DNA of 64,000 nucleotides from Methanosaeta sp. PtaU1.Bin112 (GTDB lineage: Archaea > Halobacteriota > Methanosarcinia > Methanotrichales > Methanotrichaceae): contig MVRL01000088.1 in assembly GCA_002067705.1 (NCBI GenBank), positions 1 through 64,000 of the forward strand. The letters run 5' to 3'. Shown here one piece after another: positions 1 to 64,000 of this stretch. The translations under genes were made by a program, and so were the position numbers. Within the stretch, counting starts at the first letter, position 1. Every line of letters begins with the position of its first letter. The notes under the pieces were generated by a model. That model was not told where the DNA came from. It was given only the letters and a program-made list of their open reading frames with translations, and did no database searches.

Positions 1-879
1 GGAGTTATAGCGCTGGTAGGATGCTCCAACTATCCGAACGGCACCAAAGAGTGCTATGACATAGCCAAGGAGTTCGTGGACAGAGGCTACATTGTGGTGG
101 CTACTGGCTGCATGGCTATGGACATGTCCCTGTACAAGGATGAAGAGGGCAAGACCATCTGGGAGCAGTACGGCGGAGCCTTCGACGGCAGGAATATCTG
201 CAACATCGGCTCATGCGTGGCCAATGCTCATATCCACGGAGCAGCTATCAAGGTGGCAACCATCTTCGCTCATAGAAACGAGCGTGCCAACTATGATGAT
301 ATCGCCGACTATGTCCTGTCCAAGGTAGGAGCATGCGGCGTGGCCTGGGGAGCATACTCACAGAAAGCAGCGTCCATCGCCACCGGTGTAAACAGGCTCG
401 GCATACCTGTGGTCGTTCAGCCAAGCTCGGTTATATACCGCAGGACATTCATGGGCAGGACCGACAAGCCCGAGGACTGGATGGTCATCGATGCCAGGGA
501 CGGCAAGATGCAGCAGATCGAGCCCGCGCCTGAGGCCATGCTCTATATCGCCGAGACCAAGGAAGAGGCCATGCTGGAGATGGCAAAGCTCTGCTTCCGC
601 CCGTCTGATAATACTTCGGGCAGGTCCATCAAGCTGACCCATTACTGCGATATCTCCATGAAGTACTTCGGCAAGCTTCCAGATGACTGGCATCTCTTCG
701 TCCGCGATGTCAAGGATCTGCCTCTGAGCTACCAGACGCAGATGATGAAGGAACTCGAGTCAAAGCACGGCTGGACGATCGACTGGAAGGCCAAGAAGAT
801 CACCTCCGGACCGCTCAGGCCGGCAGATGTGAGCTTCGATCCGACGAACATCCCGCGCAAGATAAGGGTCAAGAAGTGA
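1..879 (+). CDS. cdhA: CODH/ACS complex alpha subunit CdhA, 3' part (partial)
   Basis: The reading frame is open from base 1, so this is the last 292 residues of a longer gene; family members run to about 800 residues. CdhA is the Ni-Fe-S carbon monoxide dehydrogenase subunit of the acetyl-CoA decarbonylase/synthase complex. In acetate-grown methanogens it oxidises the CO released from acetyl-CoA and passes electrons to ferredoxin. The visible part keeps the cysteine-bearing blocks expected of the C-cluster region: GCSN near residue 8, ATGCMAMD near 37 and NIGSCVANAH around 68-77. It leads directly into cdhB, 24 bases downstream. An internal ATG at 76 is not the start, because homologous sequence continues upstream of it. 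The identification is firm; only the 5' end is missing. Confidence 0.97.
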   Translation, partial: GVIALVGCSNYPNGTKECYDIAKEFVDRGYIVVATGCMAMDMSLYKDEEGKTIWEQYGGAFDGRNICNIGSCVANAHIHGAAIKVATIFAHRNERANYDDIADYVLSKVGACGVAWGAYSQKAASIATGVNRLGIPVVVQPSSVIYRRTFMGRTDKPEDWMVIDARDGKMQQIEPAPEAMLYIAETKEEAMLEMAKLCFRPSDNTSGRSIKLTHYCDISMKYFGKLPDDWHLFVRDVKDLPLSYQTQMMKELESKHGWTIDWKAKKITSGPLRPADVSFDPTNIPRKIRVKK

Positions 880-903
880 GGCACAGGAGAGGAAGTGATC
901 TAG

Positions 904-1467
904 ATGGCAGCAGATGTAAAGAAAGGTATTGATACAACCAAGAACGCCATTCCCTTTGAGATGGCCCAGATCCCCGGGCCGGAGATGGCTAAGACCTATA
1001 TGCCGAAGGTCATCGGCGCGATCATCAGAAAGGCAAAGAGACCTCTGCTCGTAGTGGGTGCAGAGCTCTTTGACGATCCAATCATGTTCGACAAGATGAT
1101 CGAGATGGGAAAGATGGGAATTCCCATCGCCGCCACAGCGCACAGCGTAAAGGGCTTTGTGGATCGTGGCTACCTGGAGAATGTATATCAGATTGGCCTT
1201 CACCCCCTGACCGCAAATCTCAGATTTGAGGACTGGATGGGGCTGGATGGAAAGGGCCAGTATGATGTCGTAATATTCCTGGGCATCTACTACAAGTTCG
1301 CCAACGGCATGTTGTCCACATTGAAGAACTTCAATAGGAACATCAAGCGCGTATCCATTGACCGCTACTATCACGTCAATGCCGATATGACCTTTGGAAA
1401 CATGGCCTTCACGCCGGACGACTACCACGCAGCAGTGGATGAAGTAATAGCAGCAATGAAGAAATAA
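904..1467 (+). CDS. cdhB: CODH/ACS complex epsilon subunit CdhB
   Basis: This 187-residue protein matches the small epsilon subunit that forms the alpha2-epsilon2 CO dehydrogenase module with CdhA. It has no metal-binding cysteine cluster. The family has a Rossmann-like fold (DHS-like NAD/FAD-binding) and is thought to help electron transfer or assembly. The central stretch with RPLLVVGAELFDD (about residues 45-57) and the AATAHSVKGF block (about 77-86) are typical of the family. The ATG follows a purine-rich GGAGAGGAAGTGATC leader. Order and spacing (24 bases after cdhA, 32 before cdhC) are as expected for a cdh operon. Confidence 0.95.
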   Translation: MAADVKKGIDTTKNAIPFEMAQIPGPEMAKTYMPKVIGAIIRKAKRPLLVVGAELFDDPIMFDKMIEMGKMGIPIAATAHSVKGFVDRGYLENVYQIGLHPLTANLRFEDWMGLDGKGQYDVVIFLGIYYKFANGMLSTLKNFNRNIKRVSIDRYYHVNADMTFGNMAFTPDDYHAAVDEVIAAMKK

Positions 1468-1499
1468 ATTTCATCTCATTTAACAGAAGAGGTGTATTA

Positions 1500-2906
1500 A
1501 TGGCAGACATAAAGTTGGATATATCCCCTATGTATGAGGGCGAGAGAATCAGAAAGGACGATCTATGGGTAGAGCTGGGCGGCCCCAAGGCAGATGGATT
1601 CGAGCTGTCCCTGGCAACCCCGATGGACCAGATTGAAGATGGAAAGGTAACTGTCATCGGTCCGGATCTCGGAGAGATGAAGGAAGGCACAACCATGCCC
1701 TTCGGCATGATCTTCAGGGTCGGCGGCGAGAAGATCGAGAAGGACCTGGAGTCAATCATCGAGAGGCGCAATCATGCCCTGCTGTCCTACATCAGCGGAC
1801 TCATGCACCTAAACCAGAGATACGACATCTGGATGAGAATCGGCAAGGGCCTCAAGAAGAAGGGTGTCACATCCTGGAAGGAGATCTATGCTCCCGTCAT
1901 CGATCTGTACAAGGCAGAGATGCCATTCATCGAGAAGATGGACATCACCATTGTGACCGACCCGGCAAAGGTAAAAGAAGAGTTGGCCAAGGCCATGGCT
2001 GTCTACAAGGCTCGTGACGAGCGCGCCAAGGGACTGCACGATGAGGACGTCGATGTATTCTACGGCTGCACACTATGCCAGGCATTCGCACCTACCAGCG
2101 CCTGCGTGGTCACCCCGGACAGGCCATCCCTGTGCGGAGCTATCACCTGGTTCGATGGACGCGCTGCTGCCAAGGTGGACCCAGAGGGCCCCCAGTTCCC
2201 CATACCCAAGGGAACCGCAGTCGATGCTATCGCCGGCGAATACGAAGCCATCAATGAGATGGCATCAAAGAGGTCCGGCGGCGAGTACAGCCGAATGCTC
2301 CTTTACACGTTCTTCGATGCACCCCACACCTCCTGTGGCTGCTTCGAGACCATCGGATTCTACATGCCTGAGGTTGACGGCATTGGTCTCGCCGACCGCG
2401 ACTTCAAGGGCGCAACCCCCAACGGTCTGCCCTTCTCAACTATGGCCGGCCAGACGGGCGGCGGCAAGCAGGTCGTAGGATTCCTGGGAATGGGCATTCT
2501 TTACTACTTCTCCCCCAAGTTCCTCCAGGCCGACGGCGGCTGGAGAAGGATCGTCTGGATGTCCAAGGGCCTCAAGGAGAGAGTAAAGGCGGGCATCGAT
2601 GAGGACATGATGGCCAAGATCGCCACCGAGGACGATGCCAAGGACATCGCATCTTTGAAGGCATTCCTGCTCAAGGTGGACCATCCCGTTGTCAACGGCG
2701 TTGCCAGAAAGGTCGACGGCAAGAAGATCACCGAAGGCTGGAAGCTCGATGAGGTCACCGACGAGATCAAGGAGAAGGTTATGGCCTATATCGAGAAGAC
2801 CGGCGGAGACATCAACATCGATACTGTCAAGAGCGAGCTTGCCTTAACCGAAGGCCAGTTCATGCAGGTCGTTGAGGCTCTCCAGGCTGATGGCGTTCTC
2901 GAGTGA
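1500..2906 (+). CDS. cdhC: Acetyl-CoA synthase beta subunit CdhC
   Basis: This 468-residue protein is the acetyl-CoA synthase subunit that makes or cleaves the C-C and C-S bonds of acetyl-CoA at the Ni-Ni-[4Fe-4S] A-cluster. The ligand cysteines are visible as C190 and C193 (FYGCTLC) and C279 and C281 (HTSCGC). They align one residue off from the ligand numbering known for Methanosarcina CdhC. Further conserved blocks are WFDGRAAAKVDPEGPQF (about 217-233) and the Gly-rich GQTGGGKQVVGF region. The last 50 residues look helical (EIKEKV through LQADGVLE), and there is no Ala/Pro-rich tail. The two small genes just downstream may be relevant to that. The ATG is preceded by AGAGGTG. Confidence 0.96.
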   Translation: MADIKLDISPMYEGERIRKDDLWVELGGPKADGFELSLATPMDQIEDGKVTVIGPDLGEMKEGTTMPFGMIFRVGGEKIEKDLESIIERRNHALLSYISGLMHLNQRYDIWMRIGKGLKKKGVTSWKEIYAPVIDLYKAEMPFIEKMDITIVTDPAKVKEELAKAMAVYKARDERAKGLHDEDVDVFYGCTLCQAFAPTSACVVTPDRPSLCGAITWFDGRAAAKVDPEGPQFPIPKGTAVDAIAGEYEAINEMASKRSGGEYSRMLLYTFFDAPHTSCGCFETIGFYMPEVDGIGLADRDFKGATPNGLPFSTMAGQTGGGKQVVGFLGMGILYYFSPKFLQADGGWRRIVWMSKGLKERVKAGIDEDMMAKIATEDDAKDIASLKAFLLKVDHPVVNGVARKVDGKKITEGWKLDEVTDEIKEKVMAYIEKTGGDINIDTVKSELALTEGQFMQVVEALQADGVLE

Positions 2907-2941
2907 GCAAATAGCAGATACAAAAAGAGGGTGAAAAATCT

Positions 2942-3109
2942 ATGCAGTTAAAACTCAAACCAAAGGCACCAGCAGCAGCGGCTCCAGCAGCCGCAGGGGC
3001 AGCACCAGCAGCAGCACCAGCTTTCTCAGCTTCCGGCAGCGCCGGCGGCATTAAGCTGATACTGAAGGATGCCAAGATCAGCATAGACAAGGTAGTACTC
3101 GCCAAGTAG
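2942..3109 (+). CDS. Small Ala/Pro-rich protein in the cdh operon (copy 1)
   Basis: This is a 55-residue ORF with a good GAGGGTG ribosome-binding site, starting 35 bases after cdhC. It begins MQLKLKPK, runs through an Ala/Pro-rich flexible linker (about residues 8-30), and ends in a short amphipathic beta-like segment, GGIKLILKDAKISIDKVVLAK in pattern. The downstream gene at 3192 has the same three-part plan, so the two are sister genes; shared architecture and the shared MQLKLK start argue that both are real. Function is unknown. The linker plus short strand resembles a tethering tail, so a role as a detached tail or assembly peptide of CdhC is conceivable (inference). It is too short for most gene callers. 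Confidence 0.72.
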   Translation: MQLKLKPKAPAAAAPAAAGAAPAAAPAFSASGSAGGIKLILKDAKISIDKVVLAK

Positions 3110-3114
3110 AGTCT

Positions 3115-3140
3115 GCCTATCCCCTTTTTTGGGATAAGGC
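3115..3140 (+). promoter_or_regulatory. Hairpin between the two small cdh-operon genes
   Basis: TATCCC (3118-3123) pairs perfectly with GGGATA (3131-3136) around a C/T-rich loop, extended by GCC/GGC with one bulged A. The T-run is in the loop and does not follow the stem, so it is not a classic intrinsic terminator. It may mark an RNA processing or attenuation point that sets different levels of cdhABC and cooC-cdhDE. Confidence 0.45.
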
Positions 3141-3191
3141 GAATTTTGCCAGGCGAGTGCTATCATTTTAGTTTAAAGTGAGGGAGATATT

Positions 3192-3374
3192 ATGCAGCTT
3201 AAGCTTAAGAAGAAAGAAGAAGCTCCGGCCGCGGCTCCAGCAGCCGCACCTGCGGCAGCAGGCGCAGCAGCTCCGGCTTTTGCTATGCCAGCAGCATCAT
3301 CGGGTGGAATGACCATTGAACTTCGCGGTGCATCCATCCACGTGGCCGAAGTTGTCATAAAACCGAAAAAATAA
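3192..3374 (+). CDS. Small Ala/Pro-rich protein in the cdh operon (copy 2)
   Basis: This 60-residue protein starts MQLKLKKKEE, continues with an Ala/Pro linker (about residues 11-40) and ends with a strand-like segment containing GGMTIELRGASIHVAEVVIK. It shares start, linker and C-terminal pattern (GG-x-x-I/L-x-L-x-x-A-x-I-x-x-x-x-V-V) with the 55-residue protein just upstream, pointing to tandem duplication. A purine-rich AGGGAGATATT leader precedes the ATG. It lies 13 bases before the cooC start, inside the cdh operon. No known catalytic motif is present. An accessory or tether role in the CODH/ACS complex is an inference from position. Confidence 0.75.
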   Translation: MQLKLKKKEEAPAAAPAAAPAAAGAAAPAFAMPAASSGGMTIELRGASIHVAEVVIKPKK

Positions 3375-3387
3375 GGAAGGCTAGACC

Positions 3388-4149
3388 TTGGGGAAAGTAA
3401 TAGCGGTAACCGGTAAGGGCGGAACCGGCAAGACAGCCGTGACCGCGATGCTAATCAGATACCTTGTAAAGAATTCCGGAAAAAAGTATCGAATACTGGC
3501 AATTGATGCGGATCCTGATGCCAATCTGGCCGATGCGCTGGGTGTGAAGGTCGGAAAGACCATTGGCGACATGAGGGAGTTCGTGCAGCAGTCCCGGTTC
3601 ACAGCATCACCGGACACGGACAAGCAGGCGCTTCTTGAGGCCAAGCTCTTCGAGATTCTCGTGGAGGAGACTGGCTATGACCTTCTTGTCATGGGCAAGC
3701 CTGAAGGGTCCGGTTGTTATTGTTTTGTCAACAATCTTTTGCGCGCCGTAATGGATAAGACCATAACCGACTACGATCTGATAATCATCGACACGCCGGC
3801 GGGCCTGGAGCATTTCAGCAGAAAGACCATTCCGGACCTTGATGATCTCATCGTGGTGACGGACGAGTCCAGAAGAGGGCTTACCACAGGCGAGCGCATA
3901 CGTGACACTGCCCGGGAGATCGACCTCAAGTATCGGAATCTGTATGTGATCGTGAACAAGGTCACTCCGGGCAGCCGGGATCGGGTTCTGGAGAATGCCA
4001 GAGGCATCGATCTCTCGGTTATCGGCACTATTCCCTATGACGAAAGCTTAGCCAAATTCGATTTAGTGGGAGATCCGTTGATGGGCCTTCCCGATCAGTC
4101 GCCTGCAGTGCAAGAGATGACTCAGGTCGTCGGGAAATTGGGCCTGTGA
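3388..4149 (+). CDS. cooC: CooC-type nickel-insertion ATPase of the cdh operon
   Basis: This 253-residue P-loop ATPase belongs to the CooC/AcsF branch of the MinD/NifH-like family, which loads nickel into CO dehydrogenase or acetyl-CoA synthase at the cost of ATP. The deviant Walker A GKGGTGKT sits at residues 9-16, ADPDANLADALG at about 41-52, and the CxC metal-binding pair is C110/C112 (SGCYCFVNN). The start appears to be TTG at 3388, preceded by AAGGAAGG; the next upstream stop rules out a longer form. Its position between cdhC and cdhD matches the methanogen operon plan. A second CooC-like gene lies at 46346. Confidence 0.92.
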   Translation: MGKVIAVTGKGGTGKTAVTAMLIRYLVKNSGKKYRILAIDADPDANLADALGVKVGKTIGDMREFVQQSRFTASPDTDKQALLEAKLFEILVEETGYDLLVMGKPEGSGCYCFVNNLLRAVMDKTITDYDLIIIDTPAGLEHFSRKTIPDLDDLIVVTDESRRGLTTGERIRDTAREIDLKYRNLYVIVNKVTPGSRDRVLENARGIDLSVIGTIPYDESLAKFDLVGDPLMGLPDQSPAVQEMTQVVGKLGL

Positions 4150-4160
4150 GGGTGATTTGA

Positions 4161-5513
4161 ATGGCAGAGAAGATCACTTTATCTGACCTTAATAAGACAT
4201 TAACAGAGATGAATGTTCAATCCCTCGAGGGACTGAAGATCGAGGGAGATGTTGAGATTGATCTGGACGTTGGCGCAGGCGGCGTAGGGCCGATGTTTGC
4301 CTATTACTTCGGCCAGGAAGCAGCCAAGATTGCCATGCAGCTCATAAACTTTGCTAAGGCAGTCGGCTATCCGGTCGAGAATCTGATGCAACCTGTGGCC
4401 GTGGCCCAGGCAATAGCTCCGGCACCCAAGGATATCGCCGCGGCTGCTGCCGCTGTGCCCGCCTTCAAGGTGGCCTCAGCTCTGGCCAGCGCCAAGTTCT
4501 CAGTGGGCGTTGATAAGACCTGGAAGATTCCAATCCAGGAGGTAACTCTGGGAGCCACCAAGGCAGACGGCGGAAGCCGCGGCCATGTGGTCAAGCTGGG
4601 CGGCGAGAAGGCAATGCCATTCTTCCCGGACGCAGCTATGCCCCACGCACCCAAGATCACTATGGACGTCTTCGACATGCCCATCGGCATGGCCAAGGCC
4701 GTCAAGATGCACTACGAGGATGTCATCAACTCCCCAGGCGAGTGGGCCAAGAAGGCAGTCAAGAAGTTCGGCGCCGACATGGTCACCGTTCACCTGATCA
4801 GCACAGATCCGCTCCTCAAGGATACCCCTGCCCAGGAAGCAGTCAAGACCGTTGAAGAGGTCCTGCAGGCAGTGGATGTGCCAATCTGTATCGGCGGTTC
4901 CGGCAACCCCAACAAGGATCCGATCGTCCTTTCCAAGGCTGCAGAGGTGGCCCAGGGCGAGCGCGTTCTCATCGCTTCCGCCAACCTGAACATGGATTGG
5001 GAGAAGATCGGCAAGGCCTGTGTCGACAACGGACATGTGTGCCTGGCCTGGACACAGCTGGAGATCAACTCTCAGAAGGAGCTGAACAGAAAGCTCATGA
5101 AGGTCGCAGGCGTTCCCCGCGAGTCCATCGTCATGGACCCAACCACCGCCGCACTCGCTTACGGCCTGGACTTCGCCTACTCCAACATGGAGAGAATCCG
5201 CCTCGGCGCTCTGAAGGGCGACGAAGAGCTGACATTCCCCATGTCCTCCGGCACAACCAACGCATGGGGCGTCAGGGAGTCATGGATGGTAAAGTCACCC
5301 AACAAGGACGACTCCGACTGGGGAGACAGGATGCTCCGCGGCCCAATCTGGGAGATTCTGACCGGATACTCTCTGGCTATGGCCGGCGTGGACATCTTCA
5401 TGATGATGCACCCGATGGCTGTCGCGTATCTGCATGAGATCACTCAGTCCCTGATGGGCAGGATCGAGGCCAAGACGCCTGATACCAGCGCCTGGCTTAA
5501 GATGGGGGTGTGA
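4161..5513 (+). CDS. cdhD: CODH/ACS corrinoid protein delta subunit CdhD
   Basis: This 450-residue protein is the delta subunit of the corrinoid iron-sulfur protein module. With CdhE it carries the methyl group between the ACS A-cluster and tetrahydrosarcinapterin. A short N-terminal region is followed by an Ala-rich linker (about residues 85-115) and a TIM-barrel domain; the blocks [21 protein letters not shown] and [10 protein letters not shown] are characteristic. The ATG is preceded by GAGGGTGATTTG. The stop codon overlaps the region from which cdhE starts, consistent with translational coupling. Confidence 0.95.
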
Positions 5514-5518
5514 GGAAA

Positions 5519-6937
5519 ATGAAGGAAACTAGCCCGCTTAACCTTTACAAGCAACTTCCACAGACCAACTGCAAGAAATGCGGGGAGACAACCTGCATGG
5601 CCTATGCCGCCGGCCTGATCGCCAGGACCCGCAAGGTAGAGGAGTGCACTCCGCTTATCGAAGAGAAGAAGTACGCCAAGAAGCTTGAAGCCCTGAGGAG
5701 CATCATCGCTCCCGAGCTGAAGATGATCTACATAGGCGTGGGCGAAAAGCAGGTCAAGGTCGGAGGCGAGGATGTCATGTACCGCCACCAGATGACCTTC
5801 TTCAACAAGCCGCCATTCGCCTACGATGTTGCAGACAATATGGAAGAGGCCAAGCTCATTGAGCGCGTCAAGAAGATCACCACCTGGCGCAAGTTCTACA
5901 TCGGCAAGTGGCAGGGTGTAGAGATGATCGCCGTCCGCTCAGTGACCGACGACCCGGCGAAGTTCGCCGCCTGCGTCAAGACTGTCATGGCCAACGGCAA
6001 TGGCTTCCCGCTCATTCTCTGCTCCTTCAATCCCGCCGTCCTCAAGGCAGGCCTGGAAGTTGCAGCCAAGGAGAAGCCACTCATCTACGCCGCCAACAAG
6101 GACAACTGGAAGGAGGTCGCTCAGCTTGCCTTCGACTACAAGGTACCTGTGACACTTTCCGTTCCCTTCGATCTGGACGGCCTAAAGTCAATGGCAGTCA
6201 CATTTGCCAGCATGGGCCTCACCGACCTGGTCCTTGATCCAGGCACAGCCCCCAACGGCAAGATGCTGCAGCAGACACTGCTCAACTTCATTAACCTGAG
6301 GAGAGCTGCCGTTGAAGAGGCTCAGAGGGACATCGCCTATCCAGTAATGGTTCTGCCCATCAATGCCTGGCTGACCACTGAGGACCCGGTTCGCGCGTCC
6401 TACTGGGAGTCCGTGCTCACCGCAGCATTCGTCATTCGCGGCGGTGCCATCATGATCAAGCACTCCCTCGAGGCTCACAGCATGATGCCCGATATGCATC
6501 TGCGCTTCAACATCTACACCGACCCGAGGACACCCGTGCAGGTCAAGCCCGGCATCTACAAGGTAGGCAACCCCGGAGCCGAGTCACCGGTCTTCCTGAC
6601 CACCAACTTCGCTCTGACCTACTACACAGTCGAGTCCGATATCGCCTCCAACGGCATCGATGCCTACATCATCTCCATCAACACCGACGGCATCGGCGTC
6701 CAGGCATCTGTGGCAGGCGGCCAGCTCACTCCGACCAAGATCCTGGATTCCTTCAACGAGGCAAACTTTGATTGGAAGGCCCAGAAGTTCCCGGCAATTG
6801 TTCTGCCCGGAATGGCAGCCAAGTTCTCCGGCGAGCTGGAGGATCTCTTCGCAGGCAAGGCCAAGATCATGGTCGGCCCAGAAGATTCCGGCAGAATCGT
6901 CGGCTGGATGAAGGACATGTGGCCTCCCAAGGCATAA
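5519..6937 (+). CDS. cdhE: CODH/ACS corrinoid iron-sulfur protein gamma subunit CdhE
   Basis: This is a 472-residue gamma subunit with an N-terminal [4Fe-4S] domain and a C-terminal corrinoid-binding domain, the methyl carrier of the complex. The cluster motif is exact: C18-x2-C21-x4-C26-x16-C43. I chose ATG 5519 because GGGGGTG lies about nine bases upstream and the protein then begins MKETSPLNLYKQLPQTNC, as in relatives. A GTG at 5510 would add three residues and overlap the cdhD stop. The corrinoid-binding half includes GIGVQASVAGGQLTP and VLPGMAAKFSGELE. It is the last gene of the operon and is followed by a hairpin. Confidence 0.95.
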   Translation: MKETSPLNLYKQLPQTNCKKCGETTCMAYAAGLIARTRKVEECTPLIEEKKYAKKLEALRSIIAPELKMIYIGVGEKQVKVGGEDVMYRHQMTFFNKPPFAYDVADNMEEAKLIERVKKITTWRKFYIGKWQGVEMIAVRSVTDDPAKFAACVKTVMANGNGFPLILCSFNPAVLKAGLEVAAKEKPLIYAANKDNWKEVAQLAFDYKVPVTLSVPFDLDGLKSMAVTFASMGLTDLVLDPGTAPNGKMLQQTLLNFINLRRAAVEEAQRDIAYPVMVLPINAWLTTEDPVRASYWESVLTAAFVIRGGAIMIKHSLEAHSMMPDMHLRFNIYTDPRTPVQVKPGIYKVGNPGAESPVFLTTNFALTYYTVESDIASNGIDAYIISINTDGIGVQASVAGGQLTPTKILDSFNEANFDWKAQKFPAIVLPGMAAKFSGELEDLFAGKAKIMVGPEDSGRIVGWMKDMWPPKA

Positions 6938-6960
6938 ATTGGACCCAAAAGGGCTACGGT

Positions 6961-6983
6961 TATGTGTCCCATGTGGGCACATA
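6961..6983 (+). terminator. Terminator-like hairpin after cdhE
   Basis: TATGTG pairs with CACATA, and CCC pairs with GGG around an ATGT loop with one bulged T. A pyrimidine-rich stretch (GTCCTCATTTTCTTA) follows. It sits 24 bases after the cdhE stop and before an unrelated secreted-protein gene, the expected place for the end of the cdh transcript. Confidence 0.6.
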
Positions 6984-7050
6984 GTCCTCATTTTCTTAGA
7001 GCATCAACTGTATATTGGAATTGGATTTCTCTATGGAGGAACCGATACTT

Positions 7051-7524
7051 ATGCTGAATGCAAAAAATGCTACTCTGCTTCTGATCGCCATGACAATCGC
7101 TCTGGCCTTCAATGCTTCTGCTCAGTGGTCTCCGGGCGGATCAATGGTGTACATGGGGGATCTGAATCTTGCCCTGTCATCCTTCTCAGCCGAAAAGAGC
7201 GTCCAGGCAGCCTCTGTTCTGCCAGCTCAGGCGATTGCTAACAACACGACCGTAAATGCCACTTCAACTCAAGGTGCAAATGCCACCGGTCCAAATGGCT
7301 CTCTTCTCCCGGCAGACTCGGAAATTGGCCAGAATGATCCTGCCGTTCCGTCTCCTGCGGCAGGCTCTTCCGGCAAGAAGGTTCTGGATCTATCCGGCTA
7401 CTCCAGAGACCGGGTTAACAGAAACCTGGCCGGCTACACGAATATCATGTATCCCATCTCCGGATCAAGAGGAAGCACAACTTCAACGGCTGGTGGCGGA
7501 GGATGCGGAGGCGGGTGCAGCTAA
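7051..7524 (+). CDS. Small secreted protein with Cys/Gly-rich C-terminus, unknown function
   Basis: This 157-residue protein starts at ATG 7051, chosen because GGAGG lies 11 bases upstream and the product then begins with a clear signal peptide ending near NASA-Q (residue 24). The mature part has several N-x-T/S sites (for example NNTTVNAT), low-complexity Ala/Ser/Pro segments, and a glycine-rich end with two cysteines in the last six residues. It matches no enzyme family I recognise. The Asn/Thr content suggests an S-layer-side or envelope protein, probably glycosylated (inference). It resembles in style, but not clearly in sequence, the two secreted proteins encoded at 11143-12248. Confidence 0.7.
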   Translation: MLNAKNATLLLIAMTIALAFNASAQWSPGGSMVYMGDLNLALSSFSAEKSVQAASVLPAQAIANNTTVNATSTQGANATGPNGSLLPADSEIGQNDPAVPSPAAGSSGKKVLDLSGYSRDRVNRNLAGYTNIMYPISGSRGSTTSTAGGGGCGGGCS

Positions 7525-7539
7525 TCGCTGACGCTATTT

Positions 7540-7578
7540 TCAATTTTTTCCTCCTAGAAAAGCTATAAAAAAAATTGA
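7540..7578 (+). terminator. A/T-rich inverted repeat after the secreted-protein gene
   Basis: TCAATTTTTT (7540-7549) can pair with AAAAAATTGA (7569-7578), with T-runs in the left arm. It lies 16 bases beyond the stop at 7524. T-rich tracts alone can end archaeal transcription, so this is a reasonable terminator. Confidence 0.45.
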
Positions 7579-7700
7579 CCGACAATAATCAATTGGTAGT
7601 CCTTTGTGGGAGGAGAACAAGGCCCTGTCCGAAGTATCCCAATAGAAAAGATCCTATAGGACATTTTGCTGCGCCTGACATATTTCTTTCTCCTTCATCT

Positions 7701-8219
7701 CTATTTATTTAAGGATGGCTTTCTTGCCATTTCCGGCTGTAGATTGCAGCTCTCCGCAGCTGGCCTGTCGCCACTGGCGGATTCTATGGACTGCTCCAGA
7801 TGCTCCAAGTCTGGACATATCTTTATAAAATCGTGAGGTAGATTGGATAATTCCCTTTCAGGCTTTTCAATTTTATCTGCCAGGGCAAAAAGACATGTCC
7901 TGGTTATTGATGATTCTTTTTCCGGCTCCATCTTTTCATCCTTTCCGGATAGTATCTCTTGAAACTCAGAAAATTCACCTGTCGGATCTCTGCAGTCTGC
8001 AATAATCTCCTTTACCCTGATTCTTTTGTTGTCTATGCAGATTGCCTTGGCGAATCTCTCCAAATCTTCCTCTTCTCCCTCGGCAATGACAAATGCTCTG
8101 CCGTCAGCGAGGATCTCAATGTATCCCTTGAGATCAAGCGTTCCGGCCAGAGTCACCACTAATGCGCCGTATCCTGCTCCTCCCAGGTCTCCAAACACAT
8201 TAGCAATTAGTCGTCTCAT
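7701..8219 (-). CDS. Acylphosphatase-like protein lacking catalytic residues
   Basis: This 172-residue protein starts at the ATG at 8219, which overlaps the stop of the upstream protease gene (ATGA), so the two are translationally coupled. Residues 1-90 follow the acylphosphatase fold pattern (GYGALVVTLAGTLDLKGYI, then ADGRAFVIAEG). However, the catalytic Arg of the usual GVGFR/GVGYR loop is Gly18, and the position of the catalytic Asn is Ile36. The second half (about 95-172) is a Glu/Lys-rich, probably disordered tail with no recognised domain. It is therefore likely a ligand-binding or protein-binding relic and not an enzyme. A longer ORF start at 8279 would overlap the protease and is unlikely. 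Confidence 0.7.
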   Translation of the reverse strand: MRRLIANVFGDLGGAGYGALVVTLAGTLDLKGYIEILADGRAFVIAEGEEEDLERFAKAICIDNKRIRVKEIIADCRDPTGEFSEFQEILSGKDEKMEPEKESSITRTCLFALADKIEKPERELSNLPHDFIKICPDLEHLEQSIESASGDRPAAESCNLQPEMARKPSLNK

Positions 8220-8866
8220 AGAATTCCAAAGTATATCGGAAGGGCAATCAGAATGGTAGGCAATCCCACCAGCAGCCATACTGTGCGGTTGCTGTCAAAT
8301 ATCTTCTTGCCGTCCAGAGGTCCGATGGGAATCAGGTTGAAGGCCGCCAGGGTCAGATTGATGAACAGGGCAAAGTTGGCGGCCATGGCCGCCGTGCTGC
8401 CTGGCGGGGCCAGCATGAGCGCTATAAAGAAGAATGCCGTTAGGACAATATTGGTTATGGGCCCGGCCAGGGATATCCAGAGCGTCTCCTTTTTTATCTC
8501 CCTCCTCAGCTCCTCCTGGCTGAATGGATCCTGCATATAAAATGCCTGCGTCGCCGCGGGTTTGCTTATCATGACCGCACCGGGAGCGGCGAAGATGAAT
8601 CCGGCAAATGATGCAACTACTGCAAAGAGCAGGCCCATCGGATTGGCTCTGTACTCTGCAAAGTAGCCGAAGTGCAGAGCCATGAACTTATGAGCCATTT
8701 CGTGGAGCAAAAAGCCCGTGCCCACACCTACTGTTATTATGAGGATCATCTCCAGATCGGGGATTTTTCTGCCGTTAATCAGCACGGAAAAGGCGATAAC
8801 CAGCGCTGCCAGCGATAACAAGAGGTCTTTCAGCTCAATGGTGCTGATTCGGTCAGCAATGCTCAT
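8216..8866 (-). CDS. Site-2-type (M50) membrane metalloprotease
   Basis: This 216-residue multi-pass membrane protein has the zinc-protease motif HEMAH at residues 55-59 and the second conserved block NLIPIGPLDGKKIF (177-190), where Asp185 would be the third zinc ligand. Both lie in hydrophobic segments, as in intramembrane proteases of the S2P/SpoIVFB class, which cut transmembrane substrates. It carries no PDZ or CBS domain. It is the middle gene of a three-gene minus-strand set: a small protein upstream (33 bases away) and the acylphosphatase-like protein downstream (overlapping). The substrate is unknown. Confidence 0.88.
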   Translation of the reverse strand: MSIADRISTIELKDLLLSLAALVIAFSVLINGRKIPDLEMILIITVGVGTGFLLHEMAHKFMALHFGYFAEYRANPMGLLFAVVASFAGFIFAAPGAVMISKPAATQAFYMQDPFSQEELRREIKKETLWISLAGPITNIVLTAFFFIALMLAPPGSTAAMAANFALFINLTLAAFNLIPIGPLDGKKIFDSNRTVWLLVGLPTILIALPIYFGIL

Positions 8867-8898
8867 GGATGATGCTTGTACTCATACACTATATCTTC

Positions 8899-9141
8899 TT
8901 ATTGATTCCCCCGGATCTTCTCTTTGAGCCTCTTCTCGTCCTCTTCTGTCAGGGGAATCTTGGCGGACATTGCGCATCTCTGGGGCATGGGGATCAGCTC
9001 CTCTTCCAGAAGGTCGTAATAGGCCTCATCAAGGCTTATCTCATCCATCGCATATCTCTTTAGGATAGCTCTCATCTTCTCCTGCTTTGCCTGGGTGAGG
9101 CTTGCCATCTTTTCCATGCCTTGCTCTATCTGCTTGAACAC
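8899..9141 (-). CDS. Small charged helical protein, unknown function
   Basis: This is an 80-residue, Glu/Lys/Met-rich, mostly helical protein. It lies 32 bases upstream of the M50 protease gene on the same strand, which supports its being a real gene in that operon. It has no membrane segment and no recognised domain. The true start could be at an internal Met (residue 9 or 12). It could be a soluble partner of the protease, which is inference from position only. Confidence 0.5.
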   Translation of the reverse strand: MFKQIEQGMEKMASLTQAKQEKMRAILKRYAMDEISLDEAYYDLLEEELIPMPQRCAMSAKIPLTEEDEKRLKEKIRGNQ

Positions 9142-9284
9142 ATTTTTATCATGGCAGAGGAAGATATTTATGTCTTTTCCGTCTCGCCTTATTCTCTCGC
9201 TTTGTCATAGTTTCTGCCCTATATCCGCGCCGGCACGAAGATTATTTATAGAGTTGATTGGAAAGCCAATCCGGGGAATGAGAT

Positions 9285-10010
9285 TTGGCTGATGAGATTG
9301 ATTACCGTCTATATGGAAACGATATGCAGGTCGTGGAGATTGAGCTGGATGGTGGTGAGGGGGTTAGGGCTGAGGCAGGCGCCATGCTCTATATGGATGG
9401 AGCAATCGAGATGCAGACCTCCTCTGGAGGCGGGCTTTTCAAAGGCTTCAAACGGATGCTCACCGGGGAGAGCTTCTTTATAACCACCTTCCTGAACCGT
9501 GAAAAAGAGCGGAGGAAGGTAGCCTTTGCCGCACCGTTTCCCGGAAGGATTTTGCCTCTCGACCTGGGTCAGCTGGGGGGCAGCATTCTCTGCCAGAAGG
9601 ACTCTTTTCTCGCCGCTGCGCGGGGAATCGAGATTGAGGTGGCCTTCACCAAGAAGCTTGGCGCCGGACTGTTCGGGGGAGAGGGATTCATCTTGCAGAA
9701 GCTGCAGGGCGACGGCCTGGCTTTCGTTCATGCCGGAGGGACGCTGCTGGAGAGGGAGCTGAGAGATGGGGAGGTTCTGATGGTGGACACCGGCTGTCTT
9801 TGCGCTCTGGCGACAAGCGTCGACTATGATATCAAGTTCGTGGGAGGCTTCAAGAACGCCCTGCTGGGTGGCGAAGGCCTATTCCTCGCCCGGCTGGAGG
9901 GCCCAGGAAAGGTCTATCTGCAGAGCCTGCCTCTCTCCCGGCTGGCTGATAGGATTCTCGAAGCGGGAAGGGTCACCCGCGTGCAGGCTGGCGGGCCGGA
10001 TAAGGATTGA
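9285..10010 (+). CDS. TIGR00266/AIM24-family protein
   Basis: This 241-residue beta-rich protein belongs to the TIGR00266 (AIM24-like) family, found across archaea and bacteria and without a settled function. The hallmark blocks are MQVVEIELDGGEGVRAEAGAM near the start and the Gly-rich SSGGGLFKGFKRMLTGESFF (about residues 46-65). Further on are the PGRILPLDLG and VDTGCLCAL segments. TTG at 9285 is chosen because it gives the usual 14 or so residues before the MQ-x-x-EIEL block and follows CCGGGGAATGAG. An ATG at 9324 would cut into that domain. It has no close operon partner and ends before a strong terminator-like hairpin. Confidence 0.85.
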   Translation: MADEIDYRLYGNDMQVVEIELDGGEGVRAEAGAMLYMDGAIEMQTSSGGGLFKGFKRMLTGESFFITTFLNREKERRKVAFAAPFPGRILPLDLGQLGGSILCQKDSFLAAARGIEIEVAFTKKLGAGLFGGEGFILQKLQGDGLAFVHAGGTLLERELRDGEVLMVDTGCLCALATSVDYDIKFVGGFKNALLGGEGLFLARLEGPGKVYLQSLPLSRLADRILEAGRVTRVQAGGPDKD

Positions 10011-10025
10011 GCACAAGGGATGATT

Positions 10026-10064
10026 GAGGACAAGGGCGCATGGCCTTGTTCTCGCTCCGTTTTT
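10026..10064 (+). terminator. Intrinsic-type terminator after the TIGR00266 gene
   Basis: GAG-g-ACAAGG (10026-10035) pairs with CCTTGT-t-CTC (10044-10053), followed within a few bases by TTTTT (10060-10064). It sits 16 bases past the stop at 10010. Confidence 0.6.
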
Positions 10065-10365
10065 GAGCCTGATGGCATCGCATGATACTGATTGGCATCG
10101 TCAGTTCCAGATAGTCTTATATAGATTCATAGCCATCCAAATATCTAATGAAGCCAAGTATCATCATCTATTGCATCACATTGAAATCCTGTTTGTAATG
10201 GACTCTCTTCTAGCTTTGGCTTTGAGCAATCCCTTTCGAATCTTTCGAATAATCCTGCTGATACTATCATACATAATCGTATCACAGGAGCAAGGGATGC
10301 GGTTGTAACGCAAGTTGTCAGCATTATTTCACGAAAAATATCAAGAAAATCGGAGGTGACTCGCT
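10065..10365. other. Intergenic region without a supported gene
   Basis: This A/T-rich stretch contains a 94-codon open frame (10024-10308) with no ribosome-binding site and no recognisable sequence; part of it lies inside the terminator hairpin, so I do not call it. Runs such as TATATAGATTCATAG near 10118 could serve as promoter elements. A strong GGAGGTGA ribosome-binding site just before 10366 belongs to the next gene. Confidence 0.5.
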
Positions 10366-11034
10366 ATGATGAATCGCACTATGAAACTGCTCCTGCTCTC
10401 GGACATATTCGTCCTGACCGGGTTTGGATTGATCCAGCCGATACTCGCCATTTACATCAACGATGGAAGCGTCACCGGGGGGACGATGCTCACCGCAGGC
10501 ATGGCGAGCGCCCTCTTCATGCTCACCAAGTCGCTGGTGCAGCTGCCTTTCGGCCATTACGTGGACCGCCAGGACAGCAAAGAGAGGTGGCTGGTGCTGG
10601 GAACGCTCCTTATGGCAGCCGTTCCTCTGATCTACCTCTCGGCGAGCAGCATCTATCAGGTGTATCTCGCAGAGGTGATCTATGGGCTGGGCAGTGGCCT
10701 CGCTTATCCAACCTGGTTGGGCCTGTGGTCGGTAAACCTTGACCGGGGAAGAGAGAGCTTCCAGTGGTCCGTTTACCATACCTCTACCGGTGTGGGGGCG
10801 GCAGCCACGGGTGCCGCGGGCGCGGCGGTGGCAAGCCACATGGGTTTTTCCGCCACCTTCCTGCTGGCCGGGCTGCTCTGCATCCTGGGCTGCCTGGTCC
10901 TTTTGGTCCTGGAGCGGAGGAGCAGCCGAAGTGCCGATGGTTTCGGGGGTGAGGCCCGTTTCCGTAGAAATGGGATGGGCACAATCCTGTCCCGCTTCTG
11001 GAAGCCCGGACCGAATGACCCTTGCGTAAGCTGA
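10366..11034 (+). CDS. Half-length MFS transporter-like membrane protein
   Basis: This 222-residue protein has about six hydrophobic segments and the MFS motif A between TM2 and TM3 (GHYVDRQDSKERW, about residues 65-77). It corresponds to the N-terminal half of a major-facilitator transporter. It ends in a polar tail after TM6, with no sign of the second half in any frame downstream (the next gene is convergent). The ribosome-binding site is strong (GGAGGTGA). It may be a functional half-transporter that dimerises or a 3'-truncated gene; six-TM members of this family are known in small-genome lineages, so both remain open. Substrate unknown. Confidence 0.7.
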   Translation: MMNRTMKLLLLSDIFVLTGFGLIQPILAIYINDGSVTGGTMLTAGMASALFMLTKSLVQLPFGHYVDRQDSKERWLVLGTLLMAAVPLIYLSASSIYQVYLAEVIYGLGSGLAYPTWLGLWSVNLDRGRESFQWSVYHTSTGVGAAATGAAGAAVASHMGFSATFLLAGLLCILGCLVLLVLERRSSRSADGFGGEARFRRNGMGTILSRFWKPGPNDPCVS

Positions 11035-11142
11035 TGCCGGATCCCGGGGAGGTGATTGTATGAGAGGGAGCACGATGTGGTTGGGATTCTCTTTCATCGT
11101 CTCCCCCTCCCCTCTATTTTATAAAAAGATATTAATAAATTA

Positions 11143-11598
11143 TTACACTATATCACAGACAAAAAACATCTTCCCAGTGTCTCTCATCGGCTTGATGGGC
11201 AGGCCCAGCTTCAAGCTCTCAAGCTGCACATGTTTGGGATTAAATGGATCCAGTCCGCCAACGCCGGTTCCAATTTTGAATGAACTCGCGATATTGCTGG
11301 GGGATTGGGCGGAAGAAGCGCCTGCGGCAACCAATGGAGCAGCGCCAGCCATCTCACTTATATCCGCGACATCAGTCTGCTTGCCATTAATTGTGCTCAG
11401 ATTCTGGGAATCGTGGCTTTCTTCTCCGATATTCATTGTCTTTTCTGCAGGAGCGGCAGCGATTGTGGTATTATTAGCAATTGTGCTGTTCGATGTGGAA
11501 TTGTTCTGCAGGGCATTGATATCCTGAGCATTTGCGGCAAACGTTGCCGTCATAGCCAGAACCAGGATGCCTGCGAGATAGATAAATGGTTTAATCAT
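11143..11598 (-). CDS. Secreted Asn/Ser/Thr-rich protein, paralogue of the next gene
   Basis: This 151-residue protein starts at 11598 behind GAGGTCG. It has a signal peptide ending near ANA-Q (residue 24), then a run rich in N-x-S/T sites and a C-terminal part ending LGLPIKPMRDTGKMFFVCDIV in pattern. The protein encoded at 11688-12248 ends with a related block (VGLPAKTIMDLSALPFFINKF in pattern), so these are diverged paralogues. Only the last 40 or so residues are conserved. Function unknown; a cell-surface or sheath-associated role is plausible from the composition. Confidence 0.72.
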   Translation of the reverse strand: MIKPFIYLAGILVLAMTATFAANAQDINALQNNSTSNSTIANNTTIAAAPAEKTMNIGEESHDSQNLSTINGKQTDVADISEMAGAAPLVAAGASSAQSPSNIASSFKIGTGVGGLDPFNPKHVQLESLKLGLPIKPMRDTGKMFFVCDIV

Positions 11599-11687
11599 GG
11601 TCGACCTCAGGCGGGATAGGTTTCTGGGAGCATATCAAATTAACCATCCTTGAGCCTGCGCAATAAAAAAGGGAGATAAAAGATCTC

Positions 11688-12248
11688 TCAGAATTTATTA
11701 ATGAAAAACGGCAGAGCGCTAAGATCCATTATGGTCTTGGCGGGAAGACCCACTTCATAGGCTCCTTGGGCAAGGGCTTTTCCATCAATGGAGAATTGGT
11801 TGGGCGTTCTTCCGATACCGCTAATGGCAAATGTGGTCTTCTGAGAAGTTCCTATCGAAATTCCGCTGGGCTGCACGATCGGGATGGCAGGAATTGCTTC
11901 TATGGTCTGTGTGGCATTTTCAGAAGCGACTGCCTCGGTTAGGGCTACTTGCGTATCATTTTCAGCTGCAGCGACCACAGGTGCGGCAGCGGTCTCATTT
12001 GAAGCCGTCTCATTAAGAGCCGTCTCGTTGGCAGCTTCGACCGGCAATGCAGCAACTTCAATTGCGCTTTCGTTTGCCGCTGCTATTATGGACCCGTTGG
12101 CCAGGGCAATTTCTGTGGTATTGTTCAGCAGCGTTGTGTTGTTCATGGTGGCATTATTCAAAAGAGCAGTGCTATCCTGAGCGGAGACTGCAAGGATTGC
12201 AGCCAGAATGAACAGGATACAGGCAAATTGGATAGAACTTTTGCTCAT
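11688..12248 (-). CDS. Secreted Asn/Ala/Thr-rich protein with GLPxK C-terminal block
   Basis: This 186-residue protein has a GAGGAAT ribosome-binding site, a signal peptide ending near VSA-Q (about residue 23), and a long low-complexity middle dominated by N-x-T/S and ANETALNE-like repeats. Its more ordered C-terminal 60 residues (ISGIGRTPNQFSIDG through YEVGLPAKTIMDL) resemble the end of the protein encoded at 11143-11598. The middle looks like a glycosylated spacer, so the C-terminal block is probably the functional part. It lies just downstream of the ATPase gene at 12302 on the same strand, 53 bases away. Confidence 0.72.
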   Translation of the reverse strand: MSKSSIQFACILFILAAILAVSAQDSTALLNNATMNNTTLLNNTTEIALANGSIIAAANESAIEVAALPVEAANETALNETASNETAAAPVVAAAENDTQVALTEAVASENATQTIEAIPAIPIVQPSGISIGTSQKTTFAISGIGRTPNQFSIDGKALAQGAYEVGLPAKTIMDLSALPFFINKF

Positions 12249-12301
12249 ATAATTCCTCGTCCTGGTTCATGGTCTGCTGGTTTATCAATTCTATGCTCTC
12301 A

Positions 12302-13045
12302 TCATCCGTTCTTATCTTCTTGCAGATCGCAGCTCTCGGTGGTGATAAAGCCGCCATCCTTGCGCCTCATCTCACAGACGATCTTGCCGTCCACAATGCG
12401 CAGAATGCGGTCCGTCTTCTCAGCCAGTGCCATGTCATGGGTCACCAGGATGAAGGTCTGGTTGATCTTATGATTCAGCTCTCGCAGCAGGTTATAGATG
12501 AGGTCTGAGCTCTTTGTGTCCAGGTTGCCGGTCAGCTCATCGCCGATCACGATCGACGGTCCATTGGCCAGGGCCCGAGCTACGGCGACGCGCTGGTTCT
12601 GGCCGCCGGAGAGCTGATTGGGCCGGTTGTTCCGCCGATCCGCCAGGCCCACAGCAGAGAGCAGCTGCAGTGCTCTCTCTTCGGCATCAGCTTTGTTTTT
12701 TCTGGCGATGAGCATGGGCATCATGACATTTTCCAAAGCCGAGAACTCCGGTATGAGATGATGGTACTGAAAGACGAAACCAAGCTCATTGCTTCGCAGC
12801 CTGGCTCTCTCTTCCGGACTGGCTCGGCTGACATCTATCCCTTTGAGAAATATCTGCCCTCGACTGGGTGTGTCCAAAAGGCCGATCATGTTGAGCAATG
12901 TGCTCTTTCCGCTTCCGCTGGGACCCACAATGGCCACGAACTCGCCTGCCTTAATTCTCACGCTGACGCCGTCTAAGGCCCTTACCTCCACACCGTTTCC
13001 ATAGATCTTGCTGAGATCTTTGAGCACAATTATATCGTCACTCAC
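12302..13045 (-). CDS. LolD/MacB-type ABC transporter ATPase without a partner permease
   Basis: This 247-residue ATPase starts at GTG 13045. Walker A GPSGSGKST is at 41-49, the Q-loop FQYHHLIPEFSALENV is typical of the LolD/MacB/FtsE group, the signature LSGGQ is at 145-149 and Walker B IVIGDE at 165-170. The usual DEPTGNLD reads DELTGNLD, a Pro to Leu change right after the catalytic Glu. The H-loop appears in VTHDMAL. These ATPases usually work with FtsX-like permeases for lipoprotein or peptide export, but none lies next to it here. The last 20 residues form a short charged tail. Confidence 0.88.
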   Translation of the reverse strand: MSDDIIVLKDLSKIYGNGVEVRALDGVSVRIKAGEFVAIVGPSGSGKSTLLNMIGLLDTPSRGQIFLKGIDVSRASPEERARLRSNELGFVFQYHHLIPEFSALENVMMPMLIARKNKADAEERALQLLSAVGLADRRNNRPNQLSGGQNQRVAVARALANGPSIVIGDELTGNLDTKSSDLIYNLLRELNHKINQTFILVTHDMALAEKTDRILRIVDGKIVCEMRRKDGGFITTESCDLQEDKNG

Positions 13046-13183
13046 TGGTTATCGTCTCCACGCGATCAAGCCTCAAGCGGGCGGCAATGAGCACATAAGT
13101 CTTGTAGCCCGTGATTATCACTTTCCGGGATATATGCTGATCTCTTTTATCATCAGCATATTAATATCCTTAGGGGACATTTC

Positions 13184-13873
13184 GTGGATATTCTTATGGA
13201 CAAGAAGAGGATTGGGGCATTAAAGCGGGCCATGGTTATTCGCTTCGGCGGATTTGCGGCCATATCGGCCGCGCTGCTCTATTTCTTCGGGCAGGACTAC
13301 TGGCAAGGTTGGTTATATTGGGCAGTTCTTTTTGCACCGATGTCACTTGTGGTTCTCTATTTTCTGAATCGAGATCCTGAATTCCTGGAAAGGAGGATGA
13401 GATACAAAGAGAAAGAAAGGCAACAAGCAGCAATTATCGCTTTTGGAGCTGCGATACTCATTGCAGGGATCATTGTTATCGGCCTGGACAAGTATTTTTC
13501 CTGGTCGGCAGTCCCTGCTGCGGCGTCAATTGCGGCTGATGTGGTCTCTCTTATTGGCTACAGCATAATATTTCTGGCATTTAGGGAGAACAGTTATGCC
13601 TCGCGGACAATTGTTGTAGAAAAGAATCAGAGAGTGATCTCCAGCGGGCCCTACGCGATAATCTGCCATCCGATGTATCTTGGCTATTTGATGATGATTA
13701 TGGCCATGCCCGTTGCTCTGGGGTCATGGGCAGGAATTCTCATCTTTTCGCTGTACATACCGCTAATCATTGCCCGCATTTTGAATGAGGAGAAGGTCCT
13801 GGCGAGAGATTTGCCAGGCTATGCCGAGTATCGCCGTAGAATACGGTATCGCTTGCTGCCGGGAATTTGGTGA
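13184..13873 (+). CDS. Isoprenylcysteine carboxyl methyltransferase-like membrane protein
   Basis: This is a 229-residue protein with about five membrane segments. Its C-terminal block is typical of the isoprenylcysteine/phospholipid methyltransferase superfamily: SSGPYAIICHPMYLGY (about 151-166), then RILNEEKVLARDLPGYAEY and the ending RYRLLPGIW. Such enzymes transfer a methyl group from SAM at the membrane. The substrate in archaea is not established and may be a lipid or small molecule. The GTG at 13184 follows TAGGGGAC at good spacing; ATG 13196 is an alternative. The gene is transcribed divergently from the LolD-type ATPase. Confidence 0.85.
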   Translation: MDILMDKKRIGALKRAMVIRFGGFAAISAALLYFFGQDYWQGWLYWAVLFAPMSLVVLYFLNRDPEFLERRMRYKEKERQQAAIIAFGAAILIAGIIVIGLDKYFSWSAVPAAASIAADVVSLIGYSIIFLAFRENSYASRTIVVEKNQRVISSGPYAIICHPMYLGYLMMIMAMPVALGSWAGILIFSLYIPLIIARILNEEKVLARDLPGYAEYRRRIRYRLLPGIW

Positions 13874-14052
13874 GGCCAGCTCGGGCGGCGAAATCATCAG
13901 AATTCAATATCTAGCCATGCTTAGGAGCTGCATCTTCCATACCGCAATCAGGATAAGAAACAGAACGATAAGCATCTTAAGAGCTAAATGATATTCATTT
14001 GCCCCAGCTATGTTGAAGCCTGAAAGGAAATCTCCTTCGATACCTACTGTTG

Positions 14053-14100
14053 AAATGATTTCACCCTTTGTAATATATGCTGTTCATGATGAAATCATTT
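14053..14100. terminator. Perfect 11-bp inverted repeat between convergent genes
   Basis: AAATGATTTCA (14053-14063) and TGAAATCATTT (14090-14100) are exact reverse complements with a 26-base spacer. They lie just past the thiL stop (minus strand) and beyond the end of the methyltransferase gene on the plus strand. A bidirectional transcription end is the simplest reading. Confidence 0.45.
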
Positions 14101-14115
14101 TCGATCTTCTTGAAT

Positions 14116-15054
14116 TCATTTCGTCCCCCCAATCCAGTGCTCGTAGCCCCTCGCCACCATCCGTCTCCTCTTGCCCCCCTGCTCCAGCCAGATCCCTTCC
14201 TCCACTACCTCTCCAATCACCGTCAGCTCGCATGCCCGTCGGGCCGCATCCAGCTCTCCGGGCCGCACGGTGAAGACCAGCTCGAAGTCTCCGCCCGCGC
14301 TCATCACCATCTCCCGCGCCTTCTCCATTCCCACCATCTCCACCAGGCCTGCGGCCACCGGCAGCGCCTCTTCCCGCACTACAAAGCCCACCTGGCTGCA
14401 CTGCGCCAGGTCTGAGAGGGAGAGCGCCAGGCCGTCGCTGTTGTCCATCATGGCCGTGACCGCCCGGCTTCGGGCCAGGGCGCGGCCCTGATCCAGGCGC
14501 GGCTCGGGCTCGAGCAGCTTTGTGATGAGATCGCTCTCCAGGGAATTCTGCCAGGCCCATAAACCTCCGCCCGCGCCTCCCAGAGCGCCCGTGGTGCAGA
14601 GCAGATCTCCCGGTCTTGCGCCGCGACGCCGCAGCACCAGATCCTTCTCCACAAAGCCCAGGGCAGTACCTGTAATGGTCAGCTCATCATGACTATCAGT
14701 GTCGCCTCCGATGATTGTCGTGCCGTAGTAGGCGGCACAGTCTCGAAAACCCGAGAAAAGCTCATCGATGAAATAGAGGTCTGATTGCGGCGGAAGGCCC
14801 GCAGCTATGAGCACTCCTGCGGGCTGCGCGCCCATGGCGGCGATGTCGCTCAGATTGACTGCAACGGTCATCCAGCCCATCTGCCAGGGATTCATGATAT
14901 CGGGAAAATCCGTCTTGCTGTGCAGCATATCCGTGGTTGCTACCAGATACTTTTCGCCTGTGTCAATCACAGCGCAGTCATCGTTCTCCACGCCGCCCAG
15001 GATCTCGGAAATACGCGAGATGATCTCTCTCTCGCCGAAAACGTTCCCTGACAT
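14116..15054 (-). CDS. thiL: Thiamine-monophosphate kinase ThiL
   Basis: This 312-residue member of the PurM/ThiL/SelD superfamily phosphorylates thiamine monophosphate to thiamine diphosphate with ATP. Visible features are the N-terminal GEREIISRIS segment, the metal/ATP loop ENDDCAVID (about 23-31), TTDMLHSKTDFP (about 40-51), MTVAVNLSDIAAMGAQPAG (62-80), GGDTDSHDEL and the MDNSDGLALSLSDL block in the C-terminal domain. The length is normal for the family. The gene stands alone between unrelated genes. A general AIR-synthase-related kinase is the main alternative, but the NLSDIAAMGA pattern favours ThiL. Confidence 0.9.
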   Translation of the reverse strand: MSGNVFGEREIISRISEILGGVENDDCAVIDTGEKYLVATTDMLHSKTDFPDIMNPWQMGWMTVAVNLSDIAAMGAQPAGVLIAAGLPPQSDLYFIDELFSGFRDCAAYYGTTIIGGDTDSHDELTITGTALGFVEKDLVLRRRGARPGDLLCTTGALGGAGGGLWAWQNSLESDLITKLLEPEPRLDQGRALARSRAVTAMMDNSDGLALSLSDLAQCSQVGFVVREEALPVAAGLVEMVGMEKAREMVMSAGGDFELVFTVRPGELDAARRACELTVIGEVVEEGIWLEQGGKRRRMVARGYEHWIGGTK

Positions 15055-15132
15055 GTTTGCTTTCTCTCTTCCCTATTCTTTGACTCTTCAATTGGAAAGC
15101 CTAATGAATTTTGAGGGTTTACCATCAATACC

Positions 15133-16092
15133 ATGCCAGATTACAAAAGACTATCTATCTCCTCACTGGTCGCTCTTTCCGTTGTCATAGTGCTTTCCCT
15201 GCTTCTTCCCGCCTCTCTTGCTGAGACCAGGGTCTGCTCTCAGGGTTGTGATTATACAACGGTCCAGTCCGCCCTCAATCTCTCATCCTCTCAGGATTCA
15301 ATCATCATAGAGAGTGGACTGTACAACGAATCGCTCGTTATCGGCAAGAGCGTATTCCTGCGGGGGCTGGATACGGGCCGGGGCAGGCCAGTTCTTGCAT
15401 CCCCGAGCGGCCGGATAATCCTGGCTGGCTATGGCGCGGTTCTGCAGGGCTTTGAGTTAGCCGGACCTTCCCTTCTTTCGGGCCAGCCATCCGGCGGCGA
15501 GAACTGTACATTAGAGGTCGTCCTTCCCGCCAGCATTTACCTCAATAACTTTGCCGGCAAAAAGAGCGTCTGCCCATTTGATAGAGCATCCTGGAATTCC
15601 ACTGGCCGCATCAGTTACCAGTATAACAGCCGGGTGCTGATGAGCCGCCTGGGCAACTACTGGGCCGATTACAATGAAACGGATGAAAATGACGACGGCA
15701 TTGGCGATCAGCCCGTGATATTGAACGAAAGAAATATAGATTATTATCCTCTAATGTACCCTGTGGAAAATTACCAGATACCTGAGGGCAAGCAGATAAA
15801 CGTGGAGCTTATTAGTGCTAAGGTGGCCGAACCATTTGCCATCTCCCTTCCAGCCAATCCAACCACCGGCTATGAGTGGAGTGCCGATTACGATTACGTT
15901 CTGCTCAAACAGGATAGTGTCCGATTTGAGGCCGCCTCTTCAGATGGCGGGCAGGTGGGCGCTAAAGGGGCTTTTATCTTTGTCTTCTTGCCCCTAAGTC
16001 CAGGAAAGAGCACCATACGCTTTGTCTATAAGAGATCCTGGGAGAATATCGTGGCAGACACCAGAGTCTTTTATGTGGATATATCAGCCTGA
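15133..16092 (+). CDS. Secreted NosD-like beta-helix protein with chagasin-type inhibitor domain
   Basis: This 319-residue protein has a signal peptide (about 1-30). A pectin-lyase-like segment (YTTVQSALNLSSSQDSIII) and the NosD-type block GNYWADYNETDENDDGIGD ... IDYYPLMYP (174-210) follow. The C-terminal 100 residues carry the three loops of the chagasin/ICP (I42) cysteine-protease inhibitor family: NPTTGY (242-247), GAKGAF (276-281) and RSWE (301-304, usually RPWE). It may block C1-type cysteine proteases at the cell surface. The domain pair is a surface-protein architecture; the target protease is unknown. The gene ends 15 bases before the convergent cbiQ. Confidence 0.85.
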   Translation: MPDYKRLSISSLVALSVVIVLSLLLPASLAETRVCSQGCDYTTVQSALNLSSSQDSIIIESGLYNESLVIGKSVFLRGLDTGRGRPVLASPSGRIILAGYGAVLQGFELAGPSLLSGQPSGGENCTLEVVLPASIYLNNFAGKKSVCPFDRASWNSTGRISYQYNSRVLMSRLGNYWADYNETDENDDGIGDQPVILNERNIDYYPLMYPVENYQIPEGKQINVELISAKVAEPFAISLPANPTTGYEWSADYDYVLLKQDSVRFEAASSDGGQVGAKGAFIFVFLPLSPGKSTIRFVYKRSWENIVADTRVFYVDISA

Positions 16093-16107
16093 AATATGCT
16101 CTGGCTC

Positions 16108-17061
16108 TTACATTAAAATGAAATCCTGAGCGATCAGCATAAGCAATATGCTAAACGATATGGCTGCTGCAACTGCGAGATAATCTCGATGCATCATTTT
16201 AAACTCTTGCATTACATTGACTTCGCCGTTGAAGCCGCGAGACATCATGGCCATATGCACCTTTTCGCTCATATCTATTGATCTTATCAGCGTGTAGCCC
16301 ATGCGCCCGCCGACCCATTTCTGCTCCTCGAACATGCTCCGGGATCTGATGGTCCTCGCTTTCTTGGCGGTGTACATCTCGCGCACCATGTCCATGAGCA
16401 GGAAGATGTATCTGTAAGCCATCTCCAGCGTCAGGACATAGATCTTGGGAACTCCCACTGAACGCAGGGACTTGAAGAGCACCTGCTGAGGCGTCGTGAT
16501 AAAGAGAAGGACCACTGCCGAGACGCAGGTTGCGACACGCATGGTGAATATGATTGCCATATTGACTCCCTGCCGGGTGATGAAGATGCTCTCCGGCAGA
16601 GAAAAGGGCCCGAGGACGGCTCCAGGCCCAAGGTATGCCAGCTGAATTAGAGGATCACCGGGAAAGAAGATGTTGAAGATCATCGGCAGGGCGATTATCC
16701 CCGCAAAGATGGGAATGAAGAGCCAGACACGCTTGATGAAGAATAGAACCTCAACCCGGCTGAGATAAGCGAAGAGCAGTGTCGCCAGGTAGACTGCGAT
16801 CAATAGATTAAGGTCACCTACCATGCTGGTGGCAAATATGATGGTTAGAATGGAGATAAGCTTGGCCCTGGGGTCAAGGGTCTGCAGCAAGCCCTTTCGC
16901 TTGGCGTAGGTCTCCGAGACAAAGGCTTCCTGCAAGAAGCCGAAGATCCCATCTATTGTCTTCCCCACAAAGCCTTTTTTGCCGTGATATACCGCAGAAC
17001 ACGAGCAGGGGCCATCATCCACTTCTTTCATCCATTCCGGGATCATATCTTTCTGCTCCAA
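16108..17061 (-). CDS. cbiQ: ECF cobalt/nickel transporter T component CbiQ
   Basis: This 317-residue integral membrane protein is the energy-coupling T component of a Co/Ni ECF importer. It has an N-terminal cytosolic stretch of about 60 residues, about six membrane segments, and the cytosolic coupling region with two Ala-Arg-like helices (TAKKARTIRSRSMFEEQ, about 230-246) that would contact the ATPase. It is the last gene of cbiM-PDGLE-cbiQ, 24 bases after the PDGLE gene. No CbiO ATPase follows: the next gene is convergent. The ATPase must be encoded elsewhere or shared. Confidence 0.92.
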   Translation of the reverse strand: MEQKDMIPEWMKEVDDGPCSCSAVYHGKKGFVGKTIDGIFGFLQEAFVSETYAKRKGLLQTLDPRAKLISILTIIFATSMVGDLNLLIAVYLATLLFAYLSRVEVLFFIKRVWLFIPIFAGIIALPMIFNIFFPGDPLIQLAYLGPGAVLGPFSLPESIFITRQGVNMAIIFTMRVATCVSAVVLLFITTPQQVLFKSLRSVGVPKIYVLTLEMAYRYIFLLMDMVREMYTAKKARTIRSRSMFEEQKWVGGRMGYTLIRSIDMSEKVHMAMMSRGFNGEVNVMQEFKMMHRDYLAVAAAISFSILLMLIAQDFILM

Positions 17062-17085
17062 ATCTAAAAAAATTATAAAAAGTTG

Positions 17086-17400
17086 CTAGTCTTTAGCAAC
17101 CTTTTTTCCTATGAAATAAAGCAGGCCACCGCAGACAATAACTCCGATCACTGCAGACAGAATGTAAGTCATCGCTGCCGTACTCATCGAATCGCCCTGC
17201 TCAGGCAGCGCGTAATCCGGCATGGGTGCGCTCCAAAGCGATGAAAGCTGCTCCAAACCGGGAGGCACAAAGCCGAGCTTCTCCTTAACCTCCTCCGGCC
17301 CCCACTCGCCAAAGGTCTCTCCAACAGCTAGAAGCCCCAAAGGCGCCAGAATAATCAGAGCAACCAGGCCGATAGCCAAATTTTTTATTATCTTATCCAT
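17086..17400 (-). CDS. CbiN-like PDGLE-domain membrane protein
   Basis: This 104-residue protein has one N-terminal and one C-terminal membrane helix with an external loop (FGEWGPEEVKEKLGFVPPGLEQL). The loop matches the PDGLE domain found in the small CbiN/NikN component of Co/Ni ECF importers. It lies between cbiM (10 bases upstream) and cbiQ. CbiN-type proteins are thought to help CbiM load the metal ion. Whether cobalt or nickel is carried cannot be told from this protein. Confidence 0.85.
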   Translation of the reverse strand: MDKIIKNLAIGLVALIILAPLGLLAVGETFGEWGPEEVKEKLGFVPPGLEQLSSLWSAPMPDYALPEQGDSMSTAAMTYILSAVIGVIVCGGLLYFIGKKVAKD

Positions 17401-17410
17401 GGGTCTTACC

Positions 17411-18130
17411 TCACGCTGTGCTTGTGTTCTTCTTTTTCATCTTCTGCGTTGCAGATTTTTCTCCATAGAGCAGAGTGGTATCCGTTCTCTGGATGTAGGC
17501 AAAGATCAATGCTGTAATGAGCGCCTCTAGTATGCTGAATCCGAAAACATGCTCCAGTACCATAGCAGGGACCGTCACGCCTAGAGAATAGGGCATGTAG
17601 AGTGGGACTCCTTCGGCTGTATGATGCAACATAGGCTGTATGCCGAATTCAAAGCCAGTGACTGCTGCTGCTATCGCGAGAGATATATAGCCGGCAATTG
17701 CCGCAGCAATGACTCTTCTTGAAGAAGCAACATCTGTGCCTGCGCTGATGAGCTTGTAAACATAATAAGCAACAAAGGGCATCACTACCGCCATATTAAA
17801 GCAATTGGCTGCGATAGCGGTGATGCCGCCATCGCCGAACATCAGTGCCTGCAATACGAGGGCAACGGATATGGCAATCACTGCTGCCCATGGTCCCAGA
17901 ACGATGCCGATTATTGCAGCGCCTACGGCATGGCCGGTGCTGCCTCCGGGAATTGGGACATTGAACATCATAATAACAAAAGAGAACGCTGCTGCCAGCG
18001 CCAGCAGGGGAACCTGCCTGGACTTCAGCTCAGTACTGAGCTTCCTTCCCGCATAGTACCAGATGGGGATCATTATGATCCACAGTGCGATATAGGTGTA
18101 TGGCCCTAGATAGCCATCAGGAATGTGCAT
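17411..18130 (-). CDS. cbiM: ECF cobalt/nickel transporter substrate-binding component CbiM
   Basis: This 239-residue protein with about seven membrane segments begins MHIPDGYLGP. In CbiM/NikM the N-terminal amine, His2 and other nearby ligands bind Co2+ or Ni2+, so initiation exactly at this Met matters, and the ATG at 18130 with GGTGA four to five bases upstream fits. Other family blocks are NVPIPGGSTGHAVGAA and QALMFGDGGITAI. It heads cbiM-PDGLE-cbiQ. Its promoter region carries an inverted repeat around the TATA box (18141-18184), which suggests metal-dependent repression. Confidence 0.92.
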   Translation of the reverse strand: MHIPDGYLGPYTYIALWIIMIPIWYYAGRKLSTELKSRQVPLLALAAAFSFVIMMFNVPIPGGSTGHAVGAAIIGIVLGPWAAVIAISVALVLQALMFGDGGITAIAANCFNMAVVMPFVAYYVYKLISAGTDVASSRRVIAAAIAGYISLAIAAAVTGFEFGIQPMLHHTAEGVPLYMPYSLGVTVPAMVLEHVFGFSILEALITALIFAYIQRTDTTLLYGEKSATQKMKKKNTSTA

Positions 18131-18140
18131 AGTTTCACCA

Positions 18141-18184
18141 GTGACTAAAATGGCATTCGATTATAAATAGCTATCTTTGGTCAC
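18141..18184 (-). promoter_or_regulatory. Inverted repeat flanking the cbiM TATA box
   Basis: GTGACTAAA (18141-18149) and TTTGGTCAC (18176-18184) form a nine-base inverted repeat with one mismatch. On the minus strand they bracket a TATA-like TATTTATAA at 18161-18169. The cbiM start is only 10 bases further on, so a dimeric repressor here would block both TFB/TBP and the short leader. The regulator is unknown; a NikR- or DtxR-type factor is possible. Confidence 0.5.
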
Positions 18185-18331
18185 ATCAAGTAATAATTTT
18201 GGAAAATTCTTATGTTAAACATATACGAATGCATAATCTATATGACATTTTATTAAGATCATTCTCGTTCCTCATATTATATTTTTGGGACATATTGCCT
18301 GGCAATACCCGGCTATATGGTCGATCTTCTC

Positions 18332-19021
18332 TCAAGAGGTCCTTGATTGCACAAGGATTATTGTATCATGAGCCATGAACCTGATCACCTCAGGCTGATG
18401 AGAGATAAGCAGATAGGCAAGGCCCAGGTCTCTCTGCAGGTCCTTGAGGAGATTGAGGATCTGAGCCTGTACAGAGATATCCAGCGCAGAGGTGGGCTCA
18501 TCCAGAATTATCGCCTGCGGTTGGAGGAGCAGTACTCTGCCCAGAGCCACTCTCTGACATTGTCCGCCCGAGATTTGGCCTGGATAACGGCAGAGCAGCT
18601 CATCAGACAGACCTACCTTCTCAAGCATCTCCCCGGTCATCTCCTGCCATCTTCGGCCGGGTATTTTGAGCATAGACAGGACCTCGGAAATGGATTGTCC
18701 AATGCTCTTCCTGGGATTCAGGGATCCTTCCGGATCCTGAAAGACCATCTGCACCGCCCTCCGGAATATAGCCGTTTCCCTGCCGCTCATGGACCCGATC
18801 TCTTTTCCGGCAAAGAAGATCCTCCCTGATGTGGGCCGCTCAAGACCTGCCAGAATCTTTCCCAGTGTGGTCTTGCCAGATCCTGATGGTCCCATCAGTC
18901 CCACAGTCTTTCCTGCCTCCATTTCCAGCGATATTCCTTCCAGAGCCGCATACCGCTTCTTGAAGATCAGTCCGGATTCGTAGACGCGACCCACATCTAC
19001 CGCCTTCAGTATCGCCAGCAT
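18332..19021 (-). CDS. Peptide/nickel-type ABC ATPase, OppF-like, short
   Basis: This 229-residue ATPase of the Opp/Dpp/Nik class has Walker A GPSGSGKTT (about 44-52), the Q-loop MVFQDPEGSLNPRKSI, signature ISGGQCQRVALGRVL and Walker B AIILDEPTSALD. OppF relatives are usually near 320 residues with a C-terminal oligopeptide-transporter extension. This one stops right after the H-loop region (ISHQPEV), so the extension is missing. Its start overlaps the end of the OppD-like gene by 16 bases. It is the last gene of permease-permease-ATPase-ATPase. It could pair with the OppD-like protein to drive this importer, and perhaps the ATPase-less permeases at 48181-49978. Confidence 0.88.
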   Translation of the reverse strand: MLAILKAVDVGRVYESGLIFKKRYAALEGISLEMEAGKTVGLMGPSGSGKTTLGKILAGLERPTSGRIFFAGKEIGSMSGRETAIFRRAVQMVFQDPEGSLNPRKSIGQSISEVLSMLKIPGRRWQEMTGEMLEKVGLSDELLCRYPGQISGGQCQRVALGRVLLLQPQAIILDEPTSALDISVQAQILNLLKDLQRDLGLAYLLISHQPEVIRFMAHDTIILVQSRTS

Positions 19022-19995
19022 TTCACCTCCCTAATCTCGCTCTCGCTTCCAGCCGGGGCTGTACCTCTGCCTTCGACCCGCGTCATCTTCGGCTTTCTTC
19101 TGCACACCTCTGAGATATTGGGACAGCGAGGATGGAACTTGCATCCGGCAGGCGGCTTAATCATTGAGGGAGAAGGTCCCGGTATGGGCTGAAAGCCTCT
19201 CTCAGGCAGACATCTCAAGAGTGCCGCTGTATATGGGTGCCTCGGTAAAGAGAAGATTTCCTCGCTCTCGCCTATCTCCATAATCTCCCCGCAGTACATC
19301 ACTGCCATCCTATCGGATATATTTCTGGCAAGATTGAGATCATGGGTGATGAGCAGAAGAGATGCCCCAACTTGATTCTTGATCCTTGCCATCTCTGCCA
19401 TTACCTCCGCCGCCAGTGCTCCGTCCAGTCCTTTGCTGGGCTCGTCTGCTATTATGATCCTGGGCGAGAGTATCATGGAGGCGGCGATCATCACCCTCTG
19501 GTTCATGCCGCCTGAGAACTGAAAGGGGTACATTCTCATCTTGTCGTCTCCTTGCAGTCCCAGTCGATGGAGCATCTCTCCTGCCAGCTCAAGGGACTGG
19601 GCGGCGGGGTAGCCTTTGCGAACCTGGAGCATCTCGGCAATCTGCTCACTCACCCGCATGATGGGATTTAAGGCCAGAGACGGATTTTGAAATACAATGG
19701 CAATCTCGCTTCCTCTTATCCTCGACATCTCCTTCTCGCTCAGGCTCAGCAGATCTCTGCCTGCGTAGATTGCCCGTCCCTGGATATGGGCATTATTCGG
19801 CAATAGCTGCATTATGCTGCTTGCCACCACCGACTTGCCGCATCCCGTCTCGCCCACAAGCGCCAGTGTCTCTCCTTTGTACAGCTTGAAGCATACGTTC
19901 TCGGCAGCCTTAACCTGGCCGGTGGCTGTGCTGAAGCTCACGGAGAGGTCTTCAATTTGCAGAATGGGCGCATCATCCGGCCGGCGGGAATTCAT
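19006..19995 (-). CDS. Peptide/nickel-type ABC ATPase, OppD-like
   Basis: This 329-residue ATPase starts at ATG 19995, which overlaps the stop of the permease gene (ATGA). The longer open frame to 20391 is only a shadow of that permease. Visible are Walker A GETGCGKS, VFQNPSLALNPIM at the Q-loop, FSGGMNQRVMIAASM, and Walker B IIIADEPSKGLD. The C-terminal oligopeptide extension has HPYTAALLRCLPERG and the cysteine set CKFHPRCPNISEVC. A full-length family member is expected to be 320-340 residues, and this fits. It supplies one of the two nucleotide-binding domains of the importer. Confidence 0.9.
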   Translation of the reverse strand: MNSRRPDDAPILQIEDLSVSFSTATGQVKAAENVCFKLYKGETLALVGETGCGKSVVASSIMQLLPNNAHIQGRAIYAGRDLLSLSEKEMSRIRGSEIAIVFQNPSLALNPIMRVSEQIAEMLQVRKGYPAAQSLELAGEMLHRLGLQGDDKMRMYPFQFSGGMNQRVMIAASMILSPRIIIADEPSKGLDGALAAEVMAEMARIKNQVGASLLLITHDLNLARNISDRMAVMYCGEIMEIGESEEIFSLPRHPYTAALLRCLPERGFQPIPGPSPSMIKPPAGCKFHPRCPNISEVCRRKPKMTRVEGRGTAPAGSESEIREVKCWRY

Positions 19996-20957
19996 TCCAA
20001 CCTCTGATTTGTCCGCTCTTGCTCTTCCCAGGCGAATCCCATCAAAACCACGCAGAGGACGAAGAGGGTAATGCATAAGCCCGGCGTCAGGTACCACCAC
20101 CAGTAGCCGTTTATGAAGCCTCCCCGTGTGAAGGCGAAGTTGATCATCGTCCCCCAGCTCTTCATGGTGGGATCTCCCAATCCCAGAAAGGATATGGATG
20201 CTTCCGCGATCATAGCCGAGGCGATGGACAGGAGAAATTTGGGGGCAATCACGTGGCAGGTATTGGGCAGCACATCTGTGAAGATGATATGAAGATCTGA
20301 GAAGCCCAATGCTCTGGAGGCCTGCACGAATCCCATCTCTCTGACCTGCAGGGTTCTGCTGCGGACCACTCTTGCCGTGGAGGTCCACCACAAAGCGCCC
20401 ATGAGCAGGGCGACAATCCAGAAGCTGGGCCTCAGGAATGATGCGATTACGATGATCAGGGGAATCTGGGGAATCATAAGAAATATGTCTGTTATCCCCA
20501 TGAGGATCTCATCCGTCATGCCTTTGTAGTACCCAGCCAGAAGGCCCACGATTGTGCCGATGAGCGTGGCCATGAGGGCGGCGGCAAAGCCCACGAAGAG
20601 CGAGATCCTGGTGCTGTAGATCAGCTCGGAGAGTATGTCATTTCCCATGTCGTTTGTGCCCAGAAGATGCTCGCTGCCCGGAAGAAGGTAGGGCTCAAAT
20701 CTCATCCAGGGATCAAAGGGTGCCAGCTCTTCCGAGAAGACGGCCATGAGCACAAATGATAAAAATAATAGTAGTCCCACCAGACTCATCTTCTGCATCC
20801 GAAGAACCTCTCTTGCCGAGCAGAGGCTCATGCTGATGCGCTCTGTCCTGCTGTATTCTCTCTTGCAGCATTGTCTCTTGTTTTCGTCCGGGCATTCTGC
20901 AGCCTCAGGCATGATCTCAGGGGACGCGCAAAGCGTCGCATCAGGAATCAATGCCAC
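19992..20957 (-). CDS. Peptide/nickel-type ABC permease, OppC/NikC-like
   Basis: This 321-residue permease has a long polar, Cys-containing N-terminal extension (about 50 residues), then about six membrane helices. The family blocks are HLLGTNDMGNDILSELIYSTRISL (about residues 96-119) and the EAA-type coupling loop (ASRALGFSDLHIIFTDVLPN). The C-terminal SFLGLGDPTMKSWGTMI block is diagnostic of the OppC/DppC/NikC subfamily. It overlaps the OppB-like gene upstream by 10 bases and the OppD-like gene downstream by 4. The true start may lie inside the extension. Confidence 0.9.
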   Translation of the reverse strand: MALIPDATLCASPEIMPEAAECPDENKRQCCKREYSRTERISMSLCSAREVLRMQKMSLVGLLLFLSFVLMAVFSEELAPFDPWMRFEPYLLPGSEHLLGTNDMGNDILSELIYSTRISLFVGFAAALMATLIGTIVGLLAGYYKGMTDEILMGITDIFLMIPQIPLIIVIASFLRPSFWIVALLMGALWWTSTARVVRSRTLQVREMGFVQASRALGFSDLHIIFTDVLPNTCHVIAPKFLLSIASAMIAEASISFLGLGDPTMKSWGTMINFAFTRGGFINGYWWWYLTPGLCITLFVLCVVLMGFAWEEQERTNQRLE

Positions 20958-21892
20958 CTCACCCGAGGATCGAGACGGCTGTAGAGGATGTCGGCCAACA
21001 AATTGGCAGAGACCACCATAAGGGTGATGATGAGAAAGGATCCCTGCAATACCGGATAGTCCCGGGAGAGAAGGGCATCATAGATGAGGTTTCCCATTCC
21101 GTTCATGGAGAAGACTATCTCCACGAACAGGGCCCCGCTCAGGATAAAGCCGAAATCCATAGCCAGGAGGGTGATGATGGGGAGAAGGGCATTCTTGAAG
21201 ACATGTCTGAACAAAATCTCCGCATCATACAGGCCCTTAGCTCTGGCAAATGCTGCATAGAGGCTGCTCTTCTCTTGGAGAACGCTGCCTCGCATTATCA
21301 TGTAGTTTCTGGATAGTGAAAAGAGCGTCATCACCAGGACGGGCAGAAAGAGGTGCAGGGCGATGTCTGCTGCGGACCCAGTGTCATAGAATCCCTTCAA
21401 GGGAAATATGTCGAGCTTGAAGGAGAACAGATAGAGGGCCAGCAGGCAGAGGAAATAGGGCGGGGTGCAATAGATCGCCAGGAAGAATGCGGTGCTGGCT
21501 TTTTGGCAGCTATTTGCGCTCCTCCAGCCGGCGAGTGCCCCCAGAATTGTGCCTAAAATGCCGCCTGTGAGCAGGGAGGGCACGGCCAAAAGAAGCGTCC
21601 ACTTCATGCGAGCGAATATGATCTCTGCGACAGGAGAGTGCCTGTGAAAGGAGTATCCCAGGTCCAGATGGAGGATGCCATGCCAGTAATCAAGATACTG
21701 CTCGAATAAAGGTCTGTCCAGTCCCATCTCACTGCGAAGCTCAATTACAGAGCTGTCAGTCAATATGACATCTTCACCCAGGAGATTGGTGAGAGGGTCG
21801 CCGGGCATGGCCCGGGGAATGACAAAGTTTAAAGTAAATATGATAACTAAGGCTATAATATATCTGCTCGCCCTCTTTGCGGTCAGAGACAT
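20948..21892 (-). CDS. Peptide/nickel-type ABC permease, OppB/NikB-like
   Basis: This 314-residue permease of the OppB/DppB/NikB subfamily has the N-terminal FVIPRAMPGDPLTNLLG block, then GLDRPLFEQYLDYWHGILHLDLGYS, about six helices, the EAA loop (FARAKGLYDAEILFRHVFKNA) and the ending YSRLDPRVRW. It is the first gene of the permease/ATPase set. About 200 bases separate it from the upstream binding-protein gene on the same strand, and a hairpin lies in that gap. Confidence 0.9.
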   Translation of the reverse strand: MSLTAKRASRYIIALVIIFTLNFVIPRAMPGDPLTNLLGEDVILTDSSVIELRSEMGLDRPLFEQYLDYWHGILHLDLGYSFHRHSPVAEIIFARMKWTLLLAVPSLLTGGILGTILGALAGWRSANSCQKASTAFFLAIYCTPPYFLCLLALYLFSFKLDIFPLKGFYDTGSAADIALHLFLPVLVMTLFSLSRNYMIMRGSVLQEKSSLYAAFARAKGLYDAEILFRHVFKNALLPIITLLAMDFGFILSGALFVEIVFSMNGMGNLIYDALLSRDYPVLQGSFLIITLMVVSANLLADILYSRLDPRVRWH

Positions 21893-22010
21893 GAGTCTTC
21901 GTCTTCCTATTTTGGATCAGGCAGAGCAGATTGTCCGTGGACTGGAAAGAGGAAAGGAAAAGCGCCCGTTCCTGCTGCCGGATCCAGCAATCTCAATCCG
22001 GAAGAAATAA

Positions 22011-22031
22011 CGGAGGAGGGCCTCTCCTCCG
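22011..22031 (-). terminator. Perfect hairpin between binding-protein and permease genes
   Basis: CGGAGGAG (22011-22018) pairs exactly with CTCCTCCG (22024-22031) around a five-base loop. On the minus strand it is followed by TTATTTCTTC. Placed 61 bases after the binding-protein stop and before the permease genes, it fits partial termination or mRNA processing that keeps the binding protein in excess. Confidence 0.6.
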
Positions 22032-22091
22032 CAACCGTCTGCTCAATACTGGCTATTGCTGCGAACTCCATCCTTAGATCCGTCCGACAGC

Positions 22092-23675
22092 TCATTGCTC
22101 CTTCTCCACGGAGAGGAAATTGTCCACATTGAATATTCCGTAGAGCGGGTCTGAGTACCAGCCTTTCCAGGCCTTGTTGTATGGCGTCTCTACCTTGTTC
22201 CAGTAAAGGGCAATGGCCGGCAGATTCTCTGCATAGTAGTCCTGCAGCTGATAGGCGTAATCCTTGAGCTGGTCATCGCTCGTGGATGAGAGGATATCAT
22301 CGCACAGCTTCAGGAATACCGGATCATCAAGCACATGCAGGACACCTTCTCCGGTTCTCCGGGAATCGAAGTATCCTGTGCCCCAGTTGGCGTGCATGAG
22401 CATTCCCCAGGGCGTCGACCGGGTAACGGTGATATCATACTCGCCGGCATCCTTCTGCTTGATCCAGGTGCTCGAATCCACAGTCTTTATCTCGCTATCG
22501 ATTCCGAGCGCCTTCATGTATTCGGAAACAAGCTCTGTCGTCCTCATGTAATCGTTTCTCGTGAGAAATGCGAGCTTCATGTCCTTTCCGCTCTTATCTT
22601 CAAGGATGCCGTTTCCATTCGAGTCCTTGTATCCGGCAGCTTCCAGAATGCTCTTGGCCTGAGTGAGGTTGTACTCAAGCTTTTCCGTCTCCTTGAAGTC
22701 CATCATGCTGGGAGGCACAAAGCCGGCATTTGGAACCTGTCCGTATCCCAATCCATCCAGCTTCAGGATCTCACTGTAGTTTATGGCATAGGAGAGGGCT
22801 TTTCTGAACTCCTTATCAGACATCGGCTCCTTTTGCAGATTCATTCCCAGGAATATCAGTCCGATATTGTCAGTCTCTACGAAATCGAAGTTGTCGGTAT
22901 CTTTGAGCTTCTGTATGCTGGCATAGGGATAGGTTCCTGCATATTTGTAATAGGCATCGACTTCACCCTTCTCCAGGGCCAGGGAAAGGACGTCCATATT
23001 GCTGAAGGTGTGAATCTCCAGGGCATCGAATTTGGGGGCCTGTCCTTTCCAATAGGGATTCTTCTCTAAGTAGATGACTGCTGCATCAAGATCTGTCTTG
23101 GTGATATAGAACGGCCCAAATCCTACGATTTCACCTTCGTTAGTATGTTCCATGGGCTTGTCCACCTTCTCCCATATGTGTCTGGATTGGATGGGATAGG
23201 TGGCAAACTCCAGGTTGAGCCGGGAGTAGGGCTTGCTGAGACGGAAGACCACTGCGTTGTCTTCCACGGATATGTTCTCAATGGTGCTCTTCATCCAGCC
23301 GGCTGACGGAAGGTTATCCCTCAGATAGCTGAAGGTGAACTGCACATCATCCGGCGTCAGCTTTTGGCCGTCGCTCCAGTAAAGGTCGTCATTGATGACA
23401 AACTTCCAGACCTTTCCGTCTTCCGATACCTCGGAGCTTTTTGCGGTCAGGCCTGCGATCTTTCCGTCCTCAGTCATCTTCATGAGAGTCGGATTGGATA
23501 GGTGTGTCCAGACTCCCATGTTGCTGTCTCCCAGAATGCTGGCCGATTTGACAACATTGGGTGTGCCGATCTTTAAAACCACCTTGCTTGATTCTTCTCC
23601 ACCCTGGCATGCGGTGCCTAAAATCAGTATGGATAGAAACAGCACAAAGGCAAGATTACGCAAATTGTGTCTCAT
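22092..23675 (-). CDS. Peptide/nickel-type ABC substrate-binding protein (lipoprotein-like)
   Basis: This 527-residue solute-binding protein of the SBP_bac_5 (Opp/Dpp/Nik) family has a hydrophobic signal ending LILGTAC, a lipobox-like site with Cys23. It then has the family sequence: LAAKSS/EVSEDGKVWKFVI, WSDGQKLTPDDVQFTFSYLR (about 108-127), FRKALSYAINY (about 285-295), and the C-terminal YAENLPAIALYWNKVETPYN. These proteins capture peptides, nickel complexes or small organic molecules outside the membrane. The ligand cannot be read from sequence. It should serve the permease/ATPase set downstream on the same strand. Confidence 0.9.
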   Translation of the reverse strand: MRHNLRNLAFVLFLSILILGTACQGGEESSKVVLKIGTPNVVKSASILGDSNMGVWTHLSNPTLMKMTEDGKIAGLTAKSSEVSEDGKVWKFVINDDLYWSDGQKLTPDDVQFTFSYLRDNLPSAGWMKSTIENISVEDNAVVFRLSKPYSRLNLEFATYPIQSRHIWEKVDKPMEHTNEGEIVGFGPFYITKTDLDAAVIYLEKNPYWKGQAPKFDALEIHTFSNMDVLSLALEKGEVDAYYKYAGTYPYASIQKLKDTDNFDFVETDNIGLIFLGMNLQKEPMSDKEFRKALSYAINYSEILKLDGLGYGQVPNAGFVPPSMMDFKETEKLEYNLTQAKSILEAAGYKDSNGNGILEDKSGKDMKLAFLTRNDYMRTTELVSEYMKALGIDSEIKTVDSSTWIKQKDAGEYDITVTRSTPWGMLMHANWGTGYFDSRRTGEGVLHVLDDPVFLKLCDDILSSTSDDQLKDYAYQLQDYYAENLPAIALYWNKVETPYNKAWKGWYSDPLYGIFNVDNFLSVEKEQ

Positions 23676-23940
23676 AATGCTCCTGCATATTTGGCTACTA
23701 ATTATCTGACTTCGTATAAAGAATTTATGGCAATCATTAATTTGTAATACTATATCTAAATAGTTAATAAATACAGTTATTAATTACTACTATCAATAGA
23801 AAAACTCATAACTAAGTGGCTTTAATGTTATATATTATCTTATCAGATGGCAATCACGAGCCATAAATAGAAATGAGTCATTTAGGTGAAAATGAGATGC
23901 AAGAAAAGAGTCGTATAATCATAGAACGGAGGACTGACCT
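23676..23940. promoter_or_regulatory. A/T-rich divergent promoter region between two binding-protein genes
   Basis: This 265-base gap separates divergently transcribed binding-protein genes. It is strongly A/T-rich with several TATA-like runs (for example TTATATATTA near 23829 and TTAATAAATACAG near 23764). I cannot assign which serves which gene. GGAGGACTGACC directly precedes the TTG at 23941. Confidence 0.4.
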
Positions 23941-25482
23941 TTGAAAAAGATCCTCTCGCTATTTGCCGGCTTTTTGATCCTGGTGCTATGCAGTGGTTCT
24001 CTAGCCGCGGATGAGACCGTTGATGTTCTCACCATCGCCGATTCAACCGGCGACTGGGGATTTCCTTCTCCTTACGGCCACTACTCTCGCGGTCCGGGCT
24101 ACGTTAGAATGAGCCTGATCTTCGACACATTGGTGTGGAAGGACCAGAACGGCTACGTTCCGGCTCTGGCGGAGAGCTGGCAGATGGATGGCGATGCTTA
24201 TGTCTTCAATTTGAGGAAGAATGCGACCTGGCAGGATGGAGAGCCATTTACGGCCAAAGATGTGGTGTTCACAGTCAACTACATCAAGGAGCATCCCTAT
24301 CAGTGGGTGAATTCCGAACCTATAAAGAATGCAGAGGCGCTGGACGATTACACTGTCAAGCTCAACTTGAACCGCTCCTATGCTCCTTTTCTGGATATGG
24401 TTGCCGGAACTCTGCCCATTCTTCCCGAGCATATCTACAAAGATGTCAGCGACCCCGCACAATTTCAGGATGATAAAGCATTGATAGGCACCGGCCCCTA
24501 CAGGCTGCTGGACTATGATAAGGCCCAGGGAACATATCTCTATGAAGCCTATGACGGCTACTACCTTGGTGCTCCCAAGGTAAAGCAGCTAAAGTATGTA
24601 AAGGTCAGCAGCGAGATGTCAGCCGCAGCTCTAGAGAAGGGGGATGCTGATGCCGCCAGCGTGCCCGCAGAGGTGGCAGAAAGCCTGAAGAAAAAGGGTT
24701 TCAAGGTTCTGAAGGGCACTCGTGACGGCATTACCAAGATAATGGTCAATCACAAGAAGGAGCCTTTCTCCGATGTCAGGTTAAGGCAGGCCATTTATTA
24801 TGCTATCGATAGACGGTCTCTTGTTGACACCGCCCTGCGAGGCTACGGCATCATCGCCAGCCCCGGCCTCTTTGCCCCGGACAGCGAATGGTGCAATCCC
24901 GATGTAGAGGAGTATGCCTACGACCCGTCAAAGGCCGGGGGGCTTCTCGGTGATATGGGCTATGCCAGGGATGGTCAGTACTTCTCCAAGAACGGCCAGC
25001 CTCTGGAGTTGGAGATGCTGGTCACATCTACCAGCGAGCGTGCAGGTGAGCTGATCAAGCAGCATCTTGAGCAAGCAGGCTTCAAGGTTACCCTGAGAAG
25101 CGTAGACGCCAAGACTCTGGACAGTCTGGTTGGAGAGTGGGACTTCGACCTGGCTCTGAACAGTCATGGTGGAATGGGTGGCGATCCCGAGATTCTCAAC
25201 AGAATCATTGGGGAGGGGTATACATTCAATAGCGCTCGTTACACAGCAGACCCTGAACTGAATGATCTTCTCAGCGAGGAGGTCTCAGAGATGGACCCGG
25301 CCAAGCGGAAAGAGCTGGTGGATGAGGTCCAGGAGGTCTATGCCCAGGATCTGCCCGCATTGCCTCTCTACTATTCGGATTCTTACTGGGCTTCAGTCGG
25401 CAAGGTCGACATGTACTACACCAAGCAGGGAATTGCCAACGGCATACCTATTGCTCAAAACAAGCTGTCATTTGTAAGGTGA
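23941..25482 (+). CDS. Peptide/nickel-type ABC substrate-binding protein, twin of the 34634 gene
   Basis: This 513-residue SBP_bac_5 protein starts at TTG and has a signal peptide ending near SLA-AD (about residue 22). It reads TIADSTGDWGFPSPYGHY right after the signal, and FDTLVWKDQNGYVPALAESW. The C-terminal end is GIANGIPIAQNKLSFVR. The protein encoded at 34634-36226 is nearly the same throughout, including these blocks, so they are recent paralogues. The DWGFPSPYGHY motif is not in the 22092 or 44713 proteins and marks a separate subfamily, which I would expect to bind its own ligand. It is followed 7 bases later by a flavin reductase gene, probably cotranscribed. Confidence 0.9.
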   Translation: MKKILSLFAGFLILVLCSGSLAADETVDVLTIADSTGDWGFPSPYGHYSRGPGYVRMSLIFDTLVWKDQNGYVPALAESWQMDGDAYVFNLRKNATWQDGEPFTAKDVVFTVNYIKEHPYQWVNSEPIKNAEALDDYTVKLNLNRSYAPFLDMVAGTLPILPEHIYKDVSDPAQFQDDKALIGTGPYRLLDYDKAQGTYLYEAYDGYYLGAPKVKQLKYVKVSSEMSAAALEKGDADAASVPAEVAESLKKKGFKVLKGTRDGITKIMVNHKKEPFSDVRLRQAIYYAIDRRSLVDTALRGYGIIASPGLFAPDSEWCNPDVEEYAYDPSKAGGLLGDMGYARDGQYFSKNGQPLELEMLVTSTSERAGELIKQHLEQAGFKVTLRSVDAKTLDSLVGEWDFDLALNSHGGMGGDPEILNRIIGEGYTFNSARYTADPELNDLLSEEVSEMDPAKRKELVDEVQEVYAQDLPALPLYYSDSYWASVGKVDMYYTKQGIANGIPIAQNKLSFVR

Positions 25483-25489
25483 ATATACC

Positions 25490-26086
25490 ATGATATTGAA
25501 GCCAAATCAGAGGGAGAACATCCTCCCTCTTCCCGTGGTGCTCATCTCCACGGTCTCAAAAGATGGGGTGAGAAATGCTGCTCCCTGGTCGAATTTCACC
25601 CCCATTTTGCGGCCTCTGGAGGAGGTTGTTCTCGCCTCCTGGACCAAGAGGGACACACTGGAAAATATCCGCCAGACTGGCGAGTTCGTGGTGAATATTC
25701 CGCCGGTGGGGATGGAGGACGCGGTTATGATCTGCGCCCGGAATTATCCACCGGAGGCGGACGAGTTTTTCGAGGCGAAATTGAAGGCCCGGCCTTCAGC
25801 AGCGGTCAAGGCTCCAGGAATCGAAGGCTGCCTGGCCTGGGCGGAGTGCGTCCTGGAGGAGGAGATTGTTCGTGAGAAGTTCGTGCTCATCATCGGCAAG
25901 GTGGTTACCCTGACGGTAGATGACCGGTTCTTTGGTGCAGATGGGGGCATGGATTTTCAGAGGGCAAAGCCCCTATCGGTAATGCTGGGAAAAGAGGGCA
26001 TGAGCTTTACCTATCCGGCTTTTTCCGGCAGGTATGCCGAGTACAGGGAGATGTTTCTGCCATCGGCAACGAAGGGCAGCGTCTGA
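25490..26086 (+). CDS. FMN-binding split-barrel flavin reductase family protein
   Basis: This 198-residue protein of the flavin reductase (DIM6/NTAB) domain family has LPVVLISTVSKDGVRNAAPWS (about 14-34, FMN-phosphate contact region), LASWTKRDTLENIRQTGEFVVNI (about 48-70) and a C-terminal dimer tail. Such proteins bind FMN and may reduce flavins or metals or act as electron-transfer flavoproteins. Its tight spacing after a peptide/nickel-type binding-protein gene suggests it acts on what that importer brings in, for example by reducing a metal complex (inference). Confidence 0.85.
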   Translation: MILKPNQRENILPLPVVLISTVSKDGVRNAAPWSNFTPILRPLEEVVLASWTKRDTLENIRQTGEFVVNIPPVGMEDAVMICARNYPPEADEFFEAKLKARPSAAVKAPGIEGCLAWAECVLEEEIVREKFVLIIGKVVTLTVDDRFFGADGGMDFQRAKPLSVMLGKEGMSFTYPAFSGRYAEYREMFLPSATKGSV

Positions 26087-26089
26087 ATG

Positions 26090-26724
26090 ATTCTGCATAT
26101 CGAGCCGACAGGTTCAGGTAGTGCACCGCCATCAGGGCGGATGAACCCGGTCTTCGGTCATCCTCCTGATGATCTCCATAGTATCCAGCTGCTGCCTTAT
26201 ATCCAGGTTGCTGGTGGGCTCGTCCCCCAGGAGCAATTTTTGCTTACTGGACCAGGGCTCGAGCCAGCACCACCTTCTGCTGCTCTTCTCCGGATAGCTC
26301 AGTAAAGTCCCTCATGGCCAGATCCTGCAAACTCAATAGCTTCAGAACCTCCAGAGCTTTCTTGACATCGCTTGAGCTGCTCTTCCATCCACCGTGGGGG
26401 CCTCCTGCCCATGAGGACGGTATCTAAGACGGTAGCCGGAAATGAGTTTTTGGAAGCCTGAGGTACGTACCCCAACTTGCGAGCAATCTCCATCCGTTTC
26501 ATATCCCTGATGTCAACTCCATCCAGAGCTATCGTCCCGCTCTGGGGATTGAGCACCCGGTTCATGCACCTGATCAATGTGGATTTGCCTGCACCGTTTG
26601 GACCAATAACAACCAGTACCTCTGACTCTTCCAGCTCCAGCGATACCCAATCCAGGATCTTCACGCCGGAATAAGCGAAGACCAGGTCACTGACCTTTAG
26701 CATCAATCGTTTATCTGCCGTCAT
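26090..26724 (-). pseudogene. Frameshifted FecE/BtuD-type ABC ATPase
   Basis: The first frame (26724 down to about 26400) gives a normal start with Walker A GPNGAGKST and LGYVPQASKNSFPATV. At a run of five G (26396-26400, C on the coding strand) the frame shifts. The correct continuation (RPHGGWKSSSSDVKKALEVL ... ELSGEEQQKVVLARALVQ) is in another frame. A second shift occurs near 26241-26247, after which Walker B (LLLGDEPTSNLD, codons at about 26201-26236) is in a third frame. A third shift precedes ALMAVHYLNLSARY. Three separate lesions plus loss of the 3' end make this a dead gene. It would have partnered with the adjacent broken FecCD permease. Confidence 0.88.
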
Positions 26725-26725
26725 A

Positions 26726-27620
26726 TTACCAGTATCCTTTTTTCCGCCTCATTATCAGGTAGAAGAACAACGGAATTCCCATGAACGCAGTCATAACTCC
26801 AATGGGAAGGATCACCGGCGGAATGATCTGCTGGGCCACAACATCCGCTCCCGCCAGCAGCAGTCCGCCTAAAAGCGCTGCTGCCGGCAGGACGAACTTG
26901 TTGTCTCCCCCTACGACCATGCGGGCGATGTGAGGTGCCACCAGCCCTACGAATCCGATTGTCCTGGTGAAGGCCACAATGCTTGCCACTATCAAGCTGG
27001 ATATCACCATTGATATGTTCCTCGTTCGCCCTACGTCTATCCCCAGGCTCTTAGCGGTCTCATCTCCTGAGCTCATGACATTGAAGTCCCATGATTTCCA
27101 GATGAGTATGGGAACGCAAACCGCCAGCACGAAACAGAGCACGTACAGCTCGCTGTATGATGCCTTGCTCAGGCTTCCGACCATTCAGAAGACCACGCCT
27201 TTGACTGCGTCCGAGTCTGCAAAGTACTCCAGCAGTGTGGTGCAGGCTGAGAAGAAGTACATGATCGCGATTCCCGACAGGACCATTATCTCGGGAGTGG
27301 CGCCCTTGTGCCTGGCGATGTCCACAATGACCATCGAGGAGAGCAATGCGAAGACGAAAGCGTTTCCTGCGATGAGGTAGCTTCCGAAAAACCCTTGGCC
27401 CAGTAGTATGGTCACCGCAGCTCCGAATCCTGCAGCCGAAGAGATTCCCAGAGTGTAGGGGCTGGCCAGGGGGTTCTTGAGAACCACCTGCATCACTGCG
27501 CCTGCTATTCCCAGAGCCATTCCGGCCAGGATTCCAAAAAGTATGCGAGGAAGCCGGATGTTCCAGACCACCCGCTGGGCTTCCTCGGTCGCCTGGAATG
27601 GCTCTTCGCTGAATTGTGTG
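26726..27620 (-). pseudogene. FecCD-type ABC permease broken by an in-frame TGA and 5' loss
   Basis: Two adjacent open pieces in one frame (27712-27185 and 27184-26726) together form a FecCD/BtuC-like permease. Upstream are RVVWNIRLPRILFGILAG and NPLASPYTLGISSAAGFG; downstream are SLGIDVGRTRN and VGLVAPHIARM. The junction reads GVVF-stop-MVGSLSK where relatives have VVFWMxGSL, so the TGA at 27187-27185 replaces a conserved Trp codon. Homology begins only near 27620; the first 60 or so residues, including TM1, are replaced by unrelated sequence that contains a CACAGAG-type repeat. With the broken ATPase next to it, this is a decayed importer of iron-siderophore, cobalamin or heme class. Confidence 0.85.
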
Positions 27621-27642
27621 GGTGAGGTCTGGCAGAAATTTT

Positions 27643-27716
27643 TGCCTTTGCGCCTCTGCTTCTCTGTGTTTAGGTTAGAGCATAGCAGTTTACCACAGAG
27701 GTGCGAAGGCACAGAG
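27643..27716. repeat. Imperfect inverted CACAGAG-type repeat
   Basis: TGCCTTTGCGCCTCTGCTTCTCTGTG in pattern (27643-27668) and its imperfect complement ACCACAGAGGTGCGAAGGCACAGAG in pattern (27692-27716) face each other across 23 bases. They lie exactly where the permease pseudogene loses its 5' end. Short CTCTGTG/CACAGAG repeats of this kind are scattered in many environmental genomes. Confidence 0.55.
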
Positions 27717-27788
27717 TATTTGATTCGAGTTCACCATACTAAATAGCGAGGAGCCACAAATTTCTTGTTGAGGGAGGAATAGATATTT

Positions 27789-28262
27789 ATGCTCATCACA
27801 GAAGTCACACCGGCACATATCCCGCAATGGCTGGCATTAGCGGCGGAAATGGAACCGCTGTTTAAGGGTTCGATGGCAAACAATCCGGAATTTCAGGCAT
27901 ATATGCGCGCGAAAATTGAACACCGCGAGGCCTTTATGGCGATAGATTGCACAGTAGCGGCCGTTATGGGGATTATCGGATTTTCGTGCATGCATAATCG
28001 CATTTCATGGTTTGGCGTGTTCGAACAATACCGGAAGCGTGGTGCAGGGTCAAAACTGCTGCGCTGTACGCTGAATCAACTCGACCCGGCCCGGACGGTC
28101 ACGGTTTGTACGTTCCGAGATGGTGAGCCTGCTGGGCAACCTGCACGCTGCCTGTTTCAAAAGTTCGGATTTGTGGAAACGGATACTACTATTGCTGATA
28201 GAGATGGTAATTCACGCTGTATTATGACACGCTTTCTTGATGAGACACCCAGATATGGCTGA
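27789..28262 (+). CDS. GNAT-family N-acetyltransferase
   Basis: This 157-residue protein fits the GNAT fold, with FMAIDCTVAAVMGIIGFS at strands 2-4 and the acetyl-CoA pyrophosphate loop as YRKRGAGSKLLRCTLNQL (about 81-98; the usual Q/RxxGxG/A). FQKFGFVETDT follows at the C-terminus. The small-molecule or protein substrate is unknown. It stands alone between the decayed importer and the metal-uptake island, and its codon use looks somewhat different from its neighbours, so horizontal arrival is possible. Confidence 0.82.
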   Translation: MLITEVTPAHIPQWLALAAEMEPLFKGSMANNPEFQAYMRAKIEHREAFMAIDCTVAAVMGIIGFSCMHNRISWFGVFEQYRKRGAGSKLLRCTLNQLDPARTVTVCTFRDGEPAGQPARCLFQKFGFVETDTTIADRDGNSRCIMTRFLDETPRYG

Positions 28263-28307
28263 AGAATTCATTACGAAATAAACACATATATTTATACTAT
28301 ATCTGTT

Positions 28308-28422
28308 CGATTGAGTCGGCTTTGCATGCAAAGTCTGTTCTGCAAATAAAGTCTGGGCACGCGCGATGGCTGCAAAGAAAGTCCCTCGTTTTAGGGACAT
28401 TACATGCAAAGCCGATTGAGTC
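28308..28422 (+). promoter_or_regulatory. Structured repeat region upstream of a binding-protein gene
   Basis: CGATTGAGTC occurs twice in direct orientation (28308-28317 and 28413-28422). GGCTTTGCATG (28318-28328) is the exact complement of CATGCAAAGCC (28403-28413). CTTTGCATGCAAAG (28320-28333) is a perfect palindrome, and GTCCCT/AGGGAC (28381-28398) forms a six-pair hairpin between the arms. The whole could fold into one long stem with inner hairpins. It lies upstream of the TATA box for the gene at 28492, so it may act at the DNA level. Confidence 0.55.
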
Positions 28423-28440
28423 AAAAGGTATTTATACCAT

Positions 28441-28476
28441 TTTAATATATCTTTATCGACACGTCTGTATCGATAT
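28441..28476 (+). promoter_or_regulatory. TATA box and possible PadR-like half-conserved site
   Basis: TTTAATATAT (28441-28450) is a TATA candidate 42 bases before the ATG at 28492. Eleven bases after it lies ACGT-N8-ATAT (28461-28476), a degenerate version of the ATGT-N8-ACAT site seen in the same place at 30806. The promoter is plausible; the operator match is weak. Confidence 0.4.
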
Positions 28477-28491
28477 ATCAGGGGTAAAACC

Positions 28492-29667
28492 ATGATCACG
28501 AAATCCAAAAGAATGCAGATTTTATCTATCTTGATAGCGATCGTCGCTTTGCAGGCATCCACGGTTGCCTCGGAGGGCTACAAGACAATAAACGATATGC
28601 GCGGGGTCCAGGTTTCGATCCCGGAGGACTCGCAGAGGGTCATTGCAATCAGCCGCGGATTAATAGACTGCACCATGTTCGCCTTTGGTGTCCAGGACAA
28701 GCTGGTGGGCGGGAGCATTTACAATAAAGACAATGGGTACGGCAACTACACCTATGACAATGAAACCCATCGCATATGCCCCTTCATCTCATTCCTGCTC
28801 AATCCGGAGTATCGGAATCTCACCAATGTGGGGGGTTTTGGCGGGCCCCTTGGAGTTGCACCCAACGTAGAGGTTGTGGCTTCACTTAGTCCTGACCTGG
28901 TGATAATGAGAGATCAGGGCATAGATGAGGAAAACACAGCGAAGTTCCTGGACGCCATGGAGCGCCTGGAGATTCCCGTAGTCGTGCTCAAGTATGCAGA
29001 CTGCTACGATAACATCAGCGTCGGCACCATTTATGAAGAGATCAAGGTCCTGGGAGAGATATTTGGAAAGCAGGAGAAGGCTGAGGAAATCGTTGACCTC
29101 ATGAACGAGCAGGTAGAGCTGATCAGGGAGAGGACCCAAGACATTGCAGATGATGGCAGGCCCCGAGTGCTGTACTTTGGCGCACCATCCTATGCAAAGG
29201 ATAGAGGGGGCGCAGGATATGCTTTCGGCACCGATACTATAGAGTCAGCTTTCCTGGAGGACATAATCAATGCCAAGAACGCTTATGACGGCGACAATAC
29301 CGAGCTGATCTCTGCGGAGCGCCTTTTATCCATAGATCCTGATGTAATAATATTGCCGACATACTCCGGCTATCATCCTCCCAGTGTGATGTACAATGAA
29401 GAGCAATTTGGGAAGGTCCAGGAGCTTAAGGCCATTAAAGATAAGCGGGTCTATTCCCTCACAGCCACACCGATAATGGATGAGAGACTGGAGTTTCCAA
29501 TTAACTTGATGATAGCGGCGAAGGCCGTCTATCCAGACCGGTTCGAGGACATCGACCTCGAAGAGTGGATCGGCAATTACCTCAAAAAACTTTATAGTGT
29601 AGACGACGATAAGGCAAACGAGCTTAAAGACGCACTGCTCCTGCGTTACCTGGAGATAATTCCATGA
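28492..29667 (+). CDS. TroA/BtuF-like metal-complex binding protein (subfamily I)
   Basis: This 391-residue exported binding protein of the periplasmic-binding-protein family used by FecCD-type importers (iron-siderophore, cobalamin, heme) has a signal peptide ending near TVAS (about residue 27). It then reads INDMRGVQVSIPEDSQRVIA, and SPDLVIMRDQG with a Cys at DCYDN in the hinge region. The GGAGYAFGTDTIES block (about 241-254) and the ending ALLLRYLEIIP are shared with the proteins encoded at 37633 and 43525. Its last codons overlap the start of the methyltransferase gene at 29664 (ATGA), so the two are coupled. No permease is adjacent. Confidence 0.9.
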   Translation: MITKSKRMQILSILIAIVALQASTVASEGYKTINDMRGVQVSIPEDSQRVIAISRGLIDCTMFAFGVQDKLVGGSIYNKDNGYGNYTYDNETHRICPFISFLLNPEYRNLTNVGGFGGPLGVAPNVEVVASLSPDLVIMRDQGIDEENTAKFLDAMERLEIPVVVLKYADCYDNISVGTIYEEIKVLGEIFGKQEKAEEIVDLMNEQVELIRERTQDIADDGRPRVLYFGAPSYAKDRGGAGYAFGTDTIESAFLEDIINAKNAYDGDNTELISAERLLSIDPDVIILPTYSGYHPPSVMYNEEQFGKVQELKAIKDKRVYSLTATPIMDERLEFPINLMIAAKAVYPDRFEDIDLEEWIGNYLKKLYSVDDDKANELKDALLLRYLEIIP

Positions 29668-30677
29668 ATCTGCCAGAGATAGTTGTCAGCTGTGAGGTGC
29701 TTTACAGGATGCTTTATGCTCCTATTAAAGCTAAGCTGCTGATGAGCGGAATCGAGCTAAAGGTATTTAACCAGCTATCCGGGCCCAAATCCGCGGAAGA
29801 GGTAGCGAAGAATATCGGCTGTCACATCCGCAACACCATGGTATTTTTAAATGGCCTGGCCGCCTGCGACCTCTTAGAAAAGCACAATGGTCTCTATCAG
29901 AACACGCCGATTGCCCAGGCTTTTCTGGTTGAGGGAAGCCCAACCTATCTGGGGGAAGGCTTTGTCCATCAGGCCTCCATCACCGATGCGATGCTGGCAA
30001 ACCTGACAAAGATGATCCGAGAGGGACCGCCGGCAAAGCCTTCGGAGGACGATGCCGATCCTCAAAAATGGAGCCAGTTTGCATCCTGGATGGCCAATAA
30101 TGAGCGCGCGGGCATTGCCCAGCAGATGTCAGAGCTGATCTCTCTGCAGCCTGAGTTTGCATCATTTCGAAAGATGCTGGATCTGGGCGGCGGTCCAGGC
30201 ATCTTTGGAATTTCAATGGTCGCAAATCATCCCACCATGAGAGGAGTGATCTTTGACCGAAAGCCTGTGGTCGAAGTTGCGGAGAGGTTCATCAAAGAGT
30301 ACGGATTGGAGGACCGGATGGAGGTTCTGGCCGGAGACTACAACCATGATCCTATCGGTGAGGGTTACGATCTCATCTGGGCAAGTGCCACCCTCAACTT
30401 TGCCCGAGAAAATATGGACGCGGTTATGAAGAAGATCTACGAGGCCCTCAATCCAGGCGGCCTTTTCGTAAACCTCTCTGAAGGCCTTACTGATGAGGGA
30501 ACGAAGCCGGACTTCTATGTGCTCTGTACTGTGGGCTGGGCCATGAACGGGCCGATGATGGCCTTCGATCAGGGCTTCATTGCCGAATCCATGCTGAAGG
30601 CTGGATTCAGATCGGTGCGCTCTCGCACCCTTGAGACCGGGTGGGGGCCGATGGATATCGACATTGCTCGGAAATGA
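29664..30677 (+). CDS. SAM-dependent O-methyltransferase-like protein coupled to a binding protein
   Basis: This 337-residue two-domain protein has an N-terminal winged-helix dimerisation domain (about 1-100; ELKVFNQLSGPKSAEEVAKNIG) and a C-terminal Rossmann methyltransferase domain with the SAM loop LDLGGGPG at 172-179 and an acidic GVIFDRKPVVEVA. It resembles the class that includes hydroxyneurosporene, catechol-type and BchU methyltransferases. The genes at 47101 and 60836 encode related proteins, each in an operon with binding proteins. Translational coupling to an extracellular binding protein is unusual and suggests methylation of the imported ligand (inference). Confidence 0.85.
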   Translation: MNLPEIVVSCEVLYRMLYAPIKAKLLMSGIELKVFNQLSGPKSAEEVAKNIGCHIRNTMVFLNGLAACDLLEKHNGLYQNTPIAQAFLVEGSPTYLGEGFVHQASITDAMLANLTKMIREGPPAKPSEDDADPQKWSQFASWMANNERAGIAQQMSELISLQPEFASFRKMLDLGGGPGIFGISMVANHPTMRGVIFDRKPVVEVAERFIKEYGLEDRMEVLAGDYNHDPIGEGYDLIWASATLNFARENMDAVMKKIYEALNPGGLFVNLSEGLTDEGTKPDFYVLCTVGWAMNGPMMAFDQGFIAESMLKAGFRSVRSRTLETGWGPMDIDIARK

Positions 30678-30786
30678 ATGCTCTAATCTTCAATTTTTAT
30701 AAAAGCCATAACATCTCCTGTTCGACTGTGAGTTATAAAGTTCACAAAAATACGTATTATTAGTAAGATACGAATTTGTCAATAAG

Positions 30787-30821
30787 TATTTATATCTTAA
30801 TAGATATGTTGATTACGACAT
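30787..30821 (+). promoter_or_regulatory. TATA box and PadR-type operator ATGT-N8-ACAT
   Basis: TATTTATATC (30787-30796) is a good TATA box. Ten bases on, ATGT (30806-30809) and ACAT (30818-30821) are spaced by exactly eight bases, the known PadR-family operator pattern, covering the expected transcription start. A PadR gene lies 1.2 kb downstream. Regulation of the exported FmdE gene (30844) by it is a direct inference. Confidence 0.65.
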
Positions 30822-30843
30822 AAGCAAAGAAATAGGTGACAAT

Positions 30844-31890
30844 GTGATAATAGATCGATTTATGGGAGGCGCAGCGGCAATTCTGCTCATATTTGCCCTG
30901 CTCCCTGGAATGGCCCTTTCCAGCGAAGTGGATATGTACCAGCTGGGCGCGGATGCCGCGAAGCATGCCATGAATGAGCTGGGATTTAAGAAGGGCGATG
31001 TTGATGTGCTGGCGCTCACCAATGCCGGATATCCGGTGATCAATGGTCAGACCACAAATTTGTGCCTGGATGCGATTATGGATATTTCAGGTTGCACGCC
31101 AGGCAAGGAGAACCTGGTCGATGTGCAGAGTCCGCCCTGGAAACCGCTATGGTTCGGCTTTTTTGATAAGAGCACCGGCAAGGCGGTCTACATGAAGGTA
31201 AACGCCAGCGCTACAGGTTTTGAGGTCCAGAAAACGGATACCATCGGCATTGACCAAGTCCTGGCTAATATGGATACCTGGAAGCCAGGGGTCTTCGATC
31301 ATATGCTTCCCATCGCCAACATGTGGGCTCATGAAAATGCCACATACATATTCATGAAAGCGGTCGAGCTGCACGATCACCTCTGCCCGGGAATCTCCAG
31401 CGGCTTTTTGGAGGCAAAGTATGTCGAGGATAAGCTTCCGATTACCGACTTCAATAACCAGAGCTACAAGGTGATAAGCTGTCCCAACTGGTGCAAAGAG
31501 GACTACTTCCTGGCGGCCTGGGACTGCACCCCGGGAAAGAGCGGTTTATTCGCCAAATATCTCACCACAGACGAGACCGGTGCCTTGAAGAATAAATACA
31601 ATACCAGCGTAGCGGGAATATTCATCCGCTGGAATGCGTCGTCCAATTCGGGTGACGGGCTGGTGCTGGGATTCGACCTCGACAAGGGCTTCAACCTGAG
31701 CCACTCCGACACCTGGCCAGCCTGGGCCTGGAGGCTGAAGATGGATGAGATTCTGATGGACTCTGCTAGCTCTCCTGAGAACTTTGTCTCTACCATAAAG
31801 GAGTTTCATCTGGGTGGCTTGAATGATCTCCAGGTGCTTCAGGGCGCGGGCATCAATCCTCTGAAGGTTTTGGGTGTGGAATCATCTTAA
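30844..31890 (+). CDS. Exported FmdE-family protein
   Basis: This 348-residue protein starts at GTG and has an N-terminal signal sequence (about 1-27, ending ALSS). The FmdE-family core in the second half has ELHDHLCPGISSGFLEAKYVEDKL in pattern (HDHLCPG at 177-183), where His and Cys residues probably bind a metal. Further cysteines lie at CPNWC and DCTPGKSG. The first half has GCTPGKEN and a Trp-rich PPWKPLW region. FmdE genes were first seen beside molybdenum formylmethanofuran dehydrogenase, but the function is unsettled. The signal sequence puts this copy outside the membrane, in contrast with the copy at 32621. Confidence 0.85.
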   Translation: MIIDRFMGGAAAILLIFALLPGMALSSEVDMYQLGADAAKHAMNELGFKKGDVDVLALTNAGYPVINGQTTNLCLDAIMDISGCTPGKENLVDVQSPPWKPLWFGFFDKSTGKAVYMKVNASATGFEVQKTDTIGIDQVLANMDTWKPGVFDHMLPIANMWAHENATYIFMKAVELHDHLCPGISSGFLEAKYVEDKLPITDFNNQSYKVISCPNWCKEDYFLAAWDCTPGKSGLFAKYLTTDETGALKNKYNTSVAGIFIRWNASSNSGDGLVLGFDLDKGFNLSHSDTWPAWAWRLKMDEILMDSASSPENFVSTIKEFHLGGLNDLQVLQGAGINPLKVLGVESS

Positions 31891-31988
31891 TTGGCTCATT
31901 GAGATGGCCTTTGTTTCCCATCTCCTCTCTTTCTTTACGAAATAGTCGGTTATTATTCATACCTTATAGACACAATGGGCTCAAAAAG

Positions 31989-32023
31989 TATATATATCTG
32001 AGTGGATATGTCTTATTAGATAT
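31989..32023 (+). promoter_or_regulatory. TATA box and imperfect PadR-type site before the PadR gene
   Basis: TATATATA (31989-31996) is followed 11 bases on by ATGT-N8-ATAT (32008-32023), one base off the PadR consensus, and GATATGTCTTA occurs twice in direct orientation. The layout matches that at 30787-30821, so autoregulation is likely. Confidence 0.5.
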
Positions 32024-32047
32024 GTCTTAGTAGTCTCCTCGTAAGGA

Positions 32048-32614
32048 TTGTTGCAGCGACCGAACGCAATGATTGATGGCCAACAGCCATATATGCATCG
32101 ATATGACGATACTGATATAATGGCAACTGGAATATTGAAGATGATTATGCTTCACATTATGAAGGATGGTGAGGCATCCGGCTACGACATAATAAAGAAA
32201 GTGGAAGCTATCTCCGGGAAGAAACCCAGCACGGGCGCAGTCTACCCTCTCTTGAAGAAGATGCAGCGAGAAGGCTGGATCTCGGGAAGAGTTGAAGATG
32301 GCAAGACCTATTACCGCCTGACCGATATTGGCCGGGAACATGTAGCACAGATAAATGATGTTAAACGTGAATTTATCCAGAAGCTTCATAGGTCCATGGC
32401 TTTAGCCAGCGAAACGTTTGAAGACTGTGATGTGCAGGACCTCATGAAAGACATGCATGACCTTCACAGAGGACTGAGGGTTCCTGTAAAAGAACAGATG
32501 CAATTGCTCTCTCCGCTTATTCACCAGGTTGCAGATCTGCTGGAAATCGATACCGATAGAGAGAAGATCAGGTCTGTAATACTGAAAGCGGTCGACGAGC
32601 TGAAGAGACTGTAA
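32048..32614 (+). CDS. PadR-family transcriptional regulator
   Basis: This is a protein of up to 188 residues with a PadR winged-helix domain (ILKMIMLHIMKDGEASGYDII, then STGAVYPLLKKMQREGWISG and DGKTYYRLTDIGREH) and a helical C-terminal dimerisation part with ISP-like hydrophobic heptads. The start is uncertain: TTG 32048 is the longest form, and ATG 32069 would trim seven residues without touching the domain. It lies 6 bases before the FmdE gene at 32621. PadR-type operators sit before this gene and before the exported FmdE gene, so it probably controls both. The ligand is unknown. Confidence 0.88.
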   Translation: MLQRPNAMIDGQQPYMHRYDDTDIMATGILKMIMLHIMKDGEASGYDIIKKVEAISGKKPSTGAVYPLLKKMQREGWISGRVEDGKTYYRLTDIGREHVAQINDVKREFIQKLHRSMALASETFEDCDVQDLMKDMHDLHRGLRVPVKEQMQLLSPLIHQVADLLEIDTDREKIRSVILKAVDELKRL

Positions 32615-32620
32615 TTCGAG

Positions 32621-33385
32621 ATGGTTGGATTGAGCGAAACGGATGAACAACATTGTATTGAAGAACTGAAGCAAAATCCCAGAGGAGAATTCCTTCAAGC
32701 CATACGTGATAATGATCTGGCCCGCTGCCTCATTAAGACCGCAGAGATTCATGGCCATTTCTGTCCGGGAAGTGCGCTTGGCGTCATGGCTTCCGTGTAT
32801 GGCCTGAATCTGCTGGGCCTGGATTCGATCTCATCCGACGGCCTGGAGGGCCTCATGGCCGTGGTAGAGATCAACGCCTGCTTTGCCGACGGAGTGCAGG
32901 CCGTATCCGGCTGCACACTGGGAAACAATGCATTGGTATACCGTGACCTGGGACGGATGGCAGTGACATTCGCCATTCGGGGAAGGGAGACGGCAGTTCG
33001 CATCAGGGTTCGGCCCGATTTCAGTTCGAGTGTGGCAAAGGCAGCTCCTGAGTTCTATCCGCTTATGGAGATGGTGATAAAGAACCGGATGGGGGGCACA
33101 GAGGAAAAAGCAGCTTTTCGGAATGCTGGCAGGCAAGCGGCCTTTGGCATCATCCTCCTTCCTTTCGATGAACTCTTTTCATTAGAGACCGTAAAGCCCC
33201 TCCTGCCTGAATACGCTCCAATTACAGAGAGCGTTTTCTGTGGCAATTGCGGCGAGATGATAATGGCAACAAAAGCAGTAGATGGTCTCTGTCTCATTTG
33301 TGCTGGAAACGAATATCGTCAGGTCGAGGGAAGCGGGATTGTTTCCAAAAGACCTGCAAGAAGGTCATCTTCAATCAAGAGTTGA
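32621..33385 (+). CDS. Cytosolic FmdE-family protein with C-terminal zinc ribbon
   Basis: This 254-residue protein without a signal peptide has the FmdE core with IHGHFCPGSALGV (H44-x-H46-x-C48), VEINACFADGVQAVSGCTLGNN (about 82-103), and a C-terminal zinc-ribbon-like pair C207-x2-C210 and C224-x2-C227. This is the usual FmdE domain arrangement. It is directly downstream of the PadR gene and probably cotranscribed. Together with the exported copy at 30844 it makes an outside/inside FmdE pair under one regulator. A metal-handling or molybdopterin-linked role is suggested by the family, not proven. Confidence 0.88.
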   Translation: MVGLSETDEQHCIEELKQNPRGEFLQAIRDNDLARCLIKTAEIHGHFCPGSALGVMASVYGLNLLGLDSISSDGLEGLMAVVEINACFADGVQAVSGCTLGNNALVYRDLGRMAVTFAIRGRETAVRIRVRPDFSSSVAKAAPEFYPLMEMVIKNRMGGTEEKAAFRNAGRQAAFGIILLPFDELFSLETVKPLLPEYAPITESVFCGNCGEMIMATKAVDGLCLICAGNEYRQVEGSGIVSKRPARRSSSIKS

Positions 33386-33407
33386 TCCGAATCCTGGTGA
33401 GAACGAC

Positions 33408-34583
33408 ATGGATAAATCCGATATAAATTGCGAGCATCGTTGCGATAGACACGATCAGCATAAAAAGGGCAAGAGCAGCTTCTGGATGCAGGACTCAGAT
33501 CTCGTTTTTCGGAAGCTTGATCTTCAGAGTGGGGATTTCTTTCTGGATTTGGGCTGCGGTCCGGGAGATTACTCCATTCGAGCTTCGCAGATCATCGGCA
33601 ATTCCGGCAGAGTGTATGCGCTGGATAGAAACCCGGATTCAATTGCAGATTTGAGGAACAAAGTTGTTTCAGAGGGTTTAAAGAATATCACGGCAGAGGT
33701 CTGTGATATTTCCGGTCCTTTGCCGGTCAAGGATGGCTCTGTAGACATTTGTTTCCTCTCTACGGTGCTGCATTCCCTCAATCTGGCCGATGTAGAGGAG
33801 ACCCTGTTTAGCGAAATTCGGCGCGTTTTAAAGCCTTCCGGGAGAGTTGCCATCATCGAATGCAAGAAAGAGGTGCAGCCATGTGGTCCGCCGATTGATA
33901 TGCGCATATCGCCAGAGGAGCTGGAGGGAATAATAACACAATACGGCTTTGAGAGGATATCCCTGACCGATCTCGGATACAATTACCTGATTCAGTTTGA
34001 AAAAGCTCCTGAGATTTTGCCGGATCAATGTGGGCAAACATCTGGCGACATTGTGCTGCGACCGGTGGGGGTCATAAAAAACAGGATCGTTAAACCATTT
34101 CTTGTAGCAGATGGCAATGGACTTCAAATGCAGGGAGATCTCGAAGACGCCTTGGGGAAAAGTGGTGAGATGCTCGAAGAAGTTTCGAATATCATCATCG
34201 ATGAGAGCCTTGCTGAGATTCTCGAAGGAATCGATGAATATTCTCATCTCATAATTTTATATTGGGCACATAAAGTTCCTGAGGATGGCCGATCGCTCAC
34301 CAAGGTGCACCCTATGGGCAGGGAATCCATTTCCAAAAAGGGCATTTTCAGCACCTGCAGTCCGGCAAGGCCCAATCCCGTGCTTATGACCGTCGTCCGG
34401 CTGAAGGAACGGAAATCAAATGTGCTGGAGGTCTTTGGCCTTGAAGCGGTGGATGGAAGCCCTGTTGTCGATATCAAGCCGTATGTTAAAGACTTTTACC
34501 CTCAGGAAGAAGTGCGCATTCCCGTGTGGATGCGGCAGCTTCAAGATGAGGTCGGCAAGGTTAAATCGAGGAACCAAATGTAG
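33408..34583 (+). CDS. Methyltransferase fused to a TrmO-like (UPF0066) domain
   Basis: This 391-residue fusion starts at ATG 33408 behind CTGGTGAG; a longer frame to 33282 would overlap the FmdE gene. The first 20 residues are Cys/His-rich (CEHRCDRHDQHKK). Residues 30-200 form a class I SAM methyltransferase with LDLGCGPGDYS (46-56) and LDRNPDS. Residues 216-385 match the TrmO/YaeB family, with LRPVGVIKN, then FSTCSPARPNP (314-324, usually FATRSPxRPNP, so Arg is Cys here) and VVDIKPYVKDF. TrmO uses SAM to methylate t6A37 in tRNA. A fusion with a second methyltransferase is unusual and could mean another substrate. Confidence 0.85.
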   Translation: MDKSDINCEHRCDRHDQHKKGKSSFWMQDSDLVFRKLDLQSGDFFLDLGCGPGDYSIRASQIIGNSGRVYALDRNPDSIADLRNKVVSEGLKNITAEVCDISGPLPVKDGSVDICFLSTVLHSLNLADVEETLFSEIRRVLKPSGRVAIIECKKEVQPCGPPIDMRISPEELEGIITQYGFERISLTDLGYNYLIQFEKAPEILPDQCGQTSGDIVLRPVGVIKNRIVKPFLVADGNGLQMQGDLEDALGKSGEMLEEVSNIIIDESLAEILEGIDEYSHLIILYWAHKVPEDGRSLTKVHPMGRESISKKGIFSTCSPARPNPVLMTVVRLKERKSNVLEVFGLEAVDGSPVVDIKPYVKDFYPQEEVRIPVWMRQLQDEVGKVKSRNQM

Positions 34584-34589
34584 AAATTA

Positions 34590-34627
34590 ATTAATGTTTT
34601 TATAATTTTATAATATTACTAGGAGGG
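34590..34627 (+). promoter_or_regulatory. A/T-rich promoter and strong ribosome-binding site for the 34634 gene
   Basis: TTTTTATAATTTTATAATATT (about 34597-34617) offers a TATA element, and AGGAGGG at 34621-34627 lies six bases before the ATG. The gene at 34634 is thus probably transcribed on its own. Confidence 0.5.
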
Positions 34628-34633
34628 TTTAGC

Positions 34634-36226
34634 ATGGAAGAAATCTGGCCAATGAAAGGCAATGACAGGACTTTGTCATTAAAATTGCCGCTTGCACTCG
34701 GATTCGTAGTCGTGGGCCTGCTTTGTATTCTCTGCAGTCCTGCTCTGGCTTCCGACGAAACGATTGATGCGTTTACAATTGCCGACCCGACCGGCGACTG
34801 GGGATTTCCCTCCCCTTACGGCCATTACCCGAGAGGGCCGGGATATATCAGAATGAGCCTGATCTTCGACACACTCGTATGGAAGGACCAGAACGGCTAC
34901 GTTCCTGCTCTCGCGGAGAGCTGGCAGCTGGAGGATGATGCTTACGTCTTCAATCTGAGAAAGAACGTGACCTGGCAGGACGGAGAGCCTTTCACTGCTA
35001 AGGACGTGGTTTTCACCATCGATTACACCAAGGAGCATCCCTATCCGCTGGTAAGCCCAAAACTCGTGAAGTCTGCAAAGGCTCTGGACGACTATACCGT
35101 TAAGCTCTATCTGAACGGCTCTTATGCCCCATTCATCGAGATGGTTGCTGGAGCGCTCCCCATAATTCCCGAGCACATCTACAAAGACGTGGCCAATCCT
35201 GCTGAGTTCCTCAATGAGGAGGCATTAACCGGCACCGGGCCCTTCAAGCTGGTCGATTACGATAAGGCCCAGGGGACATACCTCTACGAAGCCTATGATG
35301 ACTACTACCTGGGCGCTCCCAGGGTAAAGCAGCTCAAGTTTGTGAAGGTCAGCAATGAGATGGCGGCTGCGGCACTGGAGAAGGGCGATGTCGACGCTGC
35401 AACCGTTCCTCCTGAGAAGGCTGAGGAGCTGGAGGGCATGGGCTTCAATGTCCTGAAGGGTTCGCACGACGGCATCACCAAGATCATGGTCAACCATAGG
35501 AAGGAGCTTTTCTCCGATGCAAGGTTCAGGCAGGCCCTTTACTACGCCATCGACAGACAGGCTCTGGTGGATACCGTCTTGCGCGGCTACGGAGTCATCG
35601 CCAGCCCAGGTCTGCTTGCCCCTGATAACGATTTATTTAATCCGGATGTGGAGAAGTACGATTACGATCCTGCTGAGACCGAGAAGATCATGGGTGAGTT
35701 GGGTTATGCCAAAGACGGTCAGTACTTCACCAAGGATGGCAAGCCCATAGAGATGGAGATGCTGATCACATCTACAGACGAGCGTGCTGGAGAGATGATT
35801 AAGCAGCAGCTGGAGCAGTCCGGGTTTAAAATATCCTTAAGAAGTCTCGACTCCAAAACTCGTGACAGCCTGGTCTCGGAGTGGAATTTCGATATGGCTC
35901 TGAACAGCCATGGAGGAATGGGAGCAGATCCTGAAATCTTGAGCAGGCTGATTGGCGAAGGTTTTTCATTCAACAGCGCTCGCTACTTTGAGAACCAGAA
36001 GCTAAATGATCTCTTGGGCCGGGAGGTTTCTGAGATGAATCCTGATAATAGGATGGAGCTTGTCGATGAGATTCAGGTTGTGCATGCTCAGGATCTGCCG
36101 ACCCTGCCTCTATACTACGCCGATTCATTCTGGGCATATGGCGGAGTGATAGATATGTACCACACCAAGCGAGGAATCGCCATGGGAACACCAATAGCTC
36201 AGAACAAGCTCTCCTTTGTGAGATAG
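34634..36226 (+). CDS. Peptide/nickel-type ABC substrate-binding protein, twin of the 23941 gene
   Basis: This 530-residue SBP_bac_5 protein has a long signal region ending near PALAS (about residue 40). Beyond it, it matches the 23941-25482 protein almost residue by residue: TIADPTGDWGFPSPYGHY, FDTLVWKDQNGYVPALAESW, LNSHGGMGADPEIL and the ending GTPIAQNKLSFVR. No permease or ATPase follows directly; the next gene is a FecCD permease with its own upstream region. The duplicated pair about 11 kb apart implies that the same ligand matters enough to be captured by two independently regulated proteins. Confidence 0.9.
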   Translation: MEEIWPMKGNDRTLSLKLPLALGFVVVGLLCILCSPALASDETIDAFTIADPTGDWGFPSPYGHYPRGPGYIRMSLIFDTLVWKDQNGYVPALAESWQLEDDAYVFNLRKNVTWQDGEPFTAKDVVFTIDYTKEHPYPLVSPKLVKSAKALDDYTVKLYLNGSYAPFIEMVAGALPIIPEHIYKDVANPAEFLNEEALTGTGPFKLVDYDKAQGTYLYEAYDDYYLGAPRVKQLKFVKVSNEMAAAALEKGDVDAATVPPEKAEELEGMGFNVLKGSHDGITKIMVNHRKELFSDARFRQALYYAIDRQALVDTVLRGYGVIASPGLLAPDNDLFNPDVEKYDYDPAETEKIMGELGYAKDGQYFTKDGKPIEMEMLITSTDERAGEMIKQQLEQSGFKISLRSLDSKTRDSLVSEWNFDMALNSHGGMGADPEILSRLIGEGFSFNSARYFENQKLNDLLGREVSEMNPDNRMELVDEIQVVHAQDLPTLPLYYADSFWAYGGVIDMYHTKRGIAMGTPIAQNKLSFVR

Positions 36227-36428
36227 ATTTGCAATTTTGGGAGATGGCAGAAAATGCCAGATCCTACCATTTCTTTTTGGCTGGTTTGCAGCCTTATTAT
36301 TTCTGGTTCAAACGACAACTATTTATGGTCTCTGATTACTTATTGCCATGAAATGAAATAATCGTAATATCAATTGTTAACAAGAAGCGGAGAATAATAA
36401 AAAATAAGGAAGTAGCTGGTGTGTCTGT

Positions 36429-37511
36429 GTGATTGAGCCTACAAAAAAGATGCGCATTGCGGAGCGCCTGGGCCTGGATCGTGAATTCGGCCTTTCGGAA
36501 TTTAACAAGATATTGATATTGCTTTCTCTCTTGGCCCTGCTGATATTCACAATGGGCTTGGCCATAACCTTTGGAGCCTATAACATCTCAGTCTTCGATG
36601 TCTACTCGATTGTTATGGCTCATCTCACTCCATTTGTCGATCTCTCTTCTGTAACCAAGCTGCATAACACCATCGTCTGGGAGCTGAGAATTCCCCGAGT
36701 CCTGCTTGCAGTGACTGTGGGAACTGCTCTTGCCACCGCCGGCGCGGTCTTTCAGGGATGCTTCAGAAATCCTCTTGTAGAGCCGTACATCCTGGGAATC
36801 TCCTCGGGAGCGGCCTTTGGAGCGGCTCTGGGAATAGTGTTCTCAGACTTTCTCCTGTCGATACAGCTTTCCGCATTCATCTTTGGTTCCCTGGCCGTGG
36901 CCATGGCCTATTTCCTGGCCAGGGTTAGGAAGGAGACGCCCATCGTAACTCTCATCCTGGCAGGTGTTATCATTGGCTCAGTCTTCTCTGCGATGGTCTC
37001 AATCCTCAAGTATGTGGCTACCGATGCAGCTCTGAGGGAGATCGTCTTCTGGCTGATGGGCGGCTTCTACTATGCCACCTGGAATGACGTTCGTCTGCTC
37101 GTGCCCATCATCATACCCAGTTTTCTGATCATGTGGGCATTGGGCTGGAAGCTGAATATCCTCTCCATGGGAGATGACGAAGCCAGGGCCCTTGGAGTCA
37201 ATCCTGAGAAGTACAAGTTTGTCCTGATCACCCTGGCCACATTGGTAACTTCACTGGCGGTATCGACGGTGGGGATAATCGCCTGGGTGGGCCTGATGAT
37301 GCCTCATGCCACGCGCATGATGCTAGGGCCAGATCACCGCTATGTGATTCCGGCATCAGCAATGCTGGGGGGAGCATATCTTCTGGTCTGCGATACCATG
37401 GCCCGGACGCTTACCACCGCTGAGATTCCGGTGGGGATCATCACCTCAATTCTCGGTGCTCCGTACCTGTTCTATCTTCTCAGAACCAGAGGGAAGGCGA
37501 TGCTGGGGTGA
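36429..37511 (+). CDS. FecCD-type ABC permease (intact)
   Basis: This 360-residue permease of the FecCD/BtuC/HmuU family has about ten membrane helices. It begins at GTG 36429. Visible blocks are WELRIPRVLLAVTVGTALATAGAVFQ (about 93-118), NPLVEPYILGISSGAAFGAALG, REIVFWLMGGFYYATW with the Trp lost in the pseudogene at 27185, SMGDDEARALGVNPEKYK (coupling helix), and GLMMPHATRMMLGPDHRYVIP. It forms an importer with the ATPase at 38814 and is the only intact permease of this class in the window. The truncated copy at 56931 is derived from it or from a close sister. Confidence 0.92.
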   Translation: MIEPTKKMRIAERLGLDREFGLSEFNKILILLSLLALLIFTMGLAITFGAYNISVFDVYSIVMAHLTPFVDLSSVTKLHNTIVWELRIPRVLLAVTVGTALATAGAVFQGCFRNPLVEPYILGISSGAAFGAALGIVFSDFLLSIQLSAFIFGSLAVAMAYFLARVRKETPIVTLILAGVIIGSVFSAMVSILKYVATDAALREIVFWLMGGFYYATWNDVRLLVPIIIPSFLIMWALGWKLNILSMGDDEARALGVNPEKYKFVLITLATLVTSLAVSTVGIIAWVGLMMPHATRMMLGPDHRYVIPASAMLGGAYLLVCDTMARTLTTAEIPVGIITSILGAPYLFYLLRTRGKAMLG

Positions 37512-37632
37512 GTCTGCGGGGATGGGTCTTGAGATGGACGTCGAAGGTTGGGAAGTTGATATCGATGATTCAAGCAAGGCATATGACTGTTTTGAAAAAG
37601 AACGACAGCATCAATCCAATGGAGGAACCGAC

Positions 37633-38796
37633 GTGAAAATGACTAAAATGTTGATCTTGTTGTCTCTAATGGCAATTATCGCTGTTCAGATCAATCCGAT
37701 CGACGCCGCAGGATCCAAAACCGTAACCGATATGCGAGGCGTCAAGGTATCGATTCCTGAAGATCCGCAGAGGGTGGTTGCCATGAGCCGGTCGTTGATA
37801 GACACCACTATGTACATCTTCGGAGAGCAGGATAAGCTGGTTGGCGGAAGCATATACCAGAAGGGTGGTGGATATGAGAACTATACATATGACGGAGAAG
37901 ACCATCGAGTATGCACCTGGATCTCATTTGTTCTGAATCCGAACTACCGGAATCTCACCAATGTGGGAGGTTTTGGAGGGCCTTACGGAACACCTAATGT
38001 TGAGAACATTGCTTCCCTTAATCCCGATCTGCTGATATTGAGAGATCTGGGTACGGATGATGAAGGCACCGCTAAATTCCTGGACGCCCTGGAGCGCCTC
38101 AACATACCGGCTGTGGTACTGAAATATCCGGATTGCTACGACAATGTTTCTGTAGACACCATCTACGAGGAGGTGAGGCTTCTTGGAGAGGTATTTGGTC
38201 AACAGGAAAAGGCTCTGAAGATAGTAAGCCTCATGGATAAGCAGGTTCAGCTGATCAAAGACCGAACCCATGATATTGCAGATGAGGACAGGGCCCAAGT
38301 GCTCTACTTCGGCGCGCCGACATCAGCAAAAGATAAAGGCGGAGCAGGCTATGCACTGGGGACGCATACTATTGAATCGATCTTCCTGGAAGATATCGTA
38401 AATGCCAAAAATGCGTACAATGGAAGTACGACAGATATCATCTCCTCCGAGCGTCTTTTGTCCATAGACCCTGATGTGATCATTCTTCCGACCTACTCCG
38501 GCCATCATCCGCCCAGAGAGATGTACAATGAGGAACGGTTCAAGAATGTGCAGGATTTGAGTGCGCTTAAAAATAAGCGGGTTTACTCCCTTGCAGCCAC
38601 ACCCTGTCGGGATGAGAGACTTGAGTTTCCCATAAACCTGATGATAGAAGCCAAGGCTGTCTATCCCGATCGATTCACGGACATTGATCTTGATAGTTGG
38701 ATCCGGGACTATTTCAAGGATCTATACGGCGTTGACGATGACAAGGCAGCGGAGCTGATGAACTCTCTGCTTCTGAGGTACCTGGAAATAGTCTGA
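37633..38796 (+). CDS. TroA/BtuF-like metal-complex binding protein (subfamily I)
   Basis: This 387-residue protein starts at GTG 37633 because GGAGG lies seven bases upstream and a signal peptide (KMLILLSLMAIIAVQINPIDA) follows. The longer frame from 37456 lies in the permease end and is not credible. It shares VTDMRGVKVSIPEDPQRVV, GGAGYALGTHTIES, TYSGHHPPREMYNEE and the ending LLLRYLEIV with the proteins encoded at 28492 and 43525. It sits between the permease and ATPase genes, so it is the most likely primary partner of this importer. Confidence 0.92.
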   Translation: MKMTKMLILLSLMAIIAVQINPIDAAGSKTVTDMRGVKVSIPEDPQRVVAMSRSLIDTTMYIFGEQDKLVGGSIYQKGGGYENYTYDGEDHRVCTWISFVLNPNYRNLTNVGGFGGPYGTPNVENIASLNPDLLILRDLGTDDEGTAKFLDALERLNIPAVVLKYPDCYDNVSVDTIYEEVRLLGEVFGQQEKALKIVSLMDKQVQLIKDRTHDIADEDRAQVLYFGAPTSAKDKGGAGYALGTHTIESIFLEDIVNAKNAYNGSTTDIISSERLLSIDPDVIILPTYSGHHPPREMYNEERFKNVQDLSALKNKRVYSLAATPCRDERLEFPINLMIEAKAVYPDRFTDIDLDSWIRDYFKDLYGVDDDKAAELMNSLLLRYLEIV

Positions 38797-38813
38797 TCAA
38801 AGGCGATGTTTGA

Positions 38814-39659
38814 ATGACACCTATGCTCGATGTCCGGGATCTTCGTTTCAATTATGGAACCATTCCGGTGCTCAATGGAGTCTCCTTTGATGTGGAAGAA
38901 GGAGAACTCTGCGGCCTATTTGGCCCAAACGGCTGCGGAAAGACGACGCTATTCAAGTGCTGTCTGAACTTTCTGAAATCACATGGTGGATCGGTATTGA
39001 TGGATGGAAAAGACGTAAGGTCTCTCCGGGTCGAGGAGATGGCCAAGGTCGTGGCCTATGTTCCCCAGGAGCACAAGCCTCCATTTCCATACCTCTCCCG
39101 AGAGGTGGTCCTGATGGGACGAACTCCAAGGCTTAATGGATTTTTCGGCATCAGTCGAGAGGATAAGATGAAGGCGGCTGATGCTATGGATCTCCTGGGG
39201 CTCACAGAGCTGGCCGATTTTCCCTATAACCAGCTCTCAGGGGGCCAAAGGCAGATGATTTTGATGGCCCGGGCCATAGCGCAGGAGACGCCGCTCATGT
39301 TTCTGGATGAGCCGACGTCTGCATTGGACTTCAGCAATCAGGTCCGCATCTGGAGGATTATGCGCCTGGTTGCGGAGAGCGGGGTGACAATTCTTGCCTG
39401 CAGCCACGATCCCAACCATGTTAGCTGGTTTTGCGATAAGGTGGTGGTGATGAAGGACAATCGAATCCTCAAGGAGGGGTCGTCCCAGAATGTCATCACT
39501 GAAGACACGATGGATGAGATCTACCAGGATATGTGCTCTGTGAGGAATGTTGGCGGCATAAAGATGGTGCTGCCCAGAGACGTTGCCCTTCGCAATGAGT
39601 GTGAAGGCTTTGCCGGATGGGAGAGTGTACATGAACGCATAGGCAGACAGCATGTTTGA
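38814..39659 (+). CDS. FecE/BtuD-type ABC ATPase
   Basis: This 281-residue ATPase has Walker A GPNGCGKTT at 37-45, YVPQEHKPPFPYLSREVVLMGR at the Q-loop (typical of FecE/HmuV/BtuD), signature LSGGQRQ at 141-147, Walker B LMFLDEPTSALD at 161-172 and the H-loop CSHDPNH. A C-terminal extension of about 30 residues is rich in charged residues. It follows the binding-protein gene by 17 bases and precedes three more binding-protein genes in what looks like one operon. It is the only intact ATPase of this class in the window. Confidence 0.93.
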   Translation: MTPMLDVRDLRFNYGTIPVLNGVSFDVEEGELCGLFGPNGCGKTTLFKCCLNFLKSHGGSVLMDGKDVRSLRVEEMAKVVAYVPQEHKPPFPYLSREVVLMGRTPRLNGFFGISREDKMKAADAMDLLGLTELADFPYNQLSGGQRQMILMARAIAQETPLMFLDEPTSALDFSNQVRIWRIMRLVAESGVTILACSHDPNHVSWFCDKVVVMKDNRILKEGSSQNVITEDTMDEIYQDMCSVRNVGGIKMVLPRDVALRNECEGFAGWESVHERIGRQHV

Positions 39660-39668
39660 GGTGATAGT

Positions 39669-41021
39669 ATGCTAAAACAACTGGGCATTTTAAAACGATC
39701 AGAGATCATTTTGCTGGGGGCGGCATGCTTTTTCTTATTGCTGGCCGCAGCATGCGCATCGGAAGCGGCTTCTTCCGGACAGATAAATGTCCCGGGAGAC
39801 GCCGATGGGGACAATATAATTTCAGACGATGAGCTGAAGGCTGCGGAAGAATCTTCTAAGAAAGGGGATATCTCATCAGAGGATCTGGACCGGATTCGTC
39901 ATATCAAGGAGAATTATCCAAAGACCATAGTCGACGCCACAGGCACAGAGGTCACGATTTATAAGCCTCCAGAGAGGGTCTCTGAGATAAGCACCGGTCT
40001 TATTGCCACAACCATGTGCGCCTTTGGAGATGAAGATAAGATCGTAGGGAAGGGTGGTTGCACCAAAGGCGGGAATACAACAAGAAGCTACACTTACAAT
40101 GGCAAGAGCTACAGCCACGCCACGCCTGCCTATGTTGAAGCAATTCTATATCCTAAAATACTGGATGATGAAGCAATACCATTCAGCGGCTCCATCGGCA
40201 AGGAGAATTATGAAACCATCGCTGGCACAAACCCGGATATTATCATTGTGAGCACAAGGCAATGGGGAAGGGATAGCGGAGAGACATATCTCAAGAGCAT
40301 TGACACAATGAGAAAGCTGGGGGTCCCGGTTGTCGTCCTCAATCAGGTCGCAAAATACGATGGGGATGAGACGGAAGCTGTTTATAAAGAAGTGGAGCTT
40401 CTAGGAAAAATATTTGAGAAAGAGGATAAAGCAGAAGAGATTATAAACCTGCTCAAAGATCAGGTGGATTTCATCAAGAACAGAACTGCAGATATCCCTG
40501 ATGACGAAAAGAAGAGCTTCCTTTATCTGGAGCTATCAAGCTATTGCGCTGGAAAGGGTGGCGTTGCCTACGTCGATGGAGAAAATATCCTTGAGTCGAT
40601 TCTTGTAGAAGGCATTGTCAATGCAAAGAATGAATTTCAAGGAGACGGCCGCCAGCTTATGTCTGCAGAGCAGCTATTGACTCTCGATCCTGATGTAATA
40701 TATTTGCCAACCGCTCAGGGCGTTCACACTCCCGACGAGATTTACAACAACGAGAGCTTCAAAGACCTGCGGGAGCTCAGGGCCATCAAAGAAAAGAAGG
40801 TTACAGGACTCCCCCTCATCGGATGCAGGACCGAGAGGCTTGATTTTCCCGTCAGCCTGATGATCGAGGCTAAGTTCACCTATCCCGAGAGGTTCCAGGA
40901 TGTAAATATCGGAGAGTGGCTGAATGATTACCACATGAAGCTCTATGGCATTGACGAGGAGACTGCCCAGGAGATAAAGAGGGGCCTGTGTCTGGAATGG
41001 CTTGATGATACGGGATTTTGA
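39669..41021 (+). CDS. TroA/BtuF-like binding protein with N-terminal EF-hand loop
   Basis: This 450-residue protein has a hydrophobic signal (about 10-30, ending AAACAS), then a canonical 12-residue EF-hand calcium loop (D44 to E55: DADGDNIISDDE). A helix follows, and then the binding-protein domain (VDATGTEVTIYKPPERVSEIS onward). Later blocks are GKGGVAYVDGENILES and TAQGVHTPDEIYNNESF, with the ending CLEWLDDTGF. The C-terminal pattern groups it with the protein encoded at 55622. The EF-hand may anchor or order the protein in the envelope in a calcium-dependent way. It lies 9 bases after the ATPase gene. Confidence 0.9.
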   Translation: MLKQLGILKRSEIILLGAACFFLLLAAACASEAASSGQINVPGDADGDNIISDDELKAAEESSKKGDISSEDLDRIRHIKENYPKTIVDATGTEVTIYKPPERVSEISTGLIATTMCAFGDEDKIVGKGGCTKGGNTTRSYTYNGKSYSHATPAYVEAILYPKILDDEAIPFSGSIGKENYETIAGTNPDIIIVSTRQWGRDSGETYLKSIDTMRKLGVPVVVLNQVAKYDGDETEAVYKEVELLGKIFEKEDKAEEIINLLKDQVDFIKNRTADIPDDEKKSFLYLELSSYCAGKGGVAYVDGENILESILVEGIVNAKNEFQGDGRQLMSAEQLLTLDPDVIYLPTAQGVHTPDEIYNNESFKDLRELRAIKEKKVTGLPLIGCRTERLDFPVSLMIEAKFTYPERFQDVNIGEWLNDYHMKLYGIDEETAQEIKRGLCLEWLDDTGF

Positions 41022-41033
41022 TAGGTGAATTCA

Positions 41034-42221
41034 ATGTGGATGAATAGAAAAATTATCTTTTTAGCATTATGCTGCTTTTTCCTTTTTCCTGTAAGCTGCT
41101 GGGCAGCAGAAGAGATGAGGACGGTAGTTGACAGCCGCGGAGTAGAGGTGCAGGTTCCAGTGCAGATCGATCGTGTGGTAACCATCAGCGACGGATTGAT
41201 CGAGGGTACCATGCTGGTCTTGGGAGAAGAGGATAAAATCGTGGGCATAGGCTCTACCTGTCTTCCAAAGATCTGGAACTACACCTATGAAAGCGTGAAA
41301 GGAATGCCCATTGTTTACGAAGACGGAGCCAATCCTGTCAGCTTGCTTTATCCCCATTTGAGAGAGCTTCCAATTGTTGCTAATGGCAATGCCGCCCCGA
41401 ACTTCGAGGCGATAGCTGAGCTAAAGCCAGATGTGGTTCTTCTGAGGGCCGGCGACTGCTCCCTCAGGTACAATGATGAGAATGCGAAAAAGACCATATC
41501 CAGCTTCGAGTCCCTGGGAATACCTCTGGTTGTGCTGTATGCTCATAACTTCAACGAGGATGAGCACAAGGACATCTCGACTTTATCCGACGAGATAAGA
41601 ATCATAGGTGGGGTTTTTGGCAAAGAGGATAAAGCTGATGATCTGGCAAAATTCCTGGAAAGCCAGGTGAATCTGGTAAACGATAGAACCAAAGACATCG
41701 CTAAGGGGCAAAAGCCCAGAGTGCTGATCCTGGGGCTGTCTCCCTCCGCCAGAAAGGAGGGCGGTGCAGGACAGGTATTCGGCCTTGATACCATTGAGTC
41801 GTCCTTCATAGAAGAAATTGTTCATGCCCAAAATTCTTTCCAGGATCCTGGTTATTTCAAGACTCTGAACGCCGAGCAGTTACTGGCACTGGACCCAGAT
41901 TCCATTGTTCTTTGCACGGCATCTGGCTACCATCCTCCAAGCGAGCTGTATGAGGCTCCCTACTACCAGAATTTGCAGGAGATGAGGGCGGTTAAAGATA
42001 GGAATGTAACCGCTCTACCCTGGTCGCCCTGCAATTGTGCCAAGCGGCTGGAGTATCCCATCGATGTGATGGTGATCGCCAAGGCTGCCTACCCGGATCG
42101 ATTCCAGGACATCAACCTGGCCGAATGGCTGCTGGACTTCTATAAGAATGTCTATGGAGTTGATCAAGAAACTGCTAAGAAGCTGCGATCTGCCCAGTGG
42201 ATGGATTGGGCAGTTGCATAG
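41034..42221 (+). CDS. TroA/BtuF-like metal-complex binding protein (subfamily III)
   Basis: This 395-residue binding protein starts at ATG 41034 (AGGTGA five bases upstream; GTG 41025 and ATG 41040 are alternatives). The signal peptide ends near CWAAEE. It shares VVDSRGVEVQVPVQIDRVVT, KEGGAGQVFGLDTIES, SGYHPPSELYEAPYYQN, the Cys-bearing WSPCNCAKRLEYP and the ending SAQWMDWAVA with the proteins encoded at 42253, 57514 and 58738. The CNC pair near the C-terminal lobe is a possible ligand or metal contact. It is part of the permease-ATPase operon. Confidence 0.9.
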   Translation: MWMNRKIIFLALCCFFLFPVSCWAAEEMRTVVDSRGVEVQVPVQIDRVVTISDGLIEGTMLVLGEEDKIVGIGSTCLPKIWNYTYESVKGMPIVYEDGANPVSLLYPHLRELPIVANGNAAPNFEAIAELKPDVVLLRAGDCSLRYNDENAKKTISSFESLGIPLVVLYAHNFNEDEHKDISTLSDEIRIIGGVFGKEDKADDLAKFLESQVNLVNDRTKDIAKGQKPRVLILGLSPSARKEGGAGQVFGLDTIESSFIEEIVHAQNSFQDPGYFKTLNAEQLLALDPDSIVLCTASGYHPPSELYEAPYYQNLQEMRAVKDRNVTALPWSPCNCAKRLEYPIDVMVIAKAAYPDRFQDINLAEWLLDFYKNVYGVDQETAKKLRSAQWMDWAVA

Positions 42222-42252
42222 ATGCAAATTGTCATGAATCATTCAGGAGGAG

Positions 42253-43449
42253 ATGATCATCCAAAAGAAGTGCTTATTTGCCTTCGCCCTTGTGTGCCTG
42301 GTTATTGGCACAACTTGGGCTGCTGAGGAGACGAGAACAATAGTTGATAGCCGTGGTGTTGCCGTTGAGGTTCCATCACAAATCAATCATGTTGTTACCA
42401 TCAGCGACGGGCTGGTGGAAAGCGTGATGACCTTGCTCGGGGTCCAGGACAAGCTTGTAGGACTGGGATCGGAGTGTCTACCCAAAGTATGGCAGTTTGA
42501 GTATCCTTCTGTGAAAGGAGGCAACTTCACCTACAACGACGGTATGAATCCTGTGAATTATCTCAATCCCTGGATCAGGGATTTGCCCCTGGTCTGCAAG
42601 TCGGGAACTGCAGTGAATTACGAAACACTGGCTGGACTCGACCCCGATGTGGTCATCCTGAGGCTGGGAGACTGCACCTTCCAGAGCCCGGATGACGAGA
42701 ATGCCAAAAAGACCATCCAGAGCATTGAGTCCATGGGCATACCATTAATCGTTCTCTACGGCCCGCCCTGCTTCGACAAGCCGGGAAAAGAGGTCATCAC
42801 CGAGGAGATGAGGATACTGGGACAGCTATTTGCAGGCGAGGAGAAGACCATGGAGGTAGCAGACTATCTGGAAAGCATAGTAGACATGGTCCAGGAGAGA
42901 ACCAGAGATATTCCCGAGGCGGAAAAGCCGAAAGTGCTCATGTTCGGCCTCTCTCCCAATGCCAGAAAAGATGGTGGAGCGGGAACCGCTCATGGCCTTA
43001 CGACGATTGAGTCCAATTTTATAGAGGAGATCGCAAACGCCAGGAATGCCTATCAAGAGAATGTGGGCAACTTCCAGGTCTTGAGCACGGAACAGGTTCT
43101 GGCCCTCGATCCGGATGTCATAGTGCTCTGCACCGCCTGGGGCTACCATCCTCCCAGAGAGCTCTATGAGGCTCCTTACTACCAGAACCTCCAGGAGATG
43201 AAAGCCATTAAGAATCAGAGAGTGATGGCTCTGCCCTGGACACCCTGCAACTGCGCCAAACGCCTGGAATATCCTATCGATGTTATGGTCATAGCCAAGG
43301 CCGCTTATCCGGAGCGCTTCCAGGACATCGAGCTGGACCAGTGGCTGCTGAATTTCTACCAGAAGGTTTACGGCGTGGATGAGAAGACTGCCAAGGGCAT
43401 TCGCACAGCCCAATTCATGGACTGGACGGTGGAGGAAAGCGCCAGATGA
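42253..43449 (+). CDS. TroA/BtuF-like metal-complex binding protein (subfamily III)
   Basis: This 398-residue protein has AGGAGG just before the ATG and a signal peptide ending near TTWAAEE. It is a close sister of the preceding protein: IVDSRGVAVEVPSQINHVVT, KDGGAGTAHGLTTIES, WGYHPPRELYEAPYYQN and WTPCNCAKRLEYPIDVMVIA. The adjacent position and high similarity indicate tandem duplication. Differences around the first lobe (GSECLPKVWQFEYPSVKGG versus the neighbour's GSTCLPKIWNYTYESVKGM) may tune the ligand. Confidence 0.9.
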   Translation: MIIQKKCLFAFALVCLVIGTTWAAEETRTIVDSRGVAVEVPSQINHVVTISDGLVESVMTLLGVQDKLVGLGSECLPKVWQFEYPSVKGGNFTYNDGMNPVNYLNPWIRDLPLVCKSGTAVNYETLAGLDPDVVILRLGDCTFQSPDDENAKKTIQSIESMGIPLIVLYGPPCFDKPGKEVITEEMRILGQLFAGEEKTMEVADYLESIVDMVQERTRDIPEAEKPKVLMFGLSPNARKDGGAGTAHGLTTIESNFIEEIANARNAYQENVGNFQVLSTEQVLALDPDVIVLCTAWGYHPPRELYEAPYYQNLQEMKAIKNQRVMALPWTPCNCAKRLEYPIDVMVIAKAAYPERFQDIELDQWLLNFYQKVYGVDEKTAKGIRTAQFMDWTVEESAR

Positions 43450-43461
43450 GGCTGAAATTTA

Positions 43462-43474
43462 TTTTTATATAAAA
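43462..43474 (+). promoter_or_regulatory. TATA box starting a second operon
   Basis: TTTTTATATAAAA lies 51 bases before the ATG at 43525 and just past the stop at 43449. It suggests that the genes from 43525 to 49978 have their own promoter. Confidence 0.5.
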
Positions 43475-43524
43475 TTTGGCTTTAAAAAACATAGGTGCTT
43501 GGCAATATAAAAGAGGGTGCAAAT

Positions 43525-44697
43525 ATGATAAAAAAGAGAAAATTGCATTTAGCTTTATTTCTTCTACTGGTGATGGGCGCTCTAATTATTGCGCCCATCT
43601 CCGCCGAAGAATATAAAACGGTAACCGATATGCGCGGAGTTGCTGTATCGATTCCGGAGGATCCCCAGAGAGTGGTCGCCATGAATGGCGGCCTGATAGA
43701 TGAAGTAATGTACATATTTGGTGTACAGGATAAGATGGTGGGTTGCTGCAATTCCCAGAACATGGCCTATAGCAACTATACATATGGGGATGAAACATAT
43801 CATGTATGTACTACTATCAGATATGTTCTCTATCCGGAATATTATAATCTAACTAATGTTGGCTACTTTGGCACAGGTCCTTTCGGATTGCCCAATGTTG
43901 AGACTATTGCGTCATTGGAACCGGATCTGCTAATATTGAGGTATAAAGGCGATGATGACGAAAAAACCTCCAAGTTCCTGGAATCCATGAAGGGCTTAGA
44001 CATTCCCGTGGTGGTATTAAAATATCCGGACTGCTACGACGAGGTTAAAGTTGACACTATTTATGAAGAGATAAGCCTTTTAGGTGAGGTATTCAGCCAG
44101 CAGGAGAAAGCAGAGAAGACCATCGATCTCATGAAAAAGCAGGTCCAACTGATCAGAGATAGGACCAGAAATATTTCGGAAGAAGATAAACCTAGAGTAT
44201 TATTCTTCGGTTCAACGGCATTGGGTGCAAAAAAGTCAGGAGGAACTGGCAATGCCTTTGGCACAAAATCCATTCAATCAATTTTCCTGGATGATATCAT
44301 TAATGCAAAAAACGCCTACAATAGCACCGTTACGCAGGTTATATCCGCAGAAGAGCTTCTGTCTATAGATCCTGACATAATCCTGCTTAGCACATGGGGC
44401 GGATATCATCCACCCAGAGAGATGTACGAGGATGAGTGGTTTAAAAATATTCAGGCTTTGAGAGCTCTTCAAGAGAGACAGGTTTACTCTCTTCCGGCCA
44501 ATGGCTTCATGGAGGAACGATTGGAGTTTCCCATAAGCCTGATTGTGCAGGCCAAGGCAGTCTATCCGGATCAATTCGAGGACATCGATCTGGAAGAGTG
44601 GACCCAAGACTATTTCAAGGAGCTCTATGGCGTGGATGACGAGAAAGCAAACGAGCTTTTGAATTCACTGCTCCTCCGCTATTTGGAGATAATCTGA
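43525..44697 (+). CDS. TroA/BtuF-like metal-complex binding protein (subfamily I)
   Basis: This 390-residue protein starts at ATG 43525 behind GAGGGTG, with a Lys-rich start and a signal peptide ending near PISAEE. It groups with the proteins encoded at 28492 and 37633: VTDMRGVAVSIPEDPQRVVA, KSGGTGNAFGTKSIQS, TWGGYHPPREMYEDEWF, ERLEFPISLIVQAKAVYP and the ending LLLRYLEII. It heads a tight six-gene set with a peptide/nickel-type binding protein, a CooC-like ATPase, a methyltransferase and two Opp permeases, so it may supply a metal complex to that route instead of the FecCD route. Confidence 0.9.
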   Translation: MIKKRKLHLALFLLLVMGALIIAPISAEEYKTVTDMRGVAVSIPEDPQRVVAMNGGLIDEVMYIFGVQDKMVGCCNSQNMAYSNYTYGDETYHVCTTIRYVLYPEYYNLTNVGYFGTGPFGLPNVETIASLEPDLLILRYKGDDDEKTSKFLESMKGLDIPVVVLKYPDCYDEVKVDTIYEEISLLGEVFSQQEKAEKTIDLMKKQVQLIRDRTRNISEEDKPRVLFFGSTALGAKKSGGTGNAFGTKSIQSIFLDDIINAKNAYNSTVTQVISAEELLSIDPDIILLSTWGGYHPPREMYEDEWFKNIQALRALQERQVYSLPANGFMEERLEFPISLIVQAKAVYPDQFEDIDLEEWTQDYFKELYGVDDEKANELLNSLLLRYLEII

Positions 44698-44712
44698 TTG
44701 AAGGGATAAGAA

Positions 44713-46323
44713 ATGACAATTAAATCATCTGCAATGGGAAGAGCGTTTGGAATTCTCTTCCTGTCTTTTTTTGTGGCGGCGTCCTTTATCGGGAATGTTG
44801 CGGCAGACTCCGGCGAGGATCCGCTGGTAATTGCAGCAAGCAGCAGCTTCTTTACGCAGGGAAATGTGCTCAGCAAAGGAGGAGTTCCAACTGGGTCATT
44901 TGCCTATGAGGGATTGATCGCCAGGAATAGAGAAGGTGGGTATGACGGATGGCTGGCAAAAAGCTGGGAGTCCAATGACGATGCATCCATTTGGACATTT
45001 CACCTGGTAGATAATGCCACATGGCACGACGGCGAGCCATTCACTTCAGAGGATGTCAAGTTCACACACGATTACTTAAAGAAGAAGAAGCTTTGGCTCT
45101 CATCGGTTCTCTCTAAAGTGGATCATGTAGAATGTCCGGACGAGAACACGGCAATATTCTATCTGAAAACGCCCTTTTCGGCATTTCTCGACAGCCTCTC
45201 TCACTGTCCTGGCATCGGCATCATACCCAAGCACATTTGGGAATCAGTAGATGATCCTGATCATTATGCAGATGACAAGTTTATCGGCACAGGTCCCTTC
45301 AAATTTGAGAAGGCTATCTCAGAGCAGTATGTGAAGCTGGTAGCAAATGAGAATTACCATGGACAAAAACCACAGGTGAAAGAGGCCATACTGAAGATCA
45401 TCACAAACAAGGATTCCCAGATACTCTCCCTGAGGTCAGGTGATGTTGATGTGGTGAGCGACATCAGTCCAGCAGTTGCCAAGAGTCTAATAGGTTCTCA
45501 AGGTATTGATGTGTCGGTTGTTCCTGATACAAGGGGATATGAGCTGGGGATGCAATGCAACAACTCGCCGACAGACAACAAGGATTTCAGAAATGCCATG
45601 GCTCATGCCATCAACAGGGAAAGAATATGCGATATTGTCTTTGATGGATATGCGCATCCAACAATGACGACATTCTTGATGCCTGTGGTGGCGCATGACT
45701 TCGTAAATGAGGATGTGCCTGGAGACGATTACGGGTACGATCTGAAAAAAGCCAAAGACCTCCTCGAATCTGCTGGATTTCTTGATTCAGATGGTGACGG
45801 TTGGAGAGAAGGACCTGATAAAGAGAAGCTGAACTTGATCTTTGTCATTCAAGGAAATGGTGCGGACGCCAGTGGCAGGATGGCTGAGGTTTTAAAAGAA
45901 GAATGGAAACAGATCGGACTGGACGTTAAAATCAAGCTGACTGAGTCGGAGCAATATAGCGAGGAGAGACGACATAGCAATTTCTTCATCTCAGGCATGC
46001 CCTATCTCATGCATGATGATGCCGATGATCTATCTCACTTTGAATGCAACTCCTATTTTGGGCAGAAGAACTGGTATGATTTTAGCAACCAGCGATACAA
46101 TGAGCTGAATGAAAAGCTGAGAAGCATAGCGGACAGGGACGAGCGCAGGAAGATCGGCTACGAGATGCAGGAGATTCTGGCGGATGAGGTCCCATCGGTG
46201 CCCATATGCAGTGCGGATTTGATATTTGCTCACAGATCTGACCGGTTTGCAGGATGGGAGAATTTAACCCCTCTCTATTGGGATGTAGATACCAAGATGC
46301 TTCTTAATTTAAAGAGAGCGTAA
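44713..46323 (+). CDS. Peptide/nickel-type ABC substrate-binding protein next to CooC
   Basis: This 536-residue SBP_bac_5 protein has a signal peptide ending near VAADSG (about residue 32). Blocks are SFAYEGLIARNREGGYDGWLAKSWE, WHDGEPFTSEDVKFTHDYLKK, HIWESVDDPDHYADDKFIGTGPF, FRNAMAHAINRERICD and the ending DEVPSVPICSADLIF. It differs from the DWGFPSPYGHY pair (23941, 34634). Its operon holds a CooC-type nickel ATPase and OppB/OppC permeases. In this setting nickel or a nickel chelate is a reasonable ligand, by analogy with NikA, but no specific nickel-site motif can be shown. Confidence 0.9.
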   Translation: MTIKSSAMGRAFGILFLSFFVAASFIGNVAADSGEDPLVIAASSSFFTQGNVLSKGGVPTGSFAYEGLIARNREGGYDGWLAKSWESNDDASIWTFHLVDNATWHDGEPFTSEDVKFTHDYLKKKKLWLSSVLSKVDHVECPDENTAIFYLKTPFSAFLDSLSHCPGIGIIPKHIWESVDDPDHYADDKFIGTGPFKFEKAISEQYVKLVANENYHGQKPQVKEAILKIITNKDSQILSLRSGDVDVVSDISPAVAKSLIGSQGIDVSVVPDTRGYELGMQCNNSPTDNKDFRNAMAHAINRERICDIVFDGYAHPTMTTFLMPVVAHDFVNEDVPGDDYGYDLKKAKDLLESAGFLDSDGDGWREGPDKEKLNLIFVIQGNGADASGRMAEVLKEEWKQIGLDVKIKLTESEQYSEERRHSNFFISGMPYLMHDDADDLSHFECNSYFGQKNWYDFSNQRYNELNEKLRSIADRDERRKIGYEMQEILADEVPSVPICSADLIFAHRSDRFAGWENLTPLYWDVDTKMLLNLKRA

Positions 46324-46345
46324 ACACTTGTTGATGGTGATAAAG

Positions 46346-47104
46346 ATGAAGACACTTGTATGCGGAAAGGGCGGGAGCGGCAAGAGCACAGTGGCCGCTC
46401 TGCTGGCCAAGAGCATGGATCGCAGAGGATATCGTGTGCTGGTGGTGGACAGCGATGAATCCAATTATGGTCTGCACCGCCTGCTTGGTCTTGATTTGCC
46501 TGAACCTCTGATGAGCTTCTTTGGCGGAAAGAAGGAGATGATCGGCAAGATGATGAAGGCCTTTCCGAAGGGTGAGCAGATCAAGCTCTTCGATGGCAAA
46601 TGGGGATTTGATGACATCCCCAGAGAGCATCTGGCAACCAAGAATGGTATCAGCCTTCTGGCTATTGGCAAGATCCACGATTTCGGAGAGGGATGTGCCT
46701 GTCCCATGGGAGCTTTGGCCAAGATGTTTCTTGACAATTTAGAGGTGAAGGAGAGTGAGGTGGTAATCGTTGATACAGAAGCTGGGATCGAGCATTTCGG
46801 AAGGGGAGTTGAACAGGGGTGCGACATGATTTTGGCAGTTCTTGATCCAACCTATGAATCGCTTCAGCTCTCCAAAAAGATTCTCGATATCTCTCAGAAG
46901 ATCGGAAAGGATCTTCGCTTCGTCCTCAATAGAGTGGATTCAGATCGGGAGGAGGCCATGCTTAAGTCTCTGGCCAATGATAGAGTAGCTGTGGCTATCC
47001 CCGAGGATAAGAGGATTTTTATGGCCGGACTTGTCGGAGAAGACATTGATGTCCGCATCGATGAGATAGAAAAACTGGCTGATTTAGTGGGAGCGAAGGC
47101 ATGA
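46346..47104 (+). CDS. Second CooC-like nickel ATPase
   Basis: This 252-residue CooC/MinD-type ATPase starts at ATG 46346 (GGTGAT five bases upstream; TTG 46328 and ATG 46334 are less likely). Deviant Walker A GKGGSGKS is at 7-14, VVDSDESNYGLHRLLG at 33-48, and the metal-binding CxC pair is C117/C119 (GEGCACPMGAL). It differs from the cdh-operon CooC in the region around the CxC and is therefore a separate paralogue. Placement inside a binding-protein/permease operon suggests that nickel taken up by this importer is handed to the ATPase. It overlaps the methyltransferase start by four bases. Confidence 0.9.
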   Translation: MKTLVCGKGGSGKSTVAALLAKSMDRRGYRVLVVDSDESNYGLHRLLGLDLPEPLMSFFGGKKEMIGKMMKAFPKGEQIKLFDGKWGFDDIPREHLATKNGISLLAIGKIHDFGEGCACPMGALAKMFLDNLEVKESEVVIVDTEAGIEHFGRGVEQGCDMILAVLDPTYESLQLSKKILDISQKIGKDLRFVLNRVDSDREEAMLKSLANDRVAVAIPEDKRIFMAGLVGEDIDVRIDEIEKLADLVGAKA

Positions 47105-48150
47105 ATGCCGAAACTACGAGGGCTGAGAAGCTGGCAGATATGAAGCCGCCTCTTGAAGATCAGGGTAGGATCCTATGGGAACTGATAGCAGGATATGAGG
47201 TGGGCCAGATTTTTCTTAATGCATTTGATTTGGGCATCTTCAAATATCTCAAGGAGCCTAAAAGCCTCGCACAGCTAGCCAGTGAACTGAATCTTCATCC
47301 ACAGGCAACCGAGAAGTTCCTGGATGTTCTGGTCTCGCTTGGCCTTCTAGCCAGAAACGGCGGCGGCTATCTGACCGCCCCGAAAATGGCTCCTTTTTTA
47401 GTTGAGGGAGAACCCCATTATGCTCGTTACCTCAATTTTGCCAATGAAGCCAAAGACAAATGGTCCGATCTGCAAAAAATCCTTCGAAACGGTCCTGTTT
47501 CTGTAAAGAATGAGCATGAGCATAAGTATGATCGTGAGACCATAGACTGGATCGCCCGGGGCGCAATGCTTGGAAGGCTTCAATATACGATTCAGCTTAT
47601 CCGGGAATTTCCTGAGTTTAAGGCTGCTAGAAAGCTGATTGACCTAGGGGGTGGTCATGGACTATTTGGAATAGGGTTTGCCCAGGAGAACCCGGACCTC
47701 GATGTGGTGATCTTCGATCGGCCTGATGTGGCGGAGATCGCTCAGGACTATATCAATCAATATGGGATTGGGAGCAGAGTCCGTGCCATAGGCGGCGACT
47801 ACACAAAAGACGACCTTGGGTCAGGCTATGATATTGCTTTTGAAGCGTGCTCTTTTGGAGGCGATGCAGAGCAGGCAGTATCTTACTATCAGAATGTGGC
47901 TGATTGTCTGAATACTGGAGGGCTTTTTGTTGCTCAGACATTCACCATCGACGATGATAAGAAAGCGCCTCTCCGGAGCATGATATGGGATCTTAAAGAA
48001 CAGATCACCGGGGATGGCCATATGCATCTGCGTACCAACTCAGAGCTATTTGGCATATTAAGGCAAGCCGGGCTGAAGGGGGAAAAGGTCTTGGATCTCT
48101 CATCGAGCATGCCAATGCCCATGAGGCTGGTTGTGGCACGGAAGGAATGA
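47101..48150 (+). CDS. SAM-dependent O-methyltransferase-like protein in the nickel-type operon
   Basis: This 349-residue two-domain methyltransferase has a dimerisation/winged-helix domain (about 25-110; FDLGIFKYLKEPKSLAQLASEL) and a Rossmann domain with SAM loop DLGGGHG at 181-187 and VVIFDRPDVAEIA. It is related to the proteins encoded at 29664 and 60836. The ATG overlaps the CooC-like gene (ATGA), so it is translationally coupled to it. A link between a nickel ATPase, a methyltransferase and an importer is not a pathway I know. Methylation of the carrier molecule that brings the metal is one possibility. Confidence 0.85.
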   Translation: MNAETTRAEKLADMKPPLEDQGRILWELIAGYEVGQIFLNAFDLGIFKYLKEPKSLAQLASELNLHPQATEKFLDVLVSLGLLARNGGGYLTAPKMAPFLVEGEPHYARYLNFANEAKDKWSDLQKILRNGPVSVKNEHEHKYDRETIDWIARGAMLGRLQYTIQLIREFPEFKAARKLIDLGGGHGLFGIGFAQENPDLDVVIFDRPDVAEIAQDYINQYGIGSRVRAIGGDYTKDDLGSGYDIAFEACSFGGDAEQAVSYYQNVADCLNTGGLFVAQTFTIDDDKKAPLRSMIWDLKEQITGDGHMHLRTNSELFGILRQAGLKGEKVLDLSSSMPMPMRLVVARKE

Positions 48151-48180
48151 GCCGGGGAGAAATCTGTCAGAGCTATCGGC

Positions 48181-49158
48181 ATGAGACTTGAATATCTGGG
48201 CTGGAGGGTCTTCTACAGCTTTCTGGCTTTTGCCATAAGCATAACGTTCACCTTCATACTGATTCATGCGATGCCTGGAGATTACCTTCATGTCATACTG
48301 CCAAGCCTGGCGGATAAGAATCCTCTTGCTACGGAGCTCTTTGAAGAGCAGTTCGGCTTTGACAAGCCCCTGGTTGATCAGTACGTGCTCTATGTCATCA
48401 ACGTCTTTCAGGGCAACTGGGGATATTCCATTCAATACGGACAGCCGGTAACGGCAGTGATAATAAGCAAGCTGTGCTGGACCATGATCATCTTGCTTCC
48501 AGCAACGCTCCTTTCCATACTGATAGGTGTAGCAATAGGATCATACTCGGGCTGGTCCAGCGGATCTCTGGCCGACTCTTTTATATTCAAGATCATGATA
48601 TTCCTGGGAGCTGTGCCTTCCTACTGGTGGGCGATAATTCTTATCCTGGTCCTGGGGTTTTATCTCGGTCTTTTCCCATTGGGCGGCTACATGAGCGTCA
48701 GAGCACTGAATGAAGGATTGAGCTACTATGACGTGCTTTATCACGCGGTCCTTCCTATTGTTGCCCTAACCCTTGCTATGGTTCCTGGCGTATACTATCT
48801 CATGAGAACCTCGATGCTTCAGACCGTGGGCCAGGATTATATATTGACTGCTCGCTGTAAAGGGCTAGGCGAGCTGAAAATTCTGCAGCATCATGCTCTG
48901 AAGAACGCCATGCTGCCGATGGTCACGATGATGGCAATAGAACTGGCTCATACGATCATGGGAAGCGTCTTCGTCGAGACCATTTTCTCCTGGCCAGGAA
49001 TGGGCTATCTCACCTATGAGGCCTTGAGGGTAAGAGATATTCCGCTTCTGCAGGGCATATTTTTAATGGATACGCTGATCATCATCCTGGCCAACATGGC
49101 CACAGACTTCAGCTATCCGTTTATTGATCCCAGGGCCGAGGTGGGCAAAATTGGCTAG
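48181..49158 (+). CDS. Peptide/nickel-type ABC permease, OppB/NikB-like
   Basis: This 325-residue permease has HAMPGDYLHVILPSLADKN (about 30-48), FGFDKPLVDQYVLYVINVFQGNWGYS, about six helices, the coupling loop TARCKGLGELKILQHHALKNA (about 223-243), and the ending FSYPFIDPRAEVG. It overlaps the OppC-like gene by eight bases. No ATPase gene follows, so the pair must use ATPases made elsewhere; the OppD/OppF-like proteins encoded at 18332-19995 are candidates. Confidence 0.9.
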   Translation: MRLEYLGWRVFYSFLAFAISITFTFILIHAMPGDYLHVILPSLADKNPLATELFEEQFGFDKPLVDQYVLYVINVFQGNWGYSIQYGQPVTAVIISKLCWTMIILLPATLLSILIGVAIGSYSGWSSGSLADSFIFKIMIFLGAVPSYWWAIILILVLGFYLGLFPLGGYMSVRALNEGLSYYDVLYHAVLPIVALTLAMVPGVYYLMRTSMLQTVGQDYILTARCKGLGELKILQHHALKNAMLPMVTMMAIELAHTIMGSVFVETIFSWPGMGYLTYEALRVRDIPLLQGIFLMDTLIIILANMATDFSYPFIDPRAEVGKIG

Positions 49159-49978
49159 AGACGGCACTTTAGTGGCCGCTCTTCTGATGCTGGCAATCTA
49201 CATCTTGATTGCTGTTTTCAGTCCATACCTGGCACCATATGCTCCATCAGATCTGGCAGGAAGACCCCTGGAGGGACCTGGAAATAGCCACTTACTGGGC
49301 ACCAACGATTTGGGGCAGGACATCTTCAGCAGTCTTTTGTATGGGACCAGAGCAACTTTGTTTCTGGGATTTTTAGGCGGTCTCATTTCAGTCCTGACGT
49401 CGCTGCTTTTTGGAATGGTCTCCGCTTATTATGGAGGACTAACGGACGAGATGGTCACCAGAATAGTGGACATCATGATGACCATCCCTGGATTTCCGTT
49501 GCTCATCGTGCTGGTGGTCTTCCTTCCTCAAAGCTTATTCATCATCGGAGGTGTCATGGGTCTGATTGGAGGAGCGCAGGGGATCAGGGTAATTCGTTCT
49601 CAGGTCTTGTCTCTAGTCGAAGCGGAGTTTATCTATGGTGTCAAAGCTATGGGTGCCAGCGATCACTATGTCATGGCCAAGCATATCCTTCCTGGAGTCT
49701 TTCCCCTGGCAATAATGATGTTCGTCAATGCAGCTCAGAGATATATGCTGATGGGGGTAGGCCTGGGGTTCCTGGGTCTTGGGGACCCATCTGTGATCGA
49801 TTGGGGACAGATGATAAGTCGCGCCTACTCCAATGGCGGATTTGCTTTGGGTCTATGGTGGTGGTTGATACCACCCGGCCTGGCGGTGGTCCTTCTCTCC
49901 TTGGCCTTGGCCCTCTTGGGTTACAGCCTGGAGACTGAGGCTGAACCAAGGCTGAAGATGCGGAAGATGATCCACTGA
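49151..49978 (+). CDS. Peptide/nickel-type ABC permease, OppC/NikC-like
   Basis: This 275-residue permease starts at TTG 49151, which lies just inside the upstream gene with GAGGTGGG before it; a longer TTG form at 49124 is less likely. It carries HLLGTNDLGQDIFSSLLYGTRATL (about 45-68), the EAA-type loop GVKAMGASDHYVMAKHILPGV and the C-terminal GLGFLGLGDPSVIDWGQMI block with GGFALGLWWWLIPPG, diagnostic of the subfamily. It is the last gene of the operon; 121 bases follow before the next start. Confidence 0.9.
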   Translation: MARDGTLVAALLMLAIYILIAVFSPYLAPYAPSDLAGRPLEGPGNSHLLGTNDLGQDIFSSLLYGTRATLFLGFLGGLISVLTSLLFGMVSAYYGGLTDEMVTRIVDIMMTIPGFPLLIVLVVFLPQSLFIIGGVMGLIGGAQGIRVIRSQVLSLVEAEFIYGVKAMGASDHYVMAKHILPGVFPLAIMMFVNAAQRYMLMGVGLGFLGLGDPSVIDWGQMISRAYSNGGFALGLWWWLIPPGLAVVLLSLALALLGYSLETEAEPRLKMRKMIH

Positions 49979-50044
49979 ATATTGGTTCTCATGAGTGACG
50001 AATCACAGTCAAGTTTCGTCTTTTTAAATCATACAATAACTCAA

Positions 50045-50062
50045 AAGTATTAAGTAATACTT
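50045..50062 (+). promoter_or_regulatory. Perfect palindromic repeat before the CobN-type operon
   Basis: AAGTATT-AAGT-AATACTT is an exact seven-base inverted repeat with a four-base spacer, 38 bases before the ATG at 50100. A TATA-like A/T stretch (TTTTTAAATCATACAATAAC) lies just upstream, so a dimeric regulator bound here would sit at the expected transcription start. The regulator is unknown. Confidence 0.5.
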
Positions 50063-50099
50063 GTTCATCATATCATCTTGATTCATAGGTGATTTCAAT

Positions 50100-50546
50100 A
50101 TGCTGATAAAAGAAATACGCATATTTTTTGCGTTATCGTTACTGATTCTATTCGCGTTCGTGCCGTCTTTCTGCGCTGACTCTCAGATGGCTGCTGATAA
50201 TGCGGGCTGTCCCGCCAATATCACAGTGACCGATGCCAATGGCACATTCTGTTTCAGTAATCTCGCTCCCGGCATCTACAATCTTACTGCCCACAGACTG
50301 ATACTCGGCGCCATGCATTACATGGGTGAGGCCTGCGTTGCCGTTCCCGGAAACGAGAGCAATGCGACCATCAAGGTAACAAGGGCCGATGATGCTCAAT
50401 TTGCCGCTCTCCAAAATGTCTCTGTCAATCTGACGCCGGGCAATTATAGCATTACAGGACAGGTTATGGGAGCCAACAGGCCAGGAGCTGAGCCCAGGGA
50501 GATACCATATGAGGAGACCGAGGTAAAGATAACCGCTGCAGAATAG
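50100..50546 (+). CDS. Secreted carboxypeptidase-regulatory-like (beta-sandwich) protein
   Basis: This 148-residue protein has a signal peptide ending near FCADS (about residue 27). A beta-sandwich resembling the carboxypeptidase-regulatory-like fold follows: ITVTDANGTFCFSNLAPGIYNLTAH (about 41-65) and a second half with VNLTPGNYSITGQVMG. Two cysteines (about 38 and 51) may form a disulfide. It is the first gene of a three-gene set with a dockerin-type binding protein (15 bases downstream) and a CobN-type chelatase. It may be a surface partner for the binding protein. Function unknown. Confidence 0.75.
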   Translation: MLIKEIRIFFALSLLILFAFVPSFCADSQMAADNAGCPANITVTDANGTFCFSNLAPGIYNLTAHRLILGAMHYMGEACVAVPGNESNATIKVTRADDAQFAALQNVSVNLTPGNYSITGQVMGANRPGAEPREIPYEETEVKITAAE

Positions 50547-50561
50547 TGAAAGGTGGCCCGA

Positions 50562-51758
50562 ATGTCATTGCTATCAAGATGCTGCAAGTCTCTGCCGGCT
50601 TTCATCATTTTCCTCTCTATAGCCACAGCTCTGCAGAATGTGCCCGGCGACCTCGACGGCAACATGATCGTATCCGATGATGAGATTGCCAGGGCGGAGG
50701 CTGATTTCGCCAAGGGGAGCATCACTGAGCAGAACCTGACGGAGATCAGGCACATCCATGATGCTTATCCCATAACTGTAACCGATACCCAGGGAAGAAA
50801 TGTTACCATCTATCAGCCCATCAAGACCGTGGTCTGCGATATCTCCCATCATCTGGAGACGCTTCGCACACTGGGGGTCCCGGCAAGCACGATCATCGGC
50901 GGTCCGGAGAACATAGACATATATTCCATTTTTCCGGAGTACAAGAAACTGACCTGCGTGGGAAGCTTCTACGAGCCGAATGTTGAGAAGATTATAGAGC
51001 TGCATCCCGATCTCATTCTGATCCATCCTGGGACGGGCAGCGGAACCTTTGGGGCATTTCTCGGCCCGCTCCTGGAGCAGCTGGAGGGGGCAGGGTTGAC
51101 GGTGGCCTGCTTCGCCTGTAGCCGCCCCGAGATCTACACGGGCGAGGTGGAAAAGCTTGGAAGGCTCTTCCAGCACCAGGAAGAAGCTGGGAGGTTCATC
51201 TCCTTTTATAATGGCGTCCTGAAGGCCATCGATGAGAAGGTCAAGGATCTGCCTGAGAAGGAGAGGCCTCTCGTCTACAGCGAGAACCGTCCTTACCGAG
51301 CATCTAATCTCGATATCGCACCCATCCAGGAAGCCGGCGGCAGAAGCCTCTATGAGGGCAAGGGCGATATCCAGGAGGTAAATCCTGAAGATGTAGTGGC
51401 ATCCAATCCCGATGTGATCATTCGCATCATGGGCGAGGAGGATTACGATCGCAGGAACGCAGATGATACCGGCAAGATGGAAGAGATCAGAAAGGAGATC
51501 ATGAACCGGCCGGAGCTGCAGAACACCACCGCTGTAAAACAGGGCAGCGTCCACCTCATCGCTTCTCCTCTCTGGACCTACATGCCTTTCAGCGGCTGCA
51601 GGCACTTCATCGGCGTGGCCTACCTCGCCAAATGGCTTCACCCGGAACTGTTTACAGACCTCGACCCAAAGGCCATTCACCAGAGGTACCTCAGCGAGTT
51701 CCAGGGACTCGACTACGACCTGAATAAGCGGGGAGTGCTGGTCTATCCCCCGTCCTGA
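50562..51758 (+). CDS. TroA/BtuF-like binding protein with N-terminal EF-hand loop (subfamily II)
   Basis: This 398-residue protein starts at ATG 50562 (AGGTGG five bases upstream; GTG 50553 possible). The signal region is followed by an EF-hand-like loop D30 to E41 (DLDGNMIVSDDE), a linker helix and the binding domain (VTDTQGRNVTIYQPIKTVV). It ends RYLSEFQGLDYDLNKRGVLVYPP, shared with the protein encoded at 62125 (subfamily II). It lies 17 bases before the CobN-type gene. That makes a tetrapyrrole such as a corrinoid or heme a plausible ligand, by analogy with systems that pair uptake proteins with CobN/BchH-like chelatases. Confidence 0.88.
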   Translation: MSLLSRCCKSLPAFIIFLSIATALQNVPGDLDGNMIVSDDEIARAEADFAKGSITEQNLTEIRHIHDAYPITVTDTQGRNVTIYQPIKTVVCDISHHLETLRTLGVPASTIIGGPENIDIYSIFPEYKKLTCVGSFYEPNVEKIIELHPDLILIHPGTGSGTFGAFLGPLLEQLEGAGLTVACFACSRPEIYTGEVEKLGRLFQHQEEAGRFISFYNGVLKAIDEKVKDLPEKERPLVYSENRPYRASNLDIAPIQEAGGRSLYEGKGDIQEVNPEDVVASNPDVIIRIMGEEDYDRRNADDTGKMEEIRKEIMNRPELQNTTAVKQGSVHLIASPLWTYMPFSGCRHFIGVAYLAKWLHPELFTDLDPKAIHQRYLSEFQGLDYDLNKRGVLVYPPS

Positions 51759-51775
51759 GGAGAGGAAAGACAAGA

Positions 51776-54700
51776 ATGTTGGTTACATTTATCTCCACGG
51801 TCTCATCCTCGGCTCTGGCCAAGGCCGCCCTGGAGCTCAAGGAACAGTTCCATTTGCCTCTGGAGCTGAAGGTTTACTATCCCAGGCAGATGGATGAGGA
51901 GAAGGTAGACGACGGGATCGTCGCAGAGGATCTGCGCGCCTCTGATGCCGTATTCCTGGATATTCGGGGCTCGGGGCGCAGCATCGACCTGGTCTACCAG
52001 ACCCTGAAGGATGAGCACAACATCGTGGTCAACCTCATGGCTCCCGCTGGGAAGATGATGGAGATCACCCGGCTGGGATCTTTCTCAGGTCGCAGCCTTG
52101 CGGGAAAGATCGGTCGCGGTGAGGCCCGGGATCCTGAAGAGGTCTGGAAGAAGATCTCCCGGGCGGAGAGCCTGGTCCAGACGGCGGGACGGTTGATTCC
52201 TCTGGGGCCGGTGAGGGACGCAGGAAATTACGTGCGCCTGGCCAGATACTGGAGGTACGGCGGAAAGGACAACTATCGGAACTTGCTGATATTGCTGCTC
52301 AGAGAGTACCTGAAATGCGAGCTGCCTCAGGCAAAGGAGCCGGCGGCTTTTCCCGAGTACGGCATATACCATCCGGAGCTGGGATTCTTCCAGGACAGAA
52401 ATGAATTTCTCTCTGCTTCGGGCTACGACCCGGCCCGTCCAACGGTGGGCATTCTATTCTACGGCAATATGCACTTTGAGCAGTGCCAGCCGGTGCTGAG
52501 ATCTCTGCAAAGAACGCTGGATGGCATCAATTTGCTCCCGGTATTTTGCGACGGAATCCACAATCTTCGGGCCATGAGGAAGTTCTTCTTCATTGAAGGG
52601 CGGCCCATGCTGGATGCGCTGGTCAATCTGACCTGGTTTCGCATAAACGGCGGGCCGATGGGCGGCGATCCGGAGCTTACCCGCCAGCTCTTGTCCGATC
52701 TGAGTGCACCCGTCTTCACTCCTGCCTGCATGTATGGCCGGGACATTGATGAGTGGCGCAGCTCGGATACCGGCCTGTCTCCTCTGGAGTCTATAATGGC
52801 AGTGATCTGGCCGGAGCTGGACGGGTCCATAGAGCCGATACCCTGCTGCGCTGTGCAGAACCTGGATCTGGGCGAATGGCAGTCTTGCGAGGTGGCCGCT
52901 CTTGAGGAGCGCGTCTCTAAGATCGCCTCACGCATCAAGAGCTGGATAAGCCTCAAGCGAAAGAGCAACCGGGACAAGCGCCTGGCCATCATCATCTACA
53001 ACTATCCTCCCGGAGAGGAGAACCTGGCTGTGGCCTCCTACCTGGACGTATTCGCCAGCGTCTCCCGCCTTTTGCAGAGGCTGAAGGATGAGGGCTACAA
53101 TGTGGATCTGCCAAAGAAGCCTCTGCACGAGATCTTTCAGGACCTGGGGCTCTTCAATTCTGCATACTGGCAGCAGCCTGAGAGGCTTCTCCGGAGCGGA
53201 TTTAGCCTTGAGGGAGAGGAATATCTGCGGTTCTTCTCCTCCCTGCCTCAGTCGATGCGCTGTGACGTTACACAGGCCTGGGGCGAGCCGCCGGGAAAGG
53301 TAATGGTCGCCGACGGCAGGCTCCTGATTCCGGGCGTTCAGCTGGGCAGCATCTTCCTGGGTGTTCAGCCTGCACGGCCACCCCTGGGAGAAGAGGATGT
53401 CGCAAAGGCCTCGCACGATAAGACCAGGCCGCCCCATCATCAGTACATCGGCTTCTACCACTGGCTGGAGAAGATCTGGAAGGCAGACGCAGTGGTGCAT
53501 GTTGGAACTCACGGTCTCGCCGAGTTTACAAAAGGAAAAGAGATCGGCCTGTCCAACGAGTGTTTTCCAGATCTGCTCATAGGCAGCCTTCCTCATCTCT
53601 ACTTCTACCATGTGGTGAACACCTCTGAGGTTGTGATCGCCAAGCGCAGGCTGTACGGGACCACCATAGGCTACAACTCTCCTCCCTACATGACCTCGGA
53701 TCTCTACAGGGATTATGCCGAGCTGGAGGATCTGATAGACGAGTACGGCCAGGCCAGGCTGCATGATCCGTTGAGAATGAGGCGGATCGAGGAGAAGATC
53801 CTGAAGATGGCCTGTGAGCTTCACCTGAGATCGACGGATCTCGATAGCATCCATGCGGAGCTATACGAGATGAAGCGCAGGATCATACCAAAAGGTCTGC
53901 ACATCATCGGAGAGAGGTATCAGGCCACCGATCTGAAGAGCTTTCTGGAGTTTATCCTGAGGTACGACCGGGAGGAATGCAGATCTCTAAACCGAATACT
54001 TGCGGAGTCTCGCGGGCATAATTTCGATGATCTCTTGAAGGACAAGAGCCGCTATGTGAGCGAACTGGAGGAGATAGACAGGCAGGCATCGCATCTCGCA
54101 GGAGTCTGTCTGGATGACTCGGCTGATGCCGCAGTTCAGGCAAGCGGCCTTGCCCGCGTCCAGGCGGATCGGCTCAGGAAGACCCTGGACTATGGGCTGC
54201 ATTTCCTGGAGATGTACTCCGCAAATGATGGCGAGGTAGAGAGCTTTCTGCAGGGATTGATGATGTCATTCATCCCGGCGGCATCTGGCGGCGATGTCAT
54301 CAGAACGCCGCAGATCCTGCCCACAGGGCGCAACCTCACCCAGTTCGATCCCACCCGCGTTCCCACCCAGACTGCTGTGGAGCGCGGCTCTGAGATCGCC
54401 GAGAACACCCTTTCGGCGTACCTGAAAAAGGAAGGGCGGTTTCCGGAGAGCACTGGCGTAATACTCTGGGGCTTCGAGACCACCAAGACCGGGGGAGAGA
54501 CCATCGGCCAGATCCTCAGCTATCTGGGGGTCCGCCTGGCAAAAGATGCCGGTGCCTGGGCCCCCAGGCTTGATCTCGTGCCCCTTGAGGAGCTGGGAAG
54601 GCCGAGGATCGATGCTCTGGTCAACATCTGCGGATTCTTCAGAGATATGTTCCCCAATGTCGTCCTATTGCTGGATCGGGCCTTCAACCTCGCCGCCGGC

Positions 54701-55525
54701 CAGGATGAGCCACTGGAGATGAACTTCGTGCGCAAGCATTCGCTTCAGAACCGGGAGAGACTGAACTGCATGGGCCTGGATGAGAAGACCGTTCGCAAGA
54801 TGGCAAACGGCCGCATCTTCGGTCCAAAGGCAGGCGAGTACGGGACGAGGATGCTGCCCCTGGTGGAGGACTCGATCTGGAGGACTGAGGAGGAGCTTTG
54901 CGAGGTCTTCATCCAGTCGATGGACCACCTCTACGCCGAGAACCTTCATGCCGTAAAGAACGATGCCATTTACCGCAGCAACCTATCCAGGATCGATCTC
55001 GTCTCCCAGGTACGGGATTCTCACGACCGGGAAATCATCGACCTCGATCACTACTATGAGTTCTTCGGCGGGCTATCCAGAGCGGTACAAAAGGAGCGAG
55101 GAGAGGCAGCGGAGATGCTCATCTCAGACACGACCGGAGAGATAGTCCAGACCGAGGACGTGCAGGATGTGATCGCGCGTGGTGCCAGGACAAGGCTTCT
55201 TAACCCCAAATGGGCGGATGCGATGCTGGAGCATGATTTTCACGGGGCTCAGCAGGTGGCGGACAGGGTTGAGAATATGCTTGGGCTCGCGGCCACAACT
55301 CATTCTGTGGAGAGCTGGATCTGGTCTGAGATAGCCAGCCTGTACATCTTTGACAGGGAGATGCTGGAAAAGCTCTCCCAAAACAATCGATATGCTGCGG
55401 CTGAGGTGACCCAAAGGCTTCTGGAGGCGCAAAGGCGAGGCTACTGGCAGGCTACAGAGGTGGAGAAAGAAAGGATGCGGGAAGCATCTATGGAGATGGA
55501 AGGAAAAATCGAGGAGACGACTTAA
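51776..55525 (+). CDS. CobN/BchH-type chelatase large subunit-like protein
   Basis: This 1249-residue protein is full length for the CobN/BchH/ChlH family, which holds a tetrapyrrole while a metal is put in (cobalt in corrinoids, magnesium in protoporphyrin). In HmuS-type relatives the metal is thought to be taken out. Conserved blocks are VHVGTHGLAEFTKGKEIGLS (about 573-592), LPHLYFYHVVNTSEVVIAKRR, FQLDPTRVPTQ-like QFDPTRVPTQTA (about 857-868), GVILWGFETTKTGGETIGQIL and VFGPKAGEYG-like IFGPKAGEYGTRM. No CobS/CobT or BchI/BchD partner is in the window. Coupling to a secreted binding protein favours salvage or demetallation over de novo synthesis (inference). Confidence 0.88.
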   Translation: MLVTFISTVSSSALAKAALELKEQFHLPLELKVYYPRQMDEEKVDDGIVAEDLRASDAVFLDIRGSGRSIDLVYQTLKDEHNIVVNLMAPAGKMMEITRLGSFSGRSLAGKIGRGEARDPEEVWKKISRAESLVQTAGRLIPLGPVRDAGNYVRLARYWRYGGKDNYRNLLILLLREYLKCELPQAKEPAAFPEYGIYHPELGFFQDRNEFLSASGYDPARPTVGILFYGNMHFEQCQPVLRSLQRTLDGINLLPVFCDGIHNLRAMRKFFFIEGRPMLDALVNLTWFRINGGPMGGDPELTRQLLSDLSAPVFTPACMYGRDIDEWRSSDTGLSPLESIMAVIWPELDGSIEPIPCCAVQNLDLGEWQSCEVAALEERVSKIASRIKSWISLKRKSNRDKRLAIIIYNYPPGEENLAVASYLDVFASVSRLLQRLKDEGYNVDLPKKPLHEIFQDLGLFNSAYWQQPERLLRSGFSLEGEEYLRFFSSLPQSMRCDVTQAWGEPPGKVMVADGRLLIPGVQLGSIFLGVQPARPPLGEEDVAKASHDKTRPPHHQYIGFYHWLEKIWKADAVVHVGTHGLAEFTKGKEIGLSNECFPDLLIGSLPHLYFYHVVNTSEVVIAKRRLYGTTIGYNSPPYMTSDLYRDYAELEDLIDEYGQARLHDPLRMRRIEEKILKMACELHLRSTDLDSIHAELYEMKRRIIPKGLHIIGERYQATDLKSFLEFILRYDREECRSLNRILAESRGHNFDDLLKDKSRYVSELEEIDRQASHLAGVCLDDSADAAVQASGLARVQADRLRKTLDYGLHFLEMYSANDGEVESFLQGLMMSFIPAASGGDVIRTPQILPTGRNLTQFDPTRVPTQTAVERGSEIAENTLSAYLKKEGRFPESTGVILWGFETTKTGGETIGQILSYLGVRLAKDAGAWAPRLDLVPLEELGRPRIDALVNICGFFRDMFPNVVLLLDRAFNLAAGQDEPLEMNFVRKHSLQNRERLNCMGLDEKTVRKMANGRIFGPKAGEYGTRMLPLVEDSIWRTEEELCEVFIQSMDHLYAENLHAVKNDAIYRSNLSRIDLVSQVRDSHDREIIDLDHYYEFFGGLSRAVQKERGEAAEMLISDTTGEIVQTEDVQDVIARGARTRLLNPKWADAMLEHDFHGAQQVADRVENMLGLAATTHSVESWIWSEIASLYIFDREMLEKLSQNNRYAAAEVTQRLLEAQRRGYWQATEVEKERMREASMEMEGKIEETT

Positions 55526-55621
55526 CAGTGATGATTGATAGAACGATTCCTTAAAGAACGGGAAAAAAGGAGAAATCAGCAGGATATGCAGCTCTTGTTA
55601 GCCCTGTTCTGCATTCTGGCG

Positions 55622-56767
55622 TTAGAATCCGGATTTATCCATCCAATCTAATCCCATAGTCTCCTTTAGGTCTTGTATTTGGCGGTCATCCAGTCCGTAG
55701 AGCTTTTTGCAATGATCAGTAAGCATCTGATCAACGCTAACATCTGCAAATCGATCCGGATAGGCGGATTTGGCCTCAATTAGAAGCTCGATTGGAATTT
55801 CCAGGCAGGCCAGATTCCTCCAGAACTCAAGCATCCCAGTTGAATATACCTTTTTCTCCCGAACGGCTTTTATTTCTTGAATCCCTTTGTAATACTCTTC
55901 GTTGTATATCTTGCTTGACTCAAAGCCAGCCCGTGAGCATACTATGATGATAACCTCGGGATCGATGGCCAATAGCTGCTCTGCAGACATTAAGGATCTG
56001 GATTTTCCAGTATACGCATTGCTGATTTGGGTGATATTTGGATAGAGCGTTCCACAGTCGTAATCCGGCAATATCGATCCAACTGCGCCTTTTGAGCTGT
56101 CCAGGCCTCCCTGCAGTGCCATGAATAGGACTTTGGGCTTATCCTCTTCGGAGATATTCCTGGTTCTATTCCTGACCATATTGACCTCTTCATCAAGTAT
56201 AGCTATAATCTCCGCAGCCCTCTGCTGCTTATCGAAAATCTCTCCGCAAAGTTCGATCTCTTTATACAGCAAGGTAATGTCTGGAGAGCTGCTGCAGGCC
56301 TGATTATTCATAGAGACGGTGGGAAATTCATCATTGAGGAGGTTCAGGGTGTCGATCAATTTGTCATATGCAACGCTGCTATCCCCCTGGCCAGCACAGT
56401 CCTTTTCGAGAAGGATCAAATCTGGACTCAATGCTGCTGCCGCCTCTACATTAAGGGTAACTGGAAATGCTGCTGATCCAAGATTCGGCAGATCCTTTAA
56501 CTTTGGGTTGATGATTGTAGCAATGGTTTCATTGGCTCCTCCCAGGATGGCACCGCTTGTGGCGATGATCTTCTCGTCTTCACCCAGGGCAGATATAATG
56601 CAAGGCAGTAGGCAATAGCCTGCAGTGATCACATTTTCGACGGGCTTATTTATTGTGACGGCTCTGCCGTTCATATCTTCCATCTTAAGGTCAGATGCCA
56701 GGACCGGCATCGCCATTAGTGATGAAATCAAAAGCAGCAGGGCAGCCATGCTGCAGTAACGGGTCAT
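55622..56767 (-). CDS. TroA/BtuF-like metal-complex binding protein (minus strand)
   Basis: This 381-residue protein has a GGAGG leader about ten bases before the ATG and a signal peptide ending near PVLAS (about 25). It has MEDMNGRAVTINKPVENVITAG, SPDLILLEKDCAGQGD, MNNQACSSSPDITLLYKEIELCG and the ending MGLDWMDKSGF, which groups it with the EF-hand protein encoded at 39669, although it has no EF-hand loop itself. It is the only binding-protein gene of the island on the minus strand, with its own TATA box upstream. It is convergent with the CobN-type gene. Confidence 0.9.
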   Translation of the reverse strand: MTRYCSMAALLLLISSLMAMPVLASDLKMEDMNGRAVTINKPVENVITAGYCLLPCIISALGEDEKIIATSGAILGGANETIATIINPKLKDLPNLGSAAFPVTLNVEAAAALSPDLILLEKDCAGQGDSSVAYDKLIDTLNLLNDEFPTVSMNNQACSSSPDITLLYKEIELCGEIFDKQQRAAEIIAILDEEVNMVRNRTRNISEEDKPKVLFMALQGGLDSSKGAVGSILPDYDCGTLYPNITQISNAYTGKSRSLMSAEQLLAIDPEVIIIVCSRAGFESSKIYNEEYYKGIQEIKAVREKKVYSTGMLEFWRNLACLEIPIELLIEAKSAYPDRFADVSVDQMLTDHCKKLYGLDDRQIQDLKETMGLDWMDKSGF

Positions 56768-56810
56768 GTTCTTTATGCCTCCAACGTTTTTGGGTTGCCT
56801 TGGCAGGCGA

Positions 56811-56822
56811 TAAATTTATATG
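56811..56822 (-). promoter_or_regulatory. TATA box for the minus-strand binding-protein gene
   Basis: On the minus strand CATATAAATTTA lies about 44 bases before the ATG at 56767, the expected spacing for a short leader that includes the GGAGG site. Confidence 0.5.
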
Positions 56823-56930
56823 TTTTGCACCCTTTTTTGCTAACCAATAAGAATTCAATAATACTAACTGCTAAATTTATTGGATATGAGCGCTATGATA
56901 GAACATGAAATGGTTCGATGGTGAACTCTC

Positions 56931-57359
56931 ATGGAAGGGTTGACAAAAAGGATGCGAATTGCTGAAAGCATAGGCCTCAATCAGGAATACGATTTCTCAG
57001 AAATTCACAAGATGCTGATCCTCCTCGCTCTTTTTCTGCTGCTTATCATCGCCGTGGGCGTAGCTATAACCTTCGGAGCTTACAACATTTCGGTCTCTGA
57101 TGTATACAGGATCGTAATGGCTCATATGACGCCATTCGGAGACCTCTCTTCTGTCACCAAGCTGCATAACACCATCCTCTGGGAGCTTATAATTCCCCGA
57201 GTCCTGCTTGCCGTGACTGTGGGAACTGCTCTTGCCACCGCCGGCGCGGTCTTTCAGGGATGCTTCAGAAATCCTCTCGTAGAGCCGTACATCCTGGGAA
57301 TCTCCTCGGGGGCGGCCTTTGGAGCGGCTATGGGAATAGTGTTCTCAGATTTTCCTTGA
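56931..57359 (+). pseudogene. Truncated FecCD permease copy
   Basis: This 142-residue remnant matches the N-terminal 40 percent of the permease at 36429 (360 residues), then stops at SDFP. The 5' half is clearly diverged from that gene. From about 57193 the DNA is nearly identical to it (roughly five differences in 165 bases by eye), suggesting recent recombination or gene conversion before the break. It cannot form a working permease because eight or so helices are missing. It has an intact start and no frameshift, so the truncation is probably recent. Confidence 0.85.
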
Positions 57360-57397
57360 TAGGCATTTCTGAAGGGGGTTATGGGCCTTTGGTATAC

Positions 57398-57484
57398 GGT
57401 GATGCCAATGAGGATAGCCAAATAGATGGACAGGTGTGTGGGAAATATCTTATCGATAGTCCAAATCTTTGTATCACAGCATGA
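57398..57484 (+). pseudogene. Dockerin/EF-hand remnant at the permease truncation point
   Basis: Directly after the truncated permease, in another frame, codons from 57398 read GDANEDSQIDGQV, matching the calcium loop of dockerin-type repeats like that in the protein encoded at 62125 (GNANLDDTIDEEDI). The frame ends at 57484, so this looks like the leftover start of a dockerin-type binding-protein gene joined to the permease by deletion. Confidence 0.5.
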
Positions 57485-57513
57485 TTCGATAGACAATTAA
57501 CCATAGGTGGAAA

Positions 57514-58716
57514 ATGAAAGAGAAATCCTTGAAGTTGTGCATGATTGTCGTTGCATGGCTGTGCCTTGTATCGGCGGCAACATGCTCTGACGAATATAGA
57601 ACGATAACCGATATGCGCGGGAAAGAGGTCCAAATACCAACGCATATTGAGAAAGTTGTTACCATTGATGATGGCCTAATAGAAGGTGTAATGACTGTCT
57701 TAGGGGAAGCTGATAAGATTGTAGGTCTGGGCTCTTCGTCCCTCAAGAAATCCTCTGAATACACTTTCACGAATGTTTCATCGGGCAATTATACCTACAA
57801 TAACGGCATGAATCCTGTGAGATATCTTAATCCCAGATTTGCGGACTTGCCCCTGGTTCAGGATTCATCAACTGGGATCAATTATGAGACTCTGGCATCT
57901 CTTGAGCCGGATATCGTAATTGTCAGAAGAGGGTCTTGTGCAGCGTCATGGGGAACAAATGAGGAAGGTCTGAGCAAAAACATCAACAGCATTGAGAAAC
58001 TGGGCATCCCTACGATCGTTGTCAATGCACCGCCGTGCTATGATGAACCTGATCTGAGCAGGATTTCAGAGGAGATTCGTGTCATTGGACAGGTATTTGA
58101 CAAAGAAGAGAGAGCGGACGAACTTGTTGCCTATCTTGACGACTGTGTTGATTTTATTAAGGATAGAACGGCAGATGTGCAAGAGAACGAAAAGCCCAGG
58201 GTGTTAGCACTGGGATTGTCCCCTCAGTCAAGAAGCGCGGGAGGGGCGGGTAACGTTCGGGGAGCCATCATAGCCTATTACATTGAAAAAATTGCCAATG
58301 CAGCTAATGCTTATACCGTGACAAGATACACATCTGACACAGGTGTTGTAAGCGCCGAGCATGTTCTTGCATTAGACCCAGATATAATCATTCTCCCAAC
58401 TTCTTCGGGTTATCATCCACCTAGTGAATTGTGCAGCGCTCCCTACTATGAAAACCTCAGGGAGCTTAGAGCAGTGAAGAATAGAACCGTCTATGCGCTT
58501 GCATGGACTCCATCAAATTGTGATGCTTCACGACTGGAATACCCGATTGATCTGATGATCATTGCCAAGGCTTGCTACCCGAGCCGCTTCAATGATATCA
58601 AGATAAATGAGTGGGTGCTTGATTTTTACTCGGGGCTTTATGGTGTCGATAAGGAGACGGCCAAAGAGCTGCGCTCAACACAGTGGCTCAACTGGGCTGT
58701 TGAGGATAATTTTTAA
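57514..58716 (+). CDS. TroA/BtuF-like metal-complex binding protein (subfamily III)
   Basis: This 400-residue protein has AGGTGG shortly before the ATG and a signal peptide ending near AATCSD (about 24). Blocks are ITDMRGKEVQIPTHIEKVVT, NNGMNPVRYLNPRF, RSAGGAGNVRGAIIAYYIEK, TSSGYHPPSELCSAPYYEN, DASRLEYPIDLMIIAKACYP and the ending STQWLNWAVEDNF. It belongs with the proteins encoded at 41034, 42253 and 58738 but has lost the CNC pair (NCDAS here). It is the first of four close genes: two binding proteins and two methyltransferases. Confidence 0.9.
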   Translation: MKEKSLKLCMIVVAWLCLVSAATCSDEYRTITDMRGKEVQIPTHIEKVVTIDDGLIEGVMTVLGEADKIVGLGSSSLKKSSEYTFTNVSSGNYTYNNGMNPVRYLNPRFADLPLVQDSSTGINYETLASLEPDIVIVRRGSCAASWGTNEEGLSKNINSIEKLGIPTIVVNAPPCYDEPDLSRISEEIRVIGQVFDKEERADELVAYLDDCVDFIKDRTADVQENEKPRVLALGLSPQSRSAGGAGNVRGAIIAYYIEKIANAANAYTVTRYTSDTGVVSAEHVLALDPDIIILPTSSGYHPPSELCSAPYYENLRELRAVKNRTVYALAWTPSNCDASRLEYPIDLMIIAKACYPSRFNDIKINEWVLDFYSGLYGVDKETAKELRSTQWLNWAVEDNF

Positions 58717-58737
58717 AATGATCCCGGCGGCAAAATT

Positions 58738-59913
58738 ATGTCTAAATGCTTAAAGCTCTATGCCCTTGCCATAGTCGGCATTTTTCTTTTGATTGCCACT
58801 GGTTGGGCGGCGGAAGAGACAAGAACAGTTGTGGATGGCCGCGGTGTGGCTGTGACCATTCCGGCGCAGATAGATCGAGTCGTTACGGTTTCCGCAGGCA
58901 TCATTGAGGGTACGATGTATGTGTTGGGCGAGGCAGACAAAATCGTAGCAGTCGGGTCGGTCTGCTCTCAGAAGGTCTCCAACTACACAATAACGACTGC
59001 GAATGGGACCCTCGAAGGCGACGGAGGGATGAATCCGGTGGCTTATCTCAGTCCTCGGCTGCAAAATCTGCCGTTGCTTGGCAGCGGTACGGATATGAAC
59101 TTCGAGAAGCTTGCCGGGCTTGATCCGGACCTGGTTATCATCCGTGCCTGCGGCTGCAATGTCGCTTCGATGGAGGATGAAAGCACTCAGAAGACGATAA
59201 AGACCATCGAAGGGCTCGAGATTCCTGTAGTTGTGCTCCAGGGCCCCACGTGCTTTGATCAGCCGAATCTCCTAGCTATGTCCGATGAAATAAGAATCAT
59301 TGGCAAAGTCTTCGGAAAGGAAGAGAGGGCAGAAAAACTGGCCAATTATCTCGAGTCCCAGACCGAGATTGTATTTGAGAGGACGAAGGATATCCCGGAC
59401 TCAGAGAAACAGTCAGTTTTGATATTCGGAGCGTCTCCCAACTCAAGAAAAGCGGGCGGCGCAGGCATGGTGAGGGGAACGGACACAATTGAGTCGTACT
59501 TCATCGAGGATATCGTTCATGCGAAGAACGCTTTCCGGGACACGGGGAGACCTACGATCTCTGCCGAACAGCTATTGTCTTTTAATCCTGATGCGATAGT
59601 GCTCGATACCGCCAATGGCTATCATCCGCCTGAGGAACTCTACTCTGCTCCCTACTATCAGAATGTCGGCGAACTTTCCGCTGTAAAGAATCGCCGTGTT
59701 TTTGCCCTTCCCTGGGCGTGCTGTAGCACCAAACGTCTCGAATATCCAATTGAGGTAATGGTGATCGCCAAAGCCGCTTATCCTGATCGGTTTTCCGATA
59801 TCGACCTTGAAGAGTGGCTTATCGACTTCTTCAAGAACGTGTACGATGTGGATAACGGGACTGCAAGAGCGCTAATATCGACGCAGTGGATGGACTGGTG
59901 CGTGAAACAATGA
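58738..59913 (+). CDS. TroA/BtuF-like metal-complex binding protein (subfamily III)
   Basis: This 391-residue protein has a signal peptide ending near TGWAAEE. It has VVDGRGVAVTIPAQIDRVVT, RKAGGAGMVRGTDTIES, ANGYHPPEELYSAPYYQN, ACCSTKRLEYPIEVMVIAKAAYP (a Cys-Cys pair where sisters have CNC) and the ending STQWMDWCVKQ. It lies 21 bases after its sister gene and 19 bases before a methyltransferase gene. The varying Cys pattern at one site across the subfamily suggests direct involvement in ligand or metal contact. Confidence 0.9.
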   Translation: MSKCLKLYALAIVGIFLLIATGWAAEETRTVVDGRGVAVTIPAQIDRVVTVSAGIIEGTMYVLGEADKIVAVGSVCSQKVSNYTITTANGTLEGDGGMNPVAYLSPRLQNLPLLGSGTDMNFEKLAGLDPDLVIIRACGCNVASMEDESTQKTIKTIEGLEIPVVVLQGPTCFDQPNLLAMSDEIRIIGKVFGKEERAEKLANYLESQTEIVFERTKDIPDSEKQSVLIFGASPNSRKAGGAGMVRGTDTIESYFIEDIVHAKNAFRDTGRPTISAEQLLSFNPDAIVLDTANGYHPPEELYSAPYYQNVGELSAVKNRRVFALPWACCSTKRLEYPIEVMVIAKAAYPDRFSDIDLEEWLIDFFKNVYDVDNGTARALISTQWMDWCVKQ

Positions 59914-59932
59914 GCTTTGCTTCAAATGAGGT

Positions 59933-60829
59933 ATGCTGATGCAAACAAATGTTTACAATGCAGAGATGGTCTCTAGGGATGTAGACTGGAATTCTGTCTG
60001 GAAAACCCTCTACGAAAAGAACGCAGAGTGCCGAGGGCGAGGGGACTGCGCTTCGATCTGGGCCACTAGAGATCGTGCTCGTGCGTTTTTGGCGCAGTCG
60101 CAAGAGAGGCCTGAGCGCATTCTTAAAGACATCGAGGGCTTGCCTCTCAAGGCCGATTCAAAGGTTCTGGACATCGGCGCCGGACCCGGCACTCTGGCCG
60201 TTCCACTTGCGGCGCGCGTTGCCCATGTGACCGCCGTCGAGCCTGCTGCGGGAATGGCGGAGGTGATGAGCGAGCATGCCCGGGAAAAGGGTGTAACAAA
60301 CCTCTCAATTGTTCGCAAACGCTGGGAGGATGTCGATTACAGCAAAGATCTCCAAGGTCCCTATGATATCGTCATCGCTCGGCATTCGCTCGGCATGCCG
60401 AATATCAGGGATGCGGTAAAAGCGATGTGCGAGGCATCGTCAGAATGGGTCTATCTCTTCTGGTTTGCCGGGAGCACTGGCTGGGAGAAGGCAATGGTAG
60501 ATCTATGGCCTAAACTGCATGGTCGAGAATACCGGTCCGGTCCAAAGGCGGACATACTCTACAACGTCCTCTACTCGATGGGTATCTATCCCAATATGGA
60601 GACGGTGCAGATGGAGTACGCCCGCAAGTTTTCCGATATCAATGCCGCTGTGAAAGAGTTTCGGGAGCAGTACTTGATATCATCCCCTGCCCAGGAGGAG
60701 GTCCTGCGAGAGCATTTGCAGAAGAGCCTTTCAAGGACCGGCGATGGTCTGCAGGATTCGATGATGACGAGGCAGGTAAGGTTCTGGTGGAATGTAAATC
60801 AGCATAACCAACTTCTCCAGGAATATTAA
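59933..60829 (+). CDS. Class I SAM-dependent methyltransferase
   Basis: This 298-residue single-domain methyltransferase has the SAM loop VLDIGAGPGTLAVPLA (78-93), the acidic residue in VTAVEPAAGMAEVM and motif DIVIARHSLGM. The N-terminal CRGRGDCASIW segment has two cysteines. The C-terminal part (about 180-298) is helical and Trp/Tyr-rich (WFAGSTGWEKAMVDLWPKLHG). It differs from the two-domain methyltransferases in this island. It lies between a binding-protein gene and the methyltransferase gene at 60836 with short gaps, so it is probably cotranscribed. Substrate unknown. Confidence 0.83.
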   Translation: MLMQTNVYNAEMVSRDVDWNSVWKTLYEKNAECRGRGDCASIWATRDRARAFLAQSQERPERILKDIEGLPLKADSKVLDIGAGPGTLAVPLAARVAHVTAVEPAAGMAEVMSEHAREKGVTNLSIVRKRWEDVDYSKDLQGPYDIVIARHSLGMPNIRDAVKAMCEASSEWVYLFWFAGSTGWEKAMVDLWPKLHGREYRSGPKADILYNVLYSMGIYPNMETVQMEYARKFSDINAAVKEFREQYLISSPAQEEVLREHLQKSLSRTGDGLQDSMMTRQVRFWWNVNQHNQLLQEY

Positions 60830-60835
60830 TTCCAT

Positions 60836-61879
60836 GTGATTGACATGCTGAAAAAAATTAAGCAGGACTTCGAGCAGGTTCTGGAGTCAGATAAGGACTC
60901 CCGCGATCTGCGCAGCTTATCCATGTCCCTGGATACGTTCTACGCTCTCACCTCAGCCCTTGAGGTGGGCATATTTCAGAGTCTTATGCAGCCCAAGTGC
61001 TCTTCAGAGGTAGCCGCAGAACTGGGCCTTCATGCAGAGATCACTGAAAAGCTCTGCAAGGCTCTTGCATCGAGAGGATATCTTTTCAGAGAGGGCGGCA
61101 GTTATGCCCTCTCCGATCAAGCCAGGACATTTCTCACCGAGTCCTCGCCGTTCTATCAAGGAAACCTCATAAAATTGATGCAGAGAACACGCGCGCAGCG
61201 GTGGAGCAGCCTGGCCAGAGCACTCAAAGAAGGCCCTATCGCCGCTCCGTCTGGAGCGCAGGTCTTCGATGAGTTCTTCGCCCTGGCGATGGCCGAGGGC
61301 GCAGTTGGAGGATCGCTGCAAAGGACGGTAAGAGCGCTAAAGAGGATGCCACAATTTCATGAGGCCAGAAAGTGCCTAGACCTTGGGGGCAGTCATGGGC
61401 TGTACTCACTGGCATTTGCTCGTTTGAATCCGGATCTTGAGGTAGTGCTCTTTGATCTTGCCAAAGTAATAGAGGGCGCTGCAAAAAAAGTGGTGTCTGA
61501 TTCGGAGAAGATAGTCACAATGGCAGGAGATTTCAATAGCGATGATCTGGGCAAGGATTACGATTTTGTCTTTGCCTCTGATGTGCTCTACAGGAATGAA
61601 GAATCGCTCCGTCCTTTGCTGACCAGGATCAGGGAAAGCCTGAAACATGATGGGCTGCTGATTAGCAAGCACTATCATATCGATGACCTCGTTAGCGACT
61701 CTTCGGCCGTTCTCTTCGATCTGATGTTCTCCGTATCCGGGACAGGTGGTGTCGTCTATTCGTCTGCTGGTTTCTGTCGCCTCCTGGAGTCGGCTGGATT
61801 TTCAATCGTTCAGGTGGATGATATCAGCAGCCCGGCAAGTCCCAGCAAGATCATAACCGCAAGGAAACTCGGGCATTGA
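60836..61879 (+). CDS. SAM-dependent O-methyltransferase-like protein
   Basis: This 347-residue two-domain methyltransferase starts at GTG 60836; ATG 60845 is an alternative. A helical N-terminus and winged-helix dimer domain (EVGIFQSLMQPKCSSEVAAELGL, about 43-65) precede the SAM loop LDLGGSHG (181-188), VVLFDLAKVIEGA and a C-terminal KHYHIDDLVSDSSA region. It is related to the proteins encoded at 29664 and 47101. Six bases separate it from the preceding methyltransferase gene. It is the last gene of the 57514-61879 set. The same pairing of binding proteins and this methyltransferase type occurs three times in the window. Confidence 0.85.
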   Translation: MIDMLKKIKQDFEQVLESDKDSRDLRSLSMSLDTFYALTSALEVGIFQSLMQPKCSSEVAAELGLHAEITEKLCKALASRGYLFREGGSYALSDQARTFLTESSPFYQGNLIKLMQRTRAQRWSSLARALKEGPIAAPSGAQVFDEFFALAMAEGAVGGSLQRTVRALKRMPQFHEARKCLDLGGSHGLYSLAFARLNPDLEVVLFDLAKVIEGAAKKVVSDSEKIVTMAGDFNSDDLGKDYDFVFASDVLYRNEESLRPLLTRIRESLKHDGLLISKHYHIDDLVSDSSAVLFDLMFSVSGTGGVVYSSAGFCRLLESAGFSIVQVDDISSPASPSKIITARKLGH

Positions 61880-62124
61880 AGTTTTGCAGCAGATATATAC
61901 TCCTGCAAAATTCTATTATTTTGATCATTTGTCTACTTATTAAATGCACCATATTCATAAACCGTAACAATTATTGCTAATCAAATAGAAAGATTTAATA
62001 CCAATAACGATATTTTGGATTGCAGTGTAATTCACGCAGATGGCATGCATGCAGATGAAGTCTTCACTGCAGGAACGATGAAAATGATGTTAGTGTTGGG
62101 AAATAAAATGGAGAGATTCGTCAA
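61880..62124 (+). promoter_or_regulatory. A/T-rich intergenic region before the dockerin-type binding-protein gene
   Basis: This 245-base gap contains several TATA-like runs (for example ATTTAATACC near 61992) and a CCAA-N10-TTGG inverted repeat at 62001-62018. No gene is supported. It marks a new transcription unit starting at 62125. Confidence 0.4.
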
Positions 62125-63354
62125 ATGAAGCTTATTATTTTGATTTCAGTGATCATATTGGCTCTGGTTCCAGTATCTAATGCATCCGGCTGGACCTTGG
62201 AGATCTTCGGAAACGCCAACTTGGATGATACCATCGATGAAGAAGACATAAGATATGTTGGGGGGATACTTGCCGGAAGCAATAATTCGACTGATTTCGC
62301 CGATGCCAACCACGACGGCCTGGTGGACGGAAAAGACATCGAGCAGATAAGGTCAATTATTAATGGCGAGGAGAAGGAGCTTACCCTCTTGGATACGGCA
62401 GGCCGGGTTGTCACCGTTAAGAAGCCTCTAAAGACCCTGGTGGGCTCAAATATTGCTGTTATGAAATCACTGGGATTGGACATTAAGGACATGGTTATCG
62501 GAAGATATAACCAGGTCGATGTGCAGGCCTTCCCAGAGCTTTCCGATGAGCTTCTCGATGTTGGATCTGGCTGGTCTCCTGACATTGAAAAAATCCTCAA
62601 GCTCAATCCTGATGTGGTGTTCCTCTATCCACCCGGATTTACCTATGATACAAAGCCAACATTACAGTCTCTTGAGTCATCGGGAATGACCGTTCTCTGC
62701 TTCAAGCTGCAGACTCCGCAGATTCACCGGGAAGAGGTAACCAAGCTGGGATACATCTTCAACAAGAGAGATGAGGCAGAGAGGTATCTCGACTGGTATG
62801 AGGGAGTAATCGATGATGTTAAGGAGACTGCCAAAAGCATTCCAGACGAGAAAAAGGTCAAGGTATACTTCGAGTCCTATAAGCCGTATACCAGCTATCC
62901 TCAATACGGATACATCAACGAATCCGGCGGCATAGACATATTTGCAGGAAGGCCTGGGGGTGAGGTTGATCCTGAGGCGGTGGTGAATGCCGATCCTGAT
63001 GTCATTCTTAAGGTGGCTTATCCTGGTGGAGGATATGAAAAGGATGCTGAAAACAACTCGGATATTATGGCGCTGCGTGATGAGATCCTGAGCCGTCCGG
63101 AACTTGCAAATGTTACTGCAGTTAAGAATGGTCGAGTCTATATCATTACCTCTTATTTGCTGACGTATCTTCCCCACTGCAATAACCTGGAATGCTTCCA
63201 GATAGCCTATCAAGCCAAATGGTTCTATCCGGATCTGTTCCCGAAGCTTGATCCGGATGCAATTCTGGAAGGCTATCTGACCGAGTTTCAGGGATGGAAT
63301 TTCGATCTGAACAAGAATGGTGTGTTCGTCTATCCGCCGCTGGGGGAGAATTGA
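62125..63354 (+). CDS. TroA/BtuF-like binding protein with N-terminal dockerin-like domain (subfamily II)
   Basis: This 409-residue protein has a signal peptide ending near SNASG (about 21). A complete two-repeat dockerin-like calcium domain follows: N30-x-N32-x-D34-x-x-x-D38-x-x-D41, and D60-x-N62-x-D64-x-x-x-D68-x-x-D71. Then comes the binding domain (LLDTAGRVVTVKKPLKTLVG onward). It ends YLTEFQGWNFDLNKNGVFVYPP, shared with the protein encoded at 50562. Dockerin-type domains bind calcium and usually dock to cohesins; here they may anchor or pair proteins at the archaeal surface. A FecCD permease gene follows at 63446. Confidence 0.9.
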   Translation: MKLIILISVIILALVPVSNASGWTLEIFGNANLDDTIDEEDIRYVGGILAGSNNSTDFADANHDGLVDGKDIEQIRSIINGEEKELTLLDTAGRVVTVKKPLKTLVGSNIAVMKSLGLDIKDMVIGRYNQVDVQAFPELSDELLDVGSGWSPDIEKILKLNPDVVFLYPPGFTYDTKPTLQSLESSGMTVLCFKLQTPQIHREEVTKLGYIFNKRDEAERYLDWYEGVIDDVKETAKSIPDEKKVKVYFESYKPYTSYPQYGYINESGGIDIFAGRPGGEVDPEAVVNADPDVILKVAYPGGGYEKDAENNSDIMALRDEILSRPELANVTAVKNGRVYIITSYLLTYLPHCNNLECFQIAYQAKWFYPDLFPKLDPDAILEGYLTEFQGWNFDLNKNGVFVYPPLGEN

Positions 63355-63445
63355 CGGAAATATCCTTTTTTTGGATTGGTCGCACAAATGGGGTGCTTGC
63401 AGATGTCTCGAACAGGTGCCCGTCAGCGGGATTGTGAAGTAAAGC

Positions 63446-64000
63446 ATGATAGAAGAAAACGCAGATGCCGCTGCAAAGAGGCAGGAGGCATTGGATGAAT
63501 ATGAGTCGTTTATAGGCAGGAAGATATTTTTTATATCTTTCTTTATCTTATTAACTGTCCTTCTTTGCGGCATAAGCATATCTTTGGGTCCTTTGAAATT
63601 CTCCATCCTTGAAGTGTACGCTACAATTTTCGACAGATTCTTTCCTAACTTTTTCTCTGTCCCAGATCTGGCCCCAATAGTCGTCTGGAACGTAAGGCTT
63701 ACCCGAGTTGTGATGGGTGTTCTCGCCGGGATAGGGCTTGCAGTTGCAGGCGCATCGATGCAGGGGATACTCAGAAATCCATTGGCTTCGCCCTTTACCC
63801 TGGGAATATCTGCAGGGGCAGGACTAGGCGCAGCACTGGCCATCATAGCAGGAGTGGGAATCGGTGGCAGCAGCGGGCTTCTCCTGGTTGCAAATGCGTT
63901 CATCTTCTCATTGATTCCATCATTTGTCATCGTCGGGCTGGCCCGGTTCAAGCGTGCCACACCCGAGACTATGATCCTTGCCGGAATCGCCATGACTTAT
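63446..64000 (+). CDS. FecCD-type ABC permease, 5' part (partial, cut by window end)
   Basis: The first 185 residues of a FecCD/BtuC-like permease run to the window end. It starts at ATG 63446 with a charged N-terminus of about 27 residues. A first helix (FFISFFILLTVLLCGISISLG) and VVWNVRLTRVVMGVLAGIGLAVAGASMQ follow, then NPLASPFTLGISAGAGLG and the ATPETMILAGIAMTY block. These last blocks are closer to the decayed permease at 26726-27620 than to the 36429 permease, so it is probably the partner of the dockerin-type binding protein just upstream and a working counterpart of the pseudogene. Confidence 0.88.
   Translation, partial: MIEENADAAAKRQEALDEYESFIGRKIFFISFFILLTVLLCGISISLGPLKFSILEVYATIFDRFFPNFFSVPDLAPIVVWNVRLTRVVMGVLAGIGLAVAGASMQGILRNPLASPFTLGISAGAGLGAALAIIAGVGIGGSSGLLLVANAFIFSLIPSFVIVGLARFKRATPETMILAGIAMTY

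Follow-up and report, generated by a model that had tools for sequence, protein, structure and literature searches.

An operon of three genes lies at positions 50100-55525 of the window, i.e., of the whole 64,000-nucleotide stretch of DNA analysed here, in a Methanothrix-type genome. Reading of the open reading frames (ORFs) shows all three genes open, on one strand, and spaced by 15 and 17 bp, the spacing given in an earlier note on this DNA. The features of the operon and its surroundings are listed below.

36429..37511, + strand: nearest complete FecCD-type permease, by sequence reading a candidate partner of ORF2
38814..39659, + strand: FecE-type ABC ATPase, likewise a candidate ORF2 partner
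44713..49978, + strand: NikA-like, P-loop ATPase, methyltransferase, NikB-like, and NikC-like genes, directly upstream of the operon (sequence reading, profiles)
50020..50029, + strand: TATA-like element (ctttttaaat), candidate archaeal promoter found by inspection
50045..50062, no strand: inverted repeat AAGTATTA-AG-TAATACTT, candidate operator close to where transcription is expected to begin
50100..50546, + strand: ORF1, secreted beta-sandwich protein (CarboxypepD_reg/CNA-B-like), 148 aa
50562..51758, + strand: ORF2, secreted FecB/BtuF-type solute-binding protein, 398 aa (PF01497 Peripla_BP_2, E=1.9e-20)
50649..50684, + strand: canonical EF-hand calcium loop DLDGNMIVSDDE, ORF2 residues 30-41, found by inspection
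51776..55525, + strand: ORF3, BchH/ChlH-like class I chelatase large subunit, 1249 aa (PF02514, 1102 bits)
53498..53515, + strand: HVGTHG motif with H579, the equivalent of HmuS His538 (alignment)
55040..55072, + strand: DLDHYYEFFGG motif with H1092/E1095, the equivalents of HmuS His1209/Glu1212 (alignment)

The repeat preceding ORF1, described earlier as a perfect palindrome, has 8-bp arms without a mismatch around the 2-bp centre AG. In a genome-wide search allowing 0 or 1 mismatch, it occurred in a single copy. At up to 3 mismatches, two sites are present in the window against 0.09 expected, and the second one (56849-56866) is located immediately 5' of a truncated permease gene. This permease copy, at 56931, matches PF01032, and its DNA is 83% identical to that of the permease at 36429..37511. 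Since the genome holds one exact copy of the palindrome, no regulon can be traced from it and its use as a regulon marker was abandoned; no regulator was identified for the 50045-50062 repeat, and the operator role is a candidate one. On the upstream side, NikABCDE-type genes near the chelatase were seen also in loci L048, L049, L073, L076, and L097.

The secreted beta-sandwich protein of the earlier note corresponds to ORF1, which carries a signal peptide and a sub-threshold match to CarboxypepD_reg (E=1e-5). Its ortholog (63%) is present in L025, and on contig C84 of the present genome a binding protein carries an ORF1-type domain as a fusion. What had been called an EF-hand binding protein is ORF2, an ABC solute-binding protein of the FecB/BtuF family with one EF-hand loop. 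For its structural model (pLDDT 89), the best Foldseek matches are iron/siderophore binding proteins, with the heme proteins HmuT/BhuT ranked lower; the search recovered the binding-protein fold, singled out no corrinoid binder, and indicated no ligand.

ORF3 scores 935 against the TIGR02025 model of BchH, over the cutoff of 829, and 631 against the TIGR02257 model of CobN, under the cutoff of 822. Its structural model (residues 143-1249, pLDDT 90) aligns with ChlH, CobN, and HmuS at TMq of 0.81-0.86, the highest value being that to HmuS 9d26. In the trees, a placement suggested by the earlier note as a check, ORF3 falls outside the cobalt-inserting CobN, within a clade of 79 members with 100% branch support, whose hosts are anaerobes (methanogens, ANME-1, Asgard archaea, Clostridia, and Chloroflexi). 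The join of this clade with photosynthetic BchH has 25% support, and a mixture-model tree containing a single long-branched HmuS did not single out HmuS as the nearest relative (AU test, p=0.47). HxGTHG is present in 79/79 clade members and LDHxxExxGG in 78/79, the sole exception being truncated; CobN proteins are without the histidine of the second motif, and BchH has Asp in place of its Glu. On sequence grounds, ORF3 is classified as a ChlH/BchH-like chelatase of a distinct clade and not as CobN.

The link to HmuS drawn earlier holds in part. The histidine pair and the glutamate are kept in ORF3; however, Gln1198, Ser1199, and Trp1202 of the HmuS propionate pocket align with Asp, Ser, and Arg, so that the Gln and Trp are lost, and HmuY, MotA/ExbB, and DUF2149 were found within 10 kb of 0/77 loci, which argues that ORF3 is not HmuS. 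No membrane anchors were seen by eye at the ORF3 termini. The HmuS-like motif was also considered as proof of de-chelation and dropped, because photosynthetic BchH retains the same histidine.

As stated in the earlier note, no CobS/T or BchI/D gene is encoded within the window. This lack is only local, because the genome encodes two fused ChlI-ChlD (ChlID) proteins above the TIGR02442 cutoff, on contigs C155 and C7, and ChlID is adjacent to the chelatase in 25/48 clade loci. Across the family, ChlID genes were found in 33/39 chelatase-positive genomes versus 1/10 chelatase-negative ones (Fisher p = 2e-5). The idea of an ATP-free enzyme was therefore abandoned. A PF01078 match on C109 turned out, on reading, to be an MCM helicase. 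No chlorophyll pathway context was apparent in the genome, as its BchL-, BchB-, and BchU-like proteins are all far under cutoffs.

The comparison of orthologous loci places the chelatase in uptake operons across phyla, with FecBCD-type or ECF transporters, TonB receptors, or a NEAT protein; an uptake feature lies within 5 kb of it in 38/48 loci. Corrin-ring genes (CobG/CobH/CbiE) were near 0/77 loci. The early-cobalt-insertion pathway marker CbiD is present in 28/32 genomes, and a late cobalt-inserting enzyme is thus not obviously needed. A riboswitch scan showed that a cobalamin riboswitch heads the same-strand run containing the chelatase in 19/30 bacterial loci. None was found in the present genome or in five other archaeal genomes examined, so the corrinoid link of the archaeal branch rests on these relatives and on one contig, C169, in which ORF2-homologous binding proteins flank CbiC and CbiZ.

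It is proposed that the operon provides the capture and chelatase steps in the salvage of a tetrapyrrole, with a corrinoid or other cobalt tetrapyrrole as the most likely cargo and with ATP-driven removal or exchange of the metal; we give this reading close to an even chance. In the proposed mechanism, ORF2, with its calcium-binding loop, would capture the ligand outside the membrane, ORF1 acting as an accessory surface protein, and a nearby-encoded FecCD/FecE-type ABC importer would carry the ligand inward. The soluble ChlH-like body of ORF3 could then hold it between H579 and H1092/E1095 and remove or exchange the central metal, ATP energy being supplied in trans by the fused ChlI-ChlD motors encoded elsewhere. 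The pairing with a particular permease and a particular ChlID is presumed. The earlier note had suggested import of a corrinoid, heme, or F430-like compound: the link to uptake is borne out across phyla, and the choice of cargo narrows toward a corrinoid or cobalt compound because of the riboswitches on bacterial operons and the CbiC/CbiZ genes beside binding proteins in the genome. The identity of the archaeal cargo is thus suggested by analogy with bacterial relatives and by the C169 contig, and removal or exchange of the metal appears more likely than its insertion.

Several other explanations can be considered. The uptake-coupled system might import heme or another iron or nickel tetrapyrrole, including F430, and ORF3 would strip the iron or nickel as HmuS does, but with an AAA+ motor. 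A heme-only reading was at first favoured from the NEAT and TonB neighbours: TonB receptors are present at 5/5 diderm loci with flanks, those in L058, L088, and L097 scoring best to the hemin receptor model, and NEAT (heme-binding domain) proteins adjoin the chelatase in bacterial L080 and L085, the latter also having a sortase and an IsdE-like binding protein. The His/His/Glu set of HmuS type and the top TMq to HmuS point in the same direction. However, one of the NEAT loci is itself under a cobalamin riboswitch, the B12 receptor model gives the best score for the receptors in L059 and L069, and the altered propionate pocket and missing HmuS companions speak against heme as well; the riboswitch scans demoted this explanation, which we regard as unlikely. 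In a further alternative, to be doubted to the same degree, ORF3 with ChlID would insert cobalt or another metal into a corrinoid or tetrapyrrole that lacks a metal or carries the wrong one and that is either imported or home-made. It would agree with the TIGR02025 score, with a ChlID motor whose relatives power insertion in known enzymes, and with nitrogenase-like reductases adjoining chelatase paralogs, which suggest tetrapyrrole chemistry. Against it stand the wide occurrence of CbiD, the class II chelatases of the genome (CbiX on C163 and a secreted CbiK on C129), and the lack of corrin-ring genes beside the clade.

The locus might also be an ordinary metal-uptake neighbourhood, in which the chelatase is an unrelated housekeeping neighbour among duplicated binding-protein genes and is not tied to ORF1/ORF2. 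The genome holds 69 PF01497 proteins, and the chance of at least one such binding protein in any 15-kb stretch of it is about 26%; ORF2-ORF3 adjacency alone is thus weak evidence. However, this adjacency is kept in L025, L026, L028, L029, L030, L039, and L040, the gaps within the one operon are short, and bacteria from several phyla show the association again. Because of this recurrence a fully chance neighbourhood was set aside as unlikely, and the housekeeping explanation as a whole seems highly improbable. Returning to corrinoid salvage, a bolder version would make ORF3 with ChlID the first ATP-driven corrinoid de-chelatase, an anaerobe-wide ChlH relative working in reverse, stripping cobalt or exchanging a wrong metal, coupled in archaea to secreted EF-hand binding proteins and nitrogenase-like ring reductases. 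This version is speculative and rather doubtful.

No enzyme removing cobalt from a corrin was found in the literature searched. The functions of archaeal ChlH/CobN/HmuS homologs were described as unclear in the 2025 HmuS study (PMC12583661), and archaeal ChlD was left unexplained in a 2022 study (PMC9227772). Tying the clade to cobalamin-riboswitch operons and import machinery gives this unexplained protein family a specific, testable role, and would bear on the scavenging of scarce cofactors by methanogens and methane oxidisers, both of which depend heavily on tetrapyrroles of cobalt and nickel.

Among characterised enzymes, ORF3 shares with CobN of the aerobic CobNST system the PF02514 family, the fold, and ChlI/D-type partners in the genome, but differs in its TIGR02257 score, its clade, the second histidine, and the lack of late-insertion corrin genes nearby. 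With the magnesium chelatase H subunit ChlH/BchH it shares the TIGR02025 match, the fold, and a ChlI/ChlD-type motor, whereas the separate clade, the Glu in place of the BchH Asp in the second motif, and the uptake and B12 context set it apart. The HmuS heme de-chelatase of Bacteroides (PMC12583661; PDB 9d26) resembles it in fold, in the axial histidine pair with glutamate, and in the uptake-operon setting; in contrast, the archaeal system has an AAA+/VWA ChlID partner, other propionate-pocket residues, no HmuY/MotA/DUF2149, and no terminal anchors that could be seen. The closest known arrangement may be operon-2 of Dehalobacter restrictus, syntenic with Acetobacterium woodii, which encodes a FepBCD/BtuCDE-like transporter, CobN, Mg-chelatase subunits, and CbiZ under a cobalamin riboswitch and is induced by corrinoid starvation 346-fold at the transcript and 46-fold at the protein level (PMC4285132). 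Judged by gene content, both combine FecBCD/BtuFCD-type import genes with a class I chelatase (here ORF2-ORF3, with FecCD and FecE in the window); the riboswitch of operon-2 matches those of the 19/30 bacterial loci, and its chelatase (Dehre_0287) is annotated as CobN. Unlike in Dehalobacter, where CbiZ lies within the operon, ChlID and CbiZ of the archaeon are encoded outside it, the cobalamin riboswitch is missing, and the archaeal binding proteins carry EF-hand modules. Operons of this type are known, although the type is uncharacterised, and the one described here represents a new form of it from archaea.

The three-gene layout described in the earlier note was borne out. The window covers bases 1-64000 of contig C88, in a genome of 3.44 Mb and 200 contigs whose nearest named relatives are Methanothrix. 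The gaps between genes are 15 and 17 bp, and the palindrome behind which the operon sits is real:

50045-50062: inverted repeat with a 2-bp centre, single occurrence in the genome
50100-50546: ORF1, secreted beta-sandwich protein, Pfam matches sub-threshold only
50562-51758: ORF2, PF01497 binding protein with a canonical EF-hand loop
51776-55525: ORF3, PF02514 match of 1102 bits

Because the repeat comes after a TATA-like stretch, its role as a candidate operator is plausible; a second copy, with 3 mismatches, lies at 56849. A truncated FecCD gene (56931-57359), 83% identical across 416 bases to an intact copy at 36429, is the leftover of a segment duplication.

ORF3 scores over the curated cutoff of the BchH model TIGR02025 and under that of the CobN model TIGR02257. 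In a tree of 97 proteins, with anchors taken from annotated plasmids, including HmuS beside HmuY in Bacteroides finegoldii, it falls within a 79-member clade (branch support 100) spanning methanogens, ANME-1, Alkanophaga, Asgard archaea, Clostridia, Chloroflexi and others. The protein described earlier as CobN/BchH-like is thereby placed apart from the CobN anchors (support 100) and also from photosynthetic BchH; the tree gives no settled branching order among HmuS, BchH and this clade. HxGTHG is kept in 79/79 members and LDHxxExxGG in 78/79, the exception being cut by a contig end, and these motifs correspond to His538, His1209 and Glu1212 of the heme de-chelatase HmuS, as these residues are given in PMC12583661. 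Unlike the clade, CobN is without the second His, and BchH has Asp in place of the Glu1212 equivalent. The predicted structure of residues 143-1249 (pLDDT 90) shows the fold common to ChlH, CobN and HmuS.

Four chelatase genes in the genome are full-length, two of them BchH-like (window and C84) and two of a separate archaeal CobN type (C155 and C136); two half genes, both at contig ends, may be parts of a single split gene. The CobN-type paralogs (also L028, L031, L047 and L050), frequently in tandem with a BchH-like gene, carry GCCCYFxxHGG, a possible cysteine metal site, at the place of the HmuS axial histidine. In relatives of the same class (G050-G080), PF02514 proteins occur in open frames of 1500-2500 aa, far longer than CobN.

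The energising partner reported as missing is indeed absent from the window, yet two fused ChlI-ChlD proteins (ChlID) over the TIGR02442 cutoff are encoded on C155 and C7. Across 49 genomes of the family, a strong ChlID match was found in 33/39 chelatase-positive vs 1/10 chelatase-negative genomes (Fisher p=2.1e-5; one positive is a contig-edge fragment). The partner therefore exists in trans. Among the 48 clade loci with sufficient flank, ChlID lies within 5 kb of the chelatase in 25.

In 38 of these 48 loci, a binding protein, FecCD permease, ECF component, TonB receptor or NEAT protein lies within 5 kb. Since the genome has 69 PF01497 proteins, finding one of them close to a gene counts for little on its own; the recurrence of the linkage across phyla is the stronger point. 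Each of the five diderm loci that have flanking sequence (L058, L059, L069, L088, L097) includes a TonB receptor; the best-scoring models for these receptors are those of hemin or B12 receptors, with every score under its cutoff. One bacterial row (L085) reads NEAT, sortase, IsdE-like binding protein, permease, ATPase, chelatase, ChlI, ChlD. NikABCDE-type transporters are repeatedly beside the chelatase (window, L048, L049, L073, L076, L097). None of the 77 clade neighbourhoods holds corrin-ring genes, HmuY, MotA or DUF2149. The confident ORF2 model (pLDDT 89) is structurally closest to proteins that bind iron and siderophores; heme binders rank lower. A conserved lipoprotein family of 160-190 aa recurs in bacterial operons (L065, L068, L071, L073, L076, L078, L080, L084, L085, L089); the one member scanned, from L085, has no Pfam match. 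A contig binned as Archaeoglobales (L060) bears a TonB receptor and is possibly misbinned.

A cobalamin riboswitch heads the same-strand run holding the chelatase in 19/30 bacterial loci (Rfam scans). These genomes have 0-18 such riboswitches each, so by our own arithmetic chance would give well under one coincidence in 30 loci. At L088 and L097 the chelatase and TonB-receptor genes each have their own riboswitch, the NikABCDE-type transporters of L073, L076 and L097 are under cobalamin riboswitches, and at L080 one precedes the whole operon; the NEAT-domain gene immediately 3' of it (L080:5607-6783) hints at a corrinoid-related role for a NEAT protein. No cobalamin riboswitch was found in the archaeal genomes scanned, including this one, in which PF01497 proteins adjoin CbiC and CbiZ on C169. 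CbiD, which marks the anaerobic route of de novo B12 synthesis, is present in 28/32 genomes examined.

Four nitrogenase-like HDK trios, on C136 (L013:4474-7847), C72 (L015:133-3500), C154 (L125:5000-8697) and C88 (76.8-80.4 kb; L019/L020), are BchB/NifE- and CfbC-like, under model cutoffs where scored, and each adjoins chelatase paralogs or binding proteins; at L062 such a trio is immediately 3' of a BchH-like gene. CbiK-type class II chelatases with a signal peptide, possibly extracytoplasmic, adjoin binding-protein and FecCD genes near BchH-like genes (C129, L123:4906-5820; L042, L062, L101, L103). Binding-protein arrays carry dockerin-like EF-hand pairs (window 62125-63354; C88:64-85 kb, L019, L020), and in Alkanophaga cohesin-domain proteins (PF00963; L047:15191-16441, L050:12862-13629) adjoin a binding protein, which suggests that ABC binding proteins are anchored via cohesin-dockerin pairing. 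Three PF00891 methyltransferases with weak BchU matches (29664-30677, 47101-48150, 60836-61879) lie amid the window's binding-protein genes.

The analysis shows which genes are present, the clade of ORF3, its active-site residues, the linkage to uptake genes and how relatives are regulated; from these we infer the archaeal cargo and the reaction direction. Most likely, a corrinoid-type tetrapyrrole would be captured at the cell surface and imported by FecCD/FecE, after which ORF3 and ChlID would remove or exchange its metal, driven by ATP. Metal removal from heme or F430 is a less likely but live rival: in its favour, the residue set is that of a heme de-chelatase; against it, ORF3 has Asp and Arg in place of the Gln and Trp in the propionate pocket of HmuS. 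Metal insertion is a live rival of about the same likelihood: removal is preferred because the organisms already have the early-insertion pathway, this genome has class II chelatases, and the His/His/Glu set matches that of a known de-chelatase, although the motif alone is not decisive, since BchH retains the histidine.

The authors of the HmuS study state that the functions of archaeal homologs are unclear (PMC12583661). The operon type is already known in bacteria, without biochemical characterisation as far as literature searches show; the archaeal form is new in that its binding proteins carry EF-hands, its ChlID is encoded in trans and it lacks a riboswitch. Operon-2 of Dehalobacter restrictus has a gene set like that of the bacterial uptake-chelatase operons, with a chelatase annotated as CobN, plus CbiZ, and corrinoid starvation induces its transcript 346-fold and its protein 46-fold (PMC4285132).
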